The notes below the pieces were generated by a model that saw only the letters and a list, made by a program, of their open reading frames with translations, had not been told where the DNA came from and ran no database searches. The translations under genes and the position numbers were made by a program. From assembly GCA_009773645.1 (NCBI GenBank), contig WSYB01000006.1, positions 124,001-188,000 of the forward strand: a stretch of DNA of 64,000 bases, read 5' to 3'. Source of the DNA: Geobacteraceae bacterium (GTDB lineage Bacteria > Desulfobacterota > Desulfuromonadia > Geobacterales > Geobacteraceae). Positions 1-64,000 of the stretch are shown here, piece by piece (the first letter of the stretch is position 1; the number at the start of each line of letters is the position of its first letter).

Positions 1-782
1 TTCGAGTGGAAAGGGGTGTTCATGGATGCGGCCCTGCGGGGGATCGAGGCAGTCACGCGCACCGGCGACAGTGCAAGAGAAAAGACCTTCATGCGGCTCT
101 CCGCGCTTCAGGGGTCGATCCTTGAGAACCGGGTCTTCGAAGACGACCTGAAGGTTGACACCGTCTCGACCGCAAAGCTCCTTCAGATCGCTGCAACTGG
201 CGGCGCTGCGCTTTTTTCCATCGACAAGGCCAATGTTGATGCCGTTCTCCCGACCCTCGGCGCAGATGAGAACATCAAAACCGATATCGCCAACGCGGTC
301 AACCAAGGGCTGGTCGTCACCATTCCCCCGGCGGAGGTCTCCTACCGCGACTGGACCGGCACAGGGTACGTTAAGGAGAAGCCGGAAACCGGTAAACGTT
401 GTATTGCTGCCGGACAATGCCAACAAGTTAACGGCAGATGACATAAAGGCAAAACCGTTCTTCAAACTTTCAGGTGACGATTTGGTGCTGCTACAGGATT
501 ACCCGGCAGGAGGCGATTATGCAAAAGCAAATTATGATCGGCTTCTTTCAGAGGCGATACCTGTGTTAAGTTTAGCGGCAGGGAAGAATTTTACCCCCAT
601 CTTCGGCCCAGAAGGCAAAATACAATTTCGATATGCAATCTTCATTTAAAAATAGTTGGCCTCCATCGAGAAATTCGGATGAAGAAATTAAATGGAAACA
701 TAGTGATGTAAAAGAGATCGGCTACTCCTTTATCTACAAATTATTTGATTCCTTCAAATCAGAAGGGAAACTGGACGAATGA
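1..782 (+). pseudogene. 3' end of a large exported protein, broken by frameshifts
   Basis: An open frame enters from outside the window (FEWKGVFMDAALRG...) and runs in frame 1 to about 395. The sense of the protein then continues in frame 2 (VNVVLLPDNANKLTADD...) to about 617, and after an AAAA run in frame 3 (YNFDMQSSFKNSWPP...) to the stop at 780-782. Each piece reads like normal protein, so two +1 shifts in one gene is the simplest reading. The first 130 residues resemble the C-terminal part of very large transglutaminase-type exported proteins that I recall from Geobacter; that is recall, not a search. The last frame ends in an ATGA overlap with the next lipoprotein gene, so the two were probably coupled in translation. 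It could be a decayed gene or contain sequencing errors. Confidence 0.6.
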
Positions 783-1732
783 AAATAACCACGATTCTTT
801 TATTGATTACAATATGCTTATTTGGCTGTTCCATAGAACTTTTATTGCCTGAAGGCTGCATTACAGTTCTTGTTATTGATGAACATGGAAAGCCACTGGA
901 AGGGGTTAATGTCGGCATTGGATTCGAGAAAAATACTGGTTCAGGAACGAAAGGCATACCAGTAAGAGGCGTAACCGATGCCACGGGGAAATTTACTGGT
1001 AAGCATAATACACTTCCGGTTGTTCAATATCGCGCCTATAAGGATGGGTATTATGAAAGCTCTGGCGAATATCGATTCAAATCTGAGGCCGCGAAAAAAT
1101 GGCAGCCTTGGAATCCAGAGATAAAACTTGTTTTAAGGAAAATTGAAAATCCAGTACCAATGTATGCGAGGAATTTAAGCATACAGATTCCAGCGTTAGA
1201 CAAAGCAATAGCATTTGATCTTATCAAGTGTGATTGGGTTCCCCCTTATGGAAAAGGGGAGCACCCTGATATTGTATTTAAATTAAATAAATATTTTATA
1301 TCGCGGGACAATTTTGATGCCAAACTATATGTAACCTTTACTAATAAATATGACGGCATTATTAAAATATCTGAAAGCATCAAGCAGGGAAGCAAATTTA
1401 AATTGCCTAGATATGCCCCAGAAACTGGATATATAGACAGCCTAACAATACAGCAATCAAGAACTAAACAAGGTTTTGTCAAATATGATTATGATGAAAA
1501 CAATAACTATATATTTAGAATAAGATCAGAAGTTAAGGATGGCAAGATTGTTAGAGCAATGTTCGGTAAAATAATAGGAGATGTTAAATTTGACCCAATG
1601 AACAATATTAAACTAGCTGACATTGTTTTCAAATTCTATCTCAACCCAGATTATTCCCATAATCTTGAATTCGACTCGAAGCGAAATTTATTTACCAATT
1701 TAAAAAGCACTGAAACAATAGGGTTGGATTGA
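779..1732 (+). CDS. Putative lipoprotein, copy 1 of a tandem pair
   Basis: 317 residues. The N-terminus is a lipoprotein signal: hydrophobic residues 5-15 followed by the lipobox L-F-G-C with C17 as the predicted lipidated cysteine. After a short LLPEG stretch comes an ITVLVIDEHGKPLEGVNV segment typical of a carboxypeptidase-regulatory-like (peptidase-associated Ig-like) fold at about residues 27-100, followed by a region of unknown fold. The ATG overlaps the stop of the preceding broken gene (ATGA). The gene is clearly AT-rich compared with the core genes of the window. It is a paralogue of the gene at 1824; the two share WQPWNPEIK, PVPMYAR, KLPRYAP and NLEFDSKRNLFT. The function is unknown. 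The position behind a large exported protein and the duplication would suit an immunity or accessory lipoprotein, but that is inference. Confidence 0.75.
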   Translation: MKITTILLLITICLFGCSIELLLPEGCITVLVIDEHGKPLEGVNVGIGFEKNTGSGTKGIPVRGVTDATGKFTGKHNTLPVVQYRAYKDGYYESSGEYRFKSEAAKKWQPWNPEIKLVLRKIENPVPMYARNLSIQIPALDKAIAFDLIKCDWVPPYGKGEHPDIVFKLNKYFISRDNFDAKLYVTFTNKYDGIIKISESIKQGSKFKLPRYAPETGYIDSLTIQQSRTKQGFVKYDYDENNNYIFRIRSEVKDGKIVRAMFGKIIGDVKFDPMNNIKLADIVFKFYLNPDYSHNLEFDSKRNLFTNLKSTETIGLD

Positions 1733-1733
1733 T

Positions 1734-1823
1734 GAGACAATAACCACAAGAATTTTAGTAATTGCTATATTTGCAGACTGTTCCATTGTGCCATTACTGC
1801 TAGGTATTACAACTATCGAATAA
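1734..1823 (+). pseudogene. Remnant of a third lipoprotein copy (signal peptide only)
   Basis: The 90 bases between the two lipoprotein genes read in one frame as TITTRILVIAIFADCSIVP and onward, ending in a TAA that directly abuts the ATG at 1824. This matches the start of the copy at 779 (KITTILLLITICLFGCSIE) in spacing and residues, including the CSI after the hydrophobic stretch. No start codon is left in frame. It is best read as a fossil of a tandem duplication; it could also act as a leader that couples translation to the next gene. Confidence 0.55.
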
Positions 1824-2864
1824 ATGAGAATAATTTTCTTCACATTCTGTAGTTTGGTTCTATTTGGTTGCTCAATTGAATCCCTCCTTCCAGAAGGAGG
1901 CATCACTATTATGGTTGTAGACGAAGAAGGAAAACCGATACAGAATATTCCTGTTGGAGTTGGCTTTGAAAGGAATACTGGCTCAGGCGTCACTTCAGTG
2001 GGTATTGATGGCAAGACTAATTCTAATGGTGTTTTTGAATCACGGGGCAAAACAACAAATTATGTATACTACCGAATCGACACAGACGGATATTACAGCA
2101 GCAGCGGTAAGTACAAGTTTGAAAAGGAAGTTGCAAAAAAATGGCAACCATGGAACCCCGAAATCAAAGTTACTTTACGTAAAATTGAAAAACCGGTTCC
2201 GATGTATGCAAGAAGATTTGATAAGGTACTTCCTCAAAAAGATAAAGATATTGGATGCGATTTGATAGCCAATGACTGGGTAGAGCCATATGGAAAGGGA
2301 ACGCATAGCGACATCGTTTTCCATCTTAAGAAGCAGTATTTAAGTGATGACGATTATGCTGCTGATTTATTAGTCAAATTTGCTGGCAAAAATGATGGAC
2401 ATGTAAAATACAATCTGGACATGTATAGCGGCAGTGAATTCAAATTGCCCAGATATGCCCCGGTTGACGGATATCAGAAACAATTTGTGCGCCATGTTGT
2501 CAAACAGCTTGGCAAGACAATAAAAGATGACCGAGATGACAGTGTTGGCTACGTATTTCGAGTTAGATCAGGTGTAAATAACTCCTACAATGCCATGTAC
2601 GGAAAAATTCAAAGAGATGTTGAAGTCAGGGCAATGGGAGAGGGAACGGCTGGCGTTGCATTCACCTATTACCTCAACCCGGATCATACTCGAAATCTCG
2701 AATTTGATTCAAAAAGAAATCTTTTTACAGATTTGGGGAGGGCTGAGCAGGTAGATGCAATGGTTCATGACACGCTACGTTCGCCGTTATCATTGTCATT
2801 ACAAATCGAGCGGCCGGGCAGGTACAGGAAAAGTAGCCCTTTTTTAAACAATAAAGGAGCGTAA
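1824..2864 (+). CDS. Putative lipoprotein, copy 2 of a tandem pair
   Basis: 346 residues. Lipoprotein signal with lipobox L-F-G-C (C16), then the same LLPEGGIT-VVDEEGKP carboxypeptidase-regulatory-like segment as the copy at 779, and the shared blocks WQPWNPEIK, PVPMYARR, KLPRYAP and NLEFDSKRNLFT. The C-terminal tail after GRAEQVDAM is longer than in copy 1 and has a different character (LRSPLSLSLQIERPGRYRK), so the 3' end may have been altered by fusion with unrelated DNA. No clear ribosome binding site is seen; the ATG follows directly on the stop of the 1734-1823 remnant. Function unknown; presumably attached to a membrane facing the periplasm. Confidence 0.75.
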   Translation: MRIIFFTFCSLVLFGCSIESLLPEGGITIMVVDEEGKPIQNIPVGVGFERNTGSGVTSVGIDGKTNSNGVFESRGKTTNYVYYRIDTDGYYSSSGKYKFEKEVAKKWQPWNPEIKVTLRKIEKPVPMYARRFDKVLPQKDKDIGCDLIANDWVEPYGKGTHSDIVFHLKKQYLSDDDYAADLLVKFAGKNDGHVKYNLDMYSGSEFKLPRYAPVDGYQKQFVRHVVKQLGKTIKDDRDDSVGYVFRVRSGVNNSYNAMYGKIQRDVEVRAMGEGTAGVAFTYYLNPDHTRNLEFDSKRNLFTDLGRAEQVDAMVHDTLRSPLSLSLQIERPGRYRKSSPFLNNKGA

Positions 2865-2867
2865 CAA

Positions 2868-3221
2868 ATGATCAGTGGAAAAATTGTTTCAGCGCTTTTT
2901 ATTTCTGCCTTCTCAATCCTCTTTGCAGGAATTTTACAGGCCGCTTCCCTCGACAAGATCCAGTTTATCAAAATAGCTCCCCAGGATGCCAAGGCAGTTA
3001 TCAAGGGGGCTGACGGCAAGTTGCATGTAATCAAGCAGGGGGATGTGATTGAAGAAGTCCTGACAGTGAAGGAGATAGCTCAGGGGCGGATCGTGCTGGA
3101 GGAAAAGACCGAAAAGGGGCCGGAGACCGTTATTGTCAGGATGTTGAACGGGAAGGCAAAGATCGAGCGGCTGCGGAAACAACCGGACAGCCGGCCTGCG
3201 CTGGTGGCCCCGGGCAGATAG
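2868..3221 (+). CDS. Small exported protein of unknown function
   Basis: 117 residues with a good ribosome binding site (AAAGGAG) 7 bases before the ATG. Residues 1-25 form a Sec signal peptide (hydrophobic LFISAFSILFAGIL, then QAA just before SLDK). The mature part contains IKGADGKLHVIKQGDVI...GRIVLEE, a small beta-rich pattern seen in short periplasmic proteins such as the PilP/GspC-type homology region. That comparison is by pattern only. It starts 3 bases after the lipoprotein gene and could be in the same transcript; the giant gene follows after a 179-base gap. Confidence 0.65.
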   Translation: MISGKIVSALFISAFSILFAGILQAASLDKIQFIKIAPQDAKAVIKGADGKLHVIKQGDVIEEVLTVKEIAQGRIVLEEKTEKGPETVIVRMLNGKAKIERLRKQPDSRPALVAPGR

Positions 3222-3400
3222 ACAGAGATAAAGTACTTTAACGGCTAATGGACGCCGATTAACGTGGAAAAGTCGGATTAAAATAAAAGATAAAAGTCCG
3301 TGAATTGCGTTCCGCCTGATCCGCGTTCCGCAGTTTCCGCGTCCCATAAAGTGTAGTGCTTTCAATGTTTTATTGATTTGTTTACTAGGAGGGTTGCAAT

Positions 3401-6400
3401 ATGAAGAGATCAGCGTACTTGCGCGTAGATGCACTCAGACTGTTATGCATGGCTCTGAGTCTCCTTTTGTGTACCTCCTTTCTCGCAACCCCTTCTCAGG
3501 CCCAAGAGTTCACCGCCCGTTATGTCAATGATTACGGCAATGTCACCATAATGGAAATCACCGGAAATTACGACTCCCACAACCCTGACGGCTCTGTTAA
3601 TGTCTTACCGCGCCAGCTCATTGCCAGAGAGTTTTTCAAGACCCACAAGGACGACTACGACTTCCTTGTCATCTTCTCCAATTTTGACGTAAAAATGCCG
3701 AAATCGGAGGCGCGGGCGTTCTATTCATCGATCAAGAATGATGTGCGCGGCATCGGCCAACAGATTTTCGATCATACTGCACTGTACGGCAGCAACGGAA
3801 AACTGCAGGGGACCATCGACATGGGGAACATCGCGGGTAATGTCTCCGACCCCCTCCAGCCCGGCTTTGAACTCACACTCGACACCCTTTCTCACGAAAT
3901 GCTCCACCGGTGGAGCTCCTACGTCAGGTTCAAAGACACTACCGGAAACATGAGCACGGCCCTTCTTGGGGAAGACAGCTCCCACTGGAGCTATCTCCTC
4001 GACACGAAAGGGTCGCTTCAGTACGGCAACCAGTGGCGTGTCAACGGCGACGGCACCTTCACCTCCGGCTTGAACCGAAAATACTACAGCTCCCTCGACC
4101 TCTATCTCATGGGTATGATTGACAAGTCGAAGGTCCCTCCCATGCTTCTCATCGACAATCCGGCCATCGATCCGGCCAGGATGCCCGAAAACGGCGTTAC
4201 CATCAGCGGCACCCCCCGCTACGTCACCATCGACGACATCATCGCCGCCGAAGGGGAGCGTACCCCTGACGTAAAAGACTCACAGAAGCAGTTCAAAACA
4301 GCCTTTATATATGTCACAACACCCGGCACTTTTACCGGCCAGGAGTTGTACGGTATCGAGAATATCCGCAACGGTTTCCTCACCCGCTACTCCATCCTCA
4401 CCGACGGCAAGGGGCTCGTACAGATCGCCTCCACCCCCAGGGATGACGTCCCGACCAATCCGGGTGTCCGTCCCCCGACGACGGTCCCACGCTCGCTCCT
4501 GCCAAATATAGACGATGGAGTGAACTGGCTTACCGCCCACCAGATGACGGACGGGAGCTGGACCGATTTCGTCCTGACCACGGAACGGGACACAGCGGAG
4601 GCGGTGACGTCGCTCCAGCTTTTCCCGGCTGCGAACCGGCAGTTCCTGGTGGGGCTTGCCTGGCTGGGGAGCAGCGCGTCCGCCAATACCGATTTCCTCG
4701 CCCGGCGGATCGAGGCCGTCACCCGTTCCGGAGGCGATAACAGTGCGCTTATCCAGCAACTTCTCACCCGCCGCAATTCCGATGGCGGGTGGGGGAGCGG
4801 CAGCAACTTCCTCAGCAACCCTACCGATACAGCCCTTGCCCTAAAGGCGTTGGCCCTGGCCGGTTATGGCGACCAGCAGGTTATCGATCCGGCCATCGCC
4901 TATTTGCAGACGTCCCAAAACCCGGACGGCGGCTGGAGCGGTGAGGATACGGTGAGCACCATCCAACCGACCGCGGCGGTGGTCTCGGCGTTCAACGCCT
5001 ATCGGCAGAGTCATGCGCTCGATGCCAACCTGAGCCGTGCCATTGCATTCCTGGCCGGCAAACAGAACCCGGACGGCGGCTTCGGCAACAGCCCGAGCAC
5101 GGTATACGATTCGGCCGCGGCGCTCATGGCGCTCCAGGAGGCCGGAGCGGACAGGGGAGTCATCAGCGGCGGAGTGAACTACCTGCTGGGCCAGCAGGCA
5201 GACGACGGCAGCTGGTATGACAGTCCCTACCAGACTGCCTTGGCGGTCCGGGCGGTATGGCAGGCTAGCGTCGAGCCCGACCTGTCCATAAAACCCTCCG
5301 ATATGTTCTTCATCCCGGAAAAGGTGACAAGTCTGCCGACTAACGCCGTTTTGAGCGCAGTGCTCTGGAACCTTGGGCGGACGGATGTGCCCCAGGCGAA
5401 GGTAGCCATCTACGATGGCGCCATAGTCTCCGAGAAAAAGGTGGGAGAACAGACGGTTTCCTTGCCCGGCATGTCTCCGACCACGGTCACCTTCTCAGTG
5501 CCGGTTATCGACGGCAACGGCCATCTGTTCTACGTAGTTGTCGACCCTGACAACCTGATCAAGGAAACGAACAGGAGCAACAACAGCGCTTCAAAGCGGC
5601 TGCTGCCCGAGGCAACGTACGATTTTGCCGTGACGTCGTCCGATATAACAGCCTCCCCCAGCCAGCTCGATGTATTTCAGGAGATGAGGATCACGGCGAA
5701 GGTATCCAATCGGGGGACTTCGGACGCCTATAACGTACAGGTCAGATTCTTCATTGATGAACCAGGGGCGCCCTTCGAAATTGCCACCATAACGACCGAC
5801 ATACCGGCCGGTGCAAGCGTAGTGAGGGAGGTGGTGTGGAAGGCCGCCAAGGTAGGGGGGGGCATGCCGTTGGCGGTTGAGGCTGACCCGTTCAATGCCT
5901 TCACCGAGCTTTCTGAAGAGAACAATAAGGGCGCGACGTCCATTTCCGTAAACAACGTAGCAATCACCGACCCTAATCTCACCATTTCGAGCAGGAACAT
6001 CAATATTGCACCCAATCCGGCCAGGCAGGGCGGCAGTGCCACCGTCACCGCTACAGTCAAAAATGACGGTTTTTCAACTGCAACGGGTATTAAAGTAAGC
6101 TTTTACAGAGGTCCTTCGAGAGATAACAGCATTCTGTTCGGAGAAAAAGTCATACCCTCGCTGGCCCGGAATGAATCGGCGCAGGTTTCCCTCAACTGGG
6201 ACAACATCAACGACTCAGGCGAGACGAAAGTATTCATTCTGGTCGATCCGGAAAACACCATCACGGAGATAGCGGAAGACGATAATAACACTTCTGTCAG
6301 CCTGAGGATTCTCAGCCTGCCTGATCTTGCCGTATCTGCGAATTCCATAGTGTTGAACCCATCCGCACCAATGGAAAACGCGTCGGTGTCCATTGCTGTT

Positions 6401-9400
6401 ACGGTCAACAACTCAGGCGATCAGCAAGCTGCAGACGTGCCGGTCAATCTTTACGAAGGAGGCGCTTTACTCGGTACCCGGACGATTCCTCTTATCGGCG
6501 GTAATTCACAAGCCACTGCAACGTTTACTTACACTGCCAGCATGACGGGCTCCCATCAGGTGACCGCCGTTGTCGATCCCGCCGGCATCATCCAGGAACG
6601 AAGCAAGGATAATAACAGTGCGACGAAAACTTTCGCCGTGCAAAATTCCAAACTGTGGGTATCGGAGCAGTATATTTCTCCCAACGGTGATGGTGTCAAG
6701 GACAACTCCCAGCTCTTCTTTCGGCTGGCTGCAGTGACAACGGTGAAAGTCGTTGTCATAAACAAGAAAGGTGAGGCAGTCAGGACCTTCAGCGGCGGAA
6801 GTCTGGATAACAGCTTGGGCAACACTGTCGTCTGGGACGGGCTCAATGATGAGGGGATGGTAGTAACAGACGGGGAATATCAGCTTCAGATACGGGATGT
6901 AAACGAAGCAATACACGGCAGTCTGCCCGTTATAGTCGACAACAACCGTCTACCCCTGGCGGATGCAATCGGCACCGATTACTTCCTGAAGAAAAACATC
7001 GGTTGTAACGCCAACTTTAAAGGCGAGAATTGGAACTGGTTGAGTGATGAAAGCGGGTTTATCGTCAGCGCGGTGGGGCCTTACCCGCACTTGCATAGAA
7101 TACTGGGTTCGTCACTTGAGGGAGAAGAAATAAACAGAATATATCCGGCACCGCCTGAATATGAATATAAGTCAGCTGAGTTCGCTAACTTCAGTCAACA
7201 GCTTGGCGGAAATAAATATTCTTTCGTAAGCAAATGGAGCGGGAGTGAGTATACCTTGTTTATAGGAGAGCGCGAAAAAGTTTTAGGTTCCTTCTATCTC
7301 GGGACCTCACTCTCAACATTCGACCAGAAGTGGTCCGAGGATGGTTCCCGTTTAGCCATAAGCACCTACGGGTATAGTTGCCAAAGTTCACTGTATCTGG
7401 TGAATACGGCAAATGACCCAATTTCTTTCAAGAAGCTAAGGGGGCCGGAATGTGGCTACATCTCGTTTGATTTGTCGCCTGACGGCACTAAGGCAGCCTA
7501 CATTAGTAATAATAGATATGTTTATGTAGCTGATAATCGAAGTGGGGCGGCGTCATTGGTATATACATCAAATACCAACATTGTTGGTTCATTGAAATGG
7601 TTGGATAGTACAAGACTTATATTTTCAAAGTATCAAAATGGCACTTTCATATTTGATACGGTAAATGGTACGGAAACAAAAATCAGTAACTTTGATTATC
7701 CAACGCTGGCGCCGAATAATAAGAAACTGCTTGTTCTCACAGACTCAGGCGCTGATATTCTCGCAAACGACGGGTCTATTATAGGCCAGTATACTTCTTC
7801 CGTCATGCCTTCAGGGTATTCACCATCATGGTCTCCTGACAGTCGCTATGCCGTTGTAGATGTTTATAACGGCAATTTGGAACAGCTTATACTACTGGAT
7901 AGCGAAGCACATCATGAAATTGTAATCGCGCCTGAAAAGGCACCGATTACGTTCAAATGGCTTGACAGCAACACCCTCATATATGCCGGCTTCGGGGGTG
8001 AGTTAAAGTCTTACGACGTTCTTACGAATGAGACAAAAGTTATACATTCCTTTGCTGATGTTCCATGGGCAGGAACACGGGATTTTGCCGTCTCTCCATT
8101 GGGTGGTTATCTGTCATGGTCGGATCCGGATGACTATTCCTGCCAGAACCCCTCCTATTTTGTTGCCTCTTCCACGTTAAACCTGACCGGCGGCCTCAGT
8201 ATCGTGAAAGGGAGCCAGAACGTGGCCGTTAAAGGGACGGCGATGGATGCAAATTTCGGGGGATGGAAGCTGGAATACGCCGACACAAAAAGTCCCGATA
8301 CTTGGAACCTTGTCGCTCCGCCTTCCGATGTTCCTGGCGTAGACGATGTTTTTGCGACATGGGCACCGCCGTCCGCAGGAACGTACACCATCCGGCTCAC
8401 CGTGTGGGATAAGGCCGGCAACATGGTCGTGAGAACCCGGGGGCTCACGTGGATGTGGCCTCCCACTGTCAATGCATATAAATCGCTTGATGTCTTTTCT
8501 CCGAATGGTGACGGAGCCAAAGATACTGTCGAAATCTATTATACCCTTCCTTCTCCGGCTCCTGTGGAGTTCAGCGTGTATGATACAAATAACGCTCTCG
8601 TATATACGGGTTATTCTCCCTACGGTAGCGATCGCATATCTTGGGGCGGCATTGACGAGGCTGGCAAGATTGTTTCAGACAGCAAATACAAGATAAAAGT
8701 TCTGGACCAAGAATTCACTGTAGAAGTAGATAACACTCCACCAGATGTATCCATTCATTTGGGCAACGTAGTTCCTTATAAAAATGAATTCTTTAATTAT
8801 TTTTACTTGGAAATATCTGGTCATGTCTTTGATAAAAAAATAAAAAAATGGGTTGTCGAATATGGAGAAGGAGCGAATCCGCAGGAGTGGCATGAGTATT
8901 CAAAAGGTGAATACGTAATTATCAAGAGAGACGATAACGGAAGCCCCATTTTAAATCCGATAGGTGATGACCTGATCAAATTTGTCAGCGGTGAAGAGAT
9001 TCCATTTCTGGTAGGAAAAAAACTTAAAATAACGGCAGAGGACTTCGCTGGCAACAAAAGCAGTGCACTTTCCGGGTTTCTTGAGCAAAGGGTGGTTCTG
9101 TTTTCATGGGATGCAAACGCACCGTATCAATTGCAAAAAGATTCGTTTATGAAAACCATTGGATTCAAACACGACTGGAATTTCTATGACGGACAGGTTC
9201 TCAATCAGTGGGATTCAAGGGAAGTATTCAATGTTACGAGGTTAGATCCTGAAAATCCCCAGACCCATTCTCTGGAATATTTTGAATTGCTCAGGCATTC
9301 TGTTGCGGCACGATATCTTCAATATTTTCATGCGGGTGTCTGGCGCGATGCGGCTGTTGGTTTTGACTCCGGCAACGCACATTTTCATAACGAAAATGTC

Positions 9401-12400
9401 CGGGGTGCGGAGGCTTTAAGGATAAAGATCGTCGATGTCGACGGTAATGAATATCTTTCCAACACATACATCCCTTATCAACTTTCCAAGGAAAACCCTT
9501 CAGGTGAGGATCCTCCATTTATTGGCAGCGGTCATGGGGGGGACAATTCCTACGGGATCAGTGCATCTTTTCAATCGGCGCATATTGAGGCTGACGGTTG
9601 CGGAGTGCTGTCGGGGAAAATTGAAGTTCCCACGGACAGACTGCTGGTGCAGGATGCACAATTTCTTTCCTTCATGCTGCAGACGAACTCGGGGCCGAAG
9701 AGTTTGGGTCAGGTCGATCTTACTTCAAGAGGCCTTCGGACGTTACTGCTTGATACGTCGGATATTCCCGAAGGCGTTTATCCGTTAAAAGCCGTTTTCA
9801 CCCTTACGGATAGTACAACCAAGGAAATACCGTCCACTAATCAAGTCATAGTTGATCGAACACTTCCGACAGCCCACATCAGCTCTCCTGCCGGGGCTCA
9901 AGCAATATGTCCGGTTAAAACGGTTGACGCTCAGGGTGAATGGATCGGCGTGGATATAAGCGGTATAGTCGCTGATAATGTTAAGGTAAAAAGATATGAA
10001 TTGTTTTATGGAATCGGCGAAAACCCGGCTTCATGGCATCCGGCGTTAACCGGGGCCGGTAATGCTGCAAGACCCATTGCCGGCTCTGAACCTGTCAATG
10101 GTCGGATAGGTGTCTGGAACATGAGTAACGTCAACGGCTCTCGGTTTGCCTTGAAGCTGAAGGTCATTGATGAGGCCGGAAATGTCAGCTGCGACATCAA
10201 GACCTTTTCACTCGATACAGCTGTTGCGATATCGGCGCTTTCCGCCGACAAGGTTCTTTTTTCGAACAACAGCGAGGTGAAAGCAACTTTCCAAGTCAGC
10301 AAAAACGCTACCGTCGATGTCAAGGTCTTTAAGCTGCATGAAAACGCGGCTTTTGAAACAATCCCGGTAAGGACCATCATTTCAGGCCAGCAACAACAGG
10401 CTGGGCTTGGCAATGCCGCGTGGAACGGTCGAGACGATTCAGTATCCGCAGTGCTGGACGGCCCTTACGGCATTGCGGTTTATGCCACCGATTCCTGCGG
10501 CAATACGACAATGAAATGGACGTCGGTGGAAGTGGATAATACTCCCCCGGCTACCGTCATTACAAATCCTACCCAAACATTGCCGCCTACGGCCGGCAAC
10601 ATTGTTGAAGTGGCTGGAATCGCTGTGGATATCCATTTTGAATCCTACACCCTGGAAGCAGGGGAGGGGGACAACCCGGATTCCTGGCGGGTAATCTCAG
10701 CGAAAAACACTCCGGTAGGCAATGGGATCCTTGGCTCATGGAATACGTTTGGGCTCCAGGGGGTATGGTCTCTGCGTCTTACCGCCAGCGACTCAGTTGG
10801 CAATAAGGGTATTGCAAAAGTAGTGCTGAATCTCGATAACCGCAAAACGCTGATAAAAACCTTTGAAACCCTTCCTAAGGCGTTTTCTCCTAACAGCGAT
10901 CACAAGCTCGACACATCACTCCTTACGTATGAGCTTTCAGACCCATGCGACATCACAATCGACATAACTGATGCTGCTAATGCAATAGTAAAGACATATA
11001 CCTCTTCTATTTCAGCATCTGGAATTTACAATTACATTTGGGACGGGACTAACAATAGCAATGTAACGGTTTCCGACGGATATTACTCTGTCAAGATTAC
11101 TGCAACTCTGAAATCCAATGCATCTGTCACTCAGACTGAGACTATGACCGTTATGGTCGATACCACTCTTCCTGCCATTGATATCAAACAACCAGCCAGC
11201 AATGCATTCGTCAGCAAGACCGACATGGTAATAAATGGTGAAATCAACGACCTGAGTCTCATTAGCTATTCCTTGAGTTATACCGGCTCCGCCGGCACTA
11301 CGACACTTGATTCGGGGAACCAGAACAGGGTCGGCTATGCCTTCGGCACCATCCGCGACCTCGCCGAAGAGACCTATACCATCACGGCGGTGGCGAAAGA
11401 CCTGGGTGAGAACGAGCAGCGGGTTACGAAGGCATTTACCGTAGACAGGACGCCACCAAAGGTGACTCTTGATACGCCTAAGGCGGGGGGATATTTCGGA
11501 GCCGCGAAAAACAGCGTCGATATCGCCGGATCAATCGTAGAAAAAAACCTCGCCCACTACAGTCTACGGTACGGTAGCGGCGAATCGCCGGCACAATGGA
11601 ATGACGTGGCGAGGGGAGGCACGGTTCCCAATGCCTCCGGGCTCTATTCCTGGAACGTAGGGAAGGATGACGGCGTTGCTGACGGTGTCTACACCATCTC
11701 CCTGTATGCCAAAGACAAGGCAGGGATGGAGGGTGAAGTCAGAACAACTATTATTGTCGACAATGCTCCCCCGATTGTCTCAATAACGTCTCCGAAAAAC
11801 GGTGACTATGTGAAGGCCGCCTTCGACGTGCGGGGGAGCTCGTCGGATCTGAACCTTGACAAGGCGACATTGGAGCTGGCGAAAGGTGAATGCAGCACTG
11901 CCTTCAAATGGGTGCCTATCCGGACATTAACTGTCTCCGTCGCTGACGGCGTGCTGGAATCATGGAACGTGCTTCCTGCAGACGCAGAGTATTGCCTGAA
12001 GCTATCGGCTGAGGACAAGTCCGGCAACAAAGCGGAGACGAAGGTTTCCTTCAAGCTTGATGCTCATCCGCCGGCAGCTCCTGTATTGAGCGGGAAGATT
12101 GGCAACAGGATTGAGGCGCAGTTGGAGTGGACGCAAAATAGCGAGCAGGATATTGCGGGATATAACCTCTATCGCGATGGGCAGAAACAGAATTCGACCC
12201 TTCTGGCAAGTACCATCTATTCCTATCGTGACCTCAATCTCAAGGAAGGCGTATATGCATACACCGTCAAGGCTGTCGATCTGGCAGGAAACGAGAGCGA
12301 GACATCGAATACCGTCCAGCTGCGGATCGATGTGACCGGTCCGAATGTTCGAATCGCTTCGCCAATCGATGGCGCCAAGGTGAGCAACCTTGTTGATATC

Positions 12401-15400
12401 AGAGGGACCGCCTACAGCAAGGACGATTTCAAACAGTACCGGATTTCTATAGGGGAGGGTGCTACTCCTGAGGCATGGATTCTCATAAGAACGTCACCTG
12501 TTCCTCTTTCCTATGGTTCGTTGACACCTTGGGATACGCTTGCGCTTTCCGAGGGTACCTATGCCGTCAAGTTGGAAGGGGAGGATATTTCCGGCAACAT
12601 TACCACTCATCAGGTGCTCGTCACCATTGATAACTCGCCGCCGAAAGCCCCGGTTATTGTTTCCGCAGTGCCGAGTGGTTCTGATGTAACCTTGACCTGG
12701 GAGCCTTCCGATCCGGATGTGGCGGGCTATCTCATTTACAGGAACGACCGGCTGGCCAACGCCTCCGGCATTGTCATAGACAATCTCAAGCAGTACCTGG
12801 TTCCCGGCACAGCCTATGTCGATAGGGCATTGTCGGACGGAGCGTACAGCTATTATGTCGCTGCCTTGGATCAGGCAGGGAATCCGAGCAACTCGGCAAC
12901 GAAGAATGTCGTGGTTGAAACACGCGCACCCCATGCCACCATCGTCGAGCCGGCCGCCGGTAGCAAATTCGAGACGAAGATTCTGGTGAGGGCTGAGACG
13001 CCGGATAATGATATCCAGTTCGTCAAATTCAGATATAAAAGATCCCAGGATACCACGTGGACCGATTTCGGTACGGCGACAAAAGCGCCATATACGGCCT
13101 ACCTCGATCTGCACGGTTTTCCATACGACGATTATCAGATTCAGGCGGTTGCCACCGATACCGCCACTCCGGAGAAGACCGATCCCGCACCTTCATCCCT
13201 CACGGTAACCTATGCCGACCTGACCGCGCCCGATGCACCTCGAAATCTCCGGGCGCTGACCAATGAGAAAGAAGTGACGCTCTCCTGGCTGGCGTGTATG
13301 GAATCCGATTGCGCCGGCTATAACATATACCGGACTGTTGCTGAAGCAAGGGGCAAAATCAATACGGCGGTTGTCGCTAAAGCGGGTACTCCCGCATATG
13401 TGGATTCGAATCTCGATGACGGCGTGTATGGCTACGAAATTACCGCCGTCGATACCTACGGCAACGAAAGCAAGCATTCCAACAGCGCCTTGGCAAGAGT
13501 TTACGCACCACTTATAGTTCAGCCATTTACCCCGACCAGCCAGGCTGTCTTTAAGCTTGAAGGCAGCAATACGGAAGCAAATGCCACCGTGGAGCTTTTC
13601 CGTGAAGCGACGCCGGGACAGTTTTCTTCTTTGGGTACAGCTGCTGCGGACGGCCAGGGCAGGTACAGTTTCGACAATGTCAGTCTTTCCCTCGGCGAAA
13701 ACAGGATAAGAGCCAAGGCGACCGATGGTGTCGGCAATATAAGCAGAACCTCCGACACGATAGTCGCGGTTTACGACGAAATACCGTCGGCCCCCGTTAA
13801 TCTTGCTGCCTCAGCACAAAATTATGGGGTCAACCTGACCTGGGACCCGGCAAATACCGATCCTAATATCTCAGGATATAACGTCTACCGCGATGGGGTT
13901 AAACTTAATCCTCCACGTGCCGTTACGGACGGAAGCGCCACGGCATCATCCACGTACATCGAGCCGACATGGCCGACTCCTACGGAGCACAGTCCGTCAC
14001 TGGCTTTGGATCAAAATGAAGCAACCCAATGGCGCAGCGATTACCTGTATAACAGCGATTATTGGTTCCAAATCGATCTGCCCGCGCCTGCATTGATCAG
14101 CCAGCTCAATATCCGCTGGGGGACGGTCAATGCAGCAGTATACGGAGGCAAAGACTTTGAAATCCAGGCATGGTCCGGATATGCCTGGATTCCGCTGGCA
14201 AAGGTCACCGGAAACGACAAAAAAGAAAATATCTTCGATTTCACGCAATCCTATAGGACCGACAAGCTCAGGATTCACATCACTGCAGCTACTGACACAA
14301 GGAGTTATAAAGAGGTCAGAATAGCTGAAATTGGGATTTTGAAAGATAACCTGATACCTCAGACCTCCTATGGCGATTCGAATCTGAAAGATCATGAGTA
14401 TGGGTACAAGGTTACCGCCGTTGACGGCTACGGTTTTGAAAGTGCCCCTTCCGAAGCAAAAGTTCCGGTCGGCGATATGATAGCGCCTGCCAATCCGGCA
14501 CGTCTTACGGCGACGGCTGTTCTTTCAACCATTACTCTCGAATGGAGTTCAAATACGGAACCGGACCTTGCCGGCTATCATGTTCACCGCGACTCTCCGA
14601 ATGGATGGGTTAAACTTACTCCTACGTTACTCCCAGGAACTGCGAGCAACTATAGAGACTCAAATTTACCGAACGGGACTTACACGTACCGGCTCACCGC
14701 GGTAGACATGGTTGGCAACGAAAGCGGTCCCGACGAGGCTGTGGCAGCCGTGGCGGTGGCGCCACCCCCATCTCCTTCTGCGCTTCGGGTCACGCCGGTT
14801 CCGGAAGGGAAGGCGCTCGATCTTTCATGGGAATTCGTCGGGGGTGCGGCAGTTTCCTTAAACCTGTACAGGAGTACTACGACCGGCGGTCCCTACCAGA
14901 AAATCAGTCAAGTCCCGGCCACCACGCATACGTACCGCGATACCGGGCTTACAAACGGTACCGTTTATTACTACGCAACAGCGGCAGCAGATGGCTTAGG
15001 CAATGAGGGTGCCTATTCCGCTGAGGTCTCTGGAGTCCCTCTTGATTCAGTCGCACCTTCGAAACCGCTTCTGTCGTACCCGGCCAGAGCCGGAGTGCAG
15101 GCAGTACTTTATAGCGATAGAAGCAATGTTGCAGGCATGACCGAACCGGGAGCCTCTGTCGAGTTATTCAGGGGAAGTGACTCTTTGGGTAGGGCCAGTG
15201 CGCTCGATGCCGACACTATTCAGGCAACGCTGTCCTCATATTCCGGGTACCAGGTGGCTCTGTCGCCTGATGGTGGCTACCTGGCTTATTCCGGCTATGA
15301 TGGGTATCTCCGGCTTAGGAATATGTCTACTGGAACGGCAGAGAAGCTGGTACAAAACGCCCAGACGCCTGCGTGGTCACCCGCGGGGGATAAAATCGCA

Positions 15401-18400
15401 CTTCAGTATCGAGACTCTGCTTATAACTATCGAATCGGCATATACGACCTGAAAGCAAGAAAAATAGTGCCTCTGACTGATGATGCGTACATCAATGAAG
15501 GGGCTCCATCCTGGTCCGATGACGGAGAGAAGATACTCTTTTACAGCAACAAGAGTGGCTATCAAAACGTATGGATCAAAGATATAGATTCGAATTCTCT
15601 GACACAAGTAACTACGAATGCCTATGCCACCTATCCAAAAGTTTCACCGGATGGGAAAATAGTGGCTTTCTTCGAGGGCGCGAACCTCAAGATTATTGAC
15701 GTGGCGACGGGAAGAACGACCCCGATCGATAGTAATGCCAATCCGAATTCGCACAGCTGGGCTTCCGACAGCAGCAAACTCCTTTTCAAGGCGTACAGGA
15801 ATTCAAACTACGGAATTTTCATACTCGATATGCGGACACTTGGCGTGGTGCAGGTTGGGGATGTTAGCAATTATATGACCAAGCCCGCCTGGTCTCCCGA
15901 CAACCGGAGTATCGTCTATGGAGACCGCACCAATTCTGTATGGATAGTTGATTTGCAGGGTGAGAAGAGGCTGCTGCAGCAAAGCCTGCAAAGCCTCCCA
16001 TATTTGGATTGGGGAAAAACCGGTGAGATACGTTATCTGGATTACACCAATGCCTATATCGCCAAGATACAAGGATATTTCGTTTTTAAAGATGTTGAAC
16101 TGGATGCCGGCGAAAATATTTTTTATGCCATTGCTACAGACGAATCAGGGAATGCAAGTCCATCATCAGAGGAAATCACGGTAGTTTATGACACGAGTAA
16201 GTTGCCGGATATTTCTATTATTCCGGATGATGTGTCGGTTTATCCTTCTTATCCAAAGCCTGGGGAGGAGGTAGTCATCAAGGCAGTAGTCAGAAACGCC
16301 ACCCGGAATCCCGTTGATAATGCGGAAGTGGATCTGTATTTATGGGATACAGCCGGGAACCTGGAATTGATCAAGTCCACGATCGTCCCGCATTTGGATG
16401 CCGAAGGGACGGAAACCGTTGCCGCAAGAGTGAATGCCGGCGGCCTGGCAGGAGCCCAGACGATAATTGCCGTCGTTGATTCTTCGGATGCAATAATGGA
16501 ACTCATTGAGAGCAACAACTACGCGACCAGCGAGTTCTACGTTACGGACAAGGAGGAGACGTTCGTCTCCACGACTCTAGATGCCGATAGGTATGCGAGC
16601 AACAGGAGTGTGGCAATCAGTGTGTCGCTGCGTAACAGCGGCCGGGAACGGTCAGGGAATATGGATATCCTGATTGAAGATGCATACGGAAACAAGGTGG
16701 CATCTGTAGACTCTGTATCGGTCAACCTGCCGTATGGGGGCAAGGAGAGTTTTTCCTTTGCCTGGAACACGGCCTCCGTATTTGCCGGGTCCTACCAAGT
16801 CCATACTATTGTCAAGGGGGCAGAGGGGGCTATCTCGGAAAGCACAGTTCCTTTTGCCATACTCCCGGATATAAGCATTGAGACTTCTGTAGTTACAGAC
16901 AGGTTGACTTATGGTCCCAACGAGAACGTTGCAGTCACGACATCTCTGAAGAATAAAGGCACAAATTACATTGTTCCGGGGTTGAAAGTCAGGGTCAGGA
17001 TCTCCAACACCCAGAACATGGTCCAGTTCGCGGACGAGAGAGTCATACAGAATCTTCTCCCTGGCATGGGCAGCCGCCTAGCCTCAAACTGGAACACCGG
17101 CCTTGTATCTCCGGGGGATTACAGCATAGTAGTCGAGGCGCTTCTTGACGGCAAAATGGTCTCAAGCACCGCTACGCGAGTTGCAATTAATCCGGTGTCG
17201 CTTGTGACGGGTATGGTTGAAGTTGATACGCCGACTGTGTTGGTCGGCAACACCTTCAGGTGCGCATACACCGTCAGCAACTACGGGAATGCTGAGACGA
17301 GCGGCGTTCTTAAGGTTGCCATCATCGATCCGGCGACCATGGTTATTGCTGCGACAGATGAGAAGCCGGCAACGCTTGCCAAGGACGGCACGCAGACCGG
17401 AGAGTTCATCCTCTCATCCCAGGGGCTGGAGCTGAAGCATTACAGAATCAACCTCCAATATGTCTCGCCTGACAACCAGAAAACCGTCGCGAGCACATCG
17501 ATTACGTTGAAAGATGGAACCCCTCCGGTGGTGACAGTTGTTTCGCCAATGCAGAATGCTACCTACAATTCAACCATAGATCTTGCTGCATTGGCTTCCG
17601 ACAATGCATCGGGCGTGGAGATGGTTGCATACCAGATTGATGGAGGGACCTGGAAGCTTCTCCAGCTTGCCGATCCGACAAAAGGGAGATATTCGGCGGC
17701 GTGGGAGCCGACCATTGCCGACAACGGCCCCCACACCGTCGGCTTCAGGGGAACCGACAGGGCCGGCAACACAAGCACACCGGTTTCAGTGTCGTTCCTC
17801 ATCCAGATGGACAATGTTCCTCCGGTCACGATTCTTTCCATTGGGGCGCCGAAAATCGAAGCCAGCAGCGCCACCTTCGTCACAAGCGCCTCCACCTTCA
17901 CCCTGAGCGCCACGGACAATTTCTCCGGCGTTGCCAGGACGGAGTACCGCATTGATGACGGGGCATGGGCCCTCTTCGCGCCGTTCACCATTCCGGGCGA
18001 GAGGGCACATGTTATTGAATTCCGGAGTCAGGACAACGTGGGGAACCTGGAAGCCGTGAAATCGCAACCCATATTCGTCGACAATACTCCACCTGCCTCT
18101 GAGGTTGCCATTGGCTCACCACATTATTCCGCCAGCGGCAACATTTATGTCAGCGGCAGGACCAACCTGGCAATCGTCGCAACCGACGGTGCCAGCGGTC
18201 TCAAGACCAGCGAATACAGCATCGACAAGGCCGCTTTTGTGACTTATGCCGAACCGTTCAACCTGCCCGCACTGCCGGAAGGTCTGCATTCCATTGCCTA
18301 TCGCTCGACCGACAACCTGCGGAACCAAGAACAAGCGAAACAGTTGACCGCCATCCTCGACAAGACCCCGCCGCGAACTGTCATCACCGCATCCGACCCC

Positions 18401-19915
18401 CTGACGGAGGGGGTGGTGAATGCCGTTTCGCCGAAGACGCTCTTCACCCTGACCGCTACCGACAGCCTCGCAGGGGTGAAGGGAGTCTGGTACCGGATCG
18501 ACGAAGGCCAGTGGCAGCTTTTCTCGCAAGGGTTTACCCTGGAGACTTTGCCAGTCGGGCAGCACCGGATATCCTTCGCCTCCGAGGACTACGTCGGCAA
18601 CAGCGAAGCAGAACAGGCCATAACAGTGAGGGTCGTCAGCGCCGAGTTGAAGAAAGGGATTTCCTCCGAGCCCTTCGTCCTGGTGAGCCCTTGGGATGAT
18701 AACGATGATGACCATCGGAAAAACAAGAAGGCCGAGGTGGACAGGCTCACCCCTGTCCTGGACGCCATCGGTGTCACATACCACGTCGCCTCGGACGAGG
18801 ACGACTTCGAGGCCTCCATACGTTCCGGGAAATACAACATCTACCTCCTCATCGACGACAAGGAGGAAAGGGTGAATGAGGAGCTGAGGGAAGGGGTCTA
18901 CTCAGGGGACGGCCTTATCTTCCTCAAGACGAGACCAAACGCCAATCCCGACCTGGACGAAATCTTCGGCGTCAAATTTACCGGTAAATCGACCGACAGC
19001 GACCCCGAAGTCGAGCTCGAGAAGGGCGAGACATGTGATGAGGAGCGCTTCCGGAGCAGTGGAAAGCCGGTGCAGGCGAACATCGTCACGGCTTCCGCCA
19101 GGGCCTGCGGCTACGTCAGCGACAGGCACGACCGTTACCCCGCCGTGGTGTACAACGAGTATGGCAAGGGAAAAGTGCTCCTGTACACATTCAATATCCT
19201 GAGTTCACTCGACACGATGAAAGCCACCGAGCTCTTAAAGAGCGCGATCAGCCGGGTGAAACCTGAAGGCCGCGCCGTAAGGGCTCTTGGGAGCGTTCCT
19301 GTCAGGATTGAGGTGGTGAACAGCACCGAGCCGCTGGGGCTCAGGGTTGTGGAGGGTTTCCCCCCCACGAGCACGGTCGACACGCCGAAACCCGAAGGGA
19401 CGATCAGCGGCCAGCAGGTTACGTGGGAGAGGTTCTTGGACGGGGGTGCCGCCGCGCTCTTCACCTACTTCCTCAACCTTCCGGACGCGAAGGGCGAGTA
19501 CCTCCTTGCAACCGAGGCGAAGTACGGTAATTACGGCGAGTACCGGCCTCTGGCGGGGGCCGAGCTGAAACTCACCGTTACCGGCACTTCCGCCGAGCTC
19601 CTGCAGGATGCGGTGACCGCACTGACCGGGCTTGCTGCGCCGACCAGGCAGGACAGGAGGCTGATTGCCGGCACCATAGCGGAACTCCAGCAGGTGCGTG
19701 GAGACGCGTCTTCGCAGGAGGATGCGGAGGAGAACATAGAGAGGATAACCGAAGCGGCGGAAAAGGTTGGGAGGCTTTCCTTCGACGCCAGTGAGGCCCG
19801 CCTGGCGATAGACAGGGTGATGAGGGTATGGCAGCGGAAGTGGTATCTATTGCGGGAAGTGCGGCGGGAATCACCACGGGAGGATTGCCCGTCGGGTGAT
19901 GATCGGCGTTCCTGA
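3401..19915 (+). CDS. Giant exported multidomain protein (5504 residues)
   Basis: AGGAGG lies just before the ATG; a Sec signal peptide ends near A34. Approximate domains: 40-340, metalloprotease-like region with HEMLH (H165, E166, H169; H195 a possible third ligand); 366-625, four repeats of the squalene-cyclase/prenyltransferase type (DGGWG, DGGWS, DGGFG, DDGSW); 626-1083, CARDB-like repeats; FlgD-like Ig modules with SPNGDG near 1092 and 1698 and SPNSDH near 2495; beta-propeller 1, 1195-1583; several Ig domains; FN3 repeats from 2889; a discoidin (F5/8C)-like domain 3509-3648 lying inside an FN3; beta-propeller 2, 3942-4220, lying inside an Ig domain; CARDB-like 4265-4700; OmpL47-like repeats 4705-5080; an amidotransferase-like fold 5085-5285. 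No membrane anchor or sorting tag is recognised at the C-terminus. It is probably secreted or on the surface and may bind or process polymers. The domain calls are from pattern reading. Confidence 0.85.
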   Translation: MKRSAYLRVDALRLLCMALSLLLCTSFLATPSQAQEFTARYVNDYGNVTIMEITGNYDSHNPDGSVNVLPRQLIAREFFKTHKDDYDFLVIFSNFDVKMPKSEARAFYSSIKNDVRGIGQQIFDHTALYGSNGKLQGTIDMGNIAGNVSDPLQPGFELTLDTLSHEMLHRWSSYVRFKDTTGNMSTALLGEDSSHWSYLLDTKGSLQYGNQWRVNGDGTFTSGLNRKYYSSLDLYLMGMIDKSKVPPMLLIDNPAIDPARMPENGVTISGTPRYVTIDDIIAAEGERTPDVKDSQKQFKTAFIYVTTPGTFTGQELYGIENIRNGFLTRYSILTDGKGLVQIASTPRDDVPTNPGVRPPTTVPRSLLPNIDDGVNWLTAHQMTDGSWTDFVLTTERDTAEAVTSLQLFPAANRQFLVGLAWLGSSASANTDFLARRIEAVTRSGGDNSALIQQLLTRRNSDGGWGSGSNFLSNPTDTALALKALALAGYGDQQVIDPAIAYLQTSQNPDGGWSGEDTVSTIQPTAAVVSAFNAYRQSHALDANLSRAIAFLAGKQNPDGGFGNSPSTVYDSAAALMALQEAGADRGVISGGVNYLLGQQADDGSWYDSPYQTALAVRAVWQASVEPDLSIKPSDMFFIPEKVTSLPTNAVLSAVLWNLGRTDVPQAKVAIYDGAIVSEKKVGEQTVSLPGMSPTTVTFSVPVIDGNGHLFYVVVDPDNLIKETNRSNNSASKRLLPEATYDFAVTSSDITASPSQLDVFQEMRITAKVSNRGTSDAYNVQVRFFIDEPGAPFEIATITTDIPAGASVVREVVWKAAKVGGGMPLAVEADPFNAFTELSEENNKGATSISVNNVAITDPNLTISSRNINIAPNPARQGGSATVTATVKNDGFSTATGIKVSFYRGPSRDNSILFGEKVIPSLARNESAQVSLNWDNINDSGETKVFILVDPENTITEIAEDDNNTSVSLRILSLPDLAVSANSIVLNPSAPMENASVSIAVTVNNSGDQQAADVPVNLYEGGALLGTRTIPLIGGNSQATATFTYTASMTGSHQVTAVVDPAGIIQERSKDNNSATKTFAVQNSKLWVSEQYISPNGDGVKDNSQLFFRLAAVTTVKVVVINKKGEAVRTFSGGSLDNSLGNTVVWDGLNDEGMVVTDGEYQLQIRDVNEAIHGSLPVIVDNNRLPLADAIGTDYFLKKNIGCNANFKGENWNWLSDESGFIVSAVGPYPHLHRILGSSLEGEEINRIYPAPPEYEYKSAEFANFSQQLGGNKYSFVSKWSGSEYTLFIGEREKVLGSFYLGTSLSTFDQKWSEDGSRLAISTYGYSCQSSLYLVNTANDPISFKKLRGPECGYISFDLSPDGTKAAYISNNRYVYVADNRSGAASLVYTSNTNIVGSLKWLDSTRLIFSKYQNGTFIFDTVNGTETKISNFDYPTLAPNNKKLLVLTDSGADILANDGSIIGQYTSSVMPSGYSPSWSPDSRYAVVDVYNGNLEQLILLDSEAHHEIVIAPEKAPITFKWLDSNTLIYAGFGGELKSYDVLTNETKVIHSFADVPWAGTRDFAVSPLGGYLSWSDPDDYSCQNPSYFVASSTLNLTGGLSIVKGSQNVAVKGTAMDANFGGWKLEYADTKSPDTWNLVAPPSDVPGVDDVFATWAPPSAGTYTIRLTVWDKAGNMVVRTRGLTWMWPPTVNAYKSLDVFSPNGDGAKDTVEIYYTLPSPAPVEFSVYDTNNALVYTGYSPYGSDRISWGGIDEAGKIVSDSKYKIKVLDQEFTVEVDNTPPDVSIHLGNVVPYKNEFFNYFYLEISGHVFDKKIKKWVVEYGEGANPQEWHEYSKGEYVIIKRDDNGSPILNPIGDDLIKFVSGEEIPFLVGKKLKITAEDFAGNKSSALSGFLEQRVVLFSWDANAPYQLQKDSFMKTIGFKHDWNFYDGQVLNQWDSREVFNVTRLDPENPQTHSLEYFELLRHSVAARYLQYFHAGVWRDAAVGFDSGNAHFHNENVRGAEALRIKIVDVDGNEYLSNTYIPYQLSKENPSGEDPPFIGSGHGGDNSYGISASFQSAHIEADGCGVLSGKIEVPTDRLLVQDAQFLSFMLQTNSGPKSLGQVDLTSRGLRTLLLDTSDIPEGVYPLKAVFTLTDSTTKEIPSTNQVIVDRTLPTAHISSPAGAQAICPVKTVDAQGEWIGVDISGIVADNVKVKRYELFYGIGENPASWHPALTGAGNAARPIAGSEPVNGRIGVWNMSNVNGSRFALKLKVIDEAGNVSCDIKTFSLDTAVAISALSADKVLFSNNSEVKATFQVSKNATVDVKVFKLHENAAFETIPVRTIISGQQQQAGLGNAAWNGRDDSVSAVLDGPYGIAVYATDSCGNTTMKWTSVEVDNTPPATVITNPTQTLPPTAGNIVEVAGIAVDIHFESYTLEAGEGDNPDSWRVISAKNTPVGNGILGSWNTFGLQGVWSLRLTASDSVGNKGIAKVVLNLDNRKTLIKTFETLPKAFSPNSDHKLDTSLLTYELSDPCDITIDITDAANAIVKTYTSSISASGIYNYIWDGTNNSNVTVSDGYYSVKITATLKSNASVTQTETMTVMVDTTLPAIDIKQPASNAFVSKTDMVINGEINDLSLISYSLSYTGSAGTTTLDSGNQNRVGYAFGTIRDLAEETYTITAVAKDLGENEQRVTKAFTVDRTPPKVTLDTPKAGGYFGAAKNSVDIAGSIVEKNLAHYSLRYGSGESPAQWNDVARGGTVPNASGLYSWNVGKDDGVADGVYTISLYAKDKAGMEGEVRTTIIVDNAPPIVSITSPKNGDYVKAAFDVRGSSSDLNLDKATLELAKGECSTAFKWVPIRTLTVSVADGVLESWNVLPADAEYCLKLSAEDKSGNKAETKVSFKLDAHPPAAPVLSGKIGNRIEAQLEWTQNSEQDIAGYNLYRDGQKQNSTLLASTIYSYRDLNLKEGVYAYTVKAVDLAGNESETSNTVQLRIDVTGPNVRIASPIDGAKVSNLVDIRGTAYSKDDFKQYRISIGEGATPEAWILIRTSPVPLSYGSLTPWDTLALSEGTYAVKLEGEDISGNITTHQVLVTIDNSPPKAPVIVSAVPSGSDVTLTWEPSDPDVAGYLIYRNDRLANASGIVIDNLKQYLVPGTAYVDRALSDGAYSYYVAALDQAGNPSNSATKNVVVETRAPHATIVEPAAGSKFETKILVRAETPDNDIQFVKFRYKRSQDTTWTDFGTATKAPYTAYLDLHGFPYDDYQIQAVATDTATPEKTDPAPSSLTVTYADLTAPDAPRNLRALTNEKEVTLSWLACMESDCAGYNIYRTVAEARGKINTAVVAKAGTPAYVDSNLDDGVYGYEITAVDTYGNESKHSNSALARVYAPLIVQPFTPTSQAVFKLEGSNTEANATVELFREATPGQFSSLGTAAADGQGRYSFDNVSLSLGENRIRAKATDGVGNISRTSDTIVAVYDEIPSAPVNLAASAQNYGVNLTWDPANTDPNISGYNVYRDGVKLNPPRAVTDGSATASSTYIEPTWPTPTEHSPSLALDQNEATQWRSDYLYNSDYWFQIDLPAPALISQLNIRWGTVNAAVYGGKDFEIQAWSGYAWIPLAKVTGNDKKENIFDFTQSYRTDKLRIHITAATDTRSYKEVRIAEIGILKDNLIPQTSYGDSNLKDHEYGYKVTAVDGYGFESAPSEAKVPVGDMIAPANPARLTATAVLSTITLEWSSNTEPDLAGYHVHRDSPNGWVKLTPTLLPGTASNYRDSNLPNGTYTYRLTAVDMVGNESGPDEAVAAVAVAPPPSPSALRVTPVPEGKALDLSWEFVGGAAVSLNLYRSTTTGGPYQKISQVPATTHTYRDTGLTNGTVYYYATAAADGLGNEGAYSAEVSGVPLDSVAPSKPLLSYPARAGVQAVLYSDRSNVAGMTEPGASVELFRGSDSLGRASALDADTIQATLSSYSGYQVALSPDGGYLAYSGYDGYLRLRNMSTGTAEKLVQNAQTPAWSPAGDKIALQYRDSAYNYRIGIYDLKARKIVPLTDDAYINEGAPSWSDDGEKILFYSNKSGYQNVWIKDIDSNSLTQVTTNAYATYPKVSPDGKIVAFFEGANLKIIDVATGRTTPIDSNANPNSHSWASDSSKLLFKAYRNSNYGIFILDMRTLGVVQVGDVSNYMTKPAWSPDNRSIVYGDRTNSVWIVDLQGEKRLLQQSLQSLPYLDWGKTGEIRYLDYTNAYIAKIQGYFVFKDVELDAGENIFYAIATDESGNASPSSEEITVVYDTSKLPDISIIPDDVSVYPSYPKPGEEVVIKAVVRNATRNPVDNAEVDLYLWDTAGNLELIKSTIVPHLDAEGTETVAARVNAGGLAGAQTIIAVVDSSDAIMELIESNNYATSEFYVTDKEETFVSTTLDADRYASNRSVAISVSLRNSGRERSGNMDILIEDAYGNKVASVDSVSVNLPYGGKESFSFAWNTASVFAGSYQVHTIVKGAEGAISESTVPFAILPDISIETSVVTDRLTYGPNENVAVTTSLKNKGTNYIVPGLKVRVRISNTQNMVQFADERVIQNLLPGMGSRLASNWNTGLVSPGDYSIVVEALLDGKMVSSTATRVAINPVSLVTGMVEVDTPTVLVGNTFRCAYTVSNYGNAETSGVLKVAIIDPATMVIAATDEKPATLAKDGTQTGEFILSSQGLELKHYRINLQYVSPDNQKTVASTSITLKDGTPPVVTVVSPMQNATYNSTIDLAALASDNASGVEMVAYQIDGGTWKLLQLADPTKGRYSAAWEPTIADNGPHTVGFRGTDRAGNTSTPVSVSFLIQMDNVPPVTILSIGAPKIEASSATFVTSASTFTLSATDNFSGVARTEYRIDDGAWALFAPFTIPGERAHVIEFRSQDNVGNLEAVKSQPIFVDNTPPASEVAIGSPHYSASGNIYVSGRTNLAIVATDGASGLKTSEYSIDKAAFVTYAEPFNLPALPEGLHSIAYRSTDNLRNQEQAKQLTAILDKTPPRTVITASDPLTEGVVNAVSPKTLFTLTATDSLAGVKGVWYRIDEGQWQLFSQGFTLETLPVGQHRISFASEDYVGNSEAEQAITVRVVSAELKKGISSEPFVLVSPWDDNDDDHRKNKKAEVDRLTPVLDAIGVTYHVASDEDDFEASIRSGKYNIYLLIDDKEERVNEELREGVYSGDGLIFLKTRPNANPDLDEIFGVKFTGKSTDSDPEVELEKGETCDEERFRSSGKPVQANIVTASARACGYVSDRHDRYPAVVYNEYGKGKVLLYTFNILSSLDTMKATELLKSAISRVKPEGRAVRALGSVPVRIEVVNSTEPLGLRVVEGFPPTSTVDTPKPEGTISGQQVTWERFLDGGAAALFTYFLNLPDAKGEYLLATEAKYGNYGEYRPLAGAELKLTVTGTSAELLQDAVTALTGLAAPTRQDRRLIAGTIAELQQVRGDASSQEDAEENIERITEAAEKVGRLSFDASEARLAIDRVMRVWQRKWYLLREVRRESPREDCPSGDDRRS

Positions 19916-20017
19916 GTAGTTTCGGCAACCGGGCATGCTCGCACCCTGAACTTGTCTGCGACCCAGCCATGAGCCTGTCTTCTGTATGGGAGAAGCAGCC
20001 TTTCCTGACGTGATGAC

Positions 20018-20161
20018 CTACCTGCTGTGGTCGTCATGATCACTTCGCTGGCGAAGATAATCCAGCAGCGCCTGTGGCGGGGAGGTCATAAAGTTCAATA
20101 GTTCGTATGCCAGGGGGAGCCACAAAAAACCATGACCGATTTCTTCAATGAAATCGGTCAT
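20018..20161 (-). CDS. Possible 47-residue small protein, or gene fragment
   Basis: On the minus strand an ATG at 20161 opens a 47-codon frame beginning MTDFIEEIGHGF and containing LPLAYELLNFMTSPPQ, ending at 20018. The composition looks like real protein. No ribosome binding site is obvious. Its first 10 codons lie in the perfect inverted repeat 20132-20161, and it follows directly on the wreck of a helicase gene, so it may instead be the displaced 3' end of another gene. I do not recognise the family. Confidence 0.35.
   Translation of the reverse strand: MTDFIEEIGHGFLWLPLAYELLNFMTSPPQALLDYLRQRSDHDDHSR
20132..20161. terminator. Perfect 12-bp inverted repeat, possible bidirectional terminator
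   Basis: ATGACCGATTTC (20132-20143) and GAAATCGGTCAT (20150-20161) are exact complements with a 6-base loop. The flanks are A-rich on the left (CACAAAAAACC) and T-rich on the right (TTGATTTT), as expected of a terminator working both ways between the giant gene and the minus-strand island. The same bases could code the start of the small frame 20018-20161. Confidence 0.5.
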
Positions 20162-20585
20162 TTGATTTTCGCCGCTGCTTCACTCCCATGCCGCCTTGGA
20201 GGACTACCAGGTTCTTCACTGAGTCGCGCAGTTCCCCGGCAAGGAATTCAAGGTGGTCCTTGCGCTCGGTCAGCAGAATCGGCGACCGCCCCTCAGCGAG
20301 GGCCTGTCGGTCAGCGTCCCCAGGAAGGTGAAGTCGGTCAGTGCGCCGCTCTGACGCTTGTCATCTATTACCAGGCTGATGCCATGCTCAACGAGAAGGG
20401 CTTGCAGGGCATCGAGACAGCCCCTCGGCAGAGCCACAGGCTCCGGCAACTCATCGAAGCAGGCGATGACCCGTGGGGTGCTGTGGGTGGAAAGGCGCAT
20501 CTTCTGCTTCTTGTAAAACTCCGGATTCTGGAAGGCGGCCAACCGCTTGATCCGGTTAATGAGCGGTGCCGGCGGTTTCCCCCTC
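20145..20585 (-). pseudogene. Gutted DEAD/DEAH helicase (TOTE-type) remnant
   Basis: Read on the minus strand, the first part gives INRIKRLAAFQNPEFYKKQK, then MRLS...PRVIACFDELP and LPRGCLDALQALLVEHGI...LTDFTFLGTLT. I recall this block from just before the Walker A motif in large helicases of TOTE conflict-type loci. Directly after it, with a frame change, comes ALAEGRSPILLTERKDHLEF...LVVLQGGMGVKQRR, which in intact homologues lies well beyond the Walker motifs. The helicase core between them is missing, so an internal deletion has joined the two parts. The 5' end is also lost, fused to the truncated AbiEii gene. It cannot encode an active helicase. Confidence 0.6.
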
Positions 20586-21251
20586 AAAAGGGAACGTCTT
20601 CCCCATGATCCTGAGATCATAGAAGTCCTTCATGCGGCTATTGGCCATGCCGAGATAGACCATGGCCTGAAATTTCTCCGCAACCACGGTTTCACGGGGG
20701 TAGATGCGAAGATACGGCGCGGGGAAGCCGAGCGTGGTCGGATATTCGGCGTAGTCCGCCGCCGGGGTAACCGCATCACCGAAGCCGATGTCCACTCGCA
20801 CCGGTATCCACGCCTTTCCCAGACGAGCCTCCAACGTGATCCGTACCCCGTCGTATTCCTGGTCTTCGCGTATCTCGATGCCCCTGACACTTTCCGGAAG
20901 GAAAGCTACCCCGTCCTCTTCTACCCGTGTAAGACAAACGTCCTGAAAAATCTGTACGAGCCTGGCAACGGCACTTTCCCCGAAACCGAGTAGGTCAATG
21001 TCCCGCGTGGCGCGATGAGGCGTGCCGCCCCACAGGGAAAAGAGCATGGCCCCCTTGAGGATGAACTGGTCCCGGAACTGGGAGCGACCCAGACGGTACA
21101 GGAGCCTTTCCAGGACGAAACGGGTGAGGACGAGTTGGAAATCCTCGCCGTGGTCCTTGGCCATATTCAGGAGACGCTGCCGCACGGAAGCAGCAATGTC
21201 AGACGGGTTCTTTCTGTCACGAAAGCGCCTCCAGGTAGGGGCGCATGACAT
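20556..21251 (-). CDS. AbiEii-type nucleotidyltransferase toxin, C-terminus truncated
   Basis: About 231 residues from ATG 21251, chosen because homologues begin near FRDRKNPSDIAASVRQRL; this start overlaps the AbiEi gene by 35 bases. NTase features are present: KGAML (K66-M69) and RDIDLL (D84, D86). Type IV toxin-antitoxin toxins of this family transfer nucleotides to target RNA. The protein runs normally to DLRIMGKTFPFEGET, then ends after AGTAH, where the DNA switches to the helicase remnant, so the usual C-terminal helical part is missing. It is probably an inactive or weakened toxin. A downstream alternative start at ATG 21164 would remove the conserved N-terminus. Confidence 0.7.
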   Translation of the reverse strand: MSCAPTWRRFRDRKNPSDIAASVRQRLLNMAKDHGEDFQLVLTRFVLERLLYRLGRSQFRDQFILKGAMLFSLWGGTPHRATRDIDLLGFGESAVARLVQIFQDVCLTRVEEDGVAFLPESVRGIEIREDQEYDGVRITLEARLGKAWIPVRVDIGFGDAVTPAADYAEYPTTLGFPAPYLRIYPRETVVAEKFQAMVYLGMANSRMKDFYDLRIMGKTFPFEGETAGTAH

Positions 21252-21819
21252 TCGCCACCCGGCAGACCTTGGCAAAGCGCCACAGATCATCCATGGTGCA
21301 GCGACGCTCGCGCCGGCATTCGCGCAGGGCTTCGAGAGCCACATCCAGTCCGATCTTGTTGCGGTATTTAAAGCAATCGGCAACGGTCTTGGCCGGACAA
21401 TAAACACTCACATCCACACCCTCGATCCTATGCCGCTCGATCCCTTCCGTAAGGGCCTCGCCGGAAAACCGGACGAGACGAAGCGGCATTCCTTCCACCT
21501 TGGGTAGCCGGGCCTTGCGATCAATCGCCATCCATATCTCAAAGGGTGACTGGGTGGTGAGTCCGTGGAACCGGAGAGCGGAGAGGAGACAGACGACTCC
21601 TTTAGGCAGCCGCTTGCATGCCTGCACCAGACTGTGGTGCTCGGTCAGTTCGGCACCCCGGAGGGTATAGATGCCGCGGGACTGGCGCTCCAGCACCCCC
21701 TTGTCACAGAGACGGCGCAGATATTCCCGGGGGATCCCGTATTCTTCCAGATCACGGGGTCGGATGATACCCGTTTCTCTGGCAAGACCAGTTATTTTTT
21801 CTATCCGAGAAGCTTTCAT
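21217..21819 (-). CDS. AbiEi-type antitoxin / transcriptional repressor
   Basis: 200 residues from ATG 21819 (MKASRIEKITGLARE). The longer frame from 21864 is unlikely because it would place the start inside the operator palindrome. Residues 1-60 form a winged helix (ITGLARETGIIRPRDLEEYGIPREYLRRLCDKGVLERQSRGIYTL); the rest matches the AbiEi C-terminal domain (GVVCLLSALRFHGLTTQSP, PAKTVADCFKYRNKIG, DVALEALREC). In type IV systems this protein represses its own operon and counteracts the NTase. It appears full length, unlike its toxin partner, with which it overlaps. Confidence 0.8.
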   Translation of the reverse strand: MKASRIEKITGLARETGIIRPRDLEEYGIPREYLRRLCDKGVLERQSRGIYTLRGAELTEHHSLVQACKRLPKGVVCLLSALRFHGLTTQSPFEIWMAIDRKARLPKVEGMPLRLVRFSGEALTEGIERHRIEGVDVSVYCPAKTVADCFKYRNKIGLDVALEALRECRRERRCTMDDLWRFAKVCRVANVMRPYLEALS

Positions 21820-21830
21820 GACCGTAGTGC

Positions 21831-21868
21831 CATTATGTCGGCAGATGATAGTATGTGCCGACATAATG
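21831..21868 (-). promoter_or_regulatory. Operator palindrome of the AbiE operon
   Basis: CATTATGTCGGCA (21831-21843) and TGCCGACATAATG (21856-21868) are perfect 13-bp inverted repeats separated by 12 bp, 12 bases upstream of the AbiEi ATG. A further half-site, ATATCGGCA, lies just beyond at about 21875-21883. AbiEi proteins are known to bind inverted repeats at their own promoter, so autoregulation is the likely role. Confidence 0.65.
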
Positions 21869-22031
21869 AAACATATATCGGCAAAAAATTCAACCCGTTA
21901 AAAAAAAGGGATGGCTGTCGTCCATTGGCCGGTTAACAAGAGAGTCTCTGGAACATATACTCCGTTCTTGGATGGTTCTTCTTCCTCGGATTCATCAAAA
22001 ACCGAAATGGTGGACGAAAAAGTTTTGCCTA

Positions 22032-22051
22032 GAGTCCCGCCCGGGGAGCCA
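22032..22051 (+). other. tRNA 3'-end-like sequence, possible attachment site
   Basis: GAGTCCCGCCCGGGGAGCCA reads as the 3' end of a tRNA: end of T-loop (GAGT), 3' T-stem (CCCGC), 7-base acceptor strand (CCGGGGA), discriminator G and CCA. No tRNA body is found upstream. Integrated elements that use a tRNA gene leave such a partial copy at one end. It lies in the middle of the decayed defence island. No integrase is in the window. Confidence 0.45.
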
Positions 22052-22058
22052 TAAAATC

Positions 22059-22090
22059 AAGGGGTTAGTCAATAAGGCTAGCCCCTTTTT
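22059..22090 (+). terminator. Rho-independent terminator
   Basis: AAGGGGTTAG (22059-22068) pairs with CTAGCCCCTT (22078-22087) with one G-T wobble and a 9-base loop, followed by a T run. It lies 7 bases after the tRNA-like 3' end, where a tRNA terminator would be expected, supporting the idea that this stretch derives from the downstream side of a tRNA gene. Confidence 0.65.
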
Positions 22091-22139
22091 CTTTGCGTGT
22101 GGTCTCTCGACTATCTGGGAGGTCTCTTGTCCTCCGGGC

Positions 22140-23016
22140 CAAATCCTCCGAGATTCAGAGTCTCCCCATGAGCACCGGCCTTGTATCGGATGCCGGTCGG
22201 GGGTGGTACAGCCGCCATAGCAAGCCGGTCACCCTCGCACGCGAACCGGTTGCCAAGCTGATCAAGGTCGCCAGCAAGGCATTCCCGCTGCTCGATTTCT
22301 CGTCAACCACCGCTTCAACCTCGACATGGCCAAGCTTGCAGCGGCAAAAGCCGCACTGGTGGCCCGGCTGGTCAAGAACGAGGACGCAGGTGCATCGGTG
22401 GGAGCTTTCAGGACAATTCCCCCGCCAACCTGACGATGAGAGAACGGATGCCATTGATGCACTGTCACCGCGGTTGGAGCAGGCCATATCCGTAAACATC
22501 GGGGAATGGCTGCTGGCAGATGCAGAACTGGATATTAACGGGAAGGATATCAAGGCACACGAGTTGATCCTCGGGAAAGGTGGGCCGCTTCTGGCCGCCC
22601 AGGGCAGGGAGTGGCTTCAGGAACTGGCAAAACGTCCCTTGTCGTTGTATGAGGTGAGAGAGGTAATCAAGGGGAAAGGCCTGATTCTGGTCGACATGCT
22701 CAATCCCGATCAACCTCCCGTTCAGATCAGGGAAAAGGCCGCCACCGGTTTTCTGACGACGTGGGATACCTTTGGCGCCCGTCTGGTCTGGCAGTATGAC
22801 AGTTTTGTCATGAGCGGAGCGGTGTATCCCATGGAGAGGGCGACGGCGCTTGACTGTCTTGAAGAAATCAAGAGCGAAATCGAGCATGAAGAGGGCGATC
22901 CCGCGCTGGAGCGCTACATCACGACAAGCACCATAATTGACTATTGGCTCGATTCCATCCTGGAGACAAAACCGCTTCCTCAGCTGGTTGGCCGGAAATT
23001 CCGGGGACATCCATGA
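22140..23016 (+). pseudogene. Broken gene with SEC-C-type C-terminal region
   Basis: An open frame of 307 codons covers this stretch, but only its 3' part (from about 22440, DAIDALSPRLEQAISVNIGEWLL) reads as a normal protein. In the 5' part a different frame gives sensible sequence (RFLVNHRFNLDMAKLAAAK..., about 22285-22430). The block GREWLQELAKRPLSLYEVREVIKGKGLILVDML followed by a beta-rich stretch resembles proteins annotated as SEC-C motif proteins, where this region precedes the metal-binding tail. No SEC-C cysteines are visible. At least one frameshift and loss of the 5' end are likely. Function unknown. Confidence 0.45.
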
Positions 23017-23139
23017 TAAATTCTTTGTCAAATCAAAAGTATCGCTGGAAAAGATAGAATTCAACAATCTGTGATCTTAGCTCATGCCGTCAGCGGCAGT
23101 TCTATCGTCAGCTTTTCGTACGGGGCAAGGACATGGTTC

Positions 23140-23328
23140 TTACTGTCGCTTCAAGCCCGAGTCCTCAAGGATTTTCACATCCTCATAAACATTCTTGTAG
23201 TCCTCCCGTATCGCCTTCACGTCAGGCGGCTCGACCGTGAACACGCGGGAGGGCTTCATCTCTCCCTTGGCAATGGCGATTGCCTCTTTCATGCTCTGCA
23301 TCAGTTGTTCAAAAAGCTCCTTATCCAT
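23140..23328 (-). pseudogene. NadS/HigA-type antitoxin, truncated
   Basis: From ATG 23328 the frame reads MDKELFEQLMQSMKEAIAIA, then KGEMKPSRVF...DVKAIRED, the typical N-terminus of NadS-like XRE antitoxins. The helix-turn-helix that should follow is absent: the frame runs into unrelated sequence (YKNVYEDVKILEDSG) and stops. The ATG overlaps the toxin stop codon (ATGGATAA), the normal toxin-first arrangement of this family. Not functional as a repressor. Confidence 0.6.
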
Positions 23329-23466
23329 GTCGCTCCAGCTCCTTAACCAGCATCTTGAAGAATGCCGCCTGCTCCGGGTCAAGGTCGGTCTTCTTCGCCT
23401 TCATGTAGGCAGTCAGCATAAAAACGCGGTCCTTCGACTTCTGCCAGTAGTAAATCAGCCTCGCTC
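23321..23466 (-). pseudogene. RelE/HigB-type toxin, C-terminal fragment
   Basis: The minus strand reads RLIYYWQKSKDRVFMLTAYM, then KAKKTDLDPEQAAFFKMLVKEL and stops at 23321. This is the C-terminal half of a HigB/RelE-like mRNA interferase. A TGA lies two codons upstream of the first recognised residue, so the N-terminal half is lost. It overlaps the antitoxin start by 8 bases as in intact pairs. Short and not covered by a normal start codon. Confidence 0.55.
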
Positions 23467-23502
23467 ATAAATAGCTAATTACCCATTTCACTGAAATTAA
23501 AA

Positions 23503-23597
23503 TTTTCAGCAAATGCTGAAAATCAATATTTTGATGAAATGCCTGCTTGACAGCACAAACGTTTCACTGTATAAAGTTATTTCAGCAATTGCTGAAA
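23503..23597 (+). promoter_or_regulatory. Strong promoter framed by two operator palindromes
   Basis: A near-consensus sigma-70 promoter, TTGACA (23547-23552), 17-bp spacer, TATAAA (23570-23575), lies between two matching palindromes: TTTTCAGCA-AA-TGCTGAAAA (23503-23522) and TTTCAGCAATTGCTGAAA (23580-23597). The second covers the expected transcription start. Extra half-sites (CTGAAA, TTTTCAG) lie just upstream at 23491-23509. The layout predicts repression by the AbiEi-type regulator encoded directly downstream. Confidence 0.75.
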
Positions 23598-23609
23598 GGC
23601 TACCATATA

Positions 23610-24668
23610 ATGAAACAGTTTGGAAGTGAAATAGAAGGCAAAGCATTAGATGCTCTTAAGGCTTGTTTGGGGCGCGTACCTTTTTTGACGATCGAATCTA
23701 TCGAGCAAGAGACACGTATCGGCGATCTTCTGCTGAACGTTTTTGCAACGGTGCGTATTGCCCAGAAGCTGCAGCGGATCGTGGTGGAGGTAAAAGGCAA
23801 CGGCCAACCTAGGGTGGTCCGTTCGGCAGCCTACCAACTGCTCCGCTACCGTGAAAACGATCCTGATGTGTACTGCGTGTTTGCCGCTCCCTACATTTCT
23901 CCACAGGCGGCCGAGATATGCATCAAGGAAGGCATCGGTTATATTGATTTAGCCGGTAATTGCCGGTTGACCTTTGACCAGGTGTATATAGAACAGGAGG
24001 GGAAGGCTAACCCCTTTGCCCAAAAGCGGGACTTGCGCTCCCTTTACTCCCCCAAGGCAGAGCGGGTGCTCCGCGTACTGCTGAATAATCCGAAAAAGGC
24101 GTGGCGGGTTCAGCCCCTGGCAGCAGAGGCCATGGTGAGCATAGGGCAAGTTTCCAACGTAAAAAGCCTCCTTGAGAACCGTGAATGGCTCACCAATACC
24201 GAAGGAGGGCTTCAACTCTGCGCACCGGATCAGCTTCTGACCGAGTGGGCGGAGAACTACAGTTTCAAAAGGAACACGCCCCGGAACTATTACACCCTGA
24301 AGAGCGTCGCCGAGATCGAGGCCGACTTGGCTGCGATCTGCCAACAACAGGGAATTCCCTACGTCTTGACCGGCTTTTCCGCGGCGGCACGGTACGCACC
24401 TGCCGTACGCTACCAACGGGCCATGGCCTATGTCGGGAAGGAGGTCGATGAGGTCGCCAGGCTGCTCTCTTTGAAGGAGGTGCCTAGTGGCGCCAATGTG
24501 ACACTCCTTACCCCCTATGACGAGGGTGTCATGTACGGTTATCTGCTGACGGATGGAGTACAGCTGGCAGCACCGGTTCAAGTATATCTCGACCTGCTCA
24601 ATATGAAGGGCCGAGGTGAAGAAGCAGCTGCCATGCTGCTGGATGAGGTGATCAGAAAATCATGGTAA
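23610..24668 (+). CDS. AbiEi-type antitoxin/regulator with nuclease-like N-terminus
   Basis: 352 residues from ATG 23610. A longer frame beginning at 23547 is rejected because it starts in the -35 box. The N-terminal domain (1-140) carries a spacing like the PD-(D/E)XK nuclease fold: D39 (RIGDLLLNV), E60-V-K62 (IVVEVKGNG) and Q76 (AAYQLLRY). Residues about 150-215 form a winged helix (RVLRVLLNNPKKAWRVQPLAAEAMVSIGQVSNVKSLL). The C-terminal part fits AbiEi-type antitoxins of type IV systems. It overlaps the NTase gene by 7 bases, so the two are co-translated. It probably binds the palindromes at its promoter. Whether the N-terminal domain cuts DNA or is an inactive fold cannot be told. Confidence 0.75.
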   Translation: MKQFGSEIEGKALDALKACLGRVPFLTIESIEQETRIGDLLLNVFATVRIAQKLQRIVVEVKGNGQPRVVRSAAYQLLRYRENDPDVYCVFAAPYISPQAAEICIKEGIGYIDLAGNCRLTFDQVYIEQEGKANPFAQKRDLRSLYSPKAERVLRVLLNNPKKAWRVQPLAAEAMVSIGQVSNVKSLLENREWLTNTEGGLQLCAPDQLLTEWAENYSFKRNTPRNYYTLKSVAEIEADLAAICQQQGIPYVLTGFSAAARYAPAVRYQRAMAYVGKEVDEVARLLSLKEVPSGANVTLLTPYDEGVMYGYLLTDGVQLAAPVQVYLDLLNMKGRGEEAAAMLLDEVIRKSW

Positions 24669-25510
24669 CACGAAGGGACTATACGGCTGAAGCGGTGGAA
24701 GCGGCCAAGTCGGTGCTGATCGAACTGATGCATCTGCTTGGTGAATACCGTGACGATATCGTTCTCATTGGTGGCTGGGTGCCGGAACTCTTGCTTCCCC
24801 AGGAGCCACGCCCCCATGTGGGGAGCATGGACATCGACCTTGCCCTGAACCATCAAAAAATCCAGGATGGGTACAAGCGGATTGAGGAACTGCTCCTCGG
24901 CCGCGGCTATTACCAGGAAGAGGGAAGGCAGCCCTTCATTTTCTTCCGGGACGTACCGGTGAATGGTAAGACGGTCAAGGTGCAGGTTGATCTCCTGTCG
25001 GGCGAGTATGAGGGAACCGGTAAAGGCCGCCGTCATCAAGTTATACAAGAGGTGAAAGCCCGCAAGGTACGCGGTTGTGATATTGCCTTTGACATGGTGA
25101 AAGAGATCTCAGTGGAAGGGGAAATCCCTGGTGGCGGCCATGACCGGGTGACAATCAGGGTCGCTTCCATCGTCCCGTTCTTCGTTATGAAGGGGATGGC
25201 CCTGGACGAGCGGTTAAAGGAAAAGGATGCCTGGGACATTTATTACTGCATCCAGGCCTACCCCGGCGGCATAGAGGCCTTGGCGGAGGAATTCCGGCCT
25301 CACTTGTCCCATGGTCTGGTGCAGGAAGGTCTTGCTAAGATTGCCAAGCATTTTGCCGACATCAAGTCAATCGGGCCAAAGTTTGTCGTCGACTTTGAGG
25401 ACACAGATGACCCGGACGAGGTGGAACGGATAACCCGTGACGCCTTCGAACGGGTGCATGCCTTTTTGGTGAAGTTAGGGATAGCGGCTCTTCGGACGTT
25501 CCCGGAATAA
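24662..25510 (+). CDS. AbiEii/AbiGii-type nucleotidyltransferase toxin
   Basis: 282 residues, ATG overlapping the end of the regulator gene. The NTase signature is intact: GGW (G37-W39) followed by SMDIDLAL (D57, D59), plus a third acidic region around VQVDLLSGEY. Residues 170-280 are helical, as in AbiEii/AbiGii toxins (SIVPFFVMKGMALDERLKEKDAWDIYYC). Members of this family act on cellular RNA, usually tRNA, to stop growth; the exact substrate here is unknown. With the upstream regulator it forms what looks like an intact type IV-like toxin-antitoxin operon, in contrast to the other AbiE-type pair 3 kb away. Confidence 0.8.
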   Translation: MVTRRDYTAEAVEAAKSVLIELMHLLGEYRDDIVLIGGWVPELLLPQEPRPHVGSMDIDLALNHQKIQDGYKRIEELLLGRGYYQEEGRQPFIFFRDVPVNGKTVKVQVDLLSGEYEGTGKGRRHQVIQEVKARKVRGCDIAFDMVKEISVEGEIPGGGHDRVTIRVASIVPFFVMKGMALDERLKEKDAWDIYYCIQAYPGGIEALAEEFRPHLSHGLVQEGLAKIAKHFADIKSIGPKFVVDFEDTDDPDEVERITRDAFERVHAFLVKLGIAALRTFPE

Positions 25511-25515
25511 ATCCC

Positions 25516-26661
25516 ATGCACATCTCCCTCTACATCCATTTCCCCTTCTGCCTGCAAAAATGCCTCTACTGCGATTTCAATTCCGTTGCCGATGCGCAGG
25601 TCGTACCAGGGGAGTACGTCGCCGCAGTGGTCCATGAAATGGAGCTGCTCGCAGAACGGCTTCCCGTCCTGTCAACTGCGCCAACACTCTACTTTGGCGG
25701 CGGGACGCCATCGCTGATGGAGGCGGATCTGGTGGAACGGGTGGTCGATACCGCTGCCAGGCTCTACGGGCTTCAACCCGACGCAGAGATCACCATCGAG
25801 GCCAATCCCGGCACCTTGACGAGGGGAAAGCTCGCCGATTACCGCTCCGCCTGCGTGAACCGCCTGTCGCTGGGAGTGCAGTCATTTGATGACAGGATGC
25901 TTACACGGCTGGGAAGGATTCATACCTCGCGACAGGCGCTGGAATCCTTTGCCGCAGCCAGAAACGCCGGGTTTGCCAATATCGGCATCGACCTGATCCA
26001 CTCCCTCCCCGGAGAGACACCGGCGATGTGGCAGGATGACCTGAATAAGGCGGTTGCCCTTGAGACCGAGCATATCTCCGCTTACGGTCTCTCCGTTGAA
26101 GAGGGGACCCCATTTCATGCACTGGAAAGAAGTGGGGAATTGATGCTCCCCGACGAGGATGCGGCGCTCCTCATGTTCCAACAAACCACCGAATTTCTTG
26201 AGTCAGCGGGTTTCGAGCATTACGAAATCTCCAATTTCGCCCGTCCGGGGTTCCGCTCCCGACACAATCAGGTGTATTGGCAACGGGGAAACTATCTGGG
26301 CTTCGGCGCAGGTGCCCATTCGTTCATGAATTCCCCGGACTTCGGGATCAGATGGAAAAACCCCGATTCACCTGCGTTGTACATGCAAGCCGTCAACCGG
26401 GCAGCACCTCTCGAAGAAGAGAAATCCGTTCTCACGGAACGGGAAGCCATGGCAGAGCGGTTCTTTCTGGGCTTAAGGATGCTGGATGGGGTGGATGGGG
26501 GGCTCTTTCAACGCGAGTTTGGCATTACGCCGGAAGAGGCCTATCCGGCACAGCTTTCAAGGCTCCTTTCCGACGGCCTGGTAGAGTGGCGGAAAGGGTG
26601 TCTCAGGCTCACCGATAGAGGGCTGATCATTTCCAATCAGGTGTTCATGAAGTTTTTGTAA
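25516..26661 (+). CDS. hemW: HemW, radical SAM heme chaperone (HemN-like)
   Basis: 381 residues. The N-terminus has YIHFPFC followed by the radical SAM cluster motif CxxxCxxC in the form seen in HemW (CLQKCLYC), and GGGTPS downstream for SAM binding. HemW lacks the extra N-terminal cysteine of true coproporphyrinogen dehydrogenases and is thought to hand heme to respiratory enzymes. Length fits the family (about 375-390). The ATG follows 5 bases after the toxin gene stop, with no gap for a promoter, so it may be read from the toxin-antitoxin transcript, although it belongs functionally with hrcA-dnaJ. Confidence 0.9.
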   Translation: MHISLYIHFPFCLQKCLYCDFNSVADAQVVPGEYVAAVVHEMELLAERLPVLSTAPTLYFGGGTPSLMEADLVERVVDTAARLYGLQPDAEITIEANPGTLTRGKLADYRSACVNRLSLGVQSFDDRMLTRLGRIHTSRQALESFAAARNAGFANIGIDLIHSLPGETPAMWQDDLNKAVALETEHISAYGLSVEEGTPFHALERSGELMLPDEDAALLMFQQTTEFLESAGFEHYEISNFARPGFRSRHNQVYWQRGNYLGFGAGAHSFMNSPDFGIRWKNPDSPALYMQAVNRAAPLEEEKSVLTEREAMAERFFLGLRMLDGVDGGLFQREFGITPEEAYPAQLSRLLSDGLVEWRKGCLRLTDRGLIISNQVFMKFL

Positions 26662-26717
26662 GCCTGAATGTGCTTTCACAGGGTCTTTTCCAGGGGAGCA
26701 TTTTTTCAGGAAATCCC

Positions 26718-26746
26718 TTGACAAAACGGGGTGGTTGTTATTAAGT
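26718..26746 (+). promoter_or_regulatory. Likely sigma-70-type promoter of hrcA
   Basis: TTGACA (26718-26723) is a perfect -35 box; TTAAGT at 26741-26746 (17-bp spacer) is a weak -10 candidate, with TATTAA two bases further upstream as the alternative. The CIRCE operator begins 10 bases downstream, at the expected start of transcription. Confidence 0.5.
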
Positions 26747-26756
26747 TAGTAACTAA

Positions 26757-26783
26757 TTAGCACTCGAAAATGTTGAGTGCTAA
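26757..26783 (+). promoter_or_regulatory. CIRCE operator
   Basis: TTAGCACTC (26757-26765), 9-base spacer, GAGTGCTAA (26775-26783): the exact consensus inverted repeat bound by HrcA. It lies 19 bases upstream of the hrcA start and controls the hrcA-grpE-dnaK-dnaJ heat-shock operon. Confidence 0.95.
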
Positions 26784-26801
26784 TCTATTTTTGAGGGGTT
26801 T

Positions 26802-27833
26802 ATGCATGATAACCTGACTGAAAGGAGCAAGCGAATCCTCGAGGCAATCATCGAGGATTACATTGCGACCGCCGAGCCGGTCGGGAGCCGGACCATTACC
26901 CGCCGACACGGGCTCTCTCTTTCGCCGGCCACAGTGCGCAATGTCATGGCCGATCTTGAAGAGATGGGTTTTCTTTCCTCGCCCCACACCTCGGCCGGCC
27001 GTATTCCCACCGACAAGGCCTATCGCTTTTACGTGGATGGGCTCCTTGAAGTGCGCAAGATCGCCAGGGATGAGCGGGAGGAGATCCGCAAGCGCTGCAT
27101 TCTGACCGGCAAGGATATCGGGGATGTTCTCAAGGAAACCAGTCGGATGCTCTCTTCCATCTCCCACTACACGGGGATTGTGGTGGCGCCGCGCTTCGCA
27201 GCCAATATTTTCCGCCACCTGGAATTTGTCAAGCTCGGGGGAAAGCGTATCCTGGCCATTCTCGTGTCGCAAAACGGAACCGTTCAGAACAAGATTATCA
27301 AAACGGACGACGAGCTGGATGCTGCCGATCTGGTCAGGATGTCCAACTATCTGAATGAAATGCTTAATGGACTCACCATCGCCCAGGTGAAGCAGAGACT
27401 CATGGAGGAGATGCGTGACGAGAAGAACAAGTATGATGCGCTTCTGGCCAGGGCGTTGAAGCTTTCTCAAGATACCCTGGCCGACACCGACTCGGAGATG
27501 TTCATCGAGGGGCAGTCCAATATTCTGGAACAGCCTGAATTTGCCGATGTGACAAGGATGAAAGAGATATTCCGGGCATTTGAAGAGAAGAATCAACTGT
27601 TAGGCCTGTTGGACCGCTGCCTGGAAGCCCGGGGAATCAATATCTTCATCGGCTCCGAGTCCCATCTCAGCCAGATGGCGGGGGTGAGCCTGATAACATC
27701 CACGTATATGACGGGGAAAAACACGCTGGGGGTGCTGGGAGTCATCGGTCCTACCAGGATGGGATACTCCAAGGTTATTCCGATCGTGGACTACACGGCA
27801 AAGCTGGTGAGCAGGCTCCTGGAAGTGGAATAA
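26802..27833 (+). CDS. hrcA: Heat-inducible transcription repressor HrcA
   Basis: 343 residues, the usual length. The N-terminal winged helix is typical ([26 protein letters not shown], then [21 protein letters not shown] and [18 protein letters not shown]), followed by the GAF-like dimerisation part. HrcA folds with help of the GroEL chaperonin and represses chaperone genes by binding CIRCE, which lies directly upstream, so the gene is autoregulated. GAGGGG lies just before the ATG. First gene of the hrcA-grpE-dnaK-dnaJ series. Confidence 0.95.
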
Positions 27834-27867
27834 CTTCACGCTACATAATAAGGAGATACTTAAAACA

Positions 27868-28452
27868 GTGGAAAAGAATAAGCATGACACTCATCCGGGC
27901 AATACGGCACAGAAGGGACCTGCTCCAGCGGCGGCCGCCGCTGAGGAAGAGGTCAAGGAGCCTGCGGCAGTTGATGAGAGGATTAAGCCGCTTGAAGAGG
28001 CGCTGGCTGCAAAGGAAAGCGAGGCAAGAGAGAACTGGGACAAGTACGTGCGCGAGCGGGCCGACTTGGAGAACTACCGCAAGCGGGTGCAGAAGGAAAA
28101 GGAGGAAATCCTCAAATACGGCAACGAAAGCCTGATCCTGGAGATCCTTCCCGTTCTCGACAGCATGGAGAGGGCTCTGGCGCACTCTTCCGAAGAATCC
28201 CAGGCCGCGGTCATCGAAGGTGTTCGGCTTACCCATAACATGCTCCTGTCGGCGCTGAAGAAGTTCGGCGTTACCGAAATCGAGGCAGCTAAAGGCTCTC
28301 CCTTCGATTCCGCCTGCCACCACGCCATGTGCCAGGTGGAAAACGGAGAACTCCCTCCCAACACCGTTGTTGAGGAGTTCCAGAAGGGGTATACGCTCAA
28401 CGGGCGCCTGCTGCGGCCGGCGATGGTTTCGGTGGCGATAGCGCCGAAATAG
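27868..28452 (+). CDS. grpE: Nucleotide exchange factor GrpE
   Basis: 194 residues from a GTG start, chosen because AAGGAGA lies at a good distance upstream and no ATG fits. An N-terminal acidic/Ala-rich tail (1-45) leads into the long coiled coil (EESEAREN-type heptads, [22 protein letters not shown]) and a C-terminal beta domain ([46 protein letters not shown]). It releases ADP from DnaK in the cytoplasm. It follows hrcA by 34 bases; a snap-back repeat separates it from dnaK. Confidence 0.95.
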
Positions 28453-28461
28453 TGAAGGATG

Positions 28462-28528
28462 TTCTATGTTCTAAGTTCTAAGTTCTACGTTAACAAGCGC
28501 ACGAGCCCCTTGAACTTAGAACTTTTTT
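28462..28528 (+). terminator. Heptamer array folding back into a terminator-like hairpin
   Basis: Four 7-bp units (TTCTATG, TTCTAAG, TTCTAAG, TTCTACG; 28462-28489) are answered by inverted units GAACTTA and GAACTTT (28512-28525), giving a perfect 13-bp stem (28473-28485 with 28512-28524) and then a T run. It could lower transcription from grpE into dnaK. The same design with other units is found at 45234 and 53071. Confidence 0.55.
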
Positions 28529-28602
28529 CATCGTCCCCTTGTTTTTTTGCCGTGGGATGGTTAGGTTATCAATAGGATTTATCAATAAGGAGGATTATTT
28601 TC

Positions 28603-30522
28603 ATGAGTAAAGTGATCGGGATCGATTTAGGGACCACCAACTCCTGCGTTGCCGTAATGGAGGGGGGGGAGCCCGTTGTCATAGCCAATGCGGAGGGGAG
28701 CCGCACCACCCCTTCCATGGTCGCCTTCACCGAGAGCGGGGAGCGGCTTGTGGGGCAGCAGGCCAAGCGCCAGGCCGTAACCAACCCGGAGAACACCCTT
28801 TTTGCCATCAAGCGCCTCATCGGCCGCAAGTTCGATACCGACGTGGTGAAGAGGGACATCGCCATCTCCCCCTTCAAGATCGTCAGGGCGGACAACGGCG
28901 ACGCCTGGGTGGAGGTGCGGGATAAAAGGTATTCCCCCCCCGAGATCTCGGCCATGATCCTGCAGAAGATGAAGAAGACCGCCGAGGACTATCTGGGGGA
29001 GACCGTGACCGATGCGGTCATCACGGTGCCGGCCTACTTTGACGACTCCCAGCGCCAGGCGACCAAGGACGCGGGTAAAATTGCCGGCCTGAACGTGCTC
29101 CGCATCATCAATGAGCCGACCGCCGCGGCTCTTGCCTACGGATTGGACAAGAAGAAGGAAGAGAAGATTGCGGTCTTTGACCTGGGGGGAGGGACCTTCG
29201 ACATCTCCATCCTGGAACTGGGAGAAGGGGTCTTCGAGGTGAAATCGACCAACGGCGACACCTTCCTGGGTGGCGAGGACTTTGACCAATTAATCATCGA
29301 CTGGATCGCCGACGAGTTCAAACGGGAGCAGGGGATCAACCTGAGGAGCGACAAGATGGCGCTCCAGCGCCTCAAGGAGGCGGCCGAGAAGGCCAAGTGC
29401 GAGCTGTCCACTTCTCTTGAGACCGACATTAACCTCCCATTTATCACCGCCGACGCCACCGGCCCCAAGCACCTCACCCTGAAGCTGACCAGGGCCAAGC
29501 TGGAGTCGCTCTGCGCCGACCTGATCGCCAAGCTGGAAGGTCCCTGCCGGACCGCCCTCAAGGATGCGGGGCTCACCCCGGCTGAAGTTGACGAGGTGAT
29601 CCTGGTGGGAGGGATGACCCGCATGCCGGCCGTTCAGAAAAAGGTGCAGGATATCTTCGGCAAGGCCCCCAACCGCGGGGTCAACCCCGACGAGGTGGTT
29701 GCCATCGGCGCCGCCATTCAGGCCGGCGTACTGCGGGGAGAGGTGAAGGATGTGCTGCTCCTGGACGTTACGCCGCTTTCCCTCGGGATCGAGACCCTGG
29801 GGGGGGTTATGACCAAGCTGATCGACAAAAACACCACCATCCCCTGCAGAAAGTCTCAGGTCTTCTCCACCGCCGCCGATAATCAGCCTGCGGTGACCAT
29901 TCATGTCCTTCAGGGAGAGCGGGAGATGTCCACCGACAACAAGACCCTCGGCAATTTCGAATTGACCGGCATCCCCCCCGCTCCCCGCGGTGTTCCCCAG
30001 GTCGAAGTGACCTTCGACATCGACGCCAACGGCATCGTCCATGTTTCCGCCAAAGACCTGGGTACCGGCAAGGAGCAGTCAATCCGCATCACCGCATCGA
30101 GCGGTCTCGCCAAGGAAGAGATCGACAAGATGGTCAGAGATGCGGAGGCTCACGCAGACGAGGACAAGAAGAAGCGGGAGCTGATCGAGGCCAGGAATCA
30201 GGCCGACAGCCTCATCTATTCCACCGAAAAGTCCCTTAATGAATTCGGCGACAAGATCGACGCCACGGAGAAGAAAAAGATCGAGGATGCTTCTGCCGCC
30301 CTGAAGAAGGCGATGGAAGGAAGCGATCTCGACACCATCAAGAAAGCCAGCGACGAACTGGCGCAGGCTTCCCACAAGCTGGCTGAAGCGGTCTATGCAA
30401 AGGCCCAGGCCGGCGATGGCGTCGGCGCGACCGGTGAAGCGGCCAAGGAGGAGGGGGGCAAGGGCGAAAAGGTTGTGGAAGCCGAATTCGAAGAGGTAAA
30501 GGAAGACAAGGACAAGAAATAA
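28603..30522 (+). CDS. dnaK: Chaperone DnaK (Hsp70)
   Basis: 639 residues, family length. ATPase domain signatures are present: [14 protein letters not shown] at the start, [14 protein letters not shown], and [14 protein letters not shown]. The substrate-binding domain follows ([18 protein letters not shown]), with a helical lid and a charged C-terminus ending [17 protein letters not shown] precedes the ATG. DnaK binds unfolded proteins with DnaJ and GrpE. Regulation is through HrcA/CIRCE upstream, possibly modulated by the hairpin between grpE and dnaK. Confidence 0.97.
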
Positions 30523-30537
30523 CCGACCGATCAATTT

Positions 30538-30586
30538 GTAGGGGCGCGGTTGCCGCGCCCAGGGCGGGGAAACCCCGCCCCTGCAG
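30538..30586. repeat. GTAGGGGCG-type double palindrome, copy 1
   Basis: Two adjacent hairpins: GGGGCGCGG/CCGCGCCC and GGGCGGGG/CCCCGCCC, with GTAGGGGCG at the left edge. Related elements lie at 49878-49930 and 55354-55400. All occur between genes of one transcription unit, here between dnaK and dnaJ. Confidence 0.6.
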
Positions 30587-30655
30587 ACGAATGAAATACG
30601 ACGCATCGGGCAGCGGATTTTTTACGCTGCCTCTTTGCGTTACAAAGGACATATT

Positions 30656-31777
30656 TTGGCAAACGGTGAAAAACGCGATTATTATGAGCTGCTCAGTGTC
30701 CACAAAAACGCTTCTGACACGGAGATAAAGAAGGCTTACCGGAAACTGGCCATCCAGTACCATCCCGACAAGAACCCGGGAAATAAAGAGGCAGAGGAAA
30801 AATTCAAGGAGATGTCCGAGGCGTACGAGGTCCTTTCCGATCCACAGAAAAGGGCGCAGTACGACCAGTTCGGCCATGCCGGTCTGGGTGGAGGCGGATT
30901 CAACGCCGGCGGTTTCGGTTTTGGCGCGAGCTCTCCTTTCGGCGATATCTTCAGCGACATATTCGGCGATATCTTCGGCGGCACCAGGCAAAGAACGCGC
31001 GGCCGGCGCGGCGACGATCTGCAGTATAACCTGGAGATCAGATTTGAAGAGGCGGCCTTCGGCGTGGAGACAAAGATCGACGTTCCCTATGCCAAGCGTT
31101 GCGGCACCTGCGAAGGGAGCGGCGCCAAACCGGGGACCGAACCCAAGACCTGCCCCACCTGCCGTGGCGCAGGACAGGTCAGGTTTCAGCAGGGATTTTT
31201 CAGCGTCAGCAAAACCTGCAATCATTGCAACGGCGAAGGGCGCGTTGTGGACAACCCCTGTCAAACCTGCCGGGGCACCGGCAGCGTAAGAGACACAAAG
31301 GCTCTGTCGGTAAAGATCCCCCCGGGAGTGGAGACCGGCAACAGGCTAAAGCTTGCCGGTGAAGGGGGGCAGGGGCTCAAGGGGGGCCCAAATGGCGACC
31401 TTTATGTGTTCATATCGGTGCGCGAGCATTCGATTTTCAAGAGAGAAGACAATGACGTCATCTGCGAAATACCCATCAGCTTTGTCCAGGCAGCGCTGGG
31501 GTGTGAGTTGGATGTCCCGACCCTGGACGGCAAGGTATCCATGAAGATCCCCGAGGGGAGCCAGTCCGGCAGGATATTCAGGCTGCGCGGCAAGGGGATA
31601 CCGGCCCTGCAGGGGTACGGCCGGGGGGACCAGCTGGTGGTTATCCGGGTGGAAACCCCCACAAGCCTCAACAAGCGCCAAAAGGAGCTTTTGGAGGAGT
31701 TTGCCCGGATCAGCGGCGAAGAGGCCCATCCCATGCGGAAGAACTTCTTTGAAAAGGTAATGGATATTCTGAGCTGA
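30656..31777 (+). CDS. dnaJ: Chaperone DnaJ (Hsp40)
   Basis: 373 residues from a TTG start at 30656, chosen because AAAGGA lies 6 bases upstream and the protein then begins just before KRDYYELL as in the family; an earlier in-frame TTG (30635) lacks this support. J domain with HPD (QYHPDKNPG), then the Gly/Phe-rich linker ([13 protein letters not shown]), four zinc-binding CxxCxGxG repeats ([32 protein letters not shown]) and the C-terminal beta domains. It stimulates DnaK ATPase. Last chaperone gene of the heat-shock operon. Confidence 0.95.
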
Positions 31778-31784
31778 ACTTCTT

Positions 31785-32396
31785 ATGCCTGCAAATTGCA
31801 ACAATAAATTTGCCTTGCTGGTGACCGGCATGCTCCCCCCTTTCGTAAAGTGGGACTTTCTAAGGCTGCTGTTGCTGTCGTTCCTCGCCGCATCGCTTTT
31901 TTCCCTTTCCTCTCCTGTTGAGGCAGGGACCACTCTCACCTCAAGGACTACGCTTCTGCGGAACCGGGAATATGCGGAAGCCCTCCTGGAAGGGATCAGA
32001 AACGCCCGCAAAAGCGTTATTCTCTCATTTTACCTCTTCAAGGTAACCGGGTCACGGGGCAACCTGCCGCGCAAGATTGCCGAAGAGCTGCTTAACGCCA
32101 GGAAGCGCGGGGTGGACGTAACGGTAATCCTGGAAAAGCAGAGCGGCGATAAAGACCCGCTCAATGAAGAAAACCGCCAAACGGCCGCGTTCCTCAACCG
32201 CGGAGGGGTGAAGGTCTTTTTCGATTCTCCCCACGTCACCACCCATACCAAGACCGCGATAATTGACAGCCGCTATGTCTACCTGGGAAGCCACAACCTC
32301 ACCCAAAGCGCCCTCCGGCATAACAATGAACTCTCGGTTCTCATCGATTCTCCTGAAATGGCCGCGGAGGCCAAGGCCTACCTGGACCGGCTGTAA
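31785..32396 (+). CDS. Exported single-HKD phospholipase D-like protein
   Basis: 203 residues. An N-terminal hydrophobic stretch (FLRLLLLSFLAASLFSLSSPVEAG, about residues 25-48) is a signal peptide. The catalytic HKD motif is present once: HTKTAIIDSRYVYLGSHN. One motif per chain is typical of small Nuc-type endonucleases that work as dimers; the alternative is a lipid-active enzyme. It starts 8 bases after dnaJ, so it may be heat-shock co-transcribed. The substrate cannot be told. Confidence 0.8.
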   Translation: MPANCNNKFALLVTGMLPPFVKWDFLRLLLLSFLAASLFSLSSPVEAGTTLTSRTTLLRNREYAEALLEGIRNARKSVILSFYLFKVTGSRGNLPRKIAEELLNARKRGVDVTVILEKQSGDKDPLNEENRQTAAFLNRGGVKVFFDSPHVTTHTKTAIIDSRYVYLGSHNLTQSALRHNNELSVLIDSPEMAAEAKAYLDRL

Positions 32397-32569
32397 AAGC
32401 GGACAATGGTTCTCCCCGGATTGCCTCTTTACCCTCTTCATCCCAGCAATGGTTTCCAATTTGGAAACGAGTTTCCGGATAGAAAGTAAATAGTACTTAG
32501 TCCTTTCCTTTATCAAACAGCATGATATACTTTCTTTTTGTGAAATTCGTAAAGGGACAGGGTAACCGG

Positions 32570-33319
32570 ATGGACGTCAAAGAACTGAAAATTCTTCTGC
32601 AAAACCTCAAAAACGGTGACATTGATCTTGATGACGCCATGGAACGGCTGAAACATCTCCCTTTCGAAGACATCGGACATGCCAATATCGACCACCATCG
32701 GGGGCTGCGGCTGGGGTTCCCGGAGGTGATCTTCGGAGAAGGAAAGAGCGTCGGGCAGATCGAGAAGATCATCACCGCGCTCTTTGACAAAGGAAACAAC
32801 ATCCTTGTTACGCGGCTTGACGAAGGAAAGGCCCAGAAGATCAAAGAGAATTTCCCTGTCGCCGGTTATCACGGCGACGGCCGCTGTCTGACCATCGAAC
32901 AGAAACCGGTGGAAATGAAGGGAAAGGGGAAACTCCTGGTGATCTCGGCCGGCACCTCCGACATCCCGGTGGCGGCGGAGGCGGTGGTGACCGCGCAGAT
33001 GATGGGGAACGAGGTGGAACATCTCTACGATGTGGGAGTGGCGGGGATACATCGTCTTCTGGCCCGGAAGGACAAGCTGTTTGCCGCGCGGGTGATCATC
33101 GTCGTGGCCGGCATGGAAGGGGCGCTCCCGTCGGTAGTGGCCGGACTTGTGGGGAAGCCGGTGATCGGCGTGCCGACATCGGTCGGGTACGGTGCCTCAT
33201 TCGGCGGGATCGCGCCGCTTCTGGGGATGCTCAACTCGTGTGCCGCCGGAGTCACGGTGGTCAATATCGACAACGGCTTCGGTGCGGGATATGCAGCGAG
33301 TCTGATGAACCGGGAATAG
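32570..33319 (+). CDS. larB: LarB, pyridinium-3,5-biscarboxylate synthase
   Basis: 249 residues from ATG 32570 (MDVKELKILLQNLKNG); an upstream start at 32522 adds 16 hydrophobic residues without support. The conserved LarB N-terminus (DHHRGLRLGFPEVIFGEGKS) and the AIR-carboxylase-like domain (VISAGTSDIPVAAEAV, VVAGMEGALPSVVAGLV, PTSVGYGASFGG) are present. LarB carboxylates nicotinate adenine dinucleotide as the first step of the nickel-pincer nucleotide cofactor. larC follows after a repeat element; larA and larE are not in the window. Confidence 0.93.
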   Translation: MDVKELKILLQNLKNGDIDLDDAMERLKHLPFEDIGHANIDHHRGLRLGFPEVIFGEGKSVGQIEKIITALFDKGNNILVTRLDEGKAQKIKENFPVAGYHGDGRCLTIEQKPVEMKGKGKLLVISAGTSDIPVAAEAVVTAQMMGNEVEHLYDVGVAGIHRLLARKDKLFAARVIIVVAGMEGALPSVVAGLVGKPVIGVPTSVGYGASFGGIAPLLGMLNSCAAGVTVVNIDNGFGAGYAASLMNRE

Positions 33320-33358
33320 AAGCAGTAGTAACAGCCTTTTATACCTGCGACATTAAGT

Positions 33359-33444
33359 CCCCCTTTCGTAAAGGGGGATTTAGGGGGATTTATCGTTGGC
33401 GACAGTTGTAAATCCCCCCCTGGCCCCCCTTTACAAATGGGGGG
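33359..33444. repeat. Long imperfect palindrome with C5/G5 blocks
   Basis: Left arm CCCCCTTTCGTAAAGGGGG followed by ATTTAGGGGGATTTA (33359-33392); right arm is its imperfect inverted copy (33409-33444). Each arm can also fold on itself. This is a widespread kind of intergenic palindromic element in bacteria; it fills most of the larB-larC gap. Confidence 0.6.
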
Positions 33445-33513
33445 AACAAAGGGGCCGCTGAGTTAACCTGATAGCCATCACGGGTAACAGATGAGTTTGG
33501 GAAAGATGTCCAT

Positions 33514-34686
33514 ATGAAGATCATTTATTTCGATTGTTTTGCCGGCATTTCCGGCGACATGACGGTGGGGGCGTTTCTTGACCTGGGGGTCCCCCTGGAA
33601 GTCGTGAAAGGGGAGATCGCCAAACTTCCGATCCCACATTCCAGCTATAGCCTTAGCGCGGAAAAGACCAGCCGCGGGGGAATCACCGCTACCAGGTTTC
33701 ATGTCCATGTGGAGGAACACCAGCCTTATCGCCATTACGCGGACATTGCCGGAATGATTGAGCGCAGTCCCTTGTCTGAGCGGGCAAAGGAGATGGCGCA
33801 ACGGATATTCTTCAGACTGGCTGAGGCGGAAGCTCGGGTGCACGGAGTGGAGATCGGCCATGTCCACTTCCATGAAGTGGGGGCGGTCGATTCCATTGTG
33901 GATATTGTCGGTACTGCCGTATGCCTTGTCTACCTGGGGATCGAGGAGATCCATGTCTCTCCCCTTCCCTACGGCAGTGGCTATATCGAGACCGCCCACG
34001 GCAGACTGCCGGTACCGGCCCCTGCCACCGCCGAACTTCTGCAGGGGATGCCGGTTCACGGCGAAATCGGGCCGGGGGAACGGGTGACCCCTACCGGCGC
34101 GGCCATTGTCGCGGCCCTCGCCCACGGTTTCGGCCGGTCTCCGGCAATGCACGTCAGTGCCATGGGATATGGCGCGGGTAGCAGGGATTTTGCCGATACG
34201 CCGAATATTTTGCGCCTTGTCATGGGGGAAACGGTTGGCAAACTTCAGAACGAAGAAATTTATGTGGTCGAGACCCACATAGACGATATGAATCCCGAAG
34301 TCCTCGGCTTCCTCATGGAGCGCCTCCTGGAATCCGGGGCTCTGGACGTGGCCTTTTCTCCACTCCAAATGAAGAAAAACCGTCCCGGTGTGAAGCTGAC
34401 CGTCCTTTCTCCCCGTGAAAAGCTGGATCAGTTGGCCCGCCTGGTATTGACCGAATCGACGGCCATAGGTGTCCGCTATTATCCGGTGGAGCGGATCGTC
34501 CTCGATCGTTCCGTTGAAGAACGGGACACGTCCCTGGGAAAGACGCTGGTGAAGGTGATTCGTGATGACGGGAAGCCTTTGCGGGTTGCGCCGGAGTTTG
34601 AAGAGTGCAGGCGCCTGGCCCGCGAGAAAGGGATTCCCATATTGGAGGTCTACAAGATCATCGAAAGAGAAACCTCCGGCCGATGA
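33514..34686 (+). CDS. larC: LarC, nickel insertion for the nickel-pincer cofactor
   Basis: 390 residues in one uninterrupted frame; in some bacteria larC is split into larC1/larC2. Begins MKIIYFDCFAGISGDM; conserved VHFHEVGAVDSIVDIVG, TPTGAA and VVETHIDDMNPEVLGF (the last is the start of the C2 part). LarC inserts nickel into the sulfurated pyridinium nucleotide in a CTP-dependent way. It overlaps pgpA by 4 bases (ATGA). The presence of larB and larC implies that the cell makes the cofactor for lactate racemase or another LarA-type enzyme elsewhere. Confidence 0.93.
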   Translation: MKIIYFDCFAGISGDMTVGAFLDLGVPLEVVKGEIAKLPIPHSSYSLSAEKTSRGGITATRFHVHVEEHQPYRHYADIAGMIERSPLSERAKEMAQRIFFRLAEAEARVHGVEIGHVHFHEVGAVDSIVDIVGTAVCLVYLGIEEIHVSPLPYGSGYIETAHGRLPVPAPATAELLQGMPVHGEIGPGERVTPTGAAIVAALAHGFGRSPAMHVSAMGYGAGSRDFADTPNILRLVMGETVGKLQNEEIYVVETHIDDMNPEVLGFLMERLLESGALDVAFSPLQMKKNRPGVKLTVLSPREKLDQLARLVLTESTAIGVRYYPVERIVLDRSVEERDTSLGKTLVKVIRDDGKPLRVAPEFEECRRLAREKGIPILEVYKIIERETSGR

Positions 34687-35132
34687 GACGCTTTGTCATC
34701 ATTTGTGCCACCTGGGGCGGGACCGGGTACAGCCCGTTTGCCTCGGGCACGGTCGGCACCCTGGCTGCAATCCCCTTTTATCTGCTCCTGGCAGGGCTTT
34801 CTCTCCCCCTCTATATCGTGACGCTTTTTCCCTTTTTCTTTTTTTCCTGCTGGGTTGCCGGTCGGGCGGAGGAAGTTTTCAATGAGAAGGATTCAGGCAA
34901 GATCGTTATCGATGAAGTGGTAGGCTATCTGGTCACCATGACCGGTGTCCCCCTTTCCTGGCGAGGTGTCCTGCTCGGCTTTTGCCTCTTCCGTTTCTTT
35001 GACATATGCAAGATAGAACCCGCCGGATACTTTGACCGGCACATGAAAAACGGCTACGGCGTGGTGCTGGACGATGTGGTTGCGGGCGTTTATGCGTGCC
35101 TTGCGCTGCACATCATTTTGAGGTTCGTTTGA
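34683..35132 (+). CDS. pgpA: Phosphatidylglycerophosphatase A
   Basis: 149 residues from ATG 34683, overlapping the larC stop; this start puts the conserved ATWGGTGYSPFASGTVGT near the N-terminus as in PgpA. Hydrophobic segments (IPFYLLLAGLSLPLYIVTLFPFFFF; WRGVLLGFCLFRFFD) fit an inner membrane protein, and IVIDEVVGY and DDVVAGVYA are family motifs. It removes phosphate from phosphatidylglycerol phosphate in phospholipid synthesis. The stop overlaps the cinA start. Confidence 0.93.
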   Translation: MRRFVIICATWGGTGYSPFASGTVGTLAAIPFYLLLAGLSLPLYIVTLFPFFFFSCWVAGRAEEVFNEKDSGKIVIDEVVGYLVTMTGVPLSWRGVLLGFCLFRFFDICKIEPAGYFDRHMKNGYGVVLDDVVAGVYACLALHIILRFV

Positions 35133-36370
35133 ATATCTCGACGATTTCCATTGGCGATGAACTCGTTTTCGGTGAAGTGGTGGACACCAATTCCGCCCGG
35201 ATAGCAGAGCGGCTCTATACGGCCGGCTTTAAGGTGCAGCGGCATCTGACGGTCGGCGATGTCGAGTCCGACATCACGGAGGCTGTCCGCACCCTTGCCG
35301 GGGAAAGCGAAGCGGTCATCGTCACCGGCGGGCTCGGCCCCACTGCTGATGATATTACCGCAATGGCTGCGGCAAAAGCCGCCGCTCGCAGGCTGGTCCT
35401 GAACGAGGAGGCCCTGGCCCATGTCAAGGTGGTTACCGGGAAACTGGGGGACAGCGCCTTCCCGTTGAACGAAAAGCAGGCTCTCCTTCCTGCCGGGGCA
35501 ACCGTGATCCCAAACCCCACGGGCACCGCCTGCGGCTTTCATCTGACCTGCGGCGGCTGTTCACTCTTTTTTTTGCCGGGGGTCCCCAACGAGATGATAC
35601 GGATGCTGGATGAGTCGGTTATCCCTTTCATTCAGCAGAAATGGAAGCAAAGACGGTTTATCCGGACGCGGGTGTTGAAGGTTTTCGGCCCTTCCGAAGC
35701 GGAGGTGAATTCCCTTGTGAAGGGGGTTGCCGCACCGGATGCCGGCGTTACGGTCGCCTTTTGCGTCAACTTTCCCGAGATCCTGGTGAAACTGCGCGCA
35801 GAGGGGGACGATGAAAGACATGTTGCCGAAGCGCTTGACAGGGCCGGTGAGAAGGCGCGTCAAAAACTGCAAGGGTACCTTTTTGCCGAAGACGATGACA
35901 CCATCGATTCGGTAGTGGCTGCGCTTTTCCGGACAAAGGGGGTTACCCTTTCCCTGGCGGAATCGTGCACCGGCGGGATGGTGGCGAAGCGGATAACCGA
36001 TATCCCCGGCAGTTCCGCCTATTTTCTGGAGGGGGTCGTCACTTATTCCAATGCCGCCAAGATGCGGACGCTCGATGTCTCTCCCCGCCTCCTGGAAGAA
36101 AAGGGGGCGGTTAGCTCGGAAGTGGCCCTGGCCATGGCCAGGGGGATGCGCAACCTTTCCGGCAGCGACATCGCCCTTGCCGTCACCGGTATCGCCGGTC
36201 CCGAAGGGGGAAGCGCGGAAAAGCCTGTCGGCACCGTTTTCATCGCCCTGGCCGGCCGGAGCGGGTGCCGGGCAACGAAGTACAATTTTTTCGGTGACAG
36301 GGAGGAAGTCAGGACGATTGCCTCATTTACCGCCATGGATTGGCTGAGAAGGCACCTCCTCTCTCTTTAG
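35129..36370 (+). CDS. cinA: CinA, competence/damage-inducible protein with NMN amidase domain
   Basis: 413 residues from TTG 35129, which overlaps the pgpA stop and directly gives NISTISIGDELVFGEVVDTN, the family N-terminus; the frame from 35096 adds non-homologous residues. N-terminal molybdopterin-binding-like domain (VIVTGGLGPTADDIT), linker, and C-terminal PncC-type amidase (LAESCTGGMVAKRITDIPGSS). CinA recycles NMN and ADP-ribose-type products. It lies a few kb upstream of recA, as in many bacteria where the two are linked. Confidence 0.93.
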   Translation: MNISTISIGDELVFGEVVDTNSARIAERLYTAGFKVQRHLTVGDVESDITEAVRTLAGESEAVIVTGGLGPTADDITAMAAAKAAARRLVLNEEALAHVKVVTGKLGDSAFPLNEKQALLPAGATVIPNPTGTACGFHLTCGGCSLFFLPGVPNEMIRMLDESVIPFIQQKWKQRRFIRTRVLKVFGPSEAEVNSLVKGVAAPDAGVTVAFCVNFPEILVKLRAEGDDERHVAEALDRAGEKARQKLQGYLFAEDDDTIDSVVAALFRTKGVTLSLAESCTGGMVAKRITDIPGSSAYFLEGVVTYSNAAKMRTLDVSPRLLEEKGAVSSEVALAMARGMRNLSGSDIALAVTGIAGPEGGSAEKPVGTVFIALAGRSGCRATKYNFFGDREEVRTIASFTAMDWLRRHLLSL

Positions 36371-36412
36371 CCCCTGCGGAGAATGGTCGGGTGCAGTCAG
36401 CGGAGCTGAAAA

Positions 36413-38536
36413 ATGATGCCTGCCAAAAATGAAACGGCCTTGAAAGTCCTCACGTATACCGTCGGGCTCATCCTCCTTGGGCTGTTTGCAGAGGCCTTTT
36501 TTCCTTCACAAATGGAGAGGGGTCTCCTCCTTGCTAGGCTCATGCACCTGTGCATGGCGCTTCTCCTCGTAATCGTGCTTATCCTCCTCGGCCTTATCAG
36601 CAAAAAATCGAGGAAACTCGAACTGGCTGCCCACTCCCAGGAAATAACCGAGATGCAGCGGGAGGTGGACAGGACCGTTCTCCGCTACAAGAGCCTCCTG
36701 GAGGGGGCGGGTAACGCCATATTCGTCTTTAATGCCGAAACCGGCATCCTGGAAGAGGTGAACCGAAAGGGGACCGAGCTTCTGGGGTACAGCAAGGAAG
36801 AGATGGCGGCCCTGCGCGGCAAGGATCTCGTGCAGGAAGAGGACCAGGAAAAATTCACTTCCCTGGTGCTCAGGGTCAGACGCCGCGGCAGGTTCCGTCT
36901 GGAAGGGATAACCTTCAAACGGAAAAGCGGCGACCGTTTCCAGGGGGAAATCGAAGCCAGGCTCATCGACCTCGGCGATGAAAAAGTGGTGCATGCCATC
37001 GTCCGTGACATGACGTCCAAGCGCCGGGCTGAGCGGGAGATACGGCAGCGCAACCGGGAGCTTTCCATCCTGAACAACTTCATAGCGAGGGCCAACGAGA
37101 GCCTTGAGCTCCAGACGGTACTCGACGTAACCCTCCGGGAAACCATCGAAGTGTTCGGTGTCGAAGGGGGGGTTATCCACCTTCTGGAACCGGAGAGAGA
37201 ATGCCTGGCTCTGGCCGCCACCCATGAGATATCTCCGCTGCTAAGGCCCGAAATAGAGAATTGCAGTCTTGGCTCGGAGAACCCTTGCCGTATCGTTACC
37301 ACCCAGCACTGTCACACCGTTGAGGATTTTGCCGGAACCCCCTGCACAATAGGGCAGCTGGCGGCAGCAGACGGCTGGCGCTCTTCCGCAGCAGCGCCTC
37401 TCCTTGCCAAGAACCGGCTGATAGGGATCATGCATATCATGACCCGCAAGGAGCACCGTTTTACCTCCGAAGAGATGAATTTATTCACCGCGATCTGTAC
37501 TCAGATAGGGATCGTCATCGAGCACGCACGTCTTTTTGAAGAGCTGAACTGGAAGAACGAAGAACTTCTCCGTTCCCACAGGCTATTGGAAAAAAGCAGT
37601 CACCAGTTGTCCCTTTCCCAGAACAGGCTCAAGAAGAACCTGGCGCTGGTTGAGCGGGCCAACCTTGAACTGGAACGGCTTGACAGGATGAAGAATAACT
37701 TTCTCGGCATGATTTCCCACGAATTCAAGACCCCCTTGACCGGCATCATGAGCAGCGCGGAGTTCCTGCTGGACACCCTTGAAAACCTCAACGATGAGGA
37801 AAGCCGGCTCCTGGACATGATCCTCAAGGGGGGGGCACGGCTTAACGAGATCGTTACCGATCTTCTCAAAGTGGCCAGGCTGGAGGCTGCAACCTTCCCC
37901 GTCACCAAAACGGCCTTGCGACTGGCGGACATCCTGGACCCTTTGCAGGAGCAGTTTGAGCCGCTGTTAAATGAACGCAATCAGCAGATTGTTTTTGACA
38001 ATCTGGACGCGCTCCCGTATTTCAGCGGAGACAGGGAGTATCTGGAGGAGGTCTTTTTCCGGCTGCTGGAAAATGCCATCAAGTTCAGTCGGGACGGCGG
38101 GGAAATAGTCGTGTCGGCCAGGGTAAGCGATAGTAAAACACTGGCGGGGAAGAGGGAGATTCTGTTCCGCTTCAATAGCGCCTTTTACGACCAGATGGGC
38201 GACACCTGTTACCTGGAAGTGGAAGTGCGGGACAGCGGCGTCGGCATCGATGCCGATGAGCAGCTCAAGATATTCGAAAAATTCTACGAGGTCGGCGAAA
38301 TCCGCCATCACTCCAGCGGCAGGCACAAATTCCTGGGTAAAGGGACCGGCCTGGGGTTGACCATTGTCAAGGGAATGGTCGAGGCCCACGGCGGGATGGT
38401 GTGGGTGGAAAGCCCGGCCCAGAGTACGGGGAGTTCTTTCTTTGTTCTGCTGCCGCTGGAGGAAAATTTACGTCAGCCGGCCTTTCCCTTTATGCAGGGG
38501 GAGCATGCTCCCGCATCTCCTGAAACCCTCCAATAA
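36413..38536 (+). CDS. Membrane PAS-GAF sensor histidine kinase
   Basis: 707 residues. Two N-terminal membrane helices (about 11-28 and 43-62) with almost no periplasmic loop, a coiled-coil linker, a PAS domain (about 90-215, YKSLLEGAGNAIFVFNAETG), a GAF domain (about 240-380), a second coiled coil, the HisKA domain with H436 in MISHEFKTPLTG, and an HATPase domain (N box ENAIKFS, DSGVGI, GTGLGLTIVKGM). The GAF part has several cysteines (ENPCRIV, HCHTV, TPCTIG), perhaps for ligand or redox sensing. No response regulator is adjacent. Signal unknown. It sits between cinA and recA. Confidence 0.88.
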   Translation: MMPAKNETALKVLTYTVGLILLGLFAEAFFPSQMERGLLLARLMHLCMALLLVIVLILLGLISKKSRKLELAAHSQEITEMQREVDRTVLRYKSLLEGAGNAIFVFNAETGILEEVNRKGTELLGYSKEEMAALRGKDLVQEEDQEKFTSLVLRVRRRGRFRLEGITFKRKSGDRFQGEIEARLIDLGDEKVVHAIVRDMTSKRRAEREIRQRNRELSILNNFIARANESLELQTVLDVTLRETIEVFGVEGGVIHLLEPERECLALAATHEISPLLRPEIENCSLGSENPCRIVTTQHCHTVEDFAGTPCTIGQLAAADGWRSSAAAPLLAKNRLIGIMHIMTRKEHRFTSEEMNLFTAICTQIGIVIEHARLFEELNWKNEELLRSHRLLEKSSHQLSLSQNRLKKNLALVERANLELERLDRMKNNFLGMISHEFKTPLTGIMSSAEFLLDTLENLNDEESRLLDMILKGGARLNEIVTDLLKVARLEAATFPVTKTALRLADILDPLQEQFEPLLNERNQQIVFDNLDALPYFSGDREYLEEVFFRLLENAIKFSRDGGEIVVSARVSDSKTLAGKREILFRFNSAFYDQMGDTCYLEVEVRDSGVGIDADEQLKIFEKFYEVGEIRHHSSGRHKFLGKGTGLGLTIVKGMVEAHGGMVWVESPAQSTGSSFFVLLPLEENLRQPAFPFMQGEHAPASPETLQ

Positions 38537-38714
38537 AAGGTTAAGTCGTTTTGTTGTTGAGTAGTCGAATCGTTTATGGTTCCTTTGCCACTCACCCGCC
38601 CGCCAAGTTCGGGCACGCCAAAGATAAGCTTGAAAAGATCGGGAATAATATGCTATGTGTGGGTGCACTCTTACACAACGCCGCAGGTAATGACATTTTC
38701 AGGGAGACTATTTG
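38537..38714 (+). other. recA upstream region
   Basis: 178 bases without a gene. AGGGAGA at 38701-38707 is the recA ribosome binding site. TTGAAA-like and TATG-like boxes occur around 38629-38660, but no convincing promoter can be assigned. I looked for a GGTT-N11-ACC-type LexA box as described for Geobacter and did not find a clean one, so SOS control of recA is not supported by what I see. Confidence 0.4.
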
Positions 38715-39731
38715 ATGCAGGAAAGAGAAAAAGCCATTGACTTGGCAGTAAGCCAGATTGAGAAGCAGTTCGGCAAAGGGGCGATAATGAGGCTCGGCCA
38801 TGATGAGCCTTTGCCGGATGTCTCCGCAATTTCTACGGGCTCACTTTCCCTGGATTTGGCGCTTGGAGTCGGCGGGGTTCCCAGGGGCCGCGTTATTGAG
38901 ATCTTCGGCCCTGAATCATCGGGCAAAACCACCCTGGCGCTCCATATTATTGCAGAAGCCCAGAAGCTTGGAGGCATAGCTGCCTTTGTCGACGCAGAGC
39001 ATGCGCTGGACATAGGCTATGCCAGAAAACTTGGCGTGAAAACCGACGATTTACTGGTTTCCCAGCCGGATACCGGCGAGCAGGCCCTGGAAATAGGCGA
39101 GATGTTGGTAAGAAGCGGCGCGATCGACGTGCTGGTGATAGATTCAGTGGCGGCGCTGGTTCCCAAGGCCGAAATTGAGGGTGATATGGGGGATTCTCAT
39201 ATGGGGCTGCAGGCGCGCCTCATGTCCCAGGCACTGAGAAAATTGACCGCCATCATATCCAAGTCCAACTGCTGCGTCATTTTTATCAATCAGATCAGGA
39301 TGAAGATCGGGGTCATGTTCGGCAACCCTGAAACCACTACGGGGGGGAATGCATTGAAGTTCTACGCCTCGGTACGCATGGATATCAGGAAAATCGCGAG
39401 CCTCAAGCAGGGAAACGACGTCATCGGCTCGCGCACCAGGGTGAAGGTCGTAAAGAACAAGGTGGCTCCACCTTTCAAGGAGGTCGAGTTCGATATCCTT
39501 TACGGCGAGGGGATTTCCAGGGAGGGGGATCTGCTGGATCTGGCGGTGGAGAAGGGAATCGTCGACAAGAGCGGCGCCTGGTTCTCCTACGGCAAGGAAC
39601 GGATCGGCCAGGGACGGGAAAACTCCCGGATATATCTGAAAGAAAATCCCGCAATCCTTGGGGAAATCAAAGAAAAGCTGCTGACGCAGTCCGGCTTGTC
39701 CACGATCCCGGCAGCGGAGGGGAAGTCGTAA
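38715..39731 (+). CDS. recA: Recombinase RecA
   Basis: 338 residues from ATG 38715; the TTG 3 bases upstream is less likely. Walker [10 protein letters not shown], Walker B-type LLVIDSV-like strand ([15 protein letters not shown]), [30 protein letters not shown]. RecA forms filaments on single-stranded DNA, drives strand exchange and triggers LexA cleavage. pilT follows after 3 bases and recX, its inhibitor, is two genes downstream, so one transcript is likely. Confidence 0.97.
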
Positions 39732-39734
39732 TTC

Positions 39735-40889
39735 ATGGAACTGAACGAGATTCTTACCATAGCGGTAAAGGCAAAAGGCTCGGACATCCATATAAAAACC
39801 GGCTTGCCGCCGGTAGTACGCATAGACGGCAAACTGCGTCCCATCCCCAATGCCCCCCGCCTTGCTCCCGATGCCGTTACGGCCATGGCCCATGCCATAA
39901 TGAACGAACGGCAAAAAAAACATTTCGAAGAGCATTATGAAGTGGACCTTGCCTACGGTGTCCCGGGTCTGGGGCGTTTTCGCGTCAGCGTCTATTCCCA
40001 GCGGGGGACCGTTGCCATGGTGTTCCGCTCCATCCCGTTCGGCATTCCGTCGCTTGAAAGCCTCAATCTCCCCCCTGCCCTGAAAAAGATCGCCATGGAG
40101 GAGCGCGGTCTCGTTCTCGTCACCGGCACCACCGGCAGCGGCAAATCTACCACCCTGGCGGCGATGATCGATTACATCAATGAAAATCGCACCTGCAATA
40201 TTATTACCGTCGAAGACCCGGTGGAGTACCTGCATAAAGACAAGAAGAGCATCATAAGCCAGCGCGAAGTGGGGTTCGACACCGTTTCGTTCGGCAGTGC
40301 CCTGAAGAGCGCGTTGCGCCAGGACCCGGATGTCATCCTGGTGGGGGAAATGCGTGATTACGAAACTATCGAGACGGCCATGACCGCTGCCGAAACGGGC
40401 CATCTGGTCATGTCGACCCTCCACACCCTCGATGCCGCTGAAACGGTTAACCGGATCATTTCCGTGTTCCCCCCCTTTCATCAACGGCAGGTCAGGATGC
40501 AGCTTTCCGGTGTGATCAAGGGGGTCATCTCACAGCGGCTGGTTCCCAGGGCGGACGGAAAGGGGAGGGTGCCGGCCGTTGAAGTGATGATAGGCACCGC
40601 CCGCATCCGGGAGTGCATTGACGACAAGGAAAAGACCAAACAGATTCCGGAGGCCATAGCCCAGGGGGTTGTCTCTTACGGGATGCAGACGTTTGACCAG
40701 TCCCTCATGCAGCTCTACACGAAAAAGCTTATCACCTATGAAGAGGCCATGCGTCAGTCTTCCAACCCGGACGACTTTGCCCTCAAGGTTTCCGGCATTT
40801 CTTCCACTTCCGACGCCACCTGGGACCAGTTCGAAAAGGAAGGGGAGACGGAGGGCGGAGGAGAAAAGCTGGATGTAGAAAAATTCTGA
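39735..40889 (+). CDS. pilT: Type IV pilus retraction ATPase, PilT family
   Basis: 384 residues. Walker A GTTGSGKST (131-139), Asp box/Walker B region (DPDVILVGEMRDYETIETAM), His box (TGHLVMSTLHTLDA), and the N-terminal PAS-like domain (KGSDIHIKTGLPPVVRIDGKL). These are PilT/PilU-type features; the C-terminal tail after residue 345 is charged. Geobacter genomes have several pilT copies, so it may not be the main motor. Its place between recA and recX is odd by function but is the order I recall for this group. Confidence 0.88.
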   Translation: MELNEILTIAVKAKGSDIHIKTGLPPVVRIDGKLRPIPNAPRLAPDAVTAMAHAIMNERQKKHFEEHYEVDLAYGVPGLGRFRVSVYSQRGTVAMVFRSIPFGIPSLESLNLPPALKKIAMEERGLVLVTGTTGSGKSTTLAAMIDYINENRTCNIITVEDPVEYLHKDKKSIISQREVGFDTVSFGSALKSALRQDPDVILVGEMRDYETIETAMTAAETGHLVMSTLHTLDAAETVNRIISVFPPFHQRQVRMQLSGVIKGVISQRLVPRADGKGRVPAVEVMIGTARIRECIDDKEKTKQIPEAIAQGVVSYGMQTFDQSLMQLYTKKLITYEEAMRQSSNPDDFALKVSGISSTSDATWDQFEKEGETEGGGEKLDVEKF

Positions 40890-40890
40890 T

Positions 40891-41355
40891 ATGGAAGAGG
40901 CCGAAAAAGCCTTTGTCCGTGCCCTGGGATTTCTTGCCCGCCGCGACCACAGCGAAGCGGAGCTTGTGCGCAAGCTTCGCGAGAAGGGTATTTCAGCCGG
41001 AGTAATCGCGGAGGTTGTCCAACGGCTGAAAGATTTGCGCTATCTGGATGACAGGCGGTTTGCGGAACAGTGGGCACAATCGGCGGTTAAGAGCGGCAGG
41101 GGATACGGCCCGCGCCTCCGTCAGGAGCTTTCCCAACGGGGAGTCGCGAGGGAGATCATTACGGAGGTTCTTGCAGGCATTGCGGCGGAACACGATGAGA
41201 CGGAGACACTGACAGCGCTTATAGCGAGGAAATTCGCCGGCTTTGATCCCATGGCTGCCTCCGACCGGGAAAAGAGGAGGCTGTTTAACTATCTGCAGCG
41301 GCGGGGATTTTCCACTGCCGTTATTCTGGCGTATTTTCATATATATAAACAGTGA
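40891..41355 (+). CDS. recX: Regulatory protein RecX
   Basis: 154 residues, made of three-helix repeats (FLARRDHSEAELVRKLREKGI; LRYLDDRRFAEQWAQS; GRGYGPRLRQELSQRGV). RecX binds the RecA filament groove and limits its activity. It starts 1 base after pilT. The short length is normal for the family. Confidence 0.93.
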   Translation: MEEAEKAFVRALGFLARRDHSEAELVRKLREKGISAGVIAEVVQRLKDLRYLDDRRFAEQWAQSAVKSGRGYGPRLRQELSQRGVAREIITEVLAGIAAEHDETETLTALIARKFAGFDPMAASDREKRRLFNYLQRRGFSTAVILAYFHIYKQ

Positions 41356-41386
41356 AAAGTGAAAGGTGAAAGGTGAAGGGTGAAGG
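41352..41386 (+). repeat. Five tandem 7-bp units before alaS
   Basis: GTGAAAA, GTGAAAG, GTGAAAG, GTGAAGG, GTGAAGG in exact 7-base register, starting at the recX stop and ending 7 bases before the alaS ATG. The GAAGG/GGGG end may act as the alaS ribosome binding site. Unlike the other heptamer arrays of this window it has no inverted partner here; the same unit recurs at 45234. Confidence 0.7.
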
Positions 41387-41393
41387 GGTTAAC

Positions 41394-44030
41394 ATGACGG
41401 GCAAAGAAATAAGGGCAAGATTTCTACAATATTTTCACGAGCGGGGGCATGCGATAGTTCCCAGCTCCAGTCTCATTCCGCACAACGATCCGACCCTTCT
41501 TTTCGCCAATGCGGGGATGAACCAGTTCAAGGATCTTTTCCTCGGCTTGGAAAAACGCGACTATGTGAGGGCCTGCAGCTCTCAGAAGTGCGTGAGAGCC
41601 GGCGGTAAGCATAACGACCTGGAGCAGGTCGGCCGTACCGCACGCCATCACACCTTTTTCGAGATGCTGGGGAATTTCTCCTTCGGCGACTACTTCAAGA
41701 AAGAAGCGATCTCCTTTGCCTGGGAATTCCTGACCAGGGAGCTGGAGCTGGATAAAAGCCGCCTCTACGTGACCGTCTACGAGGACGATGACGAGGCTGC
41801 GGATATCTGGCATACGCAGGAAGGGGTGCCGAAAGAGCGGATATATCGGTTCGGGGAAAAGGACAATTTCTGGTCCATGGGGGACACCGGCCCATGTGGG
41901 CCGTGCACCGAGATCTTCTGGGACCACGGGCCGGGGGTGGGATGCGGCCGCCCTGAATGCGCGGTGGGATGCGACTGCGACCGCTACATGGAGATCTGGA
42001 ACAACGTCTTCATGCAGTTCAACCGGGATGCAGTGGGGACGCTGACCCCTCTCCCCAAGCCGTCGGTTGATACCGGCATGGGGCTCGAGCGGATCGCGTG
42101 TGTTCTCCAGGGGGTAAAGTCCAATTACGACACGGACCTCCTCCAGGGGATTATACAATACGTGGCTCGGCTGGCTGGAAAGGAGTACGGCGCCGACGCG
42201 AAAGACGACGTCTCCATGCGGGTCATTGCCGACCATGCAAGGGCCACGACATTCCTCATCTGTGACGGCATCCTCCCCTCCAACGAGGGGCGCGGCTACG
42301 TGCTGCGCCGCATCATGCGCCGGGCCGCCCGCCACGGGAAGATGCTCGGCTTTGCCGACCCGCTCCTCTACCATACGGTCGATGCGGTGAACGACATCAT
42401 GGCAGAGGCCTACCCGGAGCTTCTCGCCCGCGAGGAGTACATCAAGAAGGTGATAAGGGCGGAGGAGGAACGCTTTGCCGAGACCCTCGACCGGGGGCTT
42501 GCCATTCTCAACGAAGAGGTGGCCCGCCTCAAGGGGGAAAGAAAGAGTGTCATCACAGGCGAGACGGTGTTCCGCCTCTATGACACCTACGGCTTCCCCA
42601 TTGATCTCACCGCCGATATCGTCGAGAGCGAGAGGTTCACCCTCGACGAGGCCGGCTTCCATGCATGCATGGAGCGGCAGCGGGAGCAGGCGCGGGAGCA
42701 CTGGAAGGGGTCGGGGGCAGAGGGGATCGCTCCGATCTTCAAAACCTTACATAGTCAAGGAATTCGCTCTAAGTTTACCGGCTATGATGCCCAAACGGAT
42801 TATTCTGTCGTTAAAGCAATCGTTACAACTGAAGGTAACGAACTGGTAACGGAAGCTAACAGAGGGGAATATATAGAAATAATTACTGATTCAACCCCGT
42901 TTTATGGTGCATCGGGGGGACAGGTTGGAGATACCGGCACTATTTCCAGCGGAAATGGTCAAGTAACCGTTATTGATACCAAACGTCCCTATCCGGATTT
43001 AATCGTTCATGTCGGCTTAGTTGAGAAAGGAACAATAAAAACCGGTGAAGCTGTTGATTTAATTGTTGATTCACCCTATCGGCAGGCCACGGTTCGCAAT
43101 CATACCGCCACCCACCTCCTTCAGTCGGCTCTCAGGGAGGTACTCGGTGATCATGTCAAGCAGGCCGGCTCTCTTGTCAGCCCGGAACGTCTCCGCTTCG
43201 ACTTCACCCACTTCGCCCCCTTGACCGCCGACGAGGTGCGCCGGGTGGAAGAGCTCGTCAACGGCTTCATCATGGGCAACAGCGACGTCCACTCACGGGA
43301 AATGGCCGTGACCGAGGCCTTAGAGAGCGGCGCCACCGCTCTTTTCGGGGAAAAGTACGGCGAGAAGGTCCGGGTGGTCAAGGTGGGGGAGGTGAGCTCT
43401 GAGCTGTGCGGTGGCACCCATGTGCGGGCCGCCGGCGACATCGGCTTTTTCAAGATCGTCACCGAGACCGGCATCGCCGCCGGAGTGCGGCGCATCGAGG
43501 CCTTTACCGGTGTGGGTGCACTGGAATACGTCCAAAGGCTTGAGGAGGAACAGAAGAAAATCGAACACCTCGTAAAGGCCGAAGGGGGGGACCCGGTGGA
43601 GAAACTGGAGAAATTCCTCACCAGGCAGAAAGAACTGCTGCGGGAGATCGAGACGCTCCAGGGGAGGCTCAATGCCTCCAAATCCGATGACCTGCTGGAA
43701 AAGGTGAGAGTGATCGCCGGCATCAAGGTCCTTGCCGCCAAAGTGGATATGGCTGACCCGAAGGGGCTGCGCGAGCTGTCCGATACCCTGAAGGCCCGCC
43801 TGGGGTCGGGAATTATCGTGCTTGGCTGCGAAAGCGACGGTAAGGCCAATCTTCTGGTGGCGGTGACCAAGGATCTGGCTTCCCGCTTCAGGGCCGGGGA
43901 TATGATCAGGTCGCTGGCGCCGACCATTGGGGGAAGCGGCGGCGGCAAGCCTGAGATGGCCCAGGCCGGAGGGAGCGAGCCCCATAATTTGCCCGAGGCA
44001 CTGGAAAAGGTATATTCGCTCATTGGATAA
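41394..44030 (+). CDS. alaS: Alanyl-tRNA synthetase
   Basis: 878 residues from ATG 41394 ([19 protein letters not shown]), the family start; the frame from 41373 begins inside the heptamer repeat. The catalytic domain, tRNA recognition, editing domain with zinc-type motifs ([31 protein letters not shown]) and C-terminal DHHA1 domain ([15 protein letters not shown]) are all present. Bases about 42740-43080 (residues 450-562, the segment between the catalytic and editing domains) are visibly AT-rich, with TTA and AGA codons unlike the GC-rich flanks, suggesting a recombined patch. The frame is intact. Confidence 0.97.
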
Positions 44031-44067
44031 CGAAGACCGGTTTGAAGCTCGAAACCATAAGGTACGC

Positions 44068-45204
44068 ATGTTTGATCTCAGCCAACAACCTCATGTAGAA
44101 CTCGGCCAGGAGCAGGAGCAGAAGTGCATCCTGGTCGTGGATGATGAGGCGGTAATCCGTGACCTTTGCGTCAAAGCGCTCAAAGGCTACCGGGTATTAC
44201 AGGCAGGCGACGGCGAGGAGGCGTTGCAGCTCTTTGAGAAGGGGGGCATCGATGTAATCCTTACCGATGTGATGATGCCCAAAATGGACGGCATCGAGCT
44301 CCTCAAGCGCCTCAAGGAGATGGAGCCCACTCTGGTGGTCATCATTATGACCGGCTTTGCGGAAAAGGACGTGATACTGAACTCGCTCCGGGCGGATGCC
44401 GACGACTTCATCGCCAAGCCTCTCAATCTTCTTCAGCTCAAGACAGCGGTTGACAAAGCCCTGGTGAAAAAGGCGCTGAAAGAAGAGATTGTCAATCTGA
44501 AAAACCTGGATCGGCTCAAGTCTAATTTTCTTTCCCTCGTCTCCCACAAGTTCCGCACCCCGATAACGGCCATCTCGCTTTTTCTGCAAAACCTGGCCTC
44601 CGGCATTTACGATCCGGAGGACGAGGCCTTTAAACAAAATCTGCGGCTGATCTTTGAAGAGGCATGCTACCTGGAGCGGCTGGTGGCGGACCTCCTCGCA
44701 TTCAGCCATGTCATGGATGCCGTCGGCGGGTTGAAGCTTGGGATGTGCAGTCTCAATGACATCATCCGGGACGTCCTTACGACATCAAAAGCGGCAGCCG
44801 ACAAACCGGGCGTGGAAACATGCCTTGACCTGGAACCACTCCCCCCCATGCAGCTGGAGGTAGAGAAAATAACATTTGCCATCAAGCAGGTAATAGACAA
44901 TGCCTATAAGTTTTCGAAGGATTTTGGCAAAGTCTCTATTACCATGAAGAAGGATGACGGAATGGTTAAGATAGTCGTTGAAGACAACGGCATCGGTATC
45001 GCCAGGGAAGACCTTCCCAAGATATTTGAAAAATTCTTTCAGGTGGACTCCGCACAATCCGGGCAGATAAGGGGGTTCGGCTTAGGCCTTTACTACGCCC
45101 GGGATTTCATCAGGCTTCACGGTGGAAGCATCGCCGTTGAAAGTGAACCGGGAAAAGGTACCAGGGCGACCATCGCGATTTCTGTCCCGGCGCTTTCGAG
45201 TTGA
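44068..45204 (+). CDS. Response regulator fused to histidine kinase domains
   Basis: 378 residues from ATG 44068; an alternative TTG at 44023 overlaps the alaS stop. Receiver domain first (ILVVDDEAVIRD; phosphoacceptor D67 in ILTDVMMPKMDG; K in FIAKPLN), short coiled coil, then HisKA with H160 in LVSHKFRTPIT and an HATPase domain (DNAYKFS, DNGIGIA, RGFGLGLYYARD). The residue after the phosphorylated His is Lys (K161), where HisKA kinases normally have Glu or Asp acting as base, so autokinase activity is uncertain. Soluble. Probably co-transcribed with alaS. Confidence 0.88.
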   Translation: MFDLSQQPHVELGQEQEQKCILVVDDEAVIRDLCVKALKGYRVLQAGDGEEALQLFEKGGIDVILTDVMMPKMDGIELLKRLKEMEPTLVVIIMTGFAEKDVILNSLRADADDFIAKPLNLLQLKTAVDKALVKKALKEEIVNLKNLDRLKSNFLSLVSHKFRTPITAISLFLQNLASGIYDPEDEAFKQNLRLIFEEACYLERLVADLLAFSHVMDAVGGLKLGMCSLNDIIRDVLTTSKAAADKPGVETCLDLEPLPPMQLEVEKITFAIKQVIDNAYKFSKDFGKVSITMKKDDGMVKIVVEDNGIGIAREDLPKIFEKFFQVDSAQSGQIRGFGLGLYYARDFIRLHGGSIAVESEPGKGTRATIAISVPALSS

Positions 45205-45233
45205 CCCGCATTTAATCCCCCCATATCTACTGT

Positions 45234-45283
45234 GTGAAGGGTGAAAAGTGAACAAAGACTGTTATTCACCTTTCACATTTCAC
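45234..45283 (+). terminator. Heptamer array with inverted partner
   Basis: GTGAAGG, GTGAAAA, GTGAA (45234-45252) face TTCACCT, TTCACAT, TTCAC (45265-45283) across a 12-base loop, a stem of 19 pairs with three mismatches. No T run follows, so it is a structured element rather than a classic terminator. It closes the recA-alaS-kinase group. Confidence 0.5.
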
Positions 45284-45379
45284 TCGTCGCGCCCTCAATG
45301 AATATCCCCGCCGATCGTGTAAGCTTCGATTGAAATCGCGGCAAATCGCCCGAAAAACAGGCGTGAGCCCTCTTTGATG

Positions 45380-47554
<2,175 letters not shown>

Positions 47555-47572
47555 AGGGGCAAAGGAAAGACG

Positions 47573-48484
47573 ATGAACAGACATTTCCTGAAACTGAGCG
47601 ATTTCAGCAAGGACGAACTGGACGGCCTGTTTGCCATGACGCGGGAGCTCAAGGCCAAGCAGAGACAGGGAATCGAGCACCACCTCCTCAAGGGGAAGAC
47701 CCTGGCCATGATCTTCGAGAAGTCCTCCACCAGGACCCGTGTTTCATTCGAGGTGGGGATGTACCAGCTGGGGGGGCATCCGCTCTTCATCTCCACCAAG
47801 GATTCCCAGATGGGGCGCGGCGAGCCGATCAAGGACACCGCCCGGGTCATGGCCCGTTACTGCGACGGGGTGATGATCCGCACCTACGGCCAGGAGATCG
47901 TCGAGGAGTTCGCCGGATATTCGTCGGTGCCGGTCATCAACGGCCTCACCGACCTGTTCCACCCGTGCCAGGTAATGGCCGACCTGTTTACGGTCATAGA
48001 GCACCGGGGAAGCTATCAGGGGCTCAAGTTCGCCTGGGTGGGGGACGGCAACAACATGGCCAATACCTGGATCGAGGCGGCCGCCATCTTCGGGTTCGAC
48101 CTCTTCCTTGCCTGTCCGGAAGGGTACGAACCGGACGCGAAGGTCCTGGCATGGGCTCGCGAGCGGGCGACTTCGAAAATCGCCGTGACCCACGATCCCA
48201 AAGAGGCGGCCAGGGACGCGGACGTCCTCAATACCGATGTCTGGGCGAGCATGGGGCAGGAGGCGGAACAATCGGCGCGGGAGAAGGCCTTCGCCGGTTT
48301 CCAGCTGAACGAAGGGTTGCTCGATCCGGCAAAGGGGAACTGCATGGTGCTCCACTGCCTCCCGGCCCACCGGGGCGAAGAGATCACGGACGACGTGATT
48401 GAAGGTCCCCATTCCGCCGTGTGGGACGAGGCGGAGAACCGGCTGCATGTGCAGAAGGCGATCATGGCGAAGCTCATGGGATAG
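47573..48484 (+). CDS. argF: Ornithine carbamoyltransferase
   Basis: 303 residues. Carbamoyl phosphate site EKSSTRTRVSFEVG, ornithine-side motifs HPCQVMADLFT, WVGDGNNMANTW, and HCLPAHRGEEIT. It makes citrulline from ornithine and carbamoyl phosphate. AAAGGAAAG is upstream of the ATG. Followed by a repeat-filled gap of 165 bases before argG. Confidence 0.96.
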   Translation: MNRHFLKLSDFSKDELDGLFAMTRELKAKQRQGIEHHLLKGKTLAMIFEKSSTRTRVSFEVGMYQLGGHPLFISTKDSQMGRGEPIKDTARVMARYCDGVMIRTYGQEIVEEFAGYSSVPVINGLTDLFHPCQVMADLFTVIEHRGSYQGLKFAWVGDGNNMANTWIEAAAIFGFDLFLACPEGYEPDAKVLAWARERATSKIAVTHDPKEAARDADVLNTDVWASMGQEAEQSAREKAFAGFQLNEGLLDPAKGNCMVLHCLPAHRGEEITDDVIEGPHSAVWDEAENRLHVQKAIMAKLMG

Positions 48485-48488
48485 GAGC

Positions 48489-48544
48489 GCCGCTTTTTCG
48501 CCATCTCTGCGTTGCCCTGCGGGAACTCCTTGTGCGACGTGGCA
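48489..48544. repeat. Intergenic repeat after argF, copy 1
   Basis: Begins GCCGCTTTT and ends CTTGTGCGACGTGGC, with GCGTTGCC in the middle. It matches the stretch 57297-57349 after dapB in order and spacing. Both copies start a few bases after a stop codon. Confidence 0.6.
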
Positions 48545-48558
48545 ACCCTCACCCTATC

Positions 48559-48577
48559 CCTCTCCCAAAGGGAGAGG
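48559..48577. repeat. CCTCTCCC-AAA-GGGAGAGG hairpin
   Basis: A perfect 8-bp stem with a 3-base loop between argF and argG. No T run follows. This sequence is a common dispersed hairpin in many bacterial genomes. Confidence 0.6.
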
Positions 48578-48649
48578 CCGCAGGCCGAATCAAAAATCGA
48601 CGCTTCGTGGGATAATACCTGAATAGAAAAGCGAAAAGGAGATAATTCA

Positions 48650-49870
48650 ATGGCCAAGAAAGAAGTGAAAAAGATAGTCCTTGCCTATTCCGGCGGACTG
48701 GATACTTCCATAATCCTCAAGTGGCTGAAGAACGAGTACGGCTGCGAGGTGATAACCTTTTCCGCCGACCTGGGGCAGGGGGACGAGCTGTCGCCGATCC
48801 GGGACAAGGCACTCGCCACAGGGGCGGACAAGGTCTACATCGACGACCTGAAAGAAGAGTTCGTGCGGGACTTCGTCTACCCCATGTTCCGCGCCAACGC
48901 CATTTACGAGGGACACTACCTCCTCGGCACTTCCATCGCCCGGCCGCTCATCGCCAAGCGCCAGATGGAGATCGCCAGGATCGAAGGGGCCGACGCGGTC
49001 TCCCACGGCGCCACCGGCAAGGGGAACGACCAGGTCCGGTTTGAGCTTGCCTACTACCACTACAATCCCCACATTACGGTCATTGCCCCGTGGCGGGACT
49101 GGAAGCTCAACAGCCGTCAGGCGCTGGTCAGCTACGCCAAGAAAAACAACATCCCCATCCCGGTTACCAAGAAACGCCCCTGGTCATCGGACCGCAACAT
49201 CCTCCACATCTCCTTCGAGGGGGGAATCCTGGAGGACACCTGGGCCGAGCCCCCCGAGAACATGTTTGTCCTGACCCGCGCGCCGGAAAAGGCCCCCAAC
49301 AAGCCGCAGTACGTGGAGATCGAGTTCAGGAACGGCAACGCGGTGGCTGTGGACGGCGAGAAGATGACGCCTGCCCAGTTGCTTTCCCATCTCAACTTCA
49401 TCGGCGGCGAGCACGGCATCGGCCGCGTTGACCTCCTGGAAAACCGTTCGGTGGGGATGAAGTCCCGCGGCGTTTATGAGACCCCGGGCGGCACTATTCT
49501 GCGCGAAGCTCACATGGCGGTGGAGCAGATTACCATGGACCGGGAAGTGATGCGGGTCCGTGACTCCCTCATACCCGAGTACGCCCGGATGATCTACGCC
49601 GGCTACTGGTTCTCCCCGGAACGGGACATGCTCCAGACCTTGATCGACGAATCGCAGAAGACGGTGAACGGAGTGGCTCGCGTCAAGCTCTACAAGGGGC
49701 ATTGCCGGACGGTGGGAAGGAAGTCCGACACCGACTCCCTCTTCAATCTCGACTTCGCCACCTTCGAAAAGGACCAGGTGTTCAACCAGAAGGACGCAGA
49801 GGGGTTCATCAAGATCAACTCCCTGCGGCTCCGCATCCGCTCGCTGATGCAGGAGTCCAAGAAAAAATAA
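48650..49870 (+). CDS. argG: Argininosuccinate synthase
   Basis: 406 residues. ATP pyrophosphatase P-loop AYSGGLDTS near the N-terminus; [50 protein letters not shown]. It joins citrulline and aspartate. AAAAGGAGA lies before the ATG. In line with the other arginine genes but with its own 165-base leader containing repeats. Confidence 0.97.
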
Positions 49871-49877
49871 TCCCGTT

Positions 49878-49930
49878 GGGCAGGCACGCAGGTCTGCCCC
49901 TTTTGGGCGAACACATGGGTTCGCCCCTAC
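49878..49930. repeat. GTAGGGGCG-type double palindrome, copy 2 (inverted)
   Basis: GGGCAGGCACGCAGGTCTGCCC followed by GGGCGAACACATGGGTTCGCCC and ending CCTAC: two hairpins, with the CGCCCCTAC edge on the right, so it is in inverted orientation relative to 30538 and 55354. Located just after argG. Confidence 0.6.
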
Positions 49931-49943
49931 GAAATGCGATCTC

Positions 49944-49967
49944 AGGGACACGGAACGCCGCGTCCCT
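49944..49967. repeat. AGGGAC/GTCCCT hairpin before the Nudix gene
   Basis: AGGGACACGG pairs with CCGCGTCCCT with one mismatch and a 4-base AACG loop, ending 10 bases before the Nudix ATG. It occupies the place of a ribosome binding site and could hinder translation. Confidence 0.45.
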
Positions 49968-49977
49968 GCATTATTCT

Positions 49978-50424
49978 ATGCCACGTATTAAATATAAAAA
50001 AGAGCACATTGTAACTTCGGTGGTCGCCGTTATCATTGATGACGAGGAACGGGTGTTGCTGACCAAGCGCAGCATCCCCCCTTTTCACGGGCAATGGGTG
50101 ATGCCGGGAGGGAAGATCGACCTGGGAGAGCCGATACTGAAGGCTTTGCATCGTGAGGTAATGGAAGAAGTGGGACTGGAAGTGGTGGTGGAGGACCTCA
50201 TCGATGTCTTCGAGCACCTTACTCCGGGTGAGGACAACAGCCACTTTATCATCCTTTATTACCTCTGTCGTCCTCTGTACTGCGCAATCAATCACAATCC
50301 CCTAGAGGTTGCCGCAGCCCAATGGGTGCCGAGATCGGAACTGTCCAAGTTAGAAATGCCCGAAGGGGCACAGTATATATTGGGGAAGATATTCCCGGAA
50401 CTGTGCAGCTGCGAGGTGCGATAA
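49978..50424 (+). CDS. Nudix hydrolase
   Basis: 148 residues from ATG 49978. The complete Nudix box is present, G-x5-E-x7-REVMEEVGL, preceded by VMPGG. The fold hydrolyses nucleoside diphosphate-linked compounds; ADP-ribose-type or dNTP substrates are both possible. No clear ribosome binding site; a hairpin lies just upstream. It sits between argG and a nitrilase-like gene, 15 bases apart. A much longer frame upstream (from 49702) is only the shadow of argG. Confidence 0.85.
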   Translation: MPRIKYKKEHIVTSVVAVIIDDEERVLLTKRSIPPFHGQWVMPGGKIDLGEPILKALHREVMEEVGLEVVVEDLIDVFEHLTPGEDNSHFIILYYLCRPLYCAINHNPLEVAAAQWVPRSELSKLEMPEGAQYILGKIFPELCSCEVR

Positions 50425-50439
50425 GCTAAAAAGGTTCTC

Positions 50440-51600
50440 ATGGTCCAGATCATCGACAAAAAGGTCAATCTCGATTTCCCCTTTGGCCACCACCTCCACT
50501 GCCTCATCGCCCAGATTCCCAACCATCTGCGGCGGTCGGAGCAGGGGTTTGCCGTTGTAGATCCGGACAGAAAATGGGCCCAGGTGAAATCAATCCTTGA
50601 TCTGGTCTCCGAAGGCTCCGGGAACCTGAAAAAGCTCCATTTCCTGATGCTTCCCGAAACCTCCGTCCCCTTTGCCCGCTTCAACGATGTGCTGACGGCC
50701 ATCGACACAAGTTTCAGGACTAACACGGTGACCATGTTCGGCGTGGAGCACATTACGCTGAAGAAATACCGGGAACTTCTGGAGCGCTTCGGCGATGACA
50801 ATGCTGAGGCCATTGAACTGGTCGATAAAGATATCGATGCGGGCGACGTTCTGGAGATGCCGGTCAACTGGTGCTGTATCGCGGTCAAAGAGTCGACCGG
50901 CAAGCTGCGGGTATTTCTCGAGGCCAAGTCGCACCCTTTTTACGGTGAGGAGTTCCTGGACAAGTTCCACGACCTTTACCGGGGACGCCACTTTTATCTG
51001 TTCAGGAGCAAACCAGCCTGCTTCAATTTCATGACCCTGATCTGCCTTGACTACCTCTACCGGGACCTTTATTCCTCCAATATAAAGCAGATTATTGATC
51101 ACGCAAACCACCTCTTCTTCACCACCCGGCAGGGACTGGACACCCTGTTCGTCATCCAGTGCAACCCGAAGCCGGAGCACTCCGCCTACCGGGACGTCAT
51201 AAGCGGCTTTTACGGGGAATATCTGGAGGACACGCCGGGGGTGCGGGAAACCGTGACCGTGTTCGCCAACAGCTCCGATGAAACCAGGATGGAGGAGCTG
51301 CCGATGGAAAAGGGATTCGGCAACTCGTTTGTGGTGATAAACCGGCACCACAAGCTGGCCGGGGTCCAGCTGCCGGAGTTTTCCACCGACGACTTCGGCG
51401 GCGCGCCGGTCTGCCGGCTCCGCTTCGGGACCGGTACCCGCCTCTGCTATTTCAACCTGCCGCTTTACCACGAACTCGACCCGCGCACCAGCAGGGTCCC
51501 GCTCAAGGTGCACATCATCATGCGCTGGTCATCAGAAGGAAGCTGGGTGAGGGTCAGCGGTGATGAGATGGTCGGTGGCTACGAGTTGGAGCGGGAATAA
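50440..51600 (+). CDS. Nitrilase-superfamily-like protein
   Basis: 386 residues. No family name is recognised, but the three catalytic positions of the carbon-nitrogen hydrolase fold can be traced in the right order and setting: E73 in FLMLPETSVP, K163 in EAKSHPFYGEE, and C202 in FMTLICLDYLY. Other stretches look like nitrilase strands (TLFVIQCNPKPEHSAYRD, ETVTVFANSSDE). It may hydrolyse an amide or nitrile, or be an inactive homologue. Its position between argG and argH, behind a Nudix gene, suggests a role near arginine or nucleotide metabolism; that is inference. I recall hypothetical genes at the same place in other Geobacter. Confidence 0.6.
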   Translation: MVQIIDKKVNLDFPFGHHLHCLIAQIPNHLRRSEQGFAVVDPDRKWAQVKSILDLVSEGSGNLKKLHFLMLPETSVPFARFNDVLTAIDTSFRTNTVTMFGVEHITLKKYRELLERFGDDNAEAIELVDKDIDAGDVLEMPVNWCCIAVKESTGKLRVFLEAKSHPFYGEEFLDKFHDLYRGRHFYLFRSKPACFNFMTLICLDYLYRDLYSSNIKQIIDHANHLFFTTRQGLDTLFVIQCNPKPEHSAYRDVISGFYGEYLEDTPGVRETVTVFANSSDETRMEELPMEKGFGNSFVVINRHHKLAGVQLPEFSTDDFGGAPVCRLRFGTGTRLCYFNLPLYHELDPRTSRVPLKVHIIMRWSSEGSWVRVSGDEMVGGYELERE

Positions 51601-51685
51601 AATCCCGAACTAGTCCGACGCGCCAGGAGCTTCATCCAGTGCTGCACCAATGACAAGCGCGTTCATACCATTTAGGAGACACACC

Positions 51686-53062
51686 ATGTCCAAGGACAAA
51701 CCGTGGGGGGGGCGTTTCACCCAGCCCACCGATAAATTCGTGGAAGAGTTCACCGCCTCCATAAGGTTTGACAAGAGGCTTTACCACCAGGACATACGGG
51801 GTTCCATCGCCCATGCCCGGATGCTGGGAAAGCAGGGGATCATCCCTCAATCGGATGCGGAGACCATTGTACACGGCCTGCAGGATATCCTCAACCAGAT
51901 CGAGACGGGGAAATTCGACTTTTCCGTCTCCCTGGAAGACATTCACATGAACATCGAGGCAAGGCTCTCCGCAAAGATCGGCGAGGCAGGAAAGCGCCTC
52001 CATACGGGCCGCTCCAGGAACGACCAGGTGGCCCTCGATATCCGCCTCTACCTCCGGGATGAGCTGGTGGAGATCAGCGCATACCTCGACCTCCTCATCG
52101 ACAGCCTGCTGTACCAGGCGGAGAAGAACCTGGGGGTCATCATGCCGGGTTACACCCACCTGCAGACCGCCCAGCCGATCCTCTTTTCCCATCACATGCT
52201 CGCCTATGTGGAGATGTTCAAGCGGGACAAGGGGAGGATGGAGGACTGCCTGAAACGGGTCAATGTCCTCCCGCTGGGGGCAGGCGCCCTGGCCGGAACC
52301 ACCTTCCCCATTGACCGGGAATACGTGGCGGAACTCCTCGATTTTCCAGAGGTGACAAGAAATTCCCTCGATTCGGTGTCGGACCGGGATTTCGCCTTGG
52401 AGTTCCTGGCCGCGGCATCGATCCTGATGGTGCACCTTTCGCGCTTCTCCGAGGAGCTGATCCTCTGGTCCACCAGCGAATTCAAGTTCATAGAGCTATC
52501 CGATGCGTTCTGTACCGGCTCCTCCATCATGCCGCAGAAAAAAAATCCGGACGTGCCGGAGCTGGTGCGGGGGAAGAGCGGTCGTGTCTTCGGCAACCTG
52601 ATGGCGCTCCTGACCGTGATGAAATCCCTGCCGCTCGCCTACAACAAGGATATGCAGGAGGACAAGGAGCCGCTCTTCGACACCATCGACACGATCAAGG
52701 GATCGCTCAAGATCTTTGCCGACATGGTCCGGGAGATGCGGGTAAATGCCGAGAACATGCGGACTGCGGCTGCGAAAGGGTTCTCCACCGCAACCGACGT
52801 GGCCGACTATCTGGTGCGCAAGGGGATGCCGTTTCGTGACGCCCATGAGGTGGTGGGAAAGGCGGTGCGCTACTGCATTGAGAAGGATAAAGACCTGCCG
52901 GAGCTGACCATTGCCGAATGGAAGGGGTTCTCGGAAAGGATCGAGGAGGATATTTTTGCCGCCATCACCCTGGATGCAAGCGTAAACGCCCGCCGGGCCA
53001 CAGGAGGGACGGCGCTGGAACGGGTAAAAGAAGAAATCGAGCGGGACAAGGCGGGGAAATGA
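51686..53062 (+). CDS. argH: Argininosuccinate lyase
   Basis: 458 residues from ATG 51686 ([22 protein letters not shown]), with TAGGAGA upstream. Motifs: [30 protein letters not shown] and the lyase signature [20 protein letters not shown]. It splits argininosuccinate into arginine and fumarate, the last step of the pathway. Downstream lies the heptamer snap-back element. Confidence 0.97.
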
Positions 53063-53070
53063 GAAAGGTG

Positions 53071-53151
53071 CGAGGAACGAGGCGCGAGGAACGAGGATTG
53101 AGGGTCAAGGAGCGAGGTCTTAAGGTTTATCCTCGTTCCTCGTTCCTCTTG
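53071..53151 (+). repeat. Seven tandem 7-bp units with three inverted units
   Basis: CGAGGAA, CGAGGCG, CGAGGAA, CGAGGAT, TGAGGGT, CAAGGAG, CGAGGTC (53071-53119) in exact register, then after 11 bases the inverted units CCTCGTT, CCTCGTT, CCTCTTG (53131-53151). A perfect 13-bp stem forms between 53086-53098 and 53129-53141. Between argH and the LptM-like gene; it could act as a terminator. Confidence 0.7.
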
Positions 53152-53168
53152 CCTTGTCGGAATGGACA

Positions 53169-53945
53169 ATGAACTGGAGCGGAAGAGCATTACGTTTCTT
53201 CTTTCTGTGGGCCTTACTTGCGACGGCATTGACCGCCTGCGGCAAGAAGGGGCCGCTCATTTATCCGGAGGCGCAGGTTCCCGCGCCGGTCACCGCCCTG
53301 AAGGTTGAGCAGAAAGGTGAACTCTTCCTGATCTCCTGGCCGCAGCCTGACAGAGAGGAAAGGGGAGAGCGGCTCAAGGACCTGGCCGGCTTCAGGCTTT
53401 TCAAGCGCGAAGTGCTTCCCCCGGCCGAGGATTGCGAGGAGTGCCCCACCGCCTACCGCCTGATCAAGACCGTGGATGTGGAATACCTGCAGGATGTCGT
53501 GCGGCTGGACGGCCGCTATTTTTTCAGCGACGCGGAGCTGGCCGAGGGGAAAACCTACCAGTACAAGGTTGTATCATTTAAAGGGGACGGAACGGAAAGC
53601 GGCCCATCCAACAGGGCACGCAAAAAGAGGGTAGCTCCCCCCATCGCGCCGAAGCTGAAAGCCCTTTCGACTCCTGCCGGCGTCATGCTGACCTGGGAAC
53701 CCGTCACGCTTCCGGAACATGCCGGCTTGGTAGGGTACAACGTCTACCGGAAACGACCTGGCGAAGTCATGCCTCCCGCGCCCTTGAACAGCGAGCCTCT
53801 TACCGGCACACGCTACGAAGACCTGCGCCTGGAGCGGGGTGCAACGTATGCATATAGTCTCAGAACAGCGGCCAGGATAGGTGGCGAAACGGTGGAAAGC
53901 GAGCCTTCAAACGAGACGGTCGGAGAACTGACCGACCCGGAGTAA
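53169..53945 (+). CDS. LptM-like lipoprotein with FN3-type domains
   Basis: 258 residues from ATG 53169. Lipoprotein signal ending in LTAC (C24), directly followed by GKKGPLIYPE, the signature of the small LptM/YifL lipoproteins, which support outer membrane LPS transporter assembly. Unlike those, which are very short, this protein continues with two fibronectin type III-like domains (about 45-150 and 155-250; GYNVYRKRPGE, YAYSLRTAAR). In E. coli the short lipoprotein gene precedes dapF; here the gene precedes lysA, a similar neighbourhood. A role at the cell envelope is likely; the LptM function is inference. Confidence 0.75.
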   Translation: MNWSGRALRFFFLWALLATALTACGKKGPLIYPEAQVPAPVTALKVEQKGELFLISWPQPDREERGERLKDLAGFRLFKREVLPPAEDCEECPTAYRLIKTVDVEYLQDVVRLDGRYFFSDAELAEGKTYQYKVVSFKGDGTESGPSNRARKKRVAPPIAPKLKALSTPAGVMLTWEPVTLPEHAGLVGYNVYRKRPGEVMPPAPLNSEPLTGTRYEDLRLERGATYAYSLRTAARIGGETVESEPSNETVGELTDPE

Positions 53946-53985
53946 ATTTCATACGATCTTTATTCGTGAAAATGCGCCTAAAATT

Positions 53986-54046
53986 TTGACTTTTCCCCGC
54001 CCTTATGTTACATAAAACCACTTTATATTAAATATAACGTGGTTTT
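53986..54046 (+). promoter_or_regulatory. lysA promoter region with hairpin
   Basis: TTGACT (53986-53991) and TACATA (54009-54014, 17-bp spacer) form a candidate promoter. AAAACCAC (54014-54021) and GTGGTTTT (54039-54046) are perfect inverted repeats that begin right at the -10 box and end 45 bases before lysA. They may be an operator or an attenuator stem. No lysine riboswitch is seen. Confidence 0.4.
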
Positions 54047-54090
54047 TATACATCTTTGTATAGATTAAATTTATCGTCTGGAGGGTCTTC

Positions 54091-55344
54091 ATGCACCACT
54101 TTCAGTACAAGGGTAACGAACTTTATGCCGAAGACGTGGCCATAAGAGATATTGTCGCCGCGGTAGGCTCGCCGGCTTACATCTATTCCCAGGCGACCCT
54201 GGAGCGGCACTTCAAGGCCTTCGACGAAGCCTTCGCCAGCGCTCCCCACACCATCTGCTACTCGGTCAAGGCTAATTCCAACCTGGCTGTATTAAAGACT
54301 TTCATCAAGCTCGGCGGCGGGGTCGACATCGTCTCCGGCGGCGAGCTCTATCGGGCGCTCAAAGCGGGCGTTGCCCCGCAGAAGGTTGTATATTCCGGTG
54401 TCGGCAAACGGGACGACGAGATCGAGTATGCCCTCAATACCGGCATCCTCATGTTCAACGTGGAGTCTGAGCAGGAACTGACCCGCATCAGCGAGATCGC
54501 CACTCGTATGGGGAAGAAGGCCGGCATCGCCATCAGGGTCAACCCGGATGTGGATCCGCAGACCCACCCCTACATCACCACCGGCCTGAAGAATGCTAAA
54601 TTCGGCATCACCATCGAGCGGGCCATCGAGGAGTACAAGAGGGCCATGAGCCTCCCCGGGATCGAGATCATCGGCATCGACTGCCACATCGGCTCCCAGC
54701 TGACCAAGGTGGCCCCCTTCGTCGACTCCATCAAGAAGCTGAAGAACGTCATTGCCAACTTGAAGGAAATGGGGATCAGCCTCAAGCATTTCGACCTGGG
54801 GGGCGGACTGGGGATCCAGTACAATGACGAAGAGCCACCGTTGCCGGCTGACTACGGCCAGTCGATCATCGCCGAGACGAAGGATCTGGGGCTCCACCTG
54901 ATTTTCGAGCCGGGGCGCAACATAGTCGGCAATGCCGGCATCCTGGTGGCCAAATGCCTCTTCACCAAGGAGCGGGACGAAAAGAACTTTATCATGATCG
55001 ACGCCGGCATGAACGATCTGGCCCGGCCGGCCCTCTACGGTTCGTTCCACGGCGTAAAACCGGTGGTGAAGGACCAGGACGGCATGATCGTCGCCGACAT
55101 TGTCGGCCCAATCTGTGAGTCGGGCGATTTCCTGGTGAAGGACCGCGAGGTCCCCATGTTCAGGCAGGGTGACCTGATGGCCTTCATGTCGGCCGGTGCC
55201 TATGGCTTTGCCATGAGCAGCTCCTACAACAGCCGCCCCCGCGTTGCCGAAGTGATGGTGAAGGGGGACAAGTTCGAGGTGGTGCGCGAGCGGGAGAACG
55301 TGGAAGAGCTGATCAAAGGGGAAAAGATCCCGTCGTTTCTGTAA
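54091..55344 (+). CDS. lysA: Diaminopimelate decarboxylase
   Basis: 417 residues. PLP lysine in the CYSVKANSNLAVLK motif, DIVSGGELYRAL, HIGSQ, GGGLGIQY, EPGRNIVGNAG, and the C-terminal CESGDFL with the catalytic cysteine. It makes lysine from meso-diaminopimelate. GGAGGG lies upstream of the ATG. It starts the lysA-dapA-dapB-dapL series, with repeats in each gap. Confidence 0.97.
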   Translation: MHHFQYKGNELYAEDVAIRDIVAAVGSPAYIYSQATLERHFKAFDEAFASAPHTICYSVKANSNLAVLKTFIKLGGGVDIVSGGELYRALKAGVAPQKVVYSGVGKRDDEIEYALNTGILMFNVESEQELTRISEIATRMGKKAGIAIRVNPDVDPQTHPYITTGLKNAKFGITIERAIEEYKRAMSLPGIEIIGIDCHIGSQLTKVAPFVDSIKKLKNVIANLKEMGISLKHFDLGGGLGIQYNDEEPPLPADYGQSIIAETKDLGLHLIFEPGRNIVGNAGILVAKCLFTKERDEKNFIMIDAGMNDLARPALYGSFHGVKPVVKDQDGMIVADIVGPICESGDFLVKDREVPMFRQGDLMAFMSAGAYGFAMSSSYNSRPRVAEVMVKGDKFEVVRERENVEELIKGEKIPSFL

Positions 55345-55353
55345 CCATTATTC

Positions 55354-55400
55354 GTAGGGGCGCATGGCATGCGCCCTCAGGGCGAACGCCGTTCGCCCCT
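55354..55400. repeat. GTAGGGGCG-type double palindrome, copy 3
   Basis: GTAGGGGCGCATGGCATGCG and CCC, then GGGCGAACGCCGTTCGCCCC: two adjacent hairpins between lysA and dapA, same orientation as copy 1. Ends 28 bases before the dapA ATG, leaving the ribosome binding site free. Confidence 0.65.
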
Positions 55401-55428
55401 CATTGTTGCAACAATTGGAGGTACGAAC

Positions 55429-56301
55429 ATGTTCAAAGGAAGCATAGTCGCGATTGTCACGCCGTTCAGGAACGGCGCCGTCGATGAGGAAAAACTGCGG
55501 GAGCTGGTAGAGTTCCAGATTGCGGGCGGCACCGACGCCATCGTGCCGTGCGGCACCACCGGCGAATCCTCGACCCTTGACTACGAGGAGCACGACCGGG
55601 TCATAGAGATCGTGGTGGAGCAGGTTAAGAAGAGAGTCCCGGTCATCGCCGGTACCGGTTCCAACTCGACCCGCGAAGCGATCGAGATGACCGAGCACGC
55701 CAAGCAGATCGGCGCCGACGGAGCGCTCTTGGTTACCCCGTACTATAACAAGCCTACCCAGGAAGGGCTCTACCTCCACTACAAGGCGGTAGCCGACGCC
55801 GTGGCATTGCCGCAGATCCTTTACAACGTACCGGGGAGGACCGGGGTGAACCTCCTTCCCGAAACGGTGGCGCGGCTGGCGGAGATATCCAATATCGTCG
55901 CCATCAAGGAGGCGACCGGCTCCCTGCAACAGGCCTCCGAAGTCCTGGACCTGTGTGGCGACAAGATAGACGTCCTCTCCGGTGACGATTTCATCACCTT
56001 CCCGATGATGGCGTGCGGCGCCAAGGGGGTGATCTCGGTGGTGGCCAACATCATGCCCAGGGAAGTGGCGGCCCTGGTGGACGCCTTCTTCGCCGGCAAC
56101 CTGGAAGAGGCGCGGAAGCTCCACTTGAAGTTCCTGAAGATCAGCAACGCCATGTTCATCGAGAGCAACCCGGTGCCGGTCAAGACCGCCCTCGGTCTTA
56201 TGGGTAAGGCGTCCGACGAGGTGAGGCTGCCGCTGGCGCCGATGGCGGCTGCCAACAAGGCTAAGCTCGCAGCCATCATGAAGGAATACGGGTTAATATA
56301 A
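55429..56301 (+). CDS. dapA: 4-hydroxy-tetrahydrodipicolinate synthase
   Basis: 290 residues from ATG 55429 (MFKGSIVAIVTPFRNG), with TTGGAGG upstream; the longer frame runs through the palindromic repeat and is rejected. Motifs: PCGTTGESSTLDYEEH, the YYNKPTQEGLYLHY tyrosine, and Schiff-base lysine in NIVAIKEATGSL. First committed step of lysine/diaminopimelate synthesis from pyruvate and aspartate semialdehyde. Confidence 0.97.
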   Translation: MFKGSIVAIVTPFRNGAVDEEKLRELVEFQIAGGTDAIVPCGTTGESSTLDYEEHDRVIEIVVEQVKKRVPVIAGTGSNSTREAIEMTEHAKQIGADGALLVTPYYNKPTQEGLYLHYKAVADAVALPQILYNVPGRTGVNLLPETVARLAEISNIVAIKEATGSLQQASEVLDLCGDKIDVLSGDDFITFPMMACGAKGVISVVANIMPREVAALVDAFFAGNLEEARKLHLKFLKISNAMFIESNPVPVKTALGLMGKASDEVRLPLAPMAAANKAKLAAIMKEYGLI

Positions 56302-56310
56302 AAAAATATC

Positions 56311-56469
56311 TGCCACAGAGACGCAGAGAAAAACCTTATTTAACACGGATGGACAGGATTAACAGGCTTCAACTCTTTTGGTTTAACCCCCGAAAGAGAC
56401 ATTTGAGTATACAGAATATCCCTGTTAATTTGCCTTTGATTTTCTCCGTGCCTCCGTGTCTCCGTGGCA
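56311..56469. repeat. TGCCACAGAG long imperfect palindrome
   Basis: Left end TGCCACAGAGACGCAGAGAA (56311-56330), right end TTTTCTCCGTG...CTCCGTGGCA (56440-56469), imperfect inverted copies; a second nested pair is AGGATTAACAGG / CCCTGTTAAT. It fills the dapA-dapB gap. This is a common palindromic intergenic element in several bacterial groups. No gene is seen in it. Confidence 0.65.
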
Positions 56470-56486
56470 AATAATGGAGCTGAAAA

Positions 56487-57290
56487 ATGGTTAAGATAGC
56501 CGTCTGCGGCGCCGCCGGCCGCATGGGTCAGAGAATCATCGTTGCCGTGAAGGAGGCCGAGGGGTGTGAGCTTTCCGGCGCCCTGGAGCGGCCGGGACAC
56601 CCGCTGGTCGGCCAGGATGCCGGCCTCATCGCCGGATGCGGCGCGCTCGGGGTGAATATCACCGACGACCTGAATGCCGTGGTGGAAGGGTGCGACGTGT
56701 TGATCGATTTCACCACCCCCAAGGTGTCCTTGAAGAACCTGGAGGCCTGCGCCCTGAAGCGGAAGTCCATCGTCATCGGCTCTACCGGGTTCACCCCCGA
56801 TGAGCGGGCCCTTGCGGTGGAACTGGCGCGGGATATACCGGCGGTACTCGCCCCCAACATGTCCGTCGGGGTGAACGTCTGCTTCAAGGTTCTGAAGGAC
56901 GTGGCCAAGACCCTGGGGGACGACTTCGACGTGGAGATCGTGGAGTTGCACCACAACAAGAAGAAGGATGCTCCCAGCGGCACCGCGGTCCGGATGGGTG
57001 AGGTGGTGGCCGAGGCGCTGGGGCGCGACTACAACAAGGTGGCCAACTACCACCGGGAGGGGATCTGCGGCGAGCGGACCAAGGAAGAGATCGGCATGCA
57101 GACCGTGCGCGGCGGCGACATCGTCGGCGAGCATACCGTCTACTTTATCGGCATGGGGGAGCGGATCGAGATCTCCCACCGGGCCATGACCCGCGACATG
57201 TTCTCCCGCGGCAGCGTGCGCGCTGCCAACTGGGTGGTGGGGAAGGCGCCGGGGCTGTACGACATGCAGGACGTCCTCGGCTTGAAATAG
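56487..57290 (+). CDS. dapB: 4-hydroxy-tetrahydrodipicolinate reductase
   Basis: 267 residues. NAD(P)-binding VCGAAGRMGQ at the N-terminus, IGSTGF, the signature ELHHNKKKDAPSGTA with catalytic His and Lys, and SRGSVRAANWVVGKAPGLYDM at the end. It reduces dihydrodipicolinate. AATGGAGC upstream of the ATG. The ~55-bp repeat follows the stop. Confidence 0.96.
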   Translation: MVKIAVCGAAGRMGQRIIVAVKEAEGCELSGALERPGHPLVGQDAGLIAGCGALGVNITDDLNAVVEGCDVLIDFTTPKVSLKNLEACALKRKSIVIGSTGFTPDERALAVELARDIPAVLAPNMSVGVNVCFKVLKDVAKTLGDDFDVEIVELHHNKKKDAPSGTAVRMGEVVAEALGRDYNKVANYHREGICGERTKEEIGMQTVRGGDIVGEHTVYFIGMGERIEISHRAMTRDMFSRGSVRAANWVVGKAPGLYDMQDVLGLK

Positions 57291-57296
57291 AGGAAT

Positions 57297-57349
57297 GCCG
57301 CTTTTGGGCAATTTCGGCGTTGCCTTCGTCATCGCTTGTGCGACGTGGC
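57297..57349. repeat. Intergenic repeat after dapB, copy 2
   Basis: GCCGCTTTT, then GGCGTTGCC, then CTTGTGCGACGTGGC, in the same order as the copy after argF (48489-48544). It starts 7 bases after the dapB stop. The rest of the gap to dapL (57350-57494) shows only the dapL ribosome binding site ACTGGAGGA. Confidence 0.6.
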
Positions 57350-57437
57350 GCTGCCACGCCTCCGCGCTCTTCCTCGGGCGCCTTGAACTTACCGCAAAAC
57401 CGACATCCCGTAGGTTAAACCGATGATTAAAATCTGA

Positions 57438-58727
<1,290 letters not shown>

Positions 58728-58849
58728 CGACGAGGGTGCCAGATACGGCGCCCTTTGTCGTTCCATAGCCATCGATTGACGTTTATTCAACTTCTTATGC
58801 AACTGTCGGAAAGATAGGGCAGCAGGTTCGATTTCGGGGAGGTGAAGTG

Positions 58850-59668
58850 ATGAAAAGCGCCATTGCACAAGCCATCAACCTTGGGACGGAGCCGGTGGCC
58901 CTGCTCCTGACCGACGAGAAGCCCAACGGGGCGGTCCAGTTCGAGCCGGGGAAATGGGGCTGCGTCATGAGCATGTTCGGCGCGGCGGCGACCAAGGGGA
59001 AGACGGCCGTGTTCGACCGGGAAACCTACGGCTGCTTCGGCGGCGGCATCGGGCTCGGCTTCGGTAACACCTACAAGAGCTTCCCGGGGGGCATCGAGGG
59101 GTTCTGCCGGTTTCTCGCCGACGGCAACGAGGGGTGGGAACAGGGGAGAAAGATCGGCGAAGGAATGAAGGCGGCCGGCGCCCGGCCTGAGTTCGTGCAT
59201 CACTTCCTCCACGGCGAGCGGTACAAGAAGAACCCCGAGCTGGTCATGGACTTCATTGCCGCGCTCCCGATAACCGAGATCCCGACCAGGTACGCGGCGT
59301 TCGTTCCCTTAAGCGACATCGACCCGGCCAAGGGTGAGCCGGAGTCGGTCACCTTCGTCGTAACTCCCGACCAGCTTTCGGCCCTCGTGGTTTTTGCCAG
59401 CTACGACCGGCCCGGCCTCGAAAACGTCTCAACACCGTTCGTGGCAGGCTGCCAGGCTATCGGCATCCTCTCGTACCGGGAGGCCCTCTCTCCCCACCCG
59501 CGTTGCGTCGTGGGGCTCGTTGACCTGTCGGCGCGGCAGTACCTGCGCGGCCAGGCGGGGCGGGACAAGCTGACCTTCACGATGCCGTACAAGCGGTTCC
59601 TGGAGATGGAGGCGAACGTGCCGGGGAGCTTTCTCGAACAGGAGCCGTGGACGTCGCTCAAGGAGTAG
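58850..59668 (+). CDS. DUF169 family protein
   Basis: 272 residues from ATG 58850, preceded by GGGGAGGTGAAGTG; a GTG 3 bases upstream is the alternative. Features of DUF169: LGTEPVALLLTDEKP, WGCVMSMFGAAATKGKTAVFDRETYGCFGGGIGLGFG, and VFASYDRPGLENV...AGCQAIG. The conserved cysteines (C in WGCVMSM, YGCFGGG, AGCQAI) suggest metal or cofactor binding. The function is not established. It overlaps nothing; the GNAT gene follows 44 bases later. Confidence 0.8.
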   Translation: MKSAIAQAINLGTEPVALLLTDEKPNGAVQFEPGKWGCVMSMFGAAATKGKTAVFDRETYGCFGGGIGLGFGNTYKSFPGGIEGFCRFLADGNEGWEQGRKIGEGMKAAGARPEFVHHFLHGERYKKNPELVMDFIAALPITEIPTRYAAFVPLSDIDPAKGEPESVTFVVTPDQLSALVVFASYDRPGLENVSTPFVAGCQAIGILSYREALSPHPRCVVGLVDLSARQYLRGQAGRDKLTFTMPYKRFLEMEANVPGSFLEQEPWTSLKE

Positions 59669-59712
59669 GAGAGGCCCGGCCCCGTGAGGCGGCGCAGCTC
59701 CGGGAATTCATC

Positions 59713-60234
59713 ATGAAAATACAGAAAGTGACGATCGAGAACCGCGCCAAGGTCTACGCGCTGTTGCAGCGCGCCTTTCCGGGAAGCGACTACGAAGCCG
59801 GGCTGGTGCGGAAACTCCACGAGAATGGCAGGCCCATGCACGAATGGGTCTGTATTCATAGCAACAAGGTCATCGCCTACATCGCCTTTTCCAATGCCTA
59901 TCATGGCAGCGACATCTGCGGGCTGCACCTGGCGCCCATGGCCGTGGCACCCGACTTTCAACGGCAGGGGGTGGGCTCGGAGCTGCTCAGGTTCGCCCTG
60001 CGGCAGGAGGCGATCAAGAGCCAGACCCTGTTTGTCCTGGGCGAACCGGGCTATTACAAACGATTTGGTTTTGAACCGTGCCGTGTGCCCATCTGTCCGT
60101 TCGATAAGAACAATGCCCACTTCCTGAGCATGCGCAACACCATCACCACCGGCTTCATTGTGGGCTACGAACCTGAGTTCAAGACTGCCGACGTACCGCC
60201 AGGCCCGCAGGGCAAGAAGCGCCGCACAAGGTGA
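59713..60234 (+). CDS. GNAT family N-acetyltransferase
   Basis: 173 residues from ATG 59713 (MKIQKVTIENRAKVYALLQ). The acetyl-CoA site is LAPMAVAPDFQRQGVGSELLRFAL (the Q-R-Q-G-V-G loop), followed by VLGEPGYYKRFGFEP, as in YhbS-type small acetyltransferases. Basic C-terminal tail (GKKRRTR). Substrate unknown. The longer upstream frame overlaps DUF169 and lacks homology. Confidence 0.85.
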   Translation: MKIQKVTIENRAKVYALLQRAFPGSDYEAGLVRKLHENGRPMHEWVCIHSNKVIAYIAFSNAYHGSDICGLHLAPMAVAPDFQRQGVGSELLRFALRQEAIKSQTLFVLGEPGYYKRFGFEPCRVPICPFDKNNAHFLSMRNTITTGFIVGYEPEFKTADVPPGPQGKKRRTR

Positions 60235-60334
60235 GCATCAGGAAGAAGAACTGATTTTTCAAGACTTGCCCCCAATACCATTCCAGGCTCGGGCGAATGG
60301 AACTCGCTTGACTATTGGAACTCCCAAAAATATC

Positions 60335-60402
60335 TTGCAATTAAAGCGGGTTGCCGGTAAATTGTTCTTGAATGTAGATCATATGTTCTTGAATCAAGAT
60401 CA
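60335..60402 (+). promoter_or_regulatory. Promoter with tandem direct-repeat operator
   Basis: TTGCAA (60335-60340), 17-bp spacer, TAAATT (60358-60363) is a candidate promoter. It is followed at once by two direct repeats, TGTTCTTGAATGTAGATCA (60363-60381) and TGTTCTTGAATCAAGATCA (60384-60402), 17 of 19 bases identical and 21 bp apart, about two helix turns. They cover the expected transcription start and end 16 bases before the winged-helix gene: a typical autorepression layout. Confidence 0.6.
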
Positions 60403-60417
60403 AACTGGGAGTCACCT

Positions 60418-60747
60418 ATGCTGGAACCTCTCCTGGCATCCACCAACTGTGAGCGGGTGTTGATTTTCCTCGCGGCCCGCGACGAGGGTTATCTGCGGGA
60501 AATGGCGGATTTTTTCCAGAGTTCACCGGCTCCACTCCTCAAGCAGCTCGAAAAGCTCGAAGCCGGCGGCGTCCTCTTCAGCCGTCTCGCCGGGCGCACC
60601 CGTCTCTATGGATTCAATCCCCGCTATCCGTTCCTGAAGGAGCTGAAGGCTCTACTCGACAAGGCCCTGTCCTTTTACCCCGAGGATCTCCGTACCGCGC
60701 TCCTCGAGAGCAGACGGAGGCCCAGGCGGAAAGGAAAGCCGCTGTGA
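60418..60747 (+). CDS. Winged-helix regulator paired with an NTase
   Basis: 109 residues. Winged helix-turn-helix over residues 8-70 (VLIFLAARDEGYLREMADFFQSSPAPLLKQLEKLEAGGVLFSRL, then wing GRTRLYGFNPRYPF); basic tail RRRPRRKGK. It resembles small ArsR/MarR-like antitoxin-repressors found with nucleotidyltransferases. GGGAG lies upstream of the ATG. The stop overlaps the GTG of the NTase gene, so the two are translationally coupled. It probably binds the direct repeats at its promoter. Confidence 0.75.
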   Translation: MLEPLLASTNCERVLIFLAARDEGYLREMADFFQSSPAPLLKQLEKLEAGGVLFSRLAGRTRLYGFNPRYPFLKELKALLDKALSFYPEDLRTALLESRRRPRRKGKPL

Positions 60748-61283
60748 AATCCCTGCGGGAAATGTCCATCGGTGAAATCGCTGCCTATGTTGCCGAGCAT
60801 CTGCGCCAGAGCGGTATCAACGTCGTGTTGACCGGCGGCAGTTGCGTCTCGATCTACACCGATAACCGCTACCAGTCCTATGATCTGGATTTCATTGAAG
60901 AGGGAAGTTCCGGGCGGAAGACGATCTCGGGCATCCTTATGAAGCTTGGCTTTCAAGAGAAAGACCGTTACTTCATCCATCCGGACACCCCCTTTTTCGT
61001 TGAGTTCCCGGCCGGGCCGCTGGCGATTGGCGATGAGCCAGTACGTGAAGTTGCCAACCTTGAGTTTGCAACGGGCACATTGCGCCTCCTTTCCCCTACC
61101 GATTGCGTCAAGGATCGGCTTGCCCATTACTATCACTGGAAAGACCGGCAGTGCCTTGATCAGGCGGTGATGGTGGCAGCGGTTTCCCAGGTCGACATGG
61201 AGGAAATCGAGAGGTGGTCACGGCATGAGGGTATGGAAGATGAATTCCAGCGGATTAAGGAAATGTTGCAGGCAAAGACTTGA
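60744..61283 (+). CDS. Nucleotidyltransferase, likely toxin of the pair
   Basis: 179 residues from GTG 60744, overlapping the regulator stop by 4 bases. NTase signature GGS (G31-S33) then SYDLDFIE (D47, D49). C-terminal helical part (SPTDCVKDRLAHYYHWKDRQCLDQA) as in AbiEii/DUF6036-like NTases. The pair recalls type IV or MNT-like toxin-antitoxin modules; it could also be a tRNA-modifying housekeeping enzyme. It is much shorter than the NTase at 24662 and not closely similar to it, so it is an independent module. Confidence 0.7.
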   Translation: MKSLREMSIGEIAAYVAEHLRQSGINVVLTGGSCVSIYTDNRYQSYDLDFIEEGSSGRKTISGILMKLGFQEKDRYFIHPDTPFFVEFPAGPLAIGDEPVREVANLEFATGTLRLLSPTDCVKDRLAHYYHWKDRQCLDQAVMVAAVSQVDMEEIERWSRHEGMEDEFQRIKEMLQAKT

Positions 61284-61468
61284 ATCAGGTGGCGGTAGAG
61301 GTTGAAGGTTAGGTTGAAATTTCATAATTCATTTCAAGACCCTGTTGACCATTCATTCTTTGCTCATTGCATCAGGAAGTGTATGTGCTACATTTCAAGA
61401 TAGGATTGGCAGTATTTCCTGACCTGCCAACAGTACGTACTCTGAGCTGATGAAAGGAGGCACGGATC

Positions 61469-61993
61469 ATGAGGTGTTTCGACGCGGTAGCGAAAACAAC
61501 GGGACGCGGGTTGCTGTTGGGCCTGATCGTCGCCCTGGTTGCCGGATTTCCGGGTGTCACCATGGCACGAGGCGGTGGTGGTAGCGGTGGTGGTAGCGGT
61601 GGTGGTAGCGGTGGTGGTAGCGGCGGTGGCGGCGGTGGTGGCGGCGGACACGGGGGCGGGGAAGGCATTGAGGACCATGGCGGCAGGCGTGGCGGCGACG
61701 GCCGCGGACATCGCGGTGGGAAGCACGGCACCATCGTCAAGGTTATCCCCAAGGGCCATATCGAGCTCGAACACGGGGGCCACCACTTCTTTTTCCATGA
61801 GGGGCGTTTTTTCAGCCGCCATCGCGACGGCTTCATCATTATCAGTGCCCCGATCGGTATCGTCGTGCCGAGCCTGCCCGATTTCGCCCTCAGGATCACT
61901 GTCGGCGGAACGACCTACTACGCCGCCGACGACAACTACTACCAGAGGGTTCCCGACGGGTTCGTGGTCGTAGAATCTCCCTACCACCGTTAA
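61469..61993 (+). CDS. Exported Gly/Ser-repeat protein (DUF6515-like)
   Basis: 174 residues; AAAGGAGG 8 bases before the ATG. Signal peptide to about ARG (residues 1-34). Then GGGS repeats (35-60) coded by perfect 12-bp units GGTGGTGGTAGC (four tandem copies from 61571), a His/Gly/Arg-rich region, and a C-terminal part with RDGFIIISAPIGIVVPSLPDFA and GGTTYYAADDNYYQRVPDGFVVV, a pattern seen in proteins annotated DUF6515. The His-rich stretches (GGHHFFFHEG) may bind metal. Envelope or periplasm. Repeat number is likely to vary. Confidence 0.75.
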   Translation: MRCFDAVAKTTGRGLLLGLIVALVAGFPGVTMARGGGGSGGGSGGGSGGGSGGGGGGGGGHGGGEGIEDHGGRRGGDGRGHRGGKHGTIVKVIPKGHIELEHGGHHFFFHEGRFFSRHRDGFIIISAPIGIVVPSLPDFALRITVGGTTYYAADDNYYQRVPDGFVVVESPYHR

Positions 61994-62127
61994 ACGGGGA
62001 CTCCAAATGAAACTGTCTAGTGCGTTACGGCAACGAACGGGGCAGGGGTGCCCACCGACACGGCATTGACCGGGAAGCTTCCTGTCCCCGGAACTTTCAC
62101 TGAATTTTCGGAGGAGTCAATAAAGTC

Positions 62128-62316
62128 ATGCATGACCTGTTACCGGATGGCGAAGACTTACGACGGGCCGTCAAATGGGTGTCCGGCAACCTACAGGAGA
62201 ACCCCGGCCAGCCGGTCCAGCCGCTTGTCCAGGAAGCTATCTTCAAGTTCGATCTTTCCCCCTTGGATGGCGAGTTCCTGATCCGGTTCTTCAGTGAACG
62301 AAAAGAGGAATCATAA
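62128..62316 (+). CDS. Small conserved-looking protein
   Basis: 62 residues. DLRRAVKWVSGNLQENPGQPVQPLVQEAIFKFDLSPLDGEFLIRFF follows a pattern (AVKWIS...EA...FDLSPLDxEFLLR) that I recall in small Geobacter proteins. GGAGG lies 15 bases upstream. Function unknown; helical, no membrane segment. Confidence 0.65.
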   Translation: MHDLLPDGEDLRRAVKWVSGNLQENPGQPVQPLVQEAIFKFDLSPLDGEFLIRFFSERKEES

Positions 62317-62568
62317 ACTCTTATTCTGGTGAAAGTCCGCATATTGGAAGCCTAACCCTGGCGACTCCCCCTTGTAGTAACTAACTCCTTGACGCTGCTG
62401 CCTTCACGGGTGTATGTAAGTGAGTAGTTTTTTTGCAGTGCACGGGAGGGGTGATGGGATGCCTGAGTGCAGTTTCAGAAAGCCGCTTTGTCAGTGTGGA
62501 AGCTGGTGGGGTGGTTTTTTTGTTAACAGGGAATTAAATATGCTGTCCCCAGAATTCCCAAGGGCAAT
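62317..62568 (+). other. Gap with no recognised gene
   Basis: About 250 bases after the small protein gene. Short open frames exist but look random. I see no hairpin with a T run, no tRNA and no promoter that I would defend. Confidence 0.4.
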
Positions 62569-62847
62569 GTGGCCACGAAAGCTAAATGGAAAGAAAAGCC
62601 AGCATCAGAAACAACCTTAACCATTGAAAGCAACAACACCCGAATGTCAACCAAGCTCCAGTTGAAGACCCATTACGTATATTCTTTTACTGCGGCTCAT
62701 AGCCTGGGGCGCGGAAGAGGCTATGGGCTCTTGGTAATTCGGAGCATGGATTCTGTGAAGACCCAACATGGTAAACGAATTATAACATTCTCGTCCACGC
62801 CTCTAATTATTGGGTGTGGAGGAGGCAAGCTTCTGGAAATACCATAG
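62569..62847 (+). CDS. Doubtful open frame, function unknown
   Basis: 92 codons from GTG 62569, with AAGGG close upstream. Its stop overlaps the GTG of the next frame (TAGTG), which suggests an operon. The sequence (THYVYSFTAAHSLGRGRGYGLL) is not recognised and its composition is not typical, so it may be a remnant. Confidence 0.3.
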   Translation: MATKAKWKEKPASETTLTIESNNTRMSTKLQLKTHYVYSFTAAHSLGRGRGYGLLVIRSMDSVKTQHGKRIITFSSTPLIIGCGGGKLLEIP

Positions 62848-63490
62848 TGCTACATAAAGAATTCACAATCCGAGCTAGGCGTCGAAATGCCTTTGAATTG
62901 ATCCAGATAATTTCGGATTTCTGTGAGAATCCAAAGATTATACCTATCTATGTGTAGAAAGCGCTGAATATCAGCAAGGAATAGATGCGGAAGCCTGCAT
63001 GATTGCTAATACCCAGTCAGTTGTTGCCCCAGCCATTGCTTTTGCTTCTGCTGATGGGACTACCCTTCAGATAACTAATATCGTCCCTGGCAATGTCTCA
63101 CAGATCGGAATTGAAGAATATAACGGCATACTTGGCCAGTTTGCCAAACGCTTCATTCAGTTCTGTAGGGATCGAAAACTTGGGGTGCATTGTGTCCAGA
63201 CCTCGGATGCGCTTACCCTTACATCGGCCATACCTGGTGAGAAGACACGAGGCTTCTTCAATCGCTATCTTGCCCTACATCCGACGAGTTATCATCCTTT
63301 AGATATTGAGAGACTCGACGTGTTCATTTGCGCATCTTACCGGTATTGCCGCAAAACGATAAACGTGGACCGGTTGCGAAGATATTTGATTGAGGTCTTA
63401 AAATGGAAAGAGGATGACGCGAACTGGTGTTGCAATCGTATCAAAACGGGTATGGACATTCTTAAAGTAAACAAGAAGTTCTCGGCGTGA
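62847..63490 (+). pseudogene. Frameshifted gene of unknown function
   Basis: From GTG 62847 the frame reads VLHKEFTIRARRRNAFELIQ and on to PKIIPIYV, then stops at TAG (62956-62958). The sense continues without a break two bases out of register: VESAEYQQGIDAEACMIANT and so on to the stop at 63490. A repeated GT (ATGTGTAG) at the break explains it as a 2-base insertion. The second part alone gives 163 codons from ATG 62999 with the block TRGFFNRYLALHPTSYHPLDIERLDVFICASYRYCRK and KWKEDDANWCCNRIKTGMDIL, which looks conserved although I cannot name the family. If the frameshift is real, the shorter protein may still be made. Confidence 0.55.
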
Positions 63491-63632
63491 ATAATTGGGT
63501 TAAGTAGGGGCACAGATGTCAGGCTTCCAAGATGGTAAGTCGGGCTAAGGGGACATTCTAGTTGATTTGTTGATTTACCTCACTTAACTATTTGATACTA
63601 AGCTACTTGATGTTCCGGAGGAGAGGAGTTGC

Positions 63633-64000
63633 ATGAGCGGGCCAACTGCTGTTGAGCTGATAACGCGCCTGAAACTGGCCCGCCACCCCGAAGGTGGCTG
63701 GTATCGTGAATCCTACCGGGCGGCCGGGATCGTTGCCGGCAATCTCCTCCCGCAACGGTTTGCGGGTGACCGGGCGTTCTGTACCGCAACCTTCTTCCTG
63801 CTGGAACAGGGAGACATCTCGGCGCTGCATCGCATAAAGTCGGACGAGTTGTGGCACTTCTACGCAGGAGCAGCGCTGACCGTGCATGTCATCACGCCCC
63901 ATGGAGACTATTGCCCCCTGAAACTTGGCAGCGACCTCGCCGCCGGAGAGTCTTTCCAGGCAGTAGTCCCCGCGGAGTGCTGGTTTGGCGCTGAATCAGA
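63633..64000 (+). CDS. Cupin (DUF985-type), cut by window end
   Basis: At least 122 residues from ATG 63633, with GGAGGAGAGGAG just upstream; the frame is open to the window edge. Begins MSGPTAVELITRLKLARHPE, then GGWYRESYRA, and contains FCTATFFLLEQGDISALHRIKSDELWHFYAGAALTVHVI, typical of the small DUF985 cupin family. Function of the family is not established. The 3' end is outside the window. Confidence 0.8.
   Translation, partial: MSGPTAVELITRLKLARHPEGGWYRESYRAAGIVAGNLLPQRFAGDRAFCTATFFLLEQGDISALHRIKSDELWHFYAGAALTVHVITPHGDYCPLKLGSDLAAGESFQAVVPAECWFGAES

What the first reader, a model, noticed from the sequence alone, without database searches (positions are those of the whole stretch)
3401..19915. 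A 5504-residue exported protein with a combination of domains that seems unusual
One frame of 16.5 kb codes for a signal peptide, an HExxH region, an alpha/alpha-toroid block, CARDB, FlgD-like, Ig, FN3, discoidin-like and OmpL47-like modules, two beta-propellers and an amidotransferase-like end. I know of no named system with this order. It could be a surface machine for binding and processing a polymer.
Basis: partly seen in the sequence, partly recalled or inferred. Interest (0 to 1): 0.72.

Follow-up and report, generated by a model that had tools for sequence, protein, structure and literature searches.

The report
Giant partner of bacterial RHS toxins
The 5,504-residue exported protein is not a one-off: the same giant recurs in several bacterial phyla, usually beside a gene for an RHS-type bacterial toxin and often behind a small gene shaped like a secretion-pore adaptor, which suggests an unrecognised way of exporting or displaying such toxins.

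Summary
In detail: one intact frame, window 3401-19915, 5504 aa, with nearly all modules listed (propeller 1 and the amidotransferase-like end rest on weak evidence). The combination is not unusual: 20 further giants (5397-7089 aa; one cut by a contig end) from Geobacteraceae, Nitrospirota, other deltaproteobacteria, Acidobacteriota, Beta- and Gammaproteobacteria and a myxobacterium align collinearly; HExxH and a later HWS are invariant in 22 of 22. Propeller 1 and the tail vary most.

The neighbours explain more than the domains. (1) A 117-aa exported protein just upstream (2868-3221) is predicted to fold like the secretin-binding domain of PilP/GspC; relatives precede 13 of 20 testable giants, and its profile alone led to one more giant. 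(2) An inactive-transglutaminase, mostly RHS, toxin-type gene lies on the same strand beside 16 of 21 giants; here 5.3 kb upstream, outside the window, and a broken copy of it opens the window.

Best reading: the giant is the large extracytoplasmic partner of this toxin class, which had no signature neighbour in the 2012 survey, probably routed through a secretin by the small protein. Linkage is shown; export route, proteolysis and delivery are inferred.

The parts
1..441 (+). 3' end of a broken second copy of the transglutaminase-type toxin gene (472-aa frame that starts outside the window)
   Evidence: 83% identical over 441 aa to the 2070-aa protein upstream; L153:18024-19442
576..779 (+). 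remnant of the C-terminal end of the same protein family
   Evidence: 46% identity to residues 1895-1960 of the G054 homologue
779..1732 (+). lipoprotein-like gene, 317 aa, paralogue of the 322-aa gene behind the toxin-type gene; possible immunity gene (inferred)
   Evidence: 43-51% identity among the three copies
1824..2864 (+). lipoprotein-like gene, 346 aa, third paralogue
   Evidence: a homologue lies upstream of the G075 giant
2868..3221 (+). small exported protein, 117 aa, predicted PilP/GspC-HR-type fold; proposed secretin adaptor
   Evidence: AF2 pLDDT 89.2, pTM 0.67; ten best VIA rows are PilP, GspB, GspC, pilus-machine or Dot/Icm chains, Z 8.6-6.4, next row 5.4; weaker genome hits of its profile are PilP in 8 of 8 examined
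3401..19915 (+). giant exported protein, 5504 aa
3503..4456 (+). N-terminal zincin-like block, aa 35-352, HExxH 165-169, H195
   Evidence: AF2 pLDDT 96.3, pTM 0.93; HExxH and HWS invariant in 22 of 22 giants
4733..5236 (+). alpha/alpha toroid, aa 445-612
   Evidence: Pfam SQHop_cyclase_C 4.5e-18 and Prenyltrans 6.3e-6
5621..6628 (+). CARDB array, about aa 741-1076
   Evidence: Pfam CARDB 2e-55, 4 stretches
13937..14299 (+). F5/8 type C (discoidin-like) domain, aa 3513-3633
   Evidence: Pfam 1.9e-8
15260..15805 (+). TolB/PD40 propeller stretch, aa 3954-4135
   Evidence: NCBIfam TolB 8.3e-28, below its full-length cut-off; Pfam PD40 3.4e-15
17879..18640 (+). OmpL47-type repeats, about aa 4827-5080
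   Evidence: NCBIfam 4.7e-62, 4 stretches
18746..19912 (+). exchangeable C-terminal tail: degenerate amidotransferase-like domain, beta domain, helical end (aa 5116-5504)
   Evidence: alignment A2; in 6 of 141 genomes of the order and 13 of 25 genomes searched because they hold N-block loci; weak Glyco_hydro_42M hits

Best explanation
The giant is the large extracytoplasmic partner of an inactive-transglutaminase/RHS polymorphic toxin system. Shown: a recurrent locus in which a small exported protein with a predicted PilP/GspC-HR-type fold often precedes the giant and a transglutaminase(-RHS) toxin-type gene lies beside it on the same strand, in bacteria of several phyla. Inferred, in order: both proteins leave by Sec; the small protein docks the giant (alone or with the toxin) on a secretin, GspD of the type II system or PilQ of the type IV pilus; the 5-7 thousand residue fibre then sits outside and carries, presents or stabilises the toxin; the zincin-like N-terminus processes the toxin or a target; the exchangeable tail (helical tail, DUF7305, possible membrane anchor) fixes the fibre or its partner.
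For: Collinear giants: 20 comparators; most of aa 35-4800 is shared by 17-20 of 20. Toxin-type gene on the same strand beside 16 of 21 giants including the window's: downstream in 12 (G147, G151, G152, G153, G155, G158, G160, G161, G162, G163, G164, G165), frame-to-frame distance from an overlap of 184 to a gap of 890 bases; upstream in four of the window's own order (G000, G054, G074, G075), 1.2-5.3 kb away. In the order, N-blocks of 59% identity or more occur in 9 and full-length-type transglutaminase genes in 11 of 141 genomes, 8 in common, Fisher 4.6e-10 (both limits set after seeing the lists, kinship not removed); none of the 9 genomes with N-blocks of 50-55% identity has a full-length-type gene (one has a weak match). 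Small gene: 13 of 20 giants with enough upstream sequence, a 14th by eye; 0 of 28 frames in which the block is not N-terminal, 23 of them with 450 bp or more upstream. Predictive test: its profile in 395 genomes of the phylum gave two strong hits, the window and G438, and in G438 it precedes a 5920-aa giant. It goes with the giant rather than the toxin: of three genomes with the toxin-type gene but no giant, none has it. Fold PilP/GspC-like. Its divergence follows the N-block's: r 0.66, 0 of 5000 shuffles, 19 loci (shared ancestry alone could give part of this). T2SS GspD over cut-off in 18 of 21 giant genomes. The neighbour matches the published inactive-transglutaminase class: Cys absent in 14 of 15; RHS, DUF6531 and Tle1-like C-terminus.
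Against: Five giants show no toxin-type gene beside them: G142, G145, G157 with flanks read, G149 and G156 cut by contig ends on the downstream side; G149 has none in its genome, the other four have matches on other contigs. Seven of 20 giants show no small gene by profile (one found by eye), and four of those seven still have the toxin-type gene even when that one is left out. The small-gene profile was built partly from the loci it is then counted in; only searches are free of that. Three giant genomes, all Acidobacteriota, have no GspD over cut-off; the tool's own control has it over cut-off in 2 of 14 well-known genomes, but how common it is in relatives without a giant was not searched. 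Three genomes have the toxin-type gene without a giant. Three of the four upstream toxin-type genes, the window's own included, have no RHS motif. Nothing shows an interaction, protease activity or export.
Confidence: 0.5

Rival explanations
1. A general giant surface protein (adhesin or stalk with a protease head), exported with help of the small protein, that lies beside toxin genes because both sit in variable surface-gene islands.
For: Module content is typical of surface proteins; five giants lack the toxin-type gene next door; tails vary.
Against: Same-strand adjacency within 0.9 kb in 12 genomes of several phyla and the co-occurrence in the order are hard to get from loose islands.
Confidence: 0.27
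2. The giant is a secreted protease comparable in logic to CpaA/CpaB, and the small protein is its chaperone or active-site guard rather than a secretin adaptor.
For: HExxH plus invariant H195; CpaA is a T2SS metzincin with Ig-like repeats and an adjacent chaperone whose tail blocks the active site (PMC7542363, passages).
Against: The small protein's predicted fold is that of secretin-binding HR/PilP domains; no evidence of proteolysis; the toxin link is unexplained.
Confidence: 0.13
3. The N-terminal block is not an enzyme any more and the giant is a passive scaffold.
For: In 9 of 63 sampled relatives, none of them one of the full giants, the first His is Gln; no PDB fold at Foldseek E<=0.001.
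Against: HExxH and H195 are invariant in 22 of 22 giants at 30-48% overall identity, which speaks for a kept metal site.
Confidence: 0.1

Closest known systems
Inactive-transglutaminase RHS polymorphic toxins (Zhang et al. 2012, PMC3482391; passages and section 41 read)
   Same: The neighbouring gene: N-terminal transglutaminase domain without the catalytic Cys, RHS repeats in most, variable C-terminus, Sec signal suggested.
   Different: The paper's table gives '-' for signature neighbours of the T2SS/Sec class; here it has a 5-7 thousand residue partner and a secretin-adaptor-like gene. Later work outside the held library could not be checked.
CpaA/CpaB of Acinetobacter (PMC7542363, passages)
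   Same: HExxH protease with Ig-like repeats, T2SS route, dedicated partner encoded next to it.
   Different: CpaA has the extended metzincin motif and is far smaller (size recalled); CpaB is a membrane-bound chaperone; no toxin gene.
PilP / GspC HR domains
   Same: Predicted fold of the small protein, VIA Z up to 8.6; its profile finds PilP next best.
   Different: Stand-alone exported domain; below Pfam cut-offs; encoded with the giant.
CdiA/CdiB two-partner toxins (recalled)
   Same: Giant exported fibre used with polymorphic toxins.
   Different: CdiA carries its toxin in cis and uses a TpsB pore; here fibre and toxin are separate genes.

Membership tests
Metzincin peptidases | extended zinc motif HEXXHXXGXXH (as worded in PMC7542363) | tested here: not met
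   HExxH is not followed by Gly-x-x-His at the metzincin spacing; the next invariant His lies 26 residues after the second
Metzincin peptidases | Met-turn | tested here: inconclusive
   candidate M237 in 16 of 22 giants, Ala in 5, Thr in 1
Metzincin peptidases | metzincin fold | tested here: inconclusive
   best VIA rows leishmanolysin Z 4.6 (rmsd 4.4, 160 aligned) and ADAM10 Z 3.9; no Foldseek match at E<=0.001
PilP/T2SSC | Pfam gathering score | tested here: not met
   T2SSC listed at E<=1 for 7 of 10 members, best E 0.0012, window protein 16.2 bits against 27; PilP 2 of 10
PilP/T2SSC | secretin-binding HR-type fold | tested here: met
   predicted model; ten top VIA rows all from PilP, GspB, GspC, pilus-machine or Dot/Icm structures, Z 8.6-6.4, next 5.4; but Foldseek alone none at E<=0.001, and only two or three rows reach Z 8
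PilP/T2SSC | binding to a secretin N0 domain | not testable with these tools
   needs an experiment
Inactive-transglutaminase RHS polymorphic toxin (neighbour) | transglutaminase domain with a lost catalytic residue | tested here: met
   Transglut_core in 3 of 3 scanned; Cys position (assigned from memory of the family) not Cys in 14 of 15 distinct aligned genes
Inactive-transglutaminase RHS polymorphic toxin (neighbour) | RHS repeats after it | tested here: inconclusive
   RHS by Pfam in G074 and G153, not in the window's own 2070-aa neighbour; RHS-like motif counts of 3-16 in nine of the twelve downstream cases, the other three being contig-end fragments
Inactive-transglutaminase RHS polymorphic toxin (neighbour) | different C-terminal toxin domains | tested here: met
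   Tle1-like in G153 and L070; alpha/beta-hydrolase-like, just below cut-off, in G000
Class I glutamine amidotransferase (C-terminal tail) | profile match above cut-off | tested here: not met
   only Glyco_hydro_42M below cut-off, 3 of 6

The most novel reading that the evidence does not exclude
An unrecognised secretin-dependent export and display apparatus for RHS polymorphic toxins: a stand-alone PilP/GspC-type domain delivers a 5-7 thousand residue fibre with a new zincin-type head through GspD or PilQ, and the fibre presents and cleaves the separately encoded toxin at the cell surface.
Probability: 0.3. Interest if true: 0.87.

Novelty: new variant of a known kind. Interest (0 to 1): 0.74.

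Why it matters
RHS toxins of the Sec-dependent, inactive-transglutaminase class had no signature neighbour in the main survey (PMC3482391, table text), so how they leave the cell was open. A recurrent giant plus a secretin-adaptor-like protein gives a concrete, deletable candidate. It also points out a family of 5-7 thousand residue proteins whose peptidase-like head is not in Pfam.

Tried and rejected
Considered and dropped: thioester (TED) function of the toroid, as no CGEQ or CAEQ motif exists in 22 giants; an assembly artefact; a general co-occurrence of the N-block with the toxin-type gene, as genomes with the more distant N-blocks lack the full-length type; signalling genes shared by some upstream flanks (PAS kinases, chemotaxis receptors) as part of the locus, because they recur in only 3 of 30 flanks each; toxin-type or RHS genes beside stand-alone copies of the tail domain in four loci of the order (L035, L036, L037, L040: none in the stretches fetched). 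Foldseek gave no match at E<=0.001 for either model. GspD in relatives without a giant was not searched. Papers: searches listed nothing on this locus (listings seen; for 12 of 37 and for 15 of 17 rows); one huge-protein survey (PMC11573180, find only) has no mention of CARDB, FlgD, Geobacter, Nitrospira or fn3.

Counting notes. 13 of 20 for the small gene leaves out G145 (31 bp upstream) and counts G164 through a weak hit (E 2e-5). 16 of 21 counts partial toxin-type genes at contig ends (G152, G160, G163) and a split one (G161). over all N-terminal blocks with 450 bp or more upstream: small gene in 25 of 56; over frames of 3300 aa or more: 15 of 25. G438 (found later) is in the 22 but not in the 21. 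Class or phylum of three taxa was looked up; the rest is recalled or in the record title.

Full report
Observation. The frame 3401-19915 is intact, 5504 aa. Pfam and NCBIfam confirm CARDB, toroid, FlgD, Ig, FN3, F5/8 C, TolB/PD40 propeller and OmpL47 repeats. The N-terminal block with HExxH (aa 35-352) matches no Pfam family above cut-off and no PDB sequence. The first propeller and the amidotransferase-like end are weak.

How common it is. In the order, the N-block occurs in 19 of 141 genomes, one of them at E 2.2e-4 with a stop inside and unconvincing. Many carry frames that run beyond the fetched stretch. I fetched 20 long frames, 5397-7089 aa, one open at its contig end; all align with the window giant in order, over 2914-4945 residues at 30-48% identity. 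From aa 35 to about 4800 most stretches are shared by 17-20 of 20; aa 1050-1575 (propeller 1) by 7-13, aa 1876-2100 by 7-10, and the last 400 residues by 6-7. Other tails are DUF7305 (G054, G074, G151) and, by eye, possible membrane anchors in G161 and G162. More distant N-blocks (QE..H in 9 of 63 sampled) sit in shorter proteins of other groups.

N-terminal block. The AlphaFold2 model is confident (pLDDT 96.3, pTM 0.93). Foldseek found no PDB match at E<=0.001; the second look ranked leishmanolysin first at Z 4.6 and ADAM10 next at 3.9, too low to name a family. In 22 giants H165, E166, H169, H195, W196, S197, D233, Y235 and G238 never vary, while M237 does. I read it as zincin-like with H195 as a possible third ligand; the extended metzincin motif is absent.

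The small upstream gene. Window 2868-3221 encodes 117 aa with a signal-like start. Relatives lie directly upstream of 13 of 20 testable giants, plus one by eye, and of none of 28 frames in which the block is not N-terminal. The profile used for that count was built partly from the same loci. Pfam T2SSC appears below cut-off in 7 of 10; GspC is the top PDB hit at E 0.0092. The model (pLDDT 89.2, pTM 0.67) has as its ten best rows PilP, GspB, GspC, pilus-machine and Dot/Icm chains, Z 8.6-6.4, above unrelated rows at 5.4 and less; Foldseek alone gave nothing at E<=0.001. In 395 genomes of the phylum its profile gave 25 with a match, two of them strong: the window and G438. G438, not among the loci used before, then proved to hold a 5920-aa giant right behind it, at the end of a contig. 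Eight of the 23 weak hits were examined; all eight are PilP over Pfam's cut-off.

The toxin-type neighbour. Upstream of the window lie a 2070-aa protein with a transglutaminase domain (L153:10847-17059), a 322-aa gene and a truncated 472-aa second copy whose end opens the window. Two paralogues of the 322-aa gene lie at 779-1732 and 1824-2864. Three other giants of the order (G054, G074, G075) have the same gene upstream, in G074 as a 3444-aa transglutaminase-RHS protein. In twelve other genomes a homologue follows the giant on the same strand, within 0.9 kb; examples are 3585 aa with 20 RHS stretches and a Tle1-like end in G153 and 3172 aa in G147. In all, 16 of 21 giants; G142, G145, G157, G149, G156 are the exceptions. 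The Cys position of the transglutaminase is not Cys in 14 of 15, as in the class described by Zhang et al. 2012 (PMC3482391, passages), whose table gives no signature neighbour for Sec-exported toxins and who suggest that the domain anchors the toxin. In 141 genomes of the order the close N-block (9) and the full-length-type gene (11) share 8 (Fisher 4.6e-10, limits set afterwards, relatedness not removed). Three genomes (G051, G053, G100) have the toxin-type gene without giant, and these also lack the small gene. In G047 the giant is split in two genes and the toxin-type gene lies about 4 kb upstream on the same strand.

Mechanism. Shown: conservation, gene order, loss of the transglutaminase Cys; predicted: fold of the small protein. 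Inferred: the small protein docks on GspD (over cut-off in 18 of 21 giant genomes) or PilQ; the giant leaves and holds or processes the toxin. CpaA/CpaB (PMC7542363, passages) is a precedent for a T2SS peptidase with Ig-like repeats and its own partner.

Verdict.

Noticed in passing
window 20556-21864 (-) and 23547-25510 (+): AbiE-like pairs flank the giant's downstream side: AbiEi_2 (E 5.5e-20) and AbiEii (below cut-off) on the + strand; a second, similar-looking pair on the - strand was read by eye only.
   Followed up: partly
L070:3-8693: RHS protein with DUF6531 and a Tle1-like catalytic domain upstream of a small-gene plus 2766-aa N-block protein.
   Followed up: partly
L031:6843-16978: In G047 the giant appears as two adjoining genes, 1960 aa with the N-block and 1418 aa with the tail domain.
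   Followed up: partly
L050, L053, L060, L066, L039, L041, L042: The N-block also sits near the C-terminus of other 1500-3900 aa frames; no small gene was found before these frames, though L050, L039 and L042 have no upstream sequence.
   Followed up: no
L153:17056-18024, window 779-1732 and 1824-2864: Three paralogous exported or lipoprotein-like genes follow the intact and broken toxin-type copies, as immunity genes would; not tested.
   Followed up: partly
L179:1-14238: Duganella has a second tail-domain protein (3022-aa frame) followed within a few bases by a 2710-aa RHS frame.
   Followed up: partly
L087, L089, L091, L093, L094, L099, L100, L103, L105: A subgroup of distant N-blocks has QExxH in place of HExxH, 9 of 63 sampled.
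   Followed up: no
L044:1691-7570: The 1960-aa transglutaminase protein upstream of the G054 giant keeps the family's N-terminal part but shows no RHS motif.
   Followed up: partly
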